The position numbers were made by a program, and so were the translations under genes. DNA of 25,113 nt from a virus: positions 1-25,113 of IMG/VR virus record IMGVR_UViG_3300037193_000759; one strand, written 5' to 3'. The notes beneath the pieces were generated by a model. That model was not told the DNA's origin. It worked only from the letters and a program-made list of their open reading frames with translations, and made no database searches. Positions 1 to 25,113 of the stretch are shown piece after piece; within the stretch, counting starts at the first letter, position 1, and each line of letters opens with the position of its first letter.

Positions 1-468
1 GCCCGCTCTTTCGACCTGGATGAGGACGAGCGCGGCGAGATCACCATGCTGCTGGAGAAGGCCGCGAAGATCCGCGAGTCTGCGGGCCGGCTGGCTGGGC
101 AGTGGGAGGACCCGATCGAGAAGCACCTCCTCAACGCCACCAGCCTGTCCTCCGCGGCTGGTGGACCGAAGCGGGACGGCGTGCCGGGCCGGAACGTGCT
201 GAACCACACGCCGGAGCAGCGCATGCAGATGGAAGCGCTGCGAGGCTGCCTTGTAGCCATGACGACGACGCTGGGTCGGGACGTGGCGCGGGTGCGGGAG
301 ATGGCAGAGATCATCGGCGGCGGCATGACCGAGACGCGGCTCGGCAAGCTCCTGCGCGACGCGGGGGCTGGCGGCACCGTCAAGGTCGACATCGAGGGCG
401 TGGGCCGTGTGAACGGCTACCAGAAGGCCGACATCGCCGACGCGTTGAGCCTCCTCGAAGGTAACTGA
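1..468 (+). CDS. 3' part of an unidentified protein (5' end outside window)
   Basis: The reading frame is open from base 1 to the TGA at 466-468, giving at least 155 residues; the start lies upstream. The first ATG inside (46) is not a convincing start because the frame continues before it without a stop. The last 60 residues look like a small winged-helix unit: a helical stretch containing MTETRLGKLLRDAG, then short strands and GVGRVNGYQKADIADAL. Similar C-terminal units occur in actinobacterial replication, DUF3631-type and FtsK-like ATPases, so a DNA-processing role is possible but only inferred. No ATPase motif is visible in the part present. Confidence 0.8.
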   Translation, partial: ARSFDLDEDERGEITMLLEKAAKIRESAGRLAGQWEDPIEKHLLNATSLSSAAGGPKRDGVPGRNVLNHTPEQRMQMEALRGCLVAMTTTLGRDVARVREMAEIIGGGMTETRLGKLLRDAGAGGTVKVDIEGVGRVNGYQKADIADALSLLEGN

Positions 469-493
469 ACGGCTCGCAATATGTGAGGTTTGC

Positions 494-641
494 CCCAGAC
501 TGCCACCCGGACAGTGCCCGGAATGCCCCGGACTATCCACCTCGTCAACCCGGACCACACCCGGACGCTGTCCGGACACTGTCCACCCTACGTCCACCCC
601 CGTCCGGGGTGCAGTCCTGGGCAAACCATCCCATGTCCACC
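494..641. repeat. Phased ~11-bp repeat array around a central palindrome
   Basis: Non-coding stretch between the first gene and the gene at 682. Exact CCCGGAC copies start at 506, 527, 549 and 560; near copies at 494 (CCCAGAC) and 517 (CCCGGAA). The palindrome GTCCGGAC sits at 570-577. To its right come copies in the opposite orientation: GTCCACC at 581, 592 and 635, GTCCGGG at 602 and GTCCTGG at 614. Steps are 10-12 bases or multiples of that, so all copies face one side of the helix. Motif centres mirror each other at 10.5, 21.5, 43.5 and 64.5 bases from the palindrome centre. The period is not a multiple of 3, which argues against coding. It could be an operator array, origin iterons or a centromere-like site. 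Confidence 0.65.
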
Positions 642-681
642 TGAACAAACCACCACAAACCCGAAACGGAGAAGATCACCC

Positions 682-1083
682 ATGTCCAAGTGCTGGCAGC
701 CCGGCGACGCCAAGAAGTTCGCCAAGCAGGCCAAACTCAACACCCCCTACTACGTCGTCCGCGACATGGCCACCAACCTGGCCCCCTACGAAGACAAGCG
801 CACCTACAGCGAGATCGTCTTCACCGAACGACGGCCCTTCACCAACACCCCCAGCGCCGGCTCCATGGACGCCGTCCAGTTCTGCCAGAACTACGGCCCC
901 GTCTACGACACCCCGCCCCAGGGCCTCCGCAACCTCGCCGGACCCGCCCCCCAGGTCGCCGGACCCCTCCCGAACGGCTACGAGGGCGTCCTCGACGAAG
1001 CCGAACTCCGCGGCCTCGAGAAGCAGGTCGCCCAGGGTAGCGACCCCCGCAAGCGCCGCCCCCTCGGCGGCTGGCACGTCTGA
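682..1083 (+). CDS. Hypothetical protein, 133 aa
   Basis: I chose the ATG at 682 because ACGGAGAAG, a good ribosome binding site, lies 9-16 bases before it. The frame runs open further upstream to 490, but that extension is the phased repeat array and has no binding site. The protein is 133 residues, hydrophilic, with no membrane segment and no motif I recognise. It has a basic N-terminus (SKCWQPGDAKKFAKQ) and ends in DPRKRRPLGGWHV. It is the first of a run of small same-strand genes, and the upstream array may control it. Function unknown. Confidence 0.75.
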   Translation: MSKCWQPGDAKKFAKQAKLNTPYYVVRDMATNLAPYEDKRTYSEIVFTERRPFTNTPSAGSMDAVQFCQNYGPVYDTPPQGLRNLAGPAPQVAGPLPNGYEGVLDEAELRGLEKQVAQGSDPRKRRPLGGWHV

Positions 1084-1086
1084 CCC

Positions 1087-1281
1087 ATGTCTGACTACGC
1101 GGCCCTGTATCAGCAGGCTGCGCGTGATGCGGATGTCGACCGAGCCCGCGCAGTCGTCGATTCGGCTCGGCGCGCCGCCAACGGCGGCCTGATGACCCCC
1201 TACGAGATCGCGGAGTTTTTCGACGCCGTCGAGGAGCTACCAATGCTCTCCCTGCTCGACGTCGTCACCAGCCGCGGCTGA
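1087..1281 (+). CDS. Small hypothetical protein, 64 aa
   Basis: ATG at 1087, only 3 bases after the preceding stop, so probably translated by coupling. The product is a small acidic, mostly helical protein with no known motif. The C-terminal half (TPYEIAEFFDAVEELPMLSL) suggests an amphipathic helix that could mediate an interaction. It belongs to the block of small accessory genes. Function unknown. Confidence 0.6.
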   Translation: MSDYAALYQQAARDADVDRARAVVDSARRAANGGLMTPYEIAEFFDAVEELPMLSLLDVVTSRG

Positions 1282-1303
1282 CAACCGATTGAAAGGACAC
1301 GAC

Positions 1304-1480
1304 ATGAACCAGCAGCAGGCCGTAGAGGAAGCCGCCCGCGAGGTGATCGCGCACGGCGGCCCGGACTGCCTCACCGACCCGAAACAGGTCATGCGCGCGG
1401 TAGGCCGCGCCTACGACCTCGGCGCGACCGCGGAAGACATCAAGGCCGAGATGCGCCGCCAGCGCGGCGAAGAGCAGTAG
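1304..1480 (+). CDS. Small hypothetical protein, 58 aa
   Basis: A TTG at 1289 opens the frame, but the ATG at 1304 is preferred because GAAAGGA (1291-1297) lies about 6 bases before it. The 58-residue product begins MNQQQAVEEAAREVIAHGG and ends in a charged helix (AEDIKAEMRRQRGEEQ). It is helical and soluble, with no recognised family. It lies in the same small-gene block, 22 bases after the previous stop. Confidence 0.65.
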   Translation: MNQQQAVEEAAREVIAHGGPDCLTDPKQVMRAVGRAYDLGATAEDIKAEMRRQRGEEQ

Positions 1481-1520
1481 CCGGACTCCACCTCCACCCC
1501 GACAGACCGAGGAGAAACCG

Positions 1521-1742
1521 ATGACGCAAAACCGAACGCCGAAGATCGGCATGCGCCTCGCTGATCCCGGCATCGCCTCCGACAACTACGGCATCACCTG
1601 CTGCGGCAGCAGCGGATGCGGCGGTGACGAGCCCATGCGCAGGGCCAGCGCCGGCGCCCTCGTCTGCCCCCACTGCGACTGCGTCGTCGCCTACGACAAC
1701 TTGACCATCACCGGCATCAGCCGCTGCAAGCACTGCCGATAG
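1521..1742 (+). CDS. Small zinc-ribbon-like protein, 73 aa
   Basis: ATG at 1521 follows GAGGAGA (about 1509-1515). The 73-residue product has eight cysteines, at 27, 28, 33, 49, 52, 54, 69 and 72. The pairs CPHC (49-52) and CKHC (69-72) form a typical four-cysteine zinc-ribbon arrangement; the role of the CCGSSGC cluster further up is unclear. Such small proteins in phages often bind nucleic acid or a host protein, but nothing here shows the target. The gene is followed closely by the repeat/hairpin at 1750-1788. Confidence 0.75.
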   Translation: MTQNRTPKIGMRLADPGIASDNYGITCCGSSGCGGDEPMRRASAGALVCPHCDCVVAYDNLTITGISRCKHCR

Positions 1743-1749
1743 CCAAGCC

Positions 1750-1788
1750 GGGGCGCCCCTTCAGCCTGCCAGCACACAGGGGCGCCCC
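1750..1788. terminator. Inverted/direct repeat GGGGCGCCCC, possible terminator
   Basis: GGGGCGCCCC occurs at 1750-1759 and again at 1779-1788. As each copy is its own reverse complement, the two can pair into a 10-bp GC stem with a 19-base loop. No T-run follows, so it may be a weak, non-canonical terminator or a protein-binding repeat. It sits in the 86-base gap after the zinc-ribbon gene. Confidence 0.4.
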
Positions 1789-1800
1789 TTCCACCCACCA

Positions 1801-1812
1801 CGCGCATGCGCG
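1801..1812. repeat. 12-bp perfect palindrome
   Basis: CGCGCATGCGCG reads the same on both strands. It lies 17 bases before the next ATG (1829), just before a weak ribosome binding site (AGAAGG at 1814-1819). It could be an operator or affect translation of the next gene; there is no further evidence. Confidence 0.3.
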
Positions 1813-1828
1813 CAGAAGGCACCCCAAC

Positions 1829-2323
1829 ATGACCACGACCCGCGCACCAGCAGCAAGCCCACCCAAGACCGCCACGAAGCCGCTCACCTTCGACCAGCGC
1901 CTCGCCCTCGCCGCCCTCGCCGTCGACGCCCGCATCAACACCCAGCCCCTCAACCTCGCCGACGTCATCCGGCTGCCCGAGGCGGCCCCGCTCCCACTCA
2001 CCCCCACCGCTGCACCCTGCCCGTACAACACGCCTATCGCCGGGCTACTCCACCAGGCCCGGCAGCGGCTCGAACAGGACGGCTGGTGCAGGGGCCAACT
2101 CCGAGACGAACAAGGCGCCATGTGCCTCATCGGAGCCATCCGCACCGAAGCCAGCACCCGAGCCGACGCCGACGACGCCTGCGTGCTGCTCCTCGAAGCC
2201 ATCCGCCGGGACTTCCCCGACGCAGCAACCGTGCCCTCATTCAACGACGCCTGGCAGAACCCCCGACAACCCGCGCGCTACCTCGAACGCGCCGCTGAAC
2301 TCGCCCACGCCCGCAGCCTGTAA
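1829..2323 (+). CDS. DUF6197-like protein, 164 aa
   Basis: ATG at 1829. Residues 1-20 are a low-complexity Thr/Ala/Pro stretch. Residues 68-104 carry the segment that suggests the family: a helix (IAGLLHQARQRLEQDGW), then GWCRGQLRDEQGAMCLIGAI, where a Trp-Cys/Gly turn is followed by a CL(I/L)GA motif. This pattern recurs in DUF6197 proteins of actinobacteria and their phages, whose function is unknown. The C-terminal part contains FNDAWQNPRQPARYLERAAELA, also typical of that family's end. The family call is from memory of the motif and should be checked with a profile search. Confidence 0.75.
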   Translation: MTTTRAPAASPPKTATKPLTFDQRLALAALAVDARINTQPLNLADVIRLPEAAPLPLTPTAAPCPYNTPIAGLLHQARQRLEQDGWCRGQLRDEQGAMCLIGAIRTEASTRADADDACVLLLEAIRRDFPDAATVPSFNDAWQNPRQPARYLERAAELAHARSL

Positions 2324-2346
2324 CCCGCCCGAAAGGACAATCCGCC

Positions 2347-2499
2347 TTGGGTATCAGCATCAGCCACGGAGTCCCCTCCACCCGATCCGCCCTCACCATC
2401 AGCAACCTCGGCCACCAGCACGGCGGCGCCGCCCACGTCGACCAAACCGCCCACATCACGGCCATCGCGATCGCCGCGCTCGGCGTCGCCGCTGGCTGA
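2347..2499 (+). CDS. Small hypothetical protein, 50 aa, TTG start
   Basis: A TTG at 2347 is preceded by GAAAGGA (2331-2337) at a normal 9-base spacing, and the frame stays open for 50 residues to TGA at 2497-2499. The product is rich in Ala, His and Ile, with a hydrophobic C-terminal third (HITAIAIAALGVAAG) that could be a short membrane-interacting helix. The same GAAAGGA box precedes the gene at 1304, which supports translation. No family recognised; the low-information sequence keeps confidence modest. Confidence 0.5.
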   Translation: MGISISHGVPSTRSALTISNLGHQHGGAAHVDQTAHITAIAIAALGVAAG

Positions 2500-2532
2500 C
2501 TACGCGACAGCTGTGCCATGAGGGAGAAGCCG

Positions 2533-2943
2533 ATGTCTGATCCGATCTACGACGAAGCCCAAGGGCTGGCCAGCCAGTTGGGTGACCGGCTGAGCCAGTC
2601 GATCCTTCAGCGGCGACTGCGCCTTGGATACCGGCAGGCCCGGCAACTCATGGACCAGCTAGAAGCCGAAGGCCACATCGGCTCGCGCGAGCACGAGCGC
2701 CAAGCCCTCCTCAATCGCGCGTTGGGCGCCTACACACAGGCCCTGGCCGGGTGCGCCGTCTACGAGAACTCGGAACACTACTCCGCCACGAGCCGCATCA
2801 GCCTCCACGGCTGGGGCGGCCACCAGGACGCCGCCCAAGTCGCCCGCGATGCCCGTGAAGCTGCCGTGTTCTACGGCGCTACCGCCGACCAACTGCAGGC
2901 TGCCGCGTTGCTTGCGCTCGAAGACCCGCCAGCCAACCCTTGA
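2533..2943 (+). CDS. FtsK-gamma-like winged-helix DNA-binding protein, 136 aa
   Basis: An ATG at 2518 is also in frame, but AGGGAGAAG (2521-2529) fits the ATG at 2533 better. Residues 5-50 closely resemble the gamma domain of FtsK/SpoIIIE translocases: an initial helix (YDEAQGLASQLG), then SILQRRLRLGYRQARQLMDQ and LEAEGHIG. The S-LQR-(L/F)RIGY-RA-R-(L/I)-(M/V)-QLE--G pattern is the hallmark of that winged helix, which reads short oriented DNA sequences (KOPS/SRS) to direct the motor. There is no motor domain here. Residues 51-136 are helical and unrecognised. A stand-alone gamma domain could bind oriented sites in phage or host DNA, or act as a simple regulator. Confidence 0.8.
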   Translation: MSDPIYDEAQGLASQLGDRLSQSILQRRLRLGYRQARQLMDQLEAEGHIGSREHERQALLNRALGAYTQALAGCAVYENSEHYSATSRISLHGWGGHQDAAQVARDAREAAVFYGATADQLQAAALLALEDPPANP

Positions 2944-2955
2944 CCGTTCAGTGTC

Positions 2956-2984
2956 TTGCTTGACCTGGCGATCACCGCTATGTC
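2956..2984 (+). promoter_or_regulatory. Possible promoter before the late region
   Basis: TTGCTT (2956-2961) and TATGTC (2979-2984) are separated by 17 bases, an acceptable sigma-70-type arrangement for Streptomyces. An overlapping TTGACC (2960-2965) is a better -35 box but leaves only 13 bases. The sequence lies in the 131-base gap after the gene ending at 2943, where the local GC content falls, and is followed by a short leader and a terminator. Confidence 0.35.
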
Positions 2985-3025
2985 ACAGTGCCCTCAGGGC
3001 AGGACACGTGTGCCCGCAAACCTCT

Positions 3026-3054
3026 AGGCCCCCAGCTGCTGCCGGGGGCCTTTT
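3026..3054 (+). terminator. Rho-independent terminator
   Basis: AGGCCCCC (3026-3033) pairs perfectly with GGGGGCCT (3044-3051) across a 10-base loop and is followed by a run of T (3051-3054). It ends transcripts of the small-gene block, or an RNA begun at the promoter-like sequence just upstream, about 35-65 bases long. It also rules out starts before 3055 for the next gene, although that frame is open upstream. Confidence 0.75.
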
Positions 3055-3074
3055 GCATGCCCGGGGGAGGCCGC

Positions 3075-3317
3075 ATGGACGTCACCGAGCTGTACCCCAA
3101 CGACCTCGTCTACGAGCACGAAGCCACCGAAGCCACAGGGGTTCCCGGCCCGGTCATCCGGCAGTGGGCCAGGCGCGGGAAGATCCAGCGCTTCCAGGGC
3201 AACGGCCAACTCTCCGGGCAAGGCCACGAGTACAAAACCATGTACGCCCTCCCCGAGATCGAAGCCCGAGCCGCGACCTATCGGCCCATGCCGCAACGGG
3301 CGCGGCGGGCGGCGTGA
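3075..3317 (+). CDS. MerR/excisionase-type helix-turn-helix protein, 80 aa
   Basis: I chose the ATG at 3075, which follows GGGGGAGG (3063-3070) at 4 bases. The open frame before it would run through the terminator at 3026-3054. Residues 8-36 (PNDLVYEHEATEATGVPGPV then IRQWARRGKI) form a helix-turn-helix of the MerR/Xis kind, where a Trp-Ala-Arg-Arg-Gly step leads into a wing. The wing region (37-57) includes GHEYKTMYAL, and EIEARA begins the last helix. Such proteins bind DNA and in phages act as regulators or accessory factors for packaging or excision. As the first gene of the late region it may be a late regulator, but that is inference. Confidence 0.8.
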   Translation: MDVTELYPNDLVYEHEATEATGVPGPVIRQWARRGKIQRFQGNGQLSGQGHEYKTMYALPEIEARAATYRPMPQRARRAA

Positions 3318-3586
3318 GAAGGCCCAGCGTGCCCGGTCGGATATTCCGCTTCGAGGTTCCCGTCGATGACCGCTGGCACGAGATCACCGGCTGTAGCACT
3401 CCACTGCATGTCGGCTGCCGGGACCCGCGCGTCGTCGAGTTCTGGGCGTGGCAGCGCGACGACCTGCCGGCCCGGCACCTCCGCGTCTACGGCACCGGCC
3501 ATCCGATCCCCGACGGCACCCACTACCGCGGCACCGCCACAGCGCCAGGTGGAGGACTGATCTGGCATCTGGTGGAAATGCCGTAG
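3314..3586 (+). CDS. DUF7352-like hypothetical protein, 90 aa
   Basis: The GTG at 3314 overlaps the previous TGA by 4 bases (GTGA), the usual coupling in this window; the GTG at 3329 is an alternative. The product has a beta-rich pattern: FRFEVPVDDRWHEI, then LHVGCRDPRVVEFWAW, then LRVYGTGHPIPDGTHYRG and a final LIWHLVEMP. The VPVDD-WHEI start and the VYGTG-P-P--GT---LIWHL end match what I recall of DUF7352 proteins, a small family of unknown function in Streptomyces and their phages. It sits between a DNA-binding protein and a fibre-like protein. Confidence 0.75.
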   Translation: MRRPSVPGRIFRFEVPVDDRWHEITGCSTPLHVGCRDPRVVEFWAWQRDDLPARHLRVYGTGHPIPDGTHYRGTATAPGGGLIWHLVEMP

Positions 3587-3595
3587 CCGGTAGCC

Positions 3596-3635
3596 GTCCC
3601 GTCGCCCGCCGATCCCCCGCCACGGGCGACGGGAC
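3596..3635. terminator. 13-bp perfect inverted repeat before the fibre gene
   Basis: GTCCCGTCGCCCG (3596-3608) pairs perfectly with CGGGCGACGGGAC (3623-3635), loop 14 bases. There is no T-run. It lies between the DUF7352-like gene and the ribosome binding site (3642-3649) of the fibre-like gene. It could be a T-less terminator, an RNA-stabilising hairpin or a translational control element. Confidence 0.5.
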
Positions 3636-3654
3636 CCCACCGGAGGAGGTGCCT

Positions 3655-4710
3655 GTGCCGTTCCCCGTAGGCGCCTCCACCATCACGGTCACCGGAACAT
3701 TCCCCGTCCCCGTTGCCGGGACAGCACGAGCCGGCTCGGTCGTATTCACGCCGTCCACAGTGCTGGTCGACTCCACGCAGAAGGCCATCTACAGCGGCGC
3801 AGGCAGCGTCACCCTCGACGCCGGCGGCCAATTCACCACCACGCTGCTGTGCACCGATGACATCGACGTACAACCCGCAGGGTGGCGGTGGCGAGTCGAC
3901 GAACAGCCAACCGGCGGCCAGCGACGCACCTACTGGGTGGCCCTGCCGTCCACCCTCGGCGCCACCGTCGACCTGTCCCAACTCGCCCCAGTCTCCGAAC
4001 CTGGCGGCAGCGGACAGTCCACGCCGCCGACCGGGCCGGCCGGTGGTGCACTCACCGGCACCTACCCCAACCCGCAACTGTCGACGGCGACGATCGCATC
4101 CTTCGCCGCATCGAACGACTCGCGACTGTCCGATGCACGCACCCCGACCGCCCACGCCGCCAGCCACGCCGCGAACGGCACTGACCCGGTCGCCCTCACT
4201 CAAGCCCAAATCACCGGACTCGCCGCCGCCCTCGCCGCCCTCGCACCACTGGCCGGAGCCACCTTCACCGGTGTCGTCACCATCAACGGCACCGACTTCG
4301 TCATCCTCGGCACCAACAAGGGATTCCGCTTCCGCCCCACCGGCAGCGCCCTCGACCTCGAAGCGGCAGGCGCCGACTTCCTGATCTCCAACTGGTCCGG
4401 AACCTCAGTCGGCGCCGGTACACAACGCTCGTACTTCCGGCTCAGCGCGGACGCGCAGAACATCCAGGCCGCCGGACGGTTCGAATCAGTGGCCGCCCTC
4501 TACGGGGCCGCCGTCCACACGCTCGACCCCACAACCGGCATCGCCTCACTCGGCGCGAAGAACGGCCTGACGAACATCCGTCTCGCTGGATTCAAGAACA
4601 GCGCCGGCGCCCCCACCACCGGCACATGGGCGGCCGGAGACGTCGTCCTCGACTCCACAGGCGCCTGGCACCTGTGCACGGCAAGCGGCGAGCCCGGCAT
4701 CTGGACCTGA
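3655..4710 (+). CDS. Tail-fibre-like structural protein, 351 aa
   Basis: The GTG at 3655 lies 5 bases after GGAGGAGG (3642-3649); the GTG at 3649 overlaps that box. Residues 1-110 form a beta-rich N-terminal domain (TITVTGTFPVPVAGTARAGS and on to WRWRVDEQ, YWVALPS), similar to N-termini of actinophage minor tail proteins. A Gly/Pro/Ser linker follows (SGQSTPPTGPAGG, LTGTYPNPQLS). Next come short fibre-type segments such as SNDSRLSDARTPTAHAASHA and LAPLAGATFTGVVTINGTDF, common in trimeric tail fibres. The C-terminus (TGTWAAGDVVLDSTGAWHLC) resembles ends of other phage fibres. It probably binds the host surface as part of the tail tip. Its place before the terminase, far from the tail genes, is unusual. 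Confidence 0.8.
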   Translation: MPFPVGASTITVTGTFPVPVAGTARAGSVVFTPSTVLVDSTQKAIYSGAGSVTLDAGGQFTTTLLCTDDIDVQPAGWRWRVDEQPTGGQRRTYWVALPSTLGATVDLSQLAPVSEPGGSGQSTPPTGPAGGALTGTYPNPQLSTATIASFAASNDSRLSDARTPTAHAASHAANGTDPVALTQAQITGLAAALAALAPLAGATFTGVVTINGTDFVILGTNKGFRFRPTGSALDLEAAGADFLISNWSGTSVGAGTQRSYFRLSADAQNIQAAGRFESVAALYGAAVHTLDPTTGIASLGAKNGLTNIRLAGFKNSAGAPTTGTWAAGDVVLDSTGAWHLCTASGEPGIWT

Positions 4711-4716
4711 AGTTGC

Positions 4717-5073
4717 TCAGCAGAGCGTGAGGCCGTAGTCCAGGACCTCGCTGATGTTCACCTTCGGGCCGCCGTCCAACGCCGGGTTGTCCAGCCAGAT
4801 CGGATCGACCTCCGGATATCCGGCCCCGGTCGCCGTGCCGTTCACCCCGTACTCTGTCCCGCCGGCCTCGAAGGTCACCGCGCCCTGCTCGCAGCGCAGG
4901 ACCCCCGAGCCCACGCTGAACGGCCACACCTCGAAGTCTGCCGCCGCCACCGTGTCCGTCGAGCCGGACGACGGGTCACCCTCGGCCACTGCCTCATATA
5001 CCCCGAGGCCCACAATCGCCGCCAGCACCACGAGCGCTGGCGCCCACCGCTTCCGTCTCGGCGTGAATCCCAT
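4717..5073 (-). CDS. Membrane-anchored DUF2511-like protein, 118 aa
   Basis: This is the only convincing reverse-strand gene. Its ATG is the complement of 5071-5073 and is preceded on its own strand by GAGGGGGG. Residues 1-10 are basic (MGFTPRRKRW) and 11-28 are hydrophobic (APALVVLAAIVGLGVYEA), giving a signal anchor or signal peptide. The outside part holds WPFSVGSGVLRCEQGAVTFE, YGVNGTA, GYPEVDPIW and a final LDYGLTLC. This matches DUF2511 proteins, which are exported and of unknown function; Cys61 and Cys118 could form a disulfide. It converges on the fibre gene (6-base gap) and diverges from the HNH gene. This layout is typical of a moron, a gene expressed on its own in a lysogen, perhaps changing the host surface. 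Confidence 0.8.
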   Translation of the reverse strand: MGFTPRRKRWAPALVVLAAIVGLGVYEAVAEGDPSSGSTDTVAAADFEVWPFSVGSGVLRCEQGAVTFEAGGTEYGVNGTATGAGYPEVDPIWLDNPALDGGPKVNISEVLDYGLTLC

Positions 5074-5124
5074 GCCGACCCCCCTCAGTTCAAGCCGCCG
5101 ACACGGTACCGGGCGGGAGGCGCG

Positions 5125-5481
5125 ATGGGCAGGCGATCCGGCTGGCGAGTGTGCTCAACCCCCGGCTGCCCCGAGTACACGCAGGGCGGGCGATGCGACG
5201 GCTGCAGGGCCAGAGCGGAGAATCAGCGCGGCACCGCGCGGCAACGCGGCTACGGGCGCGAGCACGAGACCAGGTTCCGGCCCGCAGTCCTCGCCCGCGA
5301 TCCGATCTGCGTGGTGTGCAGGCAGCGGCCCAGCGCCCACGCCGACCACCACCCCCACAGCCGGCGGGAACTCGTCGAGCAAGGCCTCGACCCCAACGAC
5401 CCCAAGTACGGGCGCGGCCTGTGCCATCCGTGCCACAGCAGCGAGACCGCCAAGCATCAGCCGGGAGGATGGAACCAGTGA
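5125..5481 (+). CDS. HNH endonuclease, 118 aa
   Basis: ATG at 5125 after GGGAGG (5114-5119). The N-terminal part carries extra cysteines (10, 15, 24, 27) that may bind zinc. The HNH core follows: CVVC (62-65), ADHHPHSRRELVEQG (73-87), DPNDPKYGRG and LCHPCHSSETAK (99-110). The DHH, Asn and Cys/His pairs fit a zinc-supported HNH nuclease that nicks or cuts DNA. In many phages, such as HK97, an HNH protein next to the terminase is needed for DNA packaging and stimulates terminase cutting at the cos site. The position here, just before the terminase genes, supports that role. Confidence 0.9.
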   Translation: MGRRSGWRVCSTPGCPEYTQGGRCDGCRARAENQRGTARQRGYGREHETRFRPAVLARDPICVVCRQRPSAHADHHPHSRRELVEQGLDPNDPKYGRGLCHPCHSSETAKHQPGGWNQ

Positions 5482-5810
5482 CCAAGCAGGACACCGGCAA
5501 GCCCAGCATCCCGGCCGTGACGTTCTCCCCCTACCTCATTCGCCGCCACCGGCGGCAGCTGTGTGACTGGGTGCAGGCCAACGGCCTCAACCCCGACCAC
5601 ATCCCTGACCACCACCCCATCCGGGTGGAGAAGGGCAAGGGCGGGCCCGTCATCCATTACCGCGCCTACATCCTGACCGACGACGGCGTGAAGCAGCGTG
5701 ACCCAGACCAGCCCGACAAGGTGCTGACCGAGGACCGCACGGCACCGTGCACCGTCCCACCACCGGACCTCAGTGCGGCAGCACAGCCCGAGCCCGAGGC
5801 CGGCGAGTGA
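5478..5810 (+). CDS. Hypothetical protein, 110 aa
   Basis: GTG at 5478 overlaps the HNH stop by 4 bases and lies 9 bases from GGGAGG (5463-5468). The ATG at 5469 directly abuts that box and is less likely. The product is hydrophilic, with a basic helix (YLIRRHRRQLCDWVQANGL) then HIPDHHPIRVEKGKGGPVIH and a Pro/Glu-rich tail (PDLSAAAQPEPEAGE). It resembles other small actinophage proteins of unknown function near the terminase. The run of His and basic residues could suit nucleic-acid contact, but no motif is definite. Confidence 0.75.
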   Translation: MTKQDTGKPSIPAVTFSPYLIRRHRRQLCDWVQANGLNPDHIPDHHPIRVEKGKGGPVIHYRAYILTDDGVKQRDPDQPDKVLTEDRTAPCTVPPPDLSAAAQPEPEAGE

Positions 5811-6025
5811 CCGACCACGCAGACGAGGCAGGCGACAGCACACGCCCGATCGGTGACGTCCTCGACAGCCTGGGTATCGAGGCCAGCCTCAGCGCGGGCG
5901 AGCTCGTGGTCGGCGCCATCGTCTTGCTCAAGGTGATAGACACCGACGGAGACACGCGGTTGTCGTGCTCTCACAGCGATGGTCTTGGTTGGATCGAGCG
6001 CTGCGGCATGCTGCGGGTTGCCTAG
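5807..6025 (+). CDS. Small hypothetical protein, 72 aa
   Basis: GTG at 5807 overlaps the previous stop by 4 bases (GTGA), continuing the coupled chain from the HNH gene. The product contains a core ISDVLDSLG-like segment (PIGDVLDSLGIEASLSAGEL), then VVGAIVLLKVIDTDGD and SDGLGWIERCGML. This small alternating helix/strand pattern is one I associate with actinophage proteins of unknown function near the terminase. No catalytic motif is seen. The 343-base non-coding region follows. Confidence 0.7.
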   Translation: MTDHADEAGDSTRPIGDVLDSLGIEASLSAGELVVGAIVLLKVIDTDGDTRLSCSHSDGLGWIERCGMLRVA

Positions 6026-6368
6026 CAGATCGAGTCTGACCCGGCAAGCCACCAGCAGGTGCCATGAGATGGCCTCCTCCGGCCCGCTGGTGCCCGCCCC
6101 AGGGTCGGCAGGCCGGCTTGGGAGTCTCCGAGCCCGGGCGTCGGCTGCCCGGCGGCGCGCTGATCACATCCGATCGTCACGGAGCGTGGTGATCACCCTG
6201 GGGGGTTACCCCGATGATCAACGTCACGGGTACCGCCGGGGAGGGCGGTCGCGGTGTATACGGGTCACCGAACCTGAATGATCTTGAGCTTCGTTGCTCT
6301 GTGTAGCTTTCGATCGCCGCAACGGCGGTCGGCCTTGATGCCGCAACGGCACAACAGAGGTGATCTTC
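6026..6368. other. Non-coding region with many inverted repeats; candidate packaging (cos/pac) site
   Basis: No convincing gene in 343 bases. Visible elements are: hairpin GCCAT-GAG-ATGGC (6061-6073); CCGGCC (6079-6084) pairing with GGCCGG (6111-6116); TGATCAC (6161-6167) opposite GTGATCA (6189-6195), the latter within the palindrome GGTGATCACC (6188-6197); CGTCACGG twice (6175-6182 and 6222-6229); GGGG-TTA-CCCC near 6203-6213; and two CAA-loop hairpins (6312-6330 and 6339-6351). The position between the HNH and small terminase genes is where packaging sites commonly lie. The cut point cannot be read from sequence alone. Confidence 0.5.
6312..6351. repeat. Two tandem hairpins with CAA loop before the small terminase gene
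   Basis: GATCGCCG-CAA-CGGCGGTC (6312-6330, eight pairs including one T-G) and TGCCG-CAA-CGGCA (6339-6351, five pairs) share the core GCCGCAACGGC. The second ends 17 bases before the small terminase ATG. They are possible small-terminase binding sites or RNA hairpins in the leader. Confidence 0.55.
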
Positions 6369-6824
6369 ATGCCAGGAAATGGCCCTCTTCCGAAGGACCC
6401 GTCTCAGCGGCGCCGGCGCAACGCCGACCCGGTAGCGACGACGGTTCTCCCGGCCAACGGTCCCGAAGTCCCGACCCCGGAGTTGCCGGGTGGGCACGAC
6501 TACGACTCCCGCACGCTGGCCTGGTACGAGACGTGGCGGTCGAGTCCGCAGGCGGCGACGTTTCTTCCGACGGACTGGCAGCGGCTGCACATGCTGGCCG
6601 AGTTGGTGCAGCAGTACTGGGAGGAGCCGAGGAAGGAACTGCTGGCGGAGATCCGCCTGAACGAGGCTTCTCTGGGTGGTACGGCCGCGGACCGGATGAG
6701 GTTGCGCTGGACGGTCGCCGAGCCCGAGGAGCGGACTCCGCGACGGTCGGCGGCGAAGTCGCGATCTGCCGCTTCACGGCGGGACCGAGTGCTGAAGGTC
6801 GTCGATGGCTCGGCGGAAGGCTGA
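6369..6824 (+). CDS. terS: Terminase small subunit, 151 aa
   Basis: The ATG at 6369 lies 8 bases after GAGG (6357-6360); a GTG at 6360 overlaps this box and is rejected. The N-terminus (PLPKDPSQRRRRNADP) is the basic start typical of actinophage small terminases, followed by a Pro-rich link and a helical core (SRTLAWYETWRSSPQAATFL, DWQRLHMLAELVQQYW). The C-terminal part is basic (RRSAAKSRSAASRRDRVLK), suited to contact DNA or the large subunit. The small subunit recognises the packaging site and controls the large subunit. The gene overlaps the large terminase gene by 20 bases, which supports the call. Confidence 0.85.
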   Translation: MPGNGPLPKDPSQRRRRNADPVATTVLPANGPEVPTPELPGGHDYDSRTLAWYETWRSSPQAATFLPTDWQRLHMLAELVQQYWEEPRKELLAEIRLNEASLGGTAADRMRLRWTVAEPEERTPRRSAAKSRSAASRRDRVLKVVDGSAEG

Positions 6825-8424
6825 CCCGGACAGGTTCGCCTCGTTGGGTTTCGCCGCGATCGACTGGATCGAGCACTACCTGTGCCATGGGCCGGGCGAC
6901 GTTCAGGGCGAGGACTTGGTCATCGACGATGAGATGGCCGCGTTCATCGTCAAGGCGTATCGGCTTGACCCTGTCACAGGGCGCCGATTGGTGAACCGGG
7001 CGTTCTTGTCGCGGCCGAAGGGCCGCGCGAAGAGTGAACTGGCTGGCGCGCTGGTGTGCTTTGAGGCCCTGGGACCGTGCCGATTCGACGGCTGGGACGC
7101 GAAGGGTGACCCTGTTGGCCGACCGCAGGTGTATCCGTTCATCCGCTGTCTGGCGACGGAGGAGAACCAGTCCGGGAACACCTACGACAACGTCACCGCG
7201 ATGCTCGAGCACCTGGTCGAGCACTCGGGTGACGAGTTCCCGGGGATCGATCTGGGTCGGTCGGCGCAGACGTCGAGCCGCATCTTTATCGAGGGTGGCG
7301 GGGAGATCGTCCCGTCGACGTCGTCCGGTGCAGCCAAGGACGGCGGTAAGGAGACCTTCGCGGTCTTCGACGAGACGCACCTGTACGTCCTGCCCGAGCT
7401 GAAGTCGATGCACAAGACGGTGCGCCGCAACCTGGTGAAGCGGCGAGCTGCGGAGCCGTGGTCTCTGGAGACGTCGACGATGTACGCAGTCGGCGAGGAC
7501 AGCGTCGCGGAAGCCACGCACGAGTACGCGAACGCGGTGAAAGCCGGCCGGGTGCGCGACGGTGGCCTGCTCTTCGACCACCGCGAGGCGCCGCACGTCG
7601 AGGATCTCCACGACGATGCGCAACTGCTGCCGGCGCTGCAGTTCGTGTACGGGGATGCTGCTGGGTGGATGGATCTGGAGCGGATCGCGTCGGATATGCG
7701 GGAGCCGGATACGGACCCCGCGGATGCGCGCCGCTACTTCCTGAATCAGCCGGGCACGGCATCGGCGAAGGCGTTCGACAAGGCCGAGTGGAAGGCGTTG
7801 GCCAGGCCCGACTTCACGGTCCCGGAGAAGGAGTCCATCACGATCGGCTTCGACGGGGCGAAGTGGAAGGACTCGACCGGGTTCGTTGCCACACACCTGG
7901 AGACGGGCTTTCAGTGGCCGCTCGGTGTGTGGGAGGCGCCGCTGAACAAGCGGGAGGCAGAGGACTGGGAGGTTCCCGAGCGCGAGGTAGACCTTTGTCT
8001 GGCGCTGGCCTTCGACACCTACAAGGTGGTCCGTGTCTATGCGGATCCGCCGTGGTGGGAGGACGCCGTAGCTCGCTGGCAGGGCAAGTACGGGGAGAAG
8101 ATCGTCGCTGAGTGGTGGACGCACCGGGACCGGCAGATGGCATTCGCGCTGCGCGCGTACCGGACGGCGATGTCGGGCGCCGAGCTGTCGCACGACGGTG
8201 ACGAGGCCTTTGCTCGGCATATCGGGAACGCGGTGAAACGGCCGGCCCGCGCGAAGGATGACGAGGGCAAGCCGATGTGGACGATCCAGAAGGACCGCCA
8301 CGACTCTCCACGAAAGATCGACCTGTCTATGGCGGGCTGCCTGTCCTGGGAAGCCCGCCGTGACGCTATCGCGGCCGGCGCCAACAAGCCCCGGAAGAAG
8401 TCGAAGATGTTGATCCTGCGGTGA
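6805..8424 (+). CDS. terL: Terminase large subunit, 539 aa
   Basis: ATG at 6805 inside the small-subunit gene. The N-terminal ATPase has a Walker A of the actinophage type (SRPKGRAKSE, residues 69-78), where Lys-Ser replaces the usual Gly-Lys-Ser/Thr, and a Walker B at 185-190 (FAVFDE) with the catalytic Glu190. The C-terminal RNase H-like nuclease shows acidic residues in GFDGAK (Asp350), in VYADPPWW (Asp413) and near LSHDGDEAFARHIGNA (Asp464/Asp466). The ATPase drives DNA into the procapsid and the nuclease cuts it at the ends. The length is usual for the family. It is followed by the portal gene, as in most siphoviruses. Confidence 0.95.
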   Translation: MARRKADPDRFASLGFAAIDWIEHYLCHGPGDVQGEDLVIDDEMAAFIVKAYRLDPVTGRRLVNRAFLSRPKGRAKSELAGALVCFEALGPCRFDGWDAKGDPVGRPQVYPFIRCLATEENQSGNTYDNVTAMLEHLVEHSGDEFPGIDLGRSAQTSSRIFIEGGGEIVPSTSSGAAKDGGKETFAVFDETHLYVLPELKSMHKTVRRNLVKRRAAEPWSLETSTMYAVGEDSVAEATHEYANAVKAGRVRDGGLLFDHREAPHVEDLHDDAQLLPALQFVYGDAAGWMDLERIASDMREPDTDPADARRYFLNQPGTASAKAFDKAEWKALARPDFTVPEKESITIGFDGAKWKDSTGFVATHLETGFQWPLGVWEAPLNKREAEDWEVPEREVDLCLALAFDTYKVVRVYADPPWWEDAVARWQGKYGEKIVAEWWTHRDRQMAFALRAYRTAMSGAELSHDGDEAFARHIGNAVKRPARAKDDEGKPMWTIQKDRHDSPRKIDLSMAGCLSWEARRDAIAAGANKPRKKSKMLILR

Positions 8425-8439
8425 GGGCGAGGTGGGCTG

Positions 8440-9888
8440 GTGGAGCGCACTGAGCTGGGCTGGTTGAAGCATCTGATCGACTGCCATGACCGGGAGAAGA
8501 AGGATCTGAAGCTGCTGGACTCGTATTACGAGGGTGAGCAGCCGCTCAGCTATCTGGCGCCAGAGCTGCAGGCTGAGATGGATGAGCGGATCCGGCAGGT
8601 GGTCATCAACTGGCCCCAGTTGGTTGCCGACTCCATCGAGGAGCGTCTCGATGTGGAGGGTTTCCGTTTCCCGGATGAGGCGGAGGCGGATGAGGAGTTG
8701 TGGCGGATCTGGCAGGCGAACCGGCTAGATGCCAAGAGCCACCAAGGACACCTTGACGCTCTGGTGATGCGCCGCTGCTACGTGATCGTGGGCAGCCGGG
8801 AGGATGATCCGTCGACTCCGTTGATCACGGTTGAGTCGCCGCTGGACGTGTACGCGGAACATGATCCGCGCACGGGTCAGGTGGCTGCGGCGGTGAAGCG
8901 CTGGTGCGAGGAGTACGAGGGCCAATCGCCGGTTGACCACGCCACGCTGTACCTGCCGGAGTCCACCTCTTGGTGGACGAAGGACCGTTCCGGCGAGTGG
9001 GTGGAGGACGTGGGCGACGATGGCGAATCGGTGCGGGATGCCCACGGGCTGGGCGAGGTGCCGGTGGTGCCGCTGGCGAACCGAGCCCGGCTGAAGTGCC
9101 CTGGCGGGGTGTCGGAGTTGAAGGCCGTGATTTCGATCTCGGACGCAGCCTGCAAGGTCGCCACGGACATGATGGTGTCTGCCGAGTACCACGCCACCCC
9201 CCGCCGGGTGGCGTTCGGGTTCGGCGAGGAGGACTTCGTCGACGAGAAGGGCCGCCGTGTCAGCGCGTTCTCGCGGGTGATCGGCCGGATCTGGGCGACG
9301 GAGAAGAACCGCAAGGAAGACGGCGCGGATGTCGTGCAGTTCTCGGAGGCGGATCTGAAGAACTTCCACGACACGATCAACCAGTTGGCCCGGCTAGTGG
9401 CCAGCCTGGCGGGTCTGCCTCCGCACTTCCTGGGCTACGCAACCGAGAACCCTGCGAGCGCGGACGCGATCCGCTCGAGCGAGTCCCGGCTGGTGAAGCG
9501 CGCCGAGCGTAAGCAGCGCGACTGGGGCGAGGCGTGGGAGCAGGTTATGCGTCTGGCGCTGCGCTTCCGCGATGGCGACTGGGATCCGCGGGTGCTGTCG
9601 CTGGAGACGATCTGGCGGGACGCGTCGACTCCAACGATCGCCCAGAAGGCGGACGCCGCAGTCAAACTCCACACGGCGAAGATCGTGCCGTTGCGTCAGA
9701 CCCGCGAAGACATGGGGTACACGCAGGCGCAGATCAAGCGCATGGAGGAGGAGGACGAGGCCGCGGCGGAGGACGCGATGAAGCGGATCCTCGCCGGGGA
9801 CTTCGCCGCTCTGGAGGCCGGTCAGAAGCCGCCGCTGAAGGACGCCGACGAGGATGAGCCGACTCCTGAGCCTGCGGGTGTGTCGTGA
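8440..9888 (+). CDS. Portal protein, SPP1 gp6-like, 482 aa
   Basis: GTG at 8440 after a purine-rich stretch (GAGGTGGG). The N-terminal part contains LLDSYYEGEQPLSYLAPEL, VVINWPQLVADSIEERLDVE and GFRFPDE, the pattern of SPP1 gp6-type portal proteins in actinophages. The middle has ITVESPLDVYAEHDPRTGQV, then a crown/clip region. Residues around FHDTINQLARLVASLAGLPP, HFLGY and NPASADAIRSSESRLVKRAE are the conserved stem region. The protein forms the dodecameric ring through which DNA enters and onto which the neck assembles. The acidic C-terminal tail is common. Order terL-portal-MuF agrees. Confidence 0.93.
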   Translation: MERTELGWLKHLIDCHDREKKDLKLLDSYYEGEQPLSYLAPELQAEMDERIRQVVINWPQLVADSIEERLDVEGFRFPDEAEADEELWRIWQANRLDAKSHQGHLDALVMRRCYVIVGSREDDPSTPLITVESPLDVYAEHDPRTGQVAAAVKRWCEEYEGQSPVDHATLYLPESTSWWTKDRSGEWVEDVGDDGESVRDAHGLGEVPVVPLANRARLKCPGGVSELKAVISISDAACKVATDMMVSAEYHATPRRVAFGFGEEDFVDEKGRRVSAFSRVIGRIWATEKNRKEDGADVVQFSEADLKNFHDTINQLARLVASLAGLPPHFLGYATENPASADAIRSSESRLVKRAERKQRDWGEAWEQVMRLALRFRDGDWDPRVLSLETIWRDASTPTIAQKADAAVKLHTAKIVPLRQTREDMGYTQAQIKRMEEEDEAAAEDAMKRILAGDFAALEAGQKPPLKDADEDEPTPEPAGVS

Positions 9889-10937
9889 CGACGGCGCCGG
9901 AGCGACTGTCGTCCGTCGAGCTGGCTGAGGCCTATTACGTGGCGCAGGCTCGTCTGACGCGTTCGGCGGTGAACCGGGTTCAGGTGTTGTGGCGGGAGTT
10001 GGACTCGCGGGACCTGACGGGCTCGTGGGAGGCCCTGGTGGGGCCGGGCGTGGTGGATGCGGTGGCGGCTGGGCAACTGGCCGCCGCCGCCCAGGCCGAC
10101 CCCTACCTAGATGCCGTGGAGACCGCGGACGGTGGCGAGCCGGATGGTTCGGCTCGTATCCGGGCGGCCACGTTCGCCGGGCATGCGTCGGACGGTAGGG
10201 CTCTGGACACTCTGCTGTATCTGCCGGTCATCACAACGAAGCAGGGCATCGCGGCCGGGCTGTCGGATGTGGACGCGATGATGCGCGGCCTCAATCAGCT
10301 GCTGCGGATGGCGGCCACGCAGGTAACGGACGCCGGCCGCACAGCGGTGGGCGCGGGGATTGCGGGCAGGCGCACGATTCAGGGCTACATCCGGATTGCG
10401 GCGGCTCCGTGCTGCGCGCGCTGCGCGATCCTGTCGGGCAAAGAGTTCGGTTGGAACCGCGGGTTTCAGAGGCATCCTCGCTGTGACTGCATCCACATGC
10501 CGGCCACGCTGATTGCTCGCGGTCGAGGCGGACGCGGGCGTCCTGCCTTGCCGGACAGACCAGGGATGGTGACGAACGCCGGCGACTACTTCCGCAGCCT
10601 GTCGCGGCGGGAGCAGGACCGCATCTTCACTGTTGCTGGCGCCCGGGCGATCCGTGACGGCGCGGACATCACGTCGATCGTGAACGCGCGGCGCGGCATG
10701 TACGCCGCGTCGGCCTACGGCCGCCGACTGCGGGCAACCCGTGAGGGGGCGACGACACGCGGCGCGTTCTACCGCTCGGAGCGGGCCCGCGCCATCGCCC
10801 GCGGCCAGGTTCCGGCGACCATCGGTCGGGCCTACCGGCTGCGGACGCCGCGGCTTATGCCCGAAGAGATTTACAGGCTTGCCGGATCTCGCGATGAGGC
10901 CATCGCGATGCTCCGGCGCTTCGGCTACATCGACTAG
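9885..10937 (+). CDS. MuF-like minor head (capsid maturation) protein, 350 aa
   Basis: GTG at 9885 overlaps the portal stop by 4 bases. The N-terminal half is helical. The diagnostic segment at residues 174-206 (AAPCCARCAILSGKEFGWNR then GFQRHPRCDCIHMP) has a Cys cluster (176, 177, 180) and HPRCDC (197-202). This is the Mu gpF-type domain found in phage proteins encoded just after the portal. These proteins are packaged in small numbers in the procapsid and may be injected with the DNA. The C-terminal part (RRGMYAASAYGRRLRATREG, MPEEIYRLAGSRDEAIAMLR) is basic. No separate toxin domain is visible. Confidence 0.88.
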   Translation: MTTAPERLSSVELAEAYYVAQARLTRSAVNRVQVLWRELDSRDLTGSWEALVGPGVVDAVAAGQLAAAAQADPYLDAVETADGGEPDGSARIRAATFAGHASDGRALDTLLYLPVITTKQGIAAGLSDVDAMMRGLNQLLRMAATQVTDAGRTAVGAGIAGRRTIQGYIRIAAAPCCARCAILSGKEFGWNRGFQRHPRCDCIHMPATLIARGRGGRGRPALPDRPGMVTNAGDYFRSLSRREQDRIFTVAGARAIRDGADITSIVNARRGMYAASAYGRRLRATREGATTRGAFYRSERARAIARGQVPATIGRAYRLRTPRLMPEEIYRLAGSRDEAIAMLRRFGYID

Positions 10938-11000
10938 CCGATCTTTCGCCGGCTGTGCGCAAGGCGTGGCCGCCTGATCCCGCAACGGGAGACCCATCAC

Positions 11001-11684
11001 ATGCACAACACCCGTAGTAGCTGGCTGCCTGCCGCCCAGAGCGCGGGCTGGTTCCGGCTGAACCGTCACGACGACCCCGAACCCACCGACCCGGCACCGG
11101 AAGACCCGGAGCCGACGCCGGAGGGCGATCCGGAGCCCGATCCCGAGGGCGCCGACAAGCTCGGCGACGCCGGGAAGAAGGCGCTGGACAAGATGAAGGC
11201 CGAGCGGGCGGCGGCGAAGAGGGCGGCGGCCGAGGAGAAGAAGCGCGCCGACGAACTGGCCCGCAAGGTGGCCGAGTTCGAGGACCGCGACAAGTCCGAA
11301 CTGGAGAAGGCCACCAGCCGTGCGGAGGCCGCTGCGAAGCGCGCCGAGGCGGCGACGGCTCGCGCTGTGCGGGCTGAAGTGAAGGCTGCGGCCAGCGAGT
11401 TCGCCGACCCGGATGACGCGCTCGCGCACCTCAACGGCAAGTTCGCCCAGTACGCCAACGACTCTGGGGAGATCGACACTGAGGCGATCGTCTCGGATCT
11501 GTCCGATCTCCTGGAGCGGAAGCCGCATTTGAAGAGGCAGGCTCCCGCCCCGGAGGCTCCGAAGGCACCGAAGCCGGATCCGTCACAGGGGCCGCGCAAG
11601 GAGCCGGCGCCGGTCGACTACCGCAACGCGTCCCGCGCGGACATTCAGAAGGCGGCGGCCGAGCTGGGGGTCCGCCTGCGCTGA
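11001..11684 (+). CDS. Capsid scaffolding protein, 227 aa
   Basis: ATG at 11001 after ACGGGAGAC. The product is typical of scaffolds: an acidic Pro-rich N-terminal region, then a long charged coiled coil (about residues 50-130, rich in Ala, Glu, Lys and Arg) and a Pro-rich basic C-terminal region with RNASRADIQKAAAELGVRLR. The N-terminus contains WFRLNRHD at 17-24, nearly the same as WFRLDRHD at 10-17 of the major capsid protein. The DNA is also similar there. Scaffold guides capsid shell assembly and is removed on maturation. The shared motif next to a Prp-like protease gene suggests N-terminal processing. Confidence 0.9.
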   Translation: MHNTRSSWLPAAQSAGWFRLNRHDDPEPTDPAPEDPEPTPEGDPEPDPEGADKLGDAGKKALDKMKAERAAAKRAAAEEKKRADELARKVAEFEDRDKSELEKATSRAEAAAKRAEAATARAVRAEVKAAASEFADPDDALAHLNGKFAQYANDSGEIDTEAIVSDLSDLLERKPHLKRQAPAPEAPKAPKPDPSQGPRKEPAPVDYRNASRADIQKAAAELGVRLR

Positions 11685-11881
11685 TGATCCGTATCCGTGC
11701 CCGGCTGGGCGCCGGCCGGACCTCGATCGAGGTCGACGGCCACGAGGGCCATGTCGAAGACGGGCGGGTCTGCGCCGCCATCACGGCGATCACCCAAACC
11801 GCGCTGCTGGGGCTGGAGCAGTACGCCCTGCAGTTCCCGGACCTCGTGTCCGTCGAGATCACAACCGAGGAGAACTCATGA
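11684..11881 (+). CDS. Prp-like cysteine protease, 65 aa
   Basis: ATG at 11684 shares one base with the scaffold stop (TGATG), so translation is coupled. The protein shows the Prp family pattern (ribosomal-processing cysteine protease): an N-terminal strand (MIRIRARL), then SIEVDGHEGHVEDG with the catalytic His20, then VCAAITAITQTALLGLEQ with the catalytic Cys30. The His and Cys are spaced much as in Prp, where GHA and CAAVS are the conserved sites. It is shorter than most cellular Prp proteins (about 105-110 residues). In Staphylococcus aureus, Prp removes the N-terminal extension of ribosomal protein L27 and also trims phage 80alpha scaffold and capsid. Here the gene lies between scaffold and capsid, so I infer it processes both. 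Confidence 0.8.
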   Translation: MIRIRARLGAGRTSIEVDGHEGHVEDGRVCAAITAITQTALLGLEQYALQFPDLVSVEITTEENS

Positions 11882-13206
11882 CCACCCTGACCGCCCGCCG
11901 GTCGTGGTTCCGGCTCGACCGGCACGACGTCCGGTCCACCCTGCCGGCCGCGATCCGCGCCATCATGCAGAACGGCCTGCTCGACGGCATGTTCCGCGAG
12001 TCGCTGATGCCGGAGCTGCTGTTCCCGCAGATCGCGGACATCGAGCCGTGGCAGGGAGCCAAGGGCGACACGAAGATCATGACCCGGAACGGGCTCATGA
12101 CCCCGGACCCCACCCCGACGACCGGTTCGGACGCTTCCACGGGCTCGTACAGCATCGAGCAGTGGACCGTGACGATGGACCAGTACGGCAAGTCCATCGA
12201 CACAGACCTGCTGCAGTCGTCGATGACGCAGGCGTCGAAGTACCTCAACGACGTGTCCCGGCTCGGCATTCACGCCGGGCAGACCATCAACCAGCTCGCC
12301 CGGAACAAGCTTTACAAGGGCTACGCGGGCGGGCGCACCTACTGCCGCACTGCGGGCACCTCGGACACGTCGATTGTGGTCGCGTCCACCGACGGCTTCA
12401 CCCACAAGCTGGTGAACGGCGTCCCGACCGCCGTGTCCGCGTCGAACGCGCTGGACATCACCATCGAGGGCGTCGCCAACACCGTCACCGGCGTCGACAC
12501 GGGTACAGGCACCCTGACCCTGGGCACGGCGCGCGTCGACGTCGTAGGCGACTCGGTGGTGTCTTCGCAGGCCCCGTACTCGGTGCGCGCGGGCACATCG
12601 AACGACTCGGCGTTCGACCTGAGCGCAGGCGACCTGATCACCTTCGCGCACTTCCGGGCTGCCGTAGCGCGGCTGCGGCGCATGTTCGTGCCTCCGGCCG
12701 AGGGCGGCAACTACATCGCCCACATCGACAGCGTGACGGAGTCGCAGCTGTTCGAGGACACCGAGTTCCAGAACCTGTACCAGGGGCGAGCGGACTCGTC
12801 GACGTACCGGGATCTGGCGATCGGCGTGTTCGGCGGCATCGTGTGGGTGCGCAACGAGGTCGTGCCATACCTGACCACTGCGACCACCGGGTACGAGGAC
12901 CTGACCACGACGGTGCACCGGCCGATCGTGGTGGGTGCGGGCGCGCTGATCGCGGCGCCGTTCGAGAACCCGGCAGGTCTGCTGCGGGAGACCGGCGTTT
13001 CGGACGTCCCCGAGATCACCATGATCAACGTCGCGCCGGGTGTCGACGTGGCTCGGATCGTGCGTCCGCCGCAGGACCGCTATCAGCAGAACGTGTCCAC
13101 GACCTGGTCGTGGGTCGGCGACTACGGCGTCCCCTCGGACTCGCTGGCAAACGGCGACTCGGCCCTGTTCAAGCGGGCCGTGCTGCTGGAGCACTCCGCG
13201 AACTGA
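11878..13206 (+). CDS. Major capsid protein (HK97-fold, probable), 442 aa
   Basis: ATG at 11878 overlaps the previous stop by 4 bases and follows GAGGAGA (11867-11873). The N-terminus includes WFRLDRHD (10-17), shared with the scaffold. LLFPQIADIEPWQGAKGDTK, TMDQYGKSIDTDLLQSSM and NDVSRLGIHAGQTINQLARN resemble the P22-coat/N4-gp56-like group of capsid proteins, with an inserted beta domain near residues 155-260 (rich in Thr, Val, Asp). The late part has AHIDSVTESQLFEDTEFQNL and HRPIVVGAGALIAAPFENPA. It would form the icosahedral shell. Size and position after the scaffold support the call. The subfamily is less certain. Confidence 0.9.
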   Translation: MTTLTARRSWFRLDRHDVRSTLPAAIRAIMQNGLLDGMFRESLMPELLFPQIADIEPWQGAKGDTKIMTRNGLMTPDPTPTTGSDASTGSYSIEQWTVTMDQYGKSIDTDLLQSSMTQASKYLNDVSRLGIHAGQTINQLARNKLYKGYAGGRTYCRTAGTSDTSIVVASTDGFTHKLVNGVPTAVSASNALDITIEGVANTVTGVDTGTGTLTLGTARVDVVGDSVVSSQAPYSVRAGTSNDSAFDLSAGDLITFAHFRAAVARLRRMFVPPAEGGNYIAHIDSVTESQLFEDTEFQNLYQGRADSSTYRDLAIGVFGGIVWVRNEVVPYLTTATTGYEDLTTTVHRPIVVGAGALIAAPFENPAGLLRETGVSDVPEITMINVAPGVDVARIVRPPQDRYQQNVSTTWSWVGDYGVPSDSLANGDSALFKRAVLLEHSAN

Positions 13207-13212
13207 CCGCAC

Positions 13213-13239
13213 GCCCCGCCCGGCAGGCCTGGGCGGGGC
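13213..13239. terminator. GC hairpin after the major capsid gene, possible partial terminator
   Basis: GCCCCGCCC (13213-13221) pairs with GGGCGGGGC (13231-13239), a perfect 9-bp stem with a 9-base loop, 6 bases after the capsid stop. No T-run follows. It may partly stop transcription or protect the 3' end of the abundant capsid mRNA, lowering expression of downstream genes. Confidence 0.5.
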
Positions 13240-13257
13240 CTCTGGAAGGAGGGTCTC

Positions 13258-13596
13258 GTGCGCGTTCGCGTTGACGAGAACATCAAGCTGTTCCAGGGCC
13301 ACGTGCCCGTGCGGCTCGCCGCAGGCCAGGAAGTATCCGGTGAGCTGGCGGCCCTGCTGCTGGAGCGGGCGCCGAAGAAGGTGACCCGCCTCGACGCCGA
13401 TCCGGAGGAGGGCGGGGGAGGCGACGGCTCGAAGGAGCCGCCCGCTTCCCTGGCTGACGCTTCCACGGCTACCGAGGTACTGGCCTGGGTCGGCGAGGAC
13501 CAGGAACGTGCCGCCGAGGCGCTGGCCGCGGAAGAGGCCGCGGACAAGCCGCGGTCGACACTGGTGAAGCAGCTCAAGAAGCTCGCCGAGGACTGA
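13258..13596 (+). CDS. Capsid-adjacent hypothetical structural protein, 112 aa
   Basis: GTG at 13258 follows GGAAGGAGGG (13244-13253). The N-terminal 50 residues (MRVRVDENIKLFQGHVPVRL, VSGELAALLLERAPKKVTRL) are a small domain. A Gly/Glu linker follows, then a C-terminal helical motif (STATEVLAWVGEDQERAAEA through LVKQLKKLAED). I have seen this C-terminal pattern at the end of many actinophage proteins coded right after the capsid gene. It could be a head accessory or linker protein. Function uncertain. Confidence 0.75.
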   Translation: MRVRVDENIKLFQGHVPVRLAAGQEVSGELAALLLERAPKKVTRLDADPEEGGGGDGSKEPPASLADASTATEVLAWVGEDQERAAEALAAEEAADKPRSTLVKQLKKLAED

Positions 13597-13608
13597 GGGG
13601 AGGCTGCC

Positions 13609-14235
13609 GTGGCTCTTCCCCCGCTGGCGACGGCGGCCGACCTTGGCAGTGCGGCGGATTCTGCGTCGGCTGCGGATGTGGCGTTGGCGCTGCGCTGGGC
13701 GTCGGCCCGGGTGCGCCGCTACACCGGACAGGACATCAGCTTCGTCGCCAACGACACCATCGAAGTGCCTGGCGGCGAACGGGTCCTTGTGGTGCCGCAG
13801 CGCCCGCTCGTCGTCGATGCCACGCACCCGCTGACCGTGGTGGAGATCGAGGTGCCGGGCAGTGTCGAGACGACGCTGACGGAGAACACGGACTTCACGC
13901 GGCTCGGCAACGAGCTGACCCGCGGCTACCCGTGGCATGCGCCGACGCGGACGATGGGATGGCCGTGGCGGCAGCAGCAGGGTGTGTGGGCTCCGAAGGT
14001 GCGCCTCATCCAGAGCCACGGCTACCTGGAGATCCCTGACGATGTTGTCGAGATCGTCGCTGATCTGGCGAAGATGAACCTCGCCAATCCGGAGAACCTC
14101 CGCAGTGTCGCGATCGACGACTACTCGCGGACGTTCGCGTCGGAGACGATCGGCGGGGCCCGGCTGACGAGGGACCACAAGAACGATCTGCGCCCCTACA
14201 AACGCAGTGGCGCGTTCTCGGTGAGGACGTCGTGA
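13609..14235 (+). CDS. Head-tail connector (adaptor) protein, 208 aa
   Basis: GTG at 13609 after GGGGAGG. The N-terminal half is helical (DLGSAADSASAADVALALRW, ASARVRRYTGQDIS), followed by beta strands (DTIEVPGGERVLVVPQRPLV) and further helices (DVVEIVADLAKMNLANPENL). This matches gp6/gp15-type adaptor proteins, which form a ring under the portal and link it to the tail. Residues ARVRRYTGQ near the start are a typical sign. Located directly after the head genes and before head closure, as expected. Confidence 0.85.
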   Translation: MALPPLATAADLGSAADSASAADVALALRWASARVRRYTGQDISFVANDTIEVPGGERVLVVPQRPLVVDATHPLTVVEIEVPGSVETTLTENTDFTRLGNELTRGYPWHAPTRTMGWPWRQQQGVWAPKVRLIQSHGYLEIPDDVVEIVADLAKMNLANPENLRSVAIDDYSRTFASETIGGARLTRDHKNDLRPYKRSGAFSVRTS

Positions 14236-14648
14236 CTGCGCTTGAGGCCGCGCTGGCGGCTGGACGCCGTGAGGCTGAGGCGCTGATGCGGGACACGGTC
14301 ACCCTGTACCGACCGGGCCCGGACATCTTCGACCGGACCAACGGCCAGACGACGCCCGGGCAGCCCGCGGTCAACTTCTACAGCGGAAAGGCGCGGGTGA
14401 AGGCGGAGCAGCTCGCCGACTCGGAGGTGCAGGCGGGCGAGCAGGAAGTCACGCTGCGCCAGTACAAGGTGTCACTGCCGTTCTCGACCGCTCTGCCCAC
14501 GTCGGGGGAGCGGCCGGCGCCGGGTGATGTGGTGCACGTGACCGCATCGCCGGATGCGCGGCTGGTGGGTGTGCGCCTGTGGGTGACGGGAGTGCAGTAC
14601 TCGGGCACAGCCACGGCGTGGCGGATCATTGCGGAGGACCGGTCATGA
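14232..14648 (+). CDS. Head closure protein (DUF6093-like), 138 aa
   Basis: GTG at 14232 overlaps the connector stop by 4 bases. The N-terminal helix (ALAAGRREAEALMRDTVTLY) is followed by a beta-rich body with YSGKARVKAE, RQYKVSLPFSTALP and DVVHVTASPDARLVGVRLWV. This pattern fits DUF6093 proteins, which I place as head-closure (Hc1) proteins of actinophages. They would seal the connector and receive the tail. Position supports this. Confidence 0.82.
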   Translation: MTALEAALAAGRREAEALMRDTVTLYRPGPDIFDRTNGQTTPGQPAVNFYSGKARVKAEQLADSEVQAGEQEVTLRQYKVSLPFSTALPTSGERPAPGDVVHVTASPDARLVGVRLWVTGVQYSGTATAWRIIAEDRS

Positions 14649-15037
14649 CGATCAACGCGAACACCAGGCAGCTGGACGGCCTCGCTGCCGTGTTCCGTTT
14701 CAACGCGGGCCGCGCGCAGGTGCAGGCGGTCGCCGTGGTCAGCCGCGGGGCGTTGAACGTGAAGAACGGGTGGCGGGCCAACGCCACGGCCACGGCGGGC
14801 CGGCATGCTCGCCTGTACCCGTCGTCGATCAGCTATGACATGCGCCCGCATCCGACGGGCGCGTCGGCGGAGATCGGCCCGGACAAGGGCCGTCCGCAGG
14901 GCCCGCTCGGGAACCTGCTGGAGTTCGGGTCGGTGAACAACCCGCCGCACATGGATGGGGCGCGGGCGCTGGCTGCTGAGGCGCCGGCGTTCACGCTGCA
15001 TGTGGCGGCGATTGCCGCCCAGTTGGGCCGCGGGTGA
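14645..15037 (+). CDS. HK97 gp10-like neck / tail completion protein, 130 aa
   Basis: ATG at 14645 shares the ATGA overlap with the previous stop. The protein has an N-terminal helix, AVVSRGALNVKNGWRANATA, LYPSSISYDMRPHPTGASAE and then PLGNLLEFGSVNNPPH. The E-F-G-S--NPPHMDGARAL segment is the diagnostic end of HK97 gp10-like proteins. These join the head and tail. The longer frame upstream of 14645 overlaps the head-closure gene and is not used. Confidence 0.85.
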   Translation: MTINANTRQLDGLAAVFRFNAGRAQVQAVAVVSRGALNVKNGWRANATATAGRHARLYPSSISYDMRPHPTGASAEIGPDKGRPQGPLGNLLEFGSVNNPPHMDGARALAAEAPAFTLHVAAIAAQLGRG

Positions 15038-15438
15038 GTACCCCGGCCGCCGTTCTCCCGCATCGTGACGCGGTCAAGGCGGCGTTGGAGGCCGCTCAGT
15101 TGACGGTGGGGCTTGGCGGGGCCCCCGATCCTGTGCCGTCGTCGCGCAGGTATGTCGTTCTGTATTTCGCGCCGGGCCAGTCGGTGTCTGAGTCGCTGGC
15201 GGACCGTCGCACGGACTGGGATGGCGTGTTCCAGGTGACGTGTGTGGGCCCGGCGGAGGAGCAGTGCCTGTGGCTGGCCGACAAGGTCCGCACGGCGTTG
15301 CACACCCCGGTCACGGTCGCCGGGCGGCAGGTGTGGCGGCCGGAGGAGCTCGGCGGTCCTCCGGTGCTGCGCGACGACGACGTGTCCCCGCCGCTGTTCT
15401 ACGTGCCGATCCAGTACCACCTCAAGTCCACGTCCTAG
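15034..15438 (+). CDS. Tail terminator protein, 134 aa
   Basis: GTG at 15034 overlaps the previous stop by 4 bases. The alternating pattern is typical of tail terminators: HRDAVKAALEAAQLTVGLGG, then RRYVVLYFAPG, FQVTCVGPAEEQCLWLADKV and final PLFYVPIQYHLKS. It would form a ring at the head-proximal end of the tail tube and stop its growth. It follows the gp10-like gene as in related siphoviruses. Confidence 0.85.
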   Translation: MSTPAAVLPHRDAVKAALEAAQLTVGLGGAPDPVPSSRRYVVLYFAPGQSVSESLADRRTDWDGVFQVTCVGPAEEQCLWLADKVRTALHTPVTVAGRQVWRPEELGGPPVLRDDDVSPPLFYVPIQYHLKSTS

Positions 15439-15448
15439 GAGGAGCTCC

Positions 15449-15781
15449 GTGGCCACTCTCAGCACTCAAACCATCGTTGCCGCCGGGCTCGACCCGACTT
15501 ACGCCGCCGCCTCCGGCGGCGGGGACAAGGTCACGCCGGGTCCGACGACATTCCTGCATGTCATCAACGGCGGCGGCAGCGGCATCACCGTGACCGTGGC
15601 GACGCCCGGAAATTTCTACGCCGCTGTGGCCAATCCCGATCTGACGGTGACGGTCGGTGCGTCCGGGGAGCAGATGATCCCTATTCCCGCCACGCCGTTC
15701 GCGGATCCGTCTGACTCTGGTCTCGCCTCCGTCTCCTATTCGGGCGTGACTAGCGTGACCGTGGCCGCCCTGCGTATCTGA
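15449..15781 (+). CDS. Small structural protein, beta-rich, 110 aa
   Basis: GTG at 15449 after GGAGGAG (15438-15444). The protein is rich in Gly, Thr, Val and Ala, with a regular strand pattern: FLHVINGGGSGITVTVATPG, NPDLTVTVGASGEQMIP and a final YSGVTSVTVAALRI. It looks like a single beta-sandwich domain, a type often encoded among head and tail genes of actinophages. It may decorate the virion, but no direct evidence shows where. A clear terminator follows. Confidence 0.75.
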   Translation: MATLSTQTIVAAGLDPTYAAASGGGDKVTPGPTTFLHVINGGGSGITVTVATPGNFYAAVANPDLTVTVGASGEQMIPIPATPFADPSDSGLASVSYSGVTSVTVAALRI

Positions 15782-15804
15782 CCCCCGCCCCGTAAGCCCA
15801 GCTC

Positions 15805-15828
15805 GCCCCGCCGTGTCGGGGCTTTTTT
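15805..15828 (+). terminator. Rho-independent terminator between head and tail genes
   Basis: GCCCCG (15805-15810) pairs with CGGGGC (15817-15822), loop 6 bases, followed by six T (15823-15828). It lies 24 bases after the stop of the small structural gene and 25 bases before the major tail gene. It should end or reduce head-gene transcription; tail genes would need read-through or their own promoter. Confidence 0.85.
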
Positions 15829-15852
15829 CATGCCCCGAAAGGAGCGCACGTC

Positions 15853-16332
15853 ATGTCCGACGTGATCAACGACGGCAAGACCCGGGTCTACTGGGTGACC
15901 ACCATCGCGAACATCGCGGCGCCGACGGTCGCCGAGTTGAACGCCGGGCTGGACTTCACGGCCCGCATCACCCCGGACGGTCTGAACATCCCGGCGGAGA
16001 CCGCCGACGTCGACAACTCCAGCCTGGCGTCGACGTTCACCACCAACCGGGCTGGCCGCCGCAGCTTCAGCCCCGAGGTGACGTTCAAGCGGGGCGACAG
16101 CGCTGGCGACGACCTGCCGTGGACGACGCTCACCTACCAGACCCTCGGCTACCTCGTCGTGCGGCGCGTCCTCGCCTACACGACGGCCTGGGCTGCCACG
16201 CAGAAGTGCGAGGTCTACCCGGTCGAGTGCGGCGAGAGGAACAGCATCCCGCCGGCCCCGAACGAGGTCGCCAAGTTCACGAGTTCGATGAAGCTTCGGG
16301 ATGAGCCGAACACCAGCGCGACGGTGGCCTGA
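15853..16332 (+). CDS. Major tail protein, 159 aa
   Basis: ATG at 15853 after GAAAGGAG (15837-15844), one of the strongest ribosome binding sites here, as expected for an abundant protein. The protein is beta-rich: KTRVYWVTTIANIAAPTVAE, LDFTARITPDGLNI, then RRSFSPEVTFKRGDS and LTYQTLGYLVVRRVLAY. The pattern (start with a target strand, then AP-TVAELNAG-D) is characteristic of actinophage major tail proteins. It forms the tail tube. It precedes the tail chaperone genes, as usual. Confidence 0.9.
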   Translation: MSDVINDGKTRVYWVTTIANIAAPTVAELNAGLDFTARITPDGLNIPAETADVDNSSLASTFTTNRAGRRSFSPEVTFKRGDSAGDDLPWTTLTYQTLGYLVVRRVLAYTTAWAATQKCEVYPVECGERNSIPPAPNEVAKFTSSMKLRDEPNTSATVA

Positions 16333-16847
16333 TGCCCGATATCAAGGACATCCTCGCGAAGGCGCGCCCGCGGGAGCACACGATCCGTATCTGCCTTGCC
16401 GGTGATGTGGCGGCCGAGGTGGAGCGGCTGGAGGCGGAGCTCGCGGCGACCCAGTCGTGGGTGCAGCAGTCGATCGCCGAGGCCCACCCGGGTATCGAGA
16501 TCGCCGAGGAGATCGCCGCTGCCCGGGAGCGGATGCGCGAGGCCGAGGTCGCGTTCACGTTCCGCGCCCTCGGTGCGAAGGCGTGGAGTGACCTCGTCGC
16601 GCAGCATCCGAGCGAGAAGGAAGAGGAGGCGTGGGACGACGAGTCCCTCGCCCCGGCGCTCGTGGCCGCGTCCGCTGTCGACCCGGTGATGACGCCGGAG
16701 GACGTGGCAGCCCTGTTTGAGCAGATCAACATGGGGCAGCGGCAGGAGCTGATCCAAGCGGCGTGGACGGTGAACGGGGAGGCAACGAGCGTCCCTTTCG
16801 CGTTGCACGCCTCCGCGATCCTCGCCTCCCGCACCGAAGGGAAGTAG
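16332..16847 (+). CDS. Tail assembly chaperone G, 171 aa
   Basis: ATG at 16332 shares one base with the previous stop (TGATG). The product is acidic and helical (AAEVERLEAELAATQSWVQQ; AAARERMREAEVAFTFRALG) with AKAWSDLVAQHPSEKEEEAW and TPEDVAALFEQINMGQRQEL. The KAW-DL---HP pattern and the later helix are typical of actinophage G-type tail chaperones. These keep the tape measure protein soluble and help tube polymerisation. The ribosome most often stops at 16847; a fraction shifts frame at CCCTTTC to make the GT form. Confidence 0.88.
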   Translation: MPDIKDILAKARPREHTIRICLAGDVAAEVERLEAELAATQSWVQQSIAEAHPGIEIAEEIAAARERMREAEVAFTFRALGAKAWSDLVAQHPSEKEEEAWDDESLAPALVAASAVDPVMTPEDVAALFEQINMGQRQELIQAAWTVNGEATSVPFALHASAILASRTEGK

Positions 16848-17152
16848 AGACTGCCCGGGCGTGGGGCGTGCCTCGGTCGATCTTCCTGGGCCGTCCTTGG
16901 CCGCAGCCCGGCGAGCCGCTGTGGACTGATGAGGACCGGGAGTGGGCGCTGGCCCTCGCGCACGTCGAGGCCGATGTGTGCCCGGACTGCCGCCAGCCCT
17001 GGAGCGACGCCACCGACGCGAAGAGCGAGGGCCAGTGGGAGGCGCACCTGGTGCGCTGCCACGCCTGCCACACAGCTGCCCGCACCGTGGGCCAGTTCGA
17101 GACCGGCGGCGGCGATATGCGCGGCCTGCACGTCAACTTGACCAGGGGGTGA
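16332..17152 (+). CDS. Tail assembly chaperone GT by -1 frameshift, 273 aa
   Basis: Joins 16332..16799 to 16799..17152. The second frame is -1 relative to the first, is open from 16721, and ends at TGA 17150-17152. The fusion reads ...ATSVPF then RVARLRDPRLPHRREVETAR and AWGVPRSIFLGR. The T part carries RAWGVPRSIFLG, DREWALALAHVEADVCPDC and VRCHACHTAARTV, a zinc-ribbon-like pair (CPDC, CHAC) usual for the T domain in actinophages. Conserved G/GT production is needed for correct tail length. A GTG at 16868 could start the T part alone, but it lacks a clear ribosome binding site, so the frameshift is preferred. Confidence 0.8.
16793..16799 (+). other. Programmed -1 ribosomal frameshift site CCCTTTC
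   Basis: The heptamer fits X XXY YYZ with the zero frame read as GTC CCT TTC. After slipping back one base the two tRNAs re-pair with CCC and TTT, both with good first-two-base pairing. It lies 48 bases before the G stop and inside the stretch where the -1 frame is open. No other X XXY YYZ heptamer was found between 16721 and 16847. No stimulatory RNA structure was established. Confidence 0.75.
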
Positions 17153-17155
17153 GCC

Positions 17156-20100
17156 GTGGCGGTTCGTACCGTCTCCGTCATCCTCACCGCGGACATTGCG
17201 GCGTTCCGGGCGCGCATGAACGACGCCTCCCGCACCACGCGGCTGACGGCCGCGAACATCCGCACGTCGATGCGGAACGCCGGGCGCACCCTGACCCAGG
17301 TTGGGGAGAACCAGAAGAACGCCCTGAAGATGGTGCAGGGCGCGAGCTTGGGGCTCGTGGCTGCGTTCGGGTTCGCGGTGGCCGCCTCGGCGCGGTTCGA
17401 GAAGGCCATGTCGAACGTCAAGGCCGTCTCGCAGGCGTCCGGCGCGGAGATGGCGAAGCTGCGGTCGGCGGCCCTAGAGGCGGGCCGCACGACCGCGTTC
17501 TCCGCGGTGCAGGCGGCGGAGGCCGAGCACGAGCTCGCCAAGGCCGGCGTGTCCGTCGCGGACATCGCGGGCGGTGCGCTTAAAGGTGCCCTCAACCTGG
17601 CCGCCGCGGCAGAGATCAATGTTGCTGAGGGCGCGGAGATCGCCGCGAACGCGATGACGGTGTTCGGGCTGAAGGGTCGGGACGTCGGGCACGTCGCCGA
17701 CGTGCTTGCCGCGGCGGCAAATAAAAGCACGACCGACGTGCACCAGATGGGGCTCAGCCTCCGCATGGCCGGTCAGGTCGCCTCCCAGACCGGGCTGTCT
17801 CTGGAGGACACGGTCGGTGCGCTGACCTTGTTCGCCGCCGAGGGCCTCAAGGGCTCGGACGCCGGCACCAGCTTCAAGGTGATGCTGCAGCGGCTCACAC
17901 CGCAGTCCAAGGAAGCCCAGGCGACCATGGACCGGTTGGGCTTCTCCGCCTACGACGCCAACGGGCAGTTCGTCGGGCTCGAAGAGATGTCCCGGCGTAT
18001 GAAGGACGCGTTCACGAATCTCACGCCCGAGGCCAGGAACGCCGCGATGGGCGTGATCTTCGGGTCGGACGCAGTGCGCGCCGCGAACATCATCTACAAG
18101 CACGGCGCGGAAGGTGTGAAGACCTACACCAACGCTGTGAACGATCAGGGCTACGCGCAGGCCGTGGCCATGACGCGCATGGACAACCTCATCGGCGACT
18201 TCAAGTTGCTGAAGGCCGCCCTCGAGTCCGCCCTCATCGAGAGCGGCTCGGCGGGCAACGCTGCGCTGCGGGACATGGTGCAGTGGATCACCCGCGTCGT
18301 GAACGCGTACAACAGCCTGCCACCCGAGTTGCAGGCGACGATCGGCCTCATGACCGGCGTCGCAGGCGCTGTCGGCCTCGCCGCGGCCTCCATGCTGCTC
18401 CTGCTGCCGCGAATCATGCTGGTGAAGCGGGAACTCCAGGCCCTCGGCATCACCGCGGCGGCCACCCGTGGGGCGCTCCTCGGCCTCGGCGCGGCCGGCG
18501 CTGTACTTGCCGTGTTCACGGCCGTCGCCTACGGCGTCAGCAAGATGGCCGATGCGTTCGTCGAGGCCCCGCCCAAAGTCGACGCGCTCGCCAAGAGCAT
18601 GGAAGACCTCGCCGAGACAGGCAAAGCCAAGGGCGAGTTGACCAAGGCGTTCGGGAAGGATCTCGACGAACTCGGCGAGGCTGTGGCCCGGATCGCCCAT
18701 CCGACGCTGCTGAAGCGGACGAAGGACTTCTTCTCCACGTTCGACCCGTTCAGCAACACCGACCTCGACCGGGCGCGCGCCGACCTCGAGTCGGTCGACC
18801 AGGCGCTTACGAAGCTGGTGACCTCGGGCAAGGCGGAGGAGGCGCAGGAGACGTTCAAGGCGCTCGCCAAGGCCGCTGAGGAGAACGGGACGTCGACGGA
18901 GAAGTTCCTTACTCTTCTGCCCAGCTATGCGTCGGCGTTGGCGACCACGAACCAGACGGCGCAACTCACCGCCGAGGCACAGAAGGCGCTCGGTGACTCC
19001 ACCGGCATGACCGCCGACGAGATGGCCGACCAGCGGTCCGAGGCGGAGAAACTCGCCGACGCCCTCAACACATTGAACGGCATTGCCATCGCGGCGGCCG
19101 AGGGGCAGATCGGCTTTGAGCAGTCGCTGGACGACCTGTCTGCGGCCGTCGCCGAGAACGGCACGAGCCTGGACGTCACGTCGGAGAAGGGGCGTGCGGT
19201 CAAGACCGCGTTCTTGGACTCGGCGCAGGCGGCCCAGGAGTACGCGCAGTCGGTCGCCGACCAAAAGGGGAGCGTCGAGGCCGGCAACGCGGTCCTGGAG
19301 ACGAGCATTGCCGCCCTGAAGCGGACGATGCAGCAGGCCGGGTTCACCGACAAGCAGATCAAGGACTTGATCGGTACCTACGCGCAACTGCCAGCGAAGA
19401 CCGAGACGCAGGTCGCCGCAGAGATCGCTGGCGCCATGCGGGACCTGGAGACGGTGCAGGGCAAGGTCAAGAAGACCAAGGGCAAGACGATCACCGTTGA
19501 CGCCCTCACCAAGGAGGGGGAGCGGAACCTCGAAGCCCTCGGCTTCAAGGTGAAGCGCACCAAGGGCAAGACGATCGTCATCACGGTGCCAACCGGGTCG
19601 CAGACGGCGAACGTGAACACCCTCGGCGCGGCCATCAACGCCCTGAGGAACAAGAACATCACCATCGCCACCTACTACGAGACCTACGGTGTGAAGCCGC
19701 CGCTGGCCTCGGCCGGGCGCATGTCGTATGGCGGCATTGTCGGCCACGCGGCGGACGGCCTGTACATACCCGGCTACGCGCCGCGTGTCGACGATCAACT
19801 GATCCTGGCCTCCAAGGGCGAAGGCGTCCTCGTGCCGGAGACCGTCCGCAAGGGCGGGCAGCGAACCGGGCTCGGACCGGCCGGCTTCATCGGCGCCCTG
19901 AACGACTGGGGCCGACTGGGCACCCGCATGCCGATGTTCGCGGACGGCGGCATCGTCGGCTACGCCAAGGGCGGCACCATCAAGAAGAAGACCACACCCC
20001 AGTCCGTCATCAACGCCCGCCGTGAAGTCCCAGGCGATCTGGGTGACTTCACCCGGTCCCTCACCAAGTCCGCTTCCGAGATCAAGTCGGCATCCAAAGC

Positions 20101-20977
20101 CCTGGCCACGGACCTGAAGAAGCTGGGAAAGTCCGGGTGGCGGCTGGCCGGACAGGTCGACCGCACGAGCCGCAAGCTCCAAGACCTCGCCAACCGGCGC
20201 GACAAGATCCGTGAGCGGATCGCCGAAGCCCGCCAGTTCGCCAAGGACCAGACGAGCAGCAGCAAGGAGTTCATGCAGCTCGGCGAGGGCAAGAACGCCC
20301 GCTCGCTGATCGCCGACCTGAAGAAGCAGCAGACCGAGGTCGCGGACTTCCAGAAGGACATCGCCTTTCTGCGGCAGCGCGGACTCCACAAGGATCTGCT
20401 GCGGCAGGTCATCGAGGAGGGCCCAGGCAGCGACCTCGCCGAACGGCTGATGACCGCATCCAGTTCCGAGTTCAAGGAGCTCAACGCCCTTGCAAAGAAG
20501 GGCGCCGGGCTGGCCACGAGCGTCGGACGCCTCACTGCGGATGCCATGTTCGACAGCGGCAAGAACGCTTCCAAAGGCTTCCTCGCCGGGCTGATCTCCG
20601 AGGAGAAGGCTCTGCAGAAGCAGATGACGAAGCTCGGCGAGAGCCTCGTCAAAGCGATCAAGCGTGCCCTGAAAATCAAGTCTCCGTCGCAGGTCATGCG
20701 AGACCAGGTCGGCAAGCAACTCGGCGCCGGCCTCGTCCAGGGAATGGATCGGTCTCGTGCCGACGTGCAGGCCGCAGGCCATCGCATGTCCGCTGCCGCG
20801 ATCAGTGCCGCCTGGGGCAGCCCGCCCGCTGGCGCCATGACAGGGGCAGGCGGGACCGAGGTCCGCGTGTTCATCGGCGACCAAGAGATCCGCGACATCG
20901 TCCGCGTCGAGACCCGCCCCCTCATCCGCGACAGCGAACAACGGACGGCGTACCGGGCAAAGGTGGGGAGGCGCTGA
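17156..20977 (+). CDS. Tape measure protein, 1273 aa
   Basis: GTG at 17156 after AGGGGGTGA. Residues about 80-350 match the TP901-type minor tail domain: FEKAMSNVKAVSQASGAEMA, GRTTAFSAVQAAEAEHELAK, MTVFGLKGRDVGHVADVLAA and GTSFKVMLQRLTPQ are typical. Two hydrophobic segments (about 395-420 and 440-465) may insert into the host membrane at DNA entry. Residues about 769-780 and 798-809 repeat KTKGKTITV / RTKGKTIVITV. The C-terminal third is helical and includes IKRALKIKSPSQVMRDQVGK, a usual end motif. The protein sets the tail length and passes with the DNA. Length and position after the chaperones are as expected. Confidence 0.95.
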   Translation: MAVRTVSVILTADIAAFRARMNDASRTTRLTAANIRTSMRNAGRTLTQVGENQKNALKMVQGASLGLVAAFGFAVAASARFEKAMSNVKAVSQASGAEMAKLRSAALEAGRTTAFSAVQAAEAEHELAKAGVSVADIAGGALKGALNLAAAAEINVAEGAEIAANAMTVFGLKGRDVGHVADVLAAAANKSTTDVHQMGLSLRMAGQVASQTGLSLEDTVGALTLFAAEGLKGSDAGTSFKVMLQRLTPQSKEAQATMDRLGFSAYDANGQFVGLEEMSRRMKDAFTNLTPEARNAAMGVIFGSDAVRAANIIYKHGAEGVKTYTNAVNDQGYAQAVAMTRMDNLIGDFKLLKAALESALIESGSAGNAALRDMVQWITRVVNAYNSLPPELQATIGLMTGVAGAVGLAAASMLLLLPRIMLVKRELQALGITAAATRGALLGLGAAGAVLAVFTAVAYGVSKMADAFVEAPPKVDALAKSMEDLAETGKAKGELTKAFGKDLDELGEAVARIAHPTLLKRTKDFFSTFDPFSNTDLDRARADLESVDQALTKLVTSGKAEEAQETFKALAKAAEENGTSTEKFLTLLPSYASALATTNQTAQLTAEAQKALGDSTGMTADEMADQRSEAEKLADALNTLNGIAIAAAEGQIGFEQSLDDLSAAVAENGTSLDVTSEKGRAVKTAFLDSAQAAQEYAQSVADQKGSVEAGNAVLETSIAALKRTMQQAGFTDKQIKDLIGTYAQLPAKTETQVAAEIAGAMRDLETVQGKVKKTKGKTITVDALTKEGERNLEALGFKVKRTKGKTIVITVPTGSQTANVNTLGAAINALRNKNITIATYYETYGVKPPLASAGRMSYGGIVGHAADGLYIPGYAPRVDDQLILASKGEGVLVPETVRKGGQRTGLGPAGFIGALNDWGRLGTRMPMFADGGIVGYAKGGTIKKKTTPQSVINARREVPGDLGDFTRSLTKSASEIKSASKALATDLKKLGKSGWRLAGQVDRTSRKLQDLANRRDKIRERIAEARQFAKDQTSSSKEFMQLGEGKNARSLIADLKKQQTEVADFQKDIAFLRQRGLHKDLLRQVIEEGPGSDLAERLMTASSSEFKELNALAKKGAGLATSVGRLTADAMFDSGKNASKGFLAGLISEEKALQKQMTKLGESLVKAIKRALKIKSPSQVMRDQVGKQLGAGLVQGMDRSRADVQAAGHRMSAAAISAAWGSPPAGAMTGAGGTEVRVFIGDQEIRDIVRVETRPLIRDSEQRTAYRAKVGRR

Positions 20978-22447
20978 GTGGCCATCACGTTCATCGGCAT
21001 CGGTGCCCTTGCCACCCACGCCGACACCATCACCCCCGCCTATCCGGCGGGGGCCACCGCGGGGCGGCTCGCCGTCCTCCAGGTTGTGTCCGGACACACC
21101 GACGATTCGATTCCCACCACGCCGTCCGGCTGGAACCTCGCCGGGTCCTTCTCGGGTGGCGGCGGCACGTTCGGCGCTGCGGCAGGCCCGCGGCGGCTGA
21201 CCTGGTTCACTCGGGTGCTGATCGGGTCGGACGCAGCGCCGGCCACGCAGATCCCGTCAGGCTCCACGGGGTCACTGATCGCCGGCCGTATTACTGTCCT
21301 GAACCGAAGCGCTGGCACGGGTTGGCGGTGGGCTGTCAGCAGCGGCGAGGACACATCGTCGGGCACCGGGTTCTCCGCCGTCGGCACAGACGCACTCACG
21401 TGGGCAGCAAACGACTTCGCGATCCTCGGCTACGCGGTGTGCGTATCCACAGCGTCCATGACCGCCGAGGCGATCGCCGCCACCGGAATCACCTTCGGCG
21501 CGGTCACCGAACAGGCCGACGACGCCGTCACGGACGGGCATGACGCCCGCCTCGTGGCGGCCACCTGCAGTGTGTCGTCCGGCAGCGGCACGCAAGCCCC
21601 CACGATCTCGGCGACGCTGGCCGCCGTGGCAACCGGCGTGGCCAGTGTGCTGCGGATCCGGGAGGCCTCGGCGGCGATCACCGCATCGGCGCAGACCGCA
21701 TCTCCTCCCCGCAACCTCGTCAGCGTCACGGGCATGGCGGTCGAGAACATCGTCGCCGCGACGGTTTACCGGGTCGTGGGCAGTGCCCGCGTCGCAGTAC
21801 GGGCAGCCGATGAGGTCGATGTGACCGGCCAGGATGCGCTGTTGCGCGTGGACGGCGAGCAGCCGTTCGGTGTCGCTGTCTCCTACTCGGCTGAGCTGGA
21901 GGACGTCAACGGCAACGTGTGGACGGTCACCACTGCGAGCACGATCACGTCCACCGTGACCGGCGACGTCATCTCCGACGCCATCCGCGGCCTCGGGGCG
22001 GTCGTCACGATCGCCTCATGGCCGGACAAGAAGAGAGACCGGGACGCCACCCAGTTCAACGTCGGCGGACGGATCGTCGTCGTCAGCAGACCGCGCTCGA
22101 GCGCTTCGGCGACGATCCTGGTTCGGACCGCGGATGCCGAGCAGGGTGACGCCCTTGACGAGGTACTCGGCTCCGCCACCGAGGGCGTTGTCCTCATCCG
22201 CAAGCAGGCGACCATGGCAGGCGTCGACGGCTACTTGGTGGTGCTGTCCGACAGCGAGGACCGCAACTGGTACGACGCGGTACGCCGATGGACGTTGGAT
22301 GTTGTCGAGACGGAGGCGTGGCCGTCGATCCTGGAGGCGGCCGGATTCACCCTGCAGGACGTCGCTGACAACTACACGACGCTCGCTGACCTGTCTGCCG
22401 AGAACGCCACGCTGCTTGCGCTGGCGATGCGCGACTTCGGGGCGTGA
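20978..22447 (+). CDS. Distal tail-like minor tail protein, 489 aa
   Basis: GTG at 20978 directly abuts the tape measure TGA, with GGGGAGG (20965-20971) before it. Residues 1-235 form a beta-rich domain (FIGIGALATHADTITPAYPA, TGWRWAVSSGEDTSSGTGFS, ATGVASVLRIREAS), a pattern common for phage surface or sugar-binding domains. Residues 240-489 (PPRNLVSVTGMAVENIVAAT, EQPFGVAVSYSAELEDVNGN, GVVLIRKQATMAGVDGYLVV, DAVRRWTLDVVETEAWPS) match the minor tail proteins that follow the tape measure in actinophages and act as distal tail (Dit) hub. A fusion of an adhesin-like domain with a Dit-like domain is therefore likely. Confidence 0.85.
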   Translation: MAITFIGIGALATHADTITPAYPAGATAGRLAVLQVVSGHTDDSIPTTPSGWNLAGSFSGGGGTFGAAAGPRRLTWFTRVLIGSDAAPATQIPSGSTGSLIAGRITVLNRSAGTGWRWAVSSGEDTSSGTGFSAVGTDALTWAANDFAILGYAVCVSTASMTAEAIAATGITFGAVTEQADDAVTDGHDARLVAATCSVSSGSGTQAPTISATLAAVATGVASVLRIREASAAITASAQTASPPRNLVSVTGMAVENIVAATVYRVVGSARVAVRAADEVDVTGQDALLRVDGEQPFGVAVSYSAELEDVNGNVWTVTTASTITSTVTGDVISDAIRGLGAVVTIASWPDKKRDRDATQFNVGGRIVVVSRPRSSASATILVRTADAEQGDALDEVLGSATEGVVLIRKQATMAGVDGYLVVLSDSEDRNWYDAVRRWTLDVVETEAWPSILEAAGFTLQDVADNYTTLADLSAENATLLALAMRDFGA

Positions 22448-22450
22448 ATC

Positions 22451-23530
22451 GTGCTGGAAATGTCCGCTGCAGCGCTCGCCGTCGTGCAGCGCAGCCACAC
22501 CATGGTCGTCCGCGCCGAGTCGTGGCGGGCCGGCGAGCTGCTCGCCGACGACATCCCCATCGCCGGCGGAGGCGAGGACCGTGACCGATCCCTCACCGTG
22601 CCCGAACGAACCACACTCACCGTGCCGCGCAGGGACCGCGGGGTCGACTGGGACCCCATCGACCCGGCCCATCCGCTCGCCGCCTACGGGCAGCAACTGC
22701 GGATCTCCTACGGCATCGACGTCGGCGGCAGCACAGAGTGGATTAGCCGCGGCTGGTTTCTCATCACCGCCGCCGAAACGGACGGTGACACGGTCAGCGT
22801 GCAGGCTGAGGGGCTGCTCAGCCTCATTGAGGAAGCACGGTTCGTCGCCCCGTTCCAGCCTTCCGGAACGCTCGTTTCCACGGCCCGCTCTCTGGTCGAG
22901 CCCGCACTGACCATTGAGGTCGACGGAAGCCTCGTCGACCGGTCTGTGCCGGTCGGCATGCAGTGGGACGAAGACCGCATGGCCGCCCTCAACGAAGTTC
23001 TGGACGCCTGGCCTGCGGTGCCACGGGTCACGGAGGATGGATTCCTCCGCATCGAACCCCTCGTCGACACAGGCACCCCGGTGCTGTCCGTCACGGATGG
23101 TGTTGGCGGCACGGTGGCGCGTTGGCAGGCGGCGAGCAGCCGAGATGGTGCGTTCACCGTCGTCGTGGCCCGTGGCGAGGACTCGGACGGTAACCAGGTG
23201 CAGGGCGTGGCCTACGACCGATCCGGATCATCCCCGCTGCGCGCCGACGGCCCGTTCTCGCCGCTGCCCGTGCCCTACTTCTTTTCTTCGCCGCTGCTGA
23301 CGACGGTCGCCCAGTGCCGCACGGCCGCACAGACCACGCTGTCCAGGCTGCGGAGGACCGCGTCCCGCATGCTCACGGTCACGATGGTGCCCCACCCAGG
23401 CCTCGTACCGGGCGACGTCATCTCCGTGACCGGGGCCGGCCTGACCGCGCAGCCGTGCGTGATCGAAAAACAGTCGCTGCCGTACTCGCCGGACACAATG
23501 ACACTCACGGTGAGGACGATCGATGCCTGA
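22451..23530 (+). CDS. DUF5047-like tail hub / minor tail protein, 359 aa
   Basis: GTG at 22451, 3 bases after the previous stop; the ATG at 22460 is an alternative start. The order of strands (TMVVRAESWRAGELLADDIP, DRSLTVPERTTLTVPRRDRG, EWISRGWFLITAAETDGDTV) fits DUF5047 proteins of actinophage tails. The later part contains SLIEEARFVAPFQPSGTLVS, MQWDEDRMAALNEVLDAWPA and DGFLRIEP, then GLVPGDVISVTGAGL near the end. It would build the central tail hub, in the place of gp27/Tal proteins. Neighbours on both sides are tail-tip genes. Confidence 0.85.
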   Translation: MLEMSAAALAVVQRSHTMVVRAESWRAGELLADDIPIAGGGEDRDRSLTVPERTTLTVPRRDRGVDWDPIDPAHPLAAYGQQLRISYGIDVGGSTEWISRGWFLITAAETDGDTVSVQAEGLLSLIEEARFVAPFQPSGTLVSTARSLVEPALTIEVDGSLVDRSVPVGMQWDEDRMAALNEVLDAWPAVPRVTEDGFLRIEPLVDTGTPVLSVTDGVGGTVARWQAASSRDGAFTVVVARGEDSDGNQVQGVAYDRSGSSPLRADGPFSPLPVPYFFSSPLLTTVAQCRTAAQTTLSRLRRTASRMLTVTMVPHPGLVPGDVISVTGAGLTAQPCVIEKQSLPYSPDTMTLTVRTIDA

Positions 23531-24332
23531 CCTGCGCGACCTCAAAGCCTCCCTCGCCCGCAGCGGCCCTCTCATCGGATACGCCAACTCGGCGGTGACC
23601 AGCGGCGCCTGCACGGCAACCGTCGGCGGCATCCAAACCACCGTGCGCACCGTCAGCGGGCTCACCATCGCCGTCGGTGACACCCTACTCATCCACCGGG
23701 TGGGCTCAACCTACGTCGCAACCGACATCGTGGCCGCCGCACCAGCCGTGCCCCCGCCCGCGCCCGCACCGGAGGAAAACCCGCCGGACACAGGGGATGC
23801 TGCGCCGGTCCCGAAGCCGGTGACGACAACAGGCACTCTCACCTGCACGCCGGTCGCTACCGCCTCCTACCGCGACGGGAAATGGCGGACGGACATCGGC
23901 TCGACGAACTCAGCCGACACCTTCCAAGGCCGGTACGCAGGCTCAGGCTATGGGCGGAACACCGGCTGTGCCTTCTACGGCAGCAAACCACGATCCCTGT
24001 CTGGGGCGACGGTCACCAAGGCGACGATCCGCGTGAAGCGGCTGTCGGCCGGCGATTTTGCCGCCCGCACCGCCACACTCCGACTCGTCAGCCAATCGAC
24101 CCGGCCGAGCGGTGCACCAACCCTCAATGAATCCACGTCCGGCCCGAGCCTGAAGGTCGACGAGGCCGACACCTTCACGATTCCTGACAGCTGGGCTCAG
24201 GCGATCGTCAACGGCACCCGCGGCGGCATCGCCATTCACATCAACTCCGACTCGCCGTACATCCGATTTGCCGGGCGCGGCTCGTCGTCTTCTGCCTGGA
24301 CCTTGACGATCTATTGGAGGCGCACCTCGTGA
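23523..24332 (+). CDS. Minor tail protein with Pro-rich linker, 269 aa
   Basis: ATG at 23523, overlapping the hub gene by 8 bases, after GGTGAGGAC. Residues 1-70 are a small beta domain (GACTATVGGIQTTVRTVSGL, DTLLIHRVGSTYVATD). A Pro/Ala linker (about 71-100) leads to a C-terminal domain (105-269) with SYRDGKWRTDIGSTNSADTF, QGRYAGSGYGRNTGCAFYGS, VTKATIRVKRLSAGDFAART and SAWTLTIYW. The C-terminal domain looks like DNRLRE-type beta-sandwich modules used as stalks or for sugar binding. It is likely a tail-tip or receptor-binding protein. Confidence 0.8.
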   Translation: MPDLRDLKASLARSGPLIGYANSAVTSGACTATVGGIQTTVRTVSGLTIAVGDTLLIHRVGSTYVATDIVAAAPAVPPPAPAPEENPPDTGDAAPVPKPVTTTGTLTCTPVATASYRDGKWRTDIGSTNSADTFQGRYAGSGYGRNTGCAFYGSKPRSLSGATVTKATIRVKRLSAGDFAARTATLRLVSQSTRPSGAPTLNESTSGPSLKVDEADTFTIPDSWAQAIVNGTRGGIAIHINSDSPYIRFAGRGSSSSAWTLTIYWRRTS

Positions 24333-25093
24333 CCCAGCAAACCTCCAAAGGGATTCGGTACCCGGAGTCCACAGACAACGCCCGCCTGTGGGAGCACCTG
24401 CAGAACCTTGCAACGGACGTCGACGGTCTCCTGCCGGGCAGCGTCGACGTGCAGACGTTCACCGCTTCCGGCACCTGGACGAAGCCGGCCGGGGCCCGTC
24501 TCGTCATTGTCGAGGTGCAGGCGGGCGGCGGCGGGTCTGGTGGCTGCCCGTCCACGGCTGCAGGGCAGGCTGCGGCATCACCAGGTGGCGCGGGGGGCGA
24601 GTACGCGCGGGGCTGGTTCGCCGCGTCCGCGCTCGGCGCCACCGAGGCTGTCACCGTCGGCGCTGGCGGTAGCGCAGGCTCGGCGGGGGCGAACGCAGGC
24701 GGCAACGGCGGCAACTCGTCGTTCGGCGCGCACATCACCTGCACTGGTGGCGGCGGCAGCCAGGCGGGGACTGCATCTTCCGGTTCCAGCGTCAGTCTCG
24801 CTGGCGCGGACGGCGGCACGGGTGGCACCGGCGGCCACGTCCGCATCCCTGGCGACGACGGAGCGTGCTCCCAGACCATGAGCGGATTCCCCGTCAAGCT
24901 CAACAACGGAGGCGGGTCACACCTGAGCTCGATGCAACGGACAAGCGGTATCTCGGTCAGCCAGACGGCAGGTATCGCCGGGAACTTGTACGGCGGTGGC
25001 GCATCGGGCGCTTCCAACGGCCCTTCGCTGGGAACCGTAGCGGGCGGGGCGGGAGCCGCGGGCATCGTCATCGTCACCACGCTGAAGGCGTGA
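24329..25093 (+). CDS. Glycine-rich tail fibre / adhesin, 254 aa
   Basis: GTG at 24329 shares the GTGA overlap with the previous stop and lies 8 bases from GGAGG (24316-24320). Residues 1-35 are a helical attachment part (STDNARLWEHLQNLATDVDG). Residues 46-66 (QTFTASGTWTKPAGARLVIV) begin the known glycine-rich tail fibre domain, followed by long Gly-rich stretches (for example QAGGGGSGGCPSTAAG, GAGGSAGSAGANAGGNGGNS) and the end motif AGGAGAAGIVIVTTLKA. Such domains form glycine-helix bundles whose loops bind the host receptor. Likely a host-range determinant. Confidence 0.85.
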   Translation: MTQQTSKGIRYPESTDNARLWEHLQNLATDVDGLLPGSVDVQTFTASGTWTKPAGARLVIVEVQAGGGGSGGCPSTAAGQAAASPGGAGGEYARGWFAASALGATEAVTVGAGGSAGSAGANAGGNGGNSSFGAHITCTGGGGSQAGTASSGSSVSLAGADGGTGGTGGHVRIPGDDGACSQTMSGFPVKLNNGGGSHLSSMQRTSGISVSQTAGIAGNLYGGGASGASNGPSLGTVAGGAGAAGIVIVTTLKA

Positions 25094-25096
25094 GTC

Positions 25097-25113
25097 GTGG
25101 CGACCGCCGAGGA
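25097..25113 (+). CDS. Start of a further gene (truncated by window end)
   Basis: A GTG at 25097 lies 3 bases after the fibre stop and begins MATAE; the frame is open to the window end. It probably continues the tail-tip or lysis genes. Too short for any function to be assigned. Confidence 0.4.

Follow-up and report, generated by a model that had tools for sequence, protein, structure and literature searches.

Plasmids of Streptomyces employ a DNA-pumping protein that moves double-stranded DNA between cells. In the Streptomyces venezuelae plasmid pSVH1, the protein TraB recognises GACCCGGA (PMC5133688), a recognition that PMC3583192, citing Vogelmann 2011, assigns to helix alpha-3 of its winged helix. 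The clt repeats vary between plasmids; the clt of pWTY27 covers about 175 bp, begins at the tra 3' end, and has repeats to which the Tra protein binds in footprints (PMC3583192). The plasmid-phage pZL12 (PMC4487206, PMC3583192) has a tra locus, on which its transfer depends (PMC3583192). AICEs carry an integrase and a single FtsK/SpoIIIE-type Tra protein that moves double-stranded DNA (PMC3218068), and they span 11.9-36.2 kb (PMC9513070). A literature search, with most subscription papers outside its reach, returned no clt described in a phage.

The window, that is, the whole stretch of DNA analysed here, comprises 25,113 bp and corresponds to positions 1 to 25,113 of IMG/VR virus record IMGVR_UViG_3300037193_000759. 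Judged from this sequence and its relatives, a repeat array in the gap directly 3' of the TraB stop codon is very probably a cis-acting, clt-like transfer locus for the DNA pump of TraB/FtsK type whose gene lies immediately upstream. The array and its surroundings have the following features, in window coordinates.

1 to 468, plus strand: gene for a TraB/FtsK-type DNA translocase, present only as its 3' end (last 155 residues) and otherwise off the contig; assigned by homology to relatives
199 to 468, plus strand: C-terminal winged-helix domain of TraB, the proposed reader of the array; from AlphaFold2 and structural matches
487 to 627 (487-512 and 602-627), no strand: outer imperfect inverted repeat with 26-bp arms, GGTTTGCCC... 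/ ...GGGCAAACC; from sequence comparison
494 to 641, no strand: putative clt-like array, left arm forward and right arm inverted, in ~11-bp steps; from tests of repeat density, phasing and dyad symmetry
506 to 577, plus strand: left-arm sites, with GGAC cores at 509, 530, 552, 563 and 574 and near copies at 494 and 517; from core mapping
570 to 577, no strand: central palindrome GTCCGGAC, axis 573.5; from core mapping
570 to 638, minus strand: right-arm sites, with GTCC cores at 570, 581, 592, 602, 614 and 635, often GTCCACCC; from core mapping
682 to 1083, plus strand: small protein of unknown function, the next gene after the array, with a close homologue at the same place in relative L002
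2518 to 2943: stand-alone FtsK-gamma domain protein without a motor domain (PF09397, E 8e-13)
3075 to 3314: MerR-like helix-turn-helix (HTH) protein, a predicted DNA binder
6805 to 23530, plus strand: head, packaging and tail genes (terminase, portal, protease, scaffold, major capsid, adaptors, major tail protein, tape measure, tail proteins); from PHROGs matches

The gene at 1-468 shares 42-88% identity with the 3' ends of 18 viral-contig genes, and it is from relatives only that the ATPase part of TraB is known, the window holding just the last 155 residues. A blastn search of window positions 1-2500 against phages gave 0 matches, and TraB, searched by tblastn against phages, yielded just two Staphylococcus matches, both weak. 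The virion genes identified by PHROGs matches all lie downstream of the array and run in the same direction.

The first-pass annotation of this DNA had described CCCGGAC repeats, phased at ~11 bp and symmetric about a palindrome. The exact copies at 506, 527, 549 and 560, and that at 602 as GTCCGGG, were confirmed by position, and the near copies at 494, 517 and 614, together with GTCCGGAC at 570-577, are as it claimed. The real common core is GGAC, shorter than CCCGGAC, and is present as five forward copies on the plus strand and six inverted GTCC copies on the minus strand. Five exact CCCGGAC copies (four forward plus GTCCGGG at 602) fall in the 160-bp array stretch, versus at most one in other 160-bp stretches of the window, and no Markov sequence among the 3000 generated for each of two models reached five, so that the proposed comparison with shuffled controls places repeat density far above chance. 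Mirroring about 573.5 brings 5/5 GGAC cores base-exactly onto five of the six GTCC cores, an outcome found in 0 of 20,000 random placements and having P = 0.008 when both arms are set on random 11-bp lattices, and the dyad score of the array is 10, versus 5 at best elsewhere in the window. The phasing statistic gave a best period of 10.9 bp in the window alone, with P = 0.03 among shuffles with enough sites, and is a weak test by itself. The outer inverted repeat is centred on 557, off the array axis of 573.5, and its arms, TTTGCCCC and GGGGCAAACC, occur also in several close relatives. GTCCACCC is found again in the right arm of many relatives.

The layout is that of pSVH1 (NC_007431), a conjugative plasmid in which the array likewise occupies the gap right behind traB, with forward GACCCGGA copies followed by inverted TCCGGGTC and with 11-bp steps visible. 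The TraB of pSVH1 is a homologous ATPase with a C-terminal winged helix, although only about 28% identical, and pSVH1 itself differs: it is a plasmid of 12.7 kb in which no virion genes are annotated. ACCCGGA (7/8) is common to GACCCGGA and the window sites, ACCCGGAC, at 505-511, 548-554 and 559-565, and the window array contains no exact copy of GACCCGGA. At one mismatch, GACCCGGA matches four sites in the array, no denser than in the densest other stretch of the window, and it was rejected as an independent detector, not being specific enough in so GC-rich a window. The link to clt draws on the array's own motif, position and homologues. The clt of pWTY27 matches the window in its position at the tra 3' end; its repeat units, TGACACC and CCCGCCC, differ, and pWTY27 is a theta plasmid, unlike the phage carriers. 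In the window, multiple short repeats are found in a non-coding stretch adjoining a tra gene, and the adjoining gene encodes an FtsK-type Tra protein with a C-terminal winged helix, its ATPase part being taken from relatives. The GACCCGGA-TraB layout behind traB in pSVH1 and the clt at the tra 3' end in pWTY27 are among the reasons for reading the array as a probable clt-like TraB loading locus.

We compared 30 loci, comprising the window, 18 viral contigs, one genome locus, eight viral contigs that a second scan added, and two plasmids, pSVH1 and pZL1. The relatives were found through TraB, which makes TraB a constant partner by construction of the search; the informative point is that the array always accompanies TraB. 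Repeats occupy the gap behind the TraB stop codon at 30/30 loci, that is, in 29/29 other TraB-bearing elements, a clear outcome against the refuting case, raised in the first-pass annotation, of relatives lacking them there. Class-motif copies, scored at 29 of the 30 loci (pZL1 has no assigned motif), exceed dinucleotide shuffles at P<0.05 in 25, the counts of L006, L009, L019 and L052 not lying above their shuffles when taken singly. Pooled over the 29 loci, the phasing period is 11.0 bp, with a mean cosine of 0.66 versus 0.28 for the largest of 300 shuffles, which removes the worry that near copies had been picked by eye. Successive sites are most commonly spaced by 11 and 12 bp, then by 10 and 21-22, and forward copies lie mostly on the left and inverted copies on the right. 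The conserved features are an 11-bp lattice and a right arm that runs inverted; base-exact mirror symmetry was rejected as a family trait, being absent in most relatives. The dyad symmetry first described thus stands for the window and is not kept base-exactly in most relatives, and the ~11-bp phasing is carried by the pooled period. The idea of a putative protein-binding array is supported in its phased, dyad-symmetric form, but not in the functions and proteins then named.

The repeats themselves fall into motif classes, assigned by inspection among relatives that share ancestry: GGAC in most loci, GGAA in L011 and L042, GTGG in L013 and L036, GCTC in L016-L018, and GGTC in L052 and L053. 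As the classes were assigned by inspection, a motif-free 5-mer test weighs more. Arrays that differ more in 5-mer content belong to TraB proteins with more distant winged helices (r 0.65 between the two distances), and the correlation holds when the ATPase distance is given (partial r 0.54, Mantel P 0.0002), the converse value for the ATPase given the winged helix being -0.08. Control DNA 300-450 bp downstream bears no relation to the winged helix (r = -0.12). Repeat content therefore appears to track the C-terminal winged helix of TraB and not its ATPase, with shared ancestry only partly controlled. In addition, an RVNGY strand in the winged helix is present in 19/19 proteins of the GGAC class and in 0/11 others, and QVRGY is common to L013 and L036.

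The last 89 residues of TraB are predicted by AlphaFold2 to form a winged helix (mean pLDDT 92.9, order H-H-H-E-E-H), and its best structural matches are the DNA-binding proteins Rex (Z 7.9), MarR and IscR, the middling Z meaning that they support the fold class only. FtsK-gamma structures were not among the matches of this fold search, an absence that counts as no evidence. The full-length relative L002:3273-5471 has 732 aa, with a hydrophobic stretch ahead of the ATPase, Walker A AGMTRSGKG and Walker B LLVIDELAT, and aligns to pSVH1 TraB with 28% identity over 380 aa (E 7e-33; tblastn E 1e-20). Against the family PF01580, L026 scores above the cut-off, and L002 and L025 fall below it. No spread (spd) genes were identified by profile, and Pfam gave no match for the upstream neighbour of TraB in L002, L026 or L064; the candidacy of this neighbour as a homologue of the DUF2637 protein of pZL1 was rejected, the match not being significant. 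In L026, the product of 2274-2915 joins a GIY-YIG nuclease domain and a GntR DNA-binding domain in one protein and adjoins a GntR/UTRA regulator upstream of TraB.

Two further DNA binders are predicted in the window, namely the FtsK-gamma protein and the HTH protein, and a co-oriented gene follows the array, an arrangement that would also suit a transcriptional operator for downstream genes bound by either of them. The distribution of these proteins among carriers is what discounts them as binders, contrary to the first-pass annotation: in 28 other array-carrying records searched, the stand-alone FtsK-gamma protein was found in none and the HTH protein had a strong match in only six. About ten sites across some 150 bp would moreover be unusual for an operator, and we regard that role as very unlikely, although TraB binding at the array could still affect transcription. 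As separate observations, the HTH protein (3075-3314), with strong matches in those six, is common to about half of the carriers, and the FtsK-gamma protein (2518-2943) is perhaps a decoy or regulator of host FtsK.

The setting of the array was traced through the genomes of its carriers. The relative G015 is a complete-looking temperate phage, with genes in the order integrase, YqaJ recombinase, DnaC- and DnaB-like replication proteins, methyltransferase, repressor, TraB, array, terminase, portal, capsid and tape measure. A repressor-like protein of G015 (L064:3713-5197) is itself of note in fusing an HTH domain to a polypeptide deformylase domain. Iterons of a replication origin, as targets of a phage initiator, would likewise form tandem, phased repeats in non-coding DNA, and replication iterons had been suggested for this array. 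No initiator was found among the ORFs tested near it, however, and in G015 the DnaB-/DnaC-like genes, near 13.6-15.6 kb, are ~17 kb from the array at 32.7 kb. Such arrays, moreover, occur both in phages and in pSVH1, whose own rep gene lies elsewhere, and the repeat content follows the TraB winged helix, all of which makes an origin highly improbable.

Terminase (phrog_9) was matched in 11/18 relatives, portal (phrog_104) in 11/18, and either one in 12/18. In 11/11 relatives with terminase, and in the window, TraB and terminase share a strand with terminase downstream, which in L004 and L005 is so only if the contig is read as circular; no terminal direct repeats were found in these two contigs as proof of circular genomes. 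The downstream, co-oriented terminase gene would fit a packaging (pac/cos) recognition site, but in nine of the 11 relatives terminase lies 6 to about 20 kb from TraB in the linear maps, and pSVH1 and pZL1 have such arrays without a portal-family match, so that this role is extremely unlikely. With packaging, portal, capsid and tail genes in the window, integrase, repressor and helicase in G015, and Streptomyces and Kitasatospora as the named hosts of carriers, the home of the array is, on gene content, a temperate tailed-phage lineage of Streptomycetaceae, which is unusual for such a locus.

Not every carrier is a phage: L018, a circular Streptomyces plasmid of 92.6 kb, matched neither phrog_9 nor phrog_104. 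This carrier, and the fact that FtsK-family motors also segregate DNA, would be in keeping with a TraB-array pair that partitions an extrachromosomal prophage at septa, or resolves its multimers there, in the manner of FtsK, instead of moving it to other cells. We consider such a role unlikely: the closest characterised system, pSVH1, is conjugative with the same layout, and most viral carriers have a tyrosine integrase (16/27 records above the family cut-off), which makes integration probable for many of them and partition then unnecessary. The partition-type site earlier considered for the array also found no counterpart in parA or parB among the ORFs tested near it in the window.

Relative to AICEs, the carriers are alike in joining an integrase and TraB in relatives, but differ by phage replication and virion genes, the replication genes of G015 being phage-type and the window a fragment. 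In pSLE1 (NZ_LN831788), a relative of pZL12, a Streptomyces phage genome has a tra gene just ahead of terminase and capsid genes. Its Tra (L057, 71526-74960) is missed by the profile of this TraB family and is unrelated or very distant, and no phased array follows the tra gene. As a plasmid-phage with the same TraB-clt pair, pSLE1 was therefore rejected. It may be seen as a parallel design, in which a distant or unrelated Tra stands at the corresponding place before terminase, without the array.

For the clt-like locus, we infer the steps of binding, loading and DNA transfer, between mycelia or between compartments of one mycelium. TraB winged helices would bind the short GGAC-core sites, one per ~11-bp turn and on one helix face, an 8-bp site and a 3-bp spacer giving the 11-bp step that would place each of them there. 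A hexamer would then load at the array and pump circular double-stranded phage or prophage DNA through the hyphal envelope or cross-wall, and, with the two arms facing one another, the array could accept motors in both orientations.

Clt loci, TraB and a plasmid-phage with a tra locus (pZL12) are already known; new are the clt-like locus in temperate tailed phages and the series of coevolved motifs. With about 30 natural pairs of pump and loading site that differ in motif, the TraB recognition code could be read and put to the test. PMC9513070 notes that the AICE pSAM2 lacks a described clt and raises the question of TraB pores being shared between elements. The signature of a phased array behind traB would offer a way to find clt-type sites by sequence, for example where none has been described, as in pSAM2. 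As a tentative proposal, somewhat short of probable, temperate tailed phages of Streptomycetaceae may spread both as virions and as naked double-stranded DNA pumped through mycelia by their own TraB from their own clt, being at once conjugative element and virus, with the TraB winged helix and clt repeats coevolving such that each phage pumps only its own DNA. If true, this virus family would have conjugation as a second way of moving, one that spares the host cell.

Follow-up and report, generated by a model that had tools for sequence, protein, structure and literature searches.

A half-size Prp-like protein encoded between the scaffold and capsid genes of actinophages is a candidate protease for their matched leaders

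The head-gene cluster of the viral record IMGVR_UViG_3300037193_000759 (the window, here, is the whole stretch analysed, positions 1 to 25,113 of that record, 25,113 nucleotides) raises the question of whether a protein of 65 residues, encoded between a scaffold and a capsid gene whose products begin with nearly the same motif, is a protease that cuts both of them. The portal gene (8440-9888) is followed, on the plus strand, by genes for a 350-residue minor-head-type protein (9885-10937), a 227-residue head scaffolding protein with an N-terminal leader (11001-11684; phrog_4708 head scaffolding, E 1e-22), the 65-residue protein, a putative cysteine protease here called mini-Prp (11684-11881), and a 442-residue major capsid protein (11878-13206; phrog_1357 major head protein, E 7e-23). 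Matches of the scaffold to PF06810 (Phage_scaffold, E 2e-4) and of the capsid to TIGR04387 (N4-gp56 family, 48 bits against a cut-off of 60) both fell below their cut-offs. The scaffold stop shares one base with the mini-Prp start codon in a TGATG (11682-11686, plus strand), and the capsid start codon overlaps the mini-Prp stop in an ATGA (11878-11881, plus strand); the small frame thus overlaps both of its neighbours, in keeping with the translational coupling to both that the original prediction had stated, and the GH (residues 19-20) and the CAA starting at Cys30 were also correctly placed. The leader motif reads WFRLNRHD in the scaffold (residues 17-24; 11049-11072, plus strand) and WFRLDRHD in the capsid (residues 10-17; 11905-11928, plus strand). 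A relaxed form of it, scanned through all six frames of the window, matched at 11049 and 11905 only, in agreement with the earlier claim that nothing else there carries it, and a scan of the initial 50 kb of Streptomyces phage Kromp likewise placed it in scaffold and capsid only. Elsewhere in the window, the 141-residue product of 2518-2943 has the gamma DNA-binding domain of FtsK (PF09397, E 8e-13) and no motor domain, and two frames (16332-16847 and 16763-17152) overlap at the place occupied in Kromp by a frameshifted pair of tail assembly chaperones, so that 16332-17152 probably contains a programmed frameshift.

The proposed membership of the Prp family could be confirmed by profile search, as mini-Prp matched PF04327 (Peptidase_Prp) with an E-value of 5e-6 and a marginal 27.1 bits against the Pfam cut-off of 27. 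The Kromp copy scored 28.7 bits, and a search of the same region at the DNA level gave 25.5 bits, just under the cut-off. The protein also matched PHROG 4478 ('peptidase'), and it scored far under the cut-off of the NCBIfam Prp equivalogs. A search of the PDB with the single sequence gave weak matches only; a profile of the mini-Prp family matched the solved Prps 2g0i, 4peo/7kld (the Staphylococcus aureus enzyme, SaPrp, being among the matches) and 2idl, and hhalign of the family against Firmicutes Prps, drawn from both hosts and phages, reached 98.9%. Since the matches to the solved structures fell in two separate stretches at the two ends, mini-Prp looks like a Prp without its middle. The AlphaFold monomer is a beta-beta-alpha arrangement, a hairpin with one long helix (pLDDT 85, pTM 0.60), for which Foldseek returned no meaningful match in the PDB.

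His20 (11741-11743, plus strand) and Cys30 (11771-11773, plus strand) are the counterparts of SaPrp His22 and Cys34; both, and the Gly before the His (G19), are invariant in A2 and present in 95 of 95 distinct relatives, although the dyad pattern by which these were collected fixes most of this. The residue at Cys+4 was Ser or Thr in all 95, where the pattern also permitted Ala. SaPrp requires His22, Cys34, Gly21, Asp31 and Ser38, and Asp31 is essential for its active-site loop (PMC9405229). No acidic residue was found at the equivalent of Asp31 (Cys-3) in any of the 95 mini-Prps of this dyad-pattern set, Gly or Ser occurring there instead. In the hhalign comparison with Firmicutes Prps two residues are deleted between the hinge Gly and the Cys, the His-Cys spacing being 10-11 residues against 12 in SaPrp, and the length across relatives is 62-65 residues. 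Taken together, these comparisons support mini-Prp being kin of the Prp family, of half the size, lacking Asp31 and apparently also the central part of the fold. The idea of a Prp enzyme is therefore upheld as regards the His-Cys pair, but has to be qualified as regards its size and the loss of a residue that is essential in SaPrp.

This loss, and the absence of the latter half of the fold, would also suit a protein that is mainly a leader-binding assembly chaperone, joining nascent scaffold and capsid, with cutting slow, absent or incidental. SaPrp has itself been proposed as a chaperone of L27, partly since it is encoded directly upstream of its partner (PMC9405229), and phage 80alpha needs the N-terminus of its scaffold but not the cutting of it (PMC5744158). 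However, every collected relative retains the catalytic pair of Cys and His, and the last residue of the motif before the predicted cut stays His or Phe, neither of which a pure binder would need, and we consider a chiefly chaperone role unlikely.

If mini-Prp acts on the two leaders, protease and motif should occur together, and the distribution of both among relatives agrees with this. Searched with the small protein, viral contigs yielded 51 loci and bacterial genomes 19 actinobacterial loci (Streptomyces, Nonomuraea, Sphaerimonospora, Actinoallomurus, Glycomyces, Catenulispora and Streptosporangiaceae), and in all complete loci the order was scaffold, Prp, capsid, with the motif kept in both substrates. 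Capsid homologues were also collected with a capsid profile, so that loci were not chosen by the protease; among the 69 of these with more than 1.2 kb upstream, some on contigs common to the set of 51, every one had the protease and both motifs (the Prp being recognised by pattern in 68 and by reading in L195), and the survey turned up no locus with only the motif or only the protease. Because both proteins carry the motif in all of these capsid-collected loci, its sharing by scaffold and capsid is far beyond chance. In one locus (L309:2580-3001) a frameshift interrupts the Prp frame near the catalytic His and both substrate motifs are intact; it was rejected as a case of motif without protease as the reading frame is present but frameshifted, whether through an error in sequencing or because the gene is a recent pseudogene. 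In another (L304) the scaffold motif sits in a shifted frame.

More distant capsid homologues, found with the capsid of Komagataeibacter phage phiKX1, gave 66 usable loci, and neither protease nor motif was present in any of them, though not every locus had an identifiable scaffold; eight matches to the Prp pattern among these distant relatives were discarded as spurious on account of their unrelated frames or positions. None of nine further relatives, two with capsids that share 50% identity with the query capsid and one with 43%, had the protease, the capsid leader or, where a scaffold was available, the scaffold motif. When the capsid tree is computed with the leader left out, two changes account for the protease, and a single change is also compatible, so that the strict association represents only one or two independent evolutionary events. 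A Prp gene thus lies beside scaffold and capsid genes that both have a matched N-terminal site, which supports the protease and its two substrates as a conserved unit; to this extent the cassette first proposed stands, the cleavage itself being a prediction.

A second candidate for the head protease lies within the same cluster. The counterpart in Kromp (gp4) of the 350-residue protein directly upstream of the scaffold is annotated 'capsid maturation protease', and phrog_1522 ('head maturation protease') matches 9885-10937 at E 4e-71, so that this protein could be the enzyme, the motif its site and mini-Prp an accessory. The phrog_1522 match, however, covers positions 25-346 of 591, Pfam gives there only a weak VG15 (PF25310, E 0.0024, below the cut-off), and the protein has no NCBIfam or PDB match. 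Moreover, Firmicutes phages with their own Prp have a 'minor head protein' at a comparable place together with a separate peptidase. The label of protease may have been carried over in annotation, and it seems very unlikely that the upstream protein is the protease that reads the motif.

The leaders themselves suggest where mini-Prp would cut. In the loci gathered by pattern, which imposes part of the result, Phe at P6, Arg at P2 and His or Phe at P1 were fixed or nearly so, the Arg being encoded by five codons, and the residues directly upstream of the motif varied freely. P4 was Leu, Ile or Val and P1' was Asp, Ala, Asn or Glu; Phe occupied P1 in the scaffolds of five distinct loci (FDLARF'D, FDLRRF'D, FNLACF'D). 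When FRLDRH'D is set beside the Prp sites FNLQLF'D and FNLQRF'A, Phe falls at P6, Leu at P4 and His at P1. The motif had originally been called unlike the staphylococcal one; it is divergent, but this alignment suggests that it is not unrelated. In SaPrp the P1 Phe stacks on His22, the leucines at P4 and P6 lie at the dimer interface and Asp31 contacts the Gln at P3 of the substrate (PMC9405229). This Gln is missing from the actinophage motifs, in which P3 is free. The leader peptide bearing the predicted P6, P4 and P1 positions is SWFRLDRHDVRST. A permutation test of the register between motif and L27 site gave 0.046 with the register fixed and 0.55 with registers free, and the shared hydrophobic P6, Leu P4 and aromatic P1 are suggestive only as to register.

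Better support for the H16/D17 bond comes from the capsids of relatives that have no Prp, most of which begin at the position matching D17, with M1AIANFP or M1SVNAFP opposite D17VRSTLP. The capsids of L312 and L317, sisters of the Prp clade, start at that same place, that of L315 is one residue longer, and those of L321-L323 are about three residues longer. On these comparisons, mini-Prp probably cuts both leaders at H|D, with predicted cuts between H23 (11067-11069) and D24 (11070-11072) of the scaffold and between H16 (11923-11925) and D17 (11926-11928) of the capsid, both on the plus strand. The AlphaFold model of the capsid had a pLDDT of 60, with the N-terminal 128 residues mostly below 50. 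Scored for scaffold against capsid, W-F versus W-x-F spacing gave 8 loci with both, 70 with neither and 4 mixed, and tree-corrected pairs did not reach significance for covariation. In a small group of loci, comprising the S. scabiei prophage and its relatives (L017, L019, L055, L109, L110, L131, L134 and L135), the motif occurs twice in a row at the capsid N-terminus (WFRLDRHD...WFDLGRHD), a pattern that resembles the duplication of a removable leader.

Joint occurrence of scaffold and capsid leaders is also what would be expected of a tag for scaffold-capsid assembly or portal docking that has nothing to do with proteolysis, the Prp-like gene then acting elsewhere. Against this, both leaders are missing from every Prp-less relative checked, no protein other than scaffold and capsid has the motif in the window or in the part of Kromp that was scanned, and the equivalent leaders of Firmicutes phages are recognisable Prp sites. 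The hosts also offer the enzyme no leader on L27 to cut: in 8 of 8 actinobacterial hosts examined L27 starts MAHKKG, and in each of these genomes the mini-Prp profile had exactly one match, the prophage copy. This accords with the earlier statement that L27 of actinobacteria is not known to need such cutting. PF04327 itself was present in 2 of 395 genomes of the class, S. scabiei, where the match is the prophage copy, and G394, where the gene again lies between motif-bearing scaffold and capsid genes. As these hosts have no L27 leader and the only Prp is that of the prophage, the scaffold and capsid pair is the natural target, and a tag unconnected with proteolysis appears highly improbable.

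The arrangement resembles that of S. aureus Prp and phage 80alpha (MEROPS C108), in which one Cys-His protease acts on near-identical N-terminal leaders of scaffold and capsid, as mini-Prp is predicted to do; in the proposed register the sites would also have the hydrophobic P6, Leu P4, aromatic P1 and small P1' in common. S. aureus Prp, however, is host-encoded, serves L27, is about 106 residues long and has Asp31 and a substrate with Gln at P3, whereas mini-Prp is phage-encoded, has 62-65 residues, lacks Asp31 and its P3 Gln, and belongs to phages whose hosts, where checked, have no L27 leader. Nor is the layout unique, which corrects the original reading. Some phages of Firmicutes have their own Prp-like gene in the head cluster and a matched site at the start of scaffold and capsid, as in Acutalibacter phage Fontainebleau (scaffold FNLQLF'DDGG, capsid FNLQLF'DTDA), Lactococcus phage PLgT-1 (LNLQLF'AGG, FNLQRF'AGD), Oenococcus phage Krappator149 (LNLQRF'AES, INLQRF'ADI) and Latilactobacillus phage TMW 1.1447 P1 (MKLQLF'ADG, MNLQHF'ADI); their peptidases differ in being about 95-109 residues long, encoded upstream of the scaffold, and accompanied by L27-type sites (NLQLF'A/D). 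The hosts of these phages are expected to have a Prp of their own as well. A direct relative with no essential difference, Kromp gp6, is 77% identical to mini-Prp, occupies the same place between genes with both motifs, and is annotated 'protease'; the literature searched yielded no report on its substrates and none on the actinophage motif pair. Kromp has been propagated on S. coelicolor M145 and purified in CsCl (PMC13175485), and its capsid chain, if cut as predicted, would begin with DIRTT. The protease of Streptococcus phage Cp-1 is similarly phage-encoded and in clan CR with Prp, and it removes the N-terminal 48 residues of the major head protein (PMC12445089), but the Cp-1 genome has no match to PF04327. 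A phage-encoded clan CR protease that cuts a head protein was therefore already known from Cp-1 (PMC12445089), as was the 'protease' label of Kromp gp6; what is new is an enzyme of half the size that has no Asp31, a recognition code that would be altered, and hosts without an L27 leader.

We regard it as likely, on the sequence evidence, that scaffold, Prp and capsid form a self-contained head-maturation cassette in which mini-Prp clips both leaders. Translational coupling between scaffold and capsid would yield a protein of 62-65 residues with His20 and Cys30, which would recognise (W)(x)F-x-L-x-R-H/F, a leader bound in extended form at the front of scaffold and capsid alike, by its alternating positions (Phe at P6, Leu at P4, Arg at P2, and His or Phe at P1). 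From what is known of the family, Cys30, aided by His20, would attack after the P1 residue. Phage 80alpha requires its scaffold leader to be intact, and neither the scaffold nor the capsid cut is needed for its viability (PMC5744158), so that the leader may be an assembly handle first, to be trimmed later; as capsid cutting is dispensable in that phage, it does not follow that cutting is needed for maturation here. We lean, with rather less confidence, towards the fuller reading that these proteins are a half-size Prp lineage, among the smallest free-standing cysteine proteases and probably dimeric, devoted solely to capsid assembly, in hosts without an L27 leader, and that in this lineage Asp31 and the P3 Gln were lost together to leave the code F-x-L-x-R-H|D.

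Given that 80alpha manages without the cuts, the actinophage cassette would offer a clean system for asking what purpose Prp-type leaders have on scaffold and capsid in the first place, and, as the enzyme has no known host substrate, its deletion or inactivation should affect head assembly only. It would also show how far a protease fold can shrink and yet keep a recognition code for two substrates, and it puts a natural enzyme-substrate pair on offer for peptide tagging.
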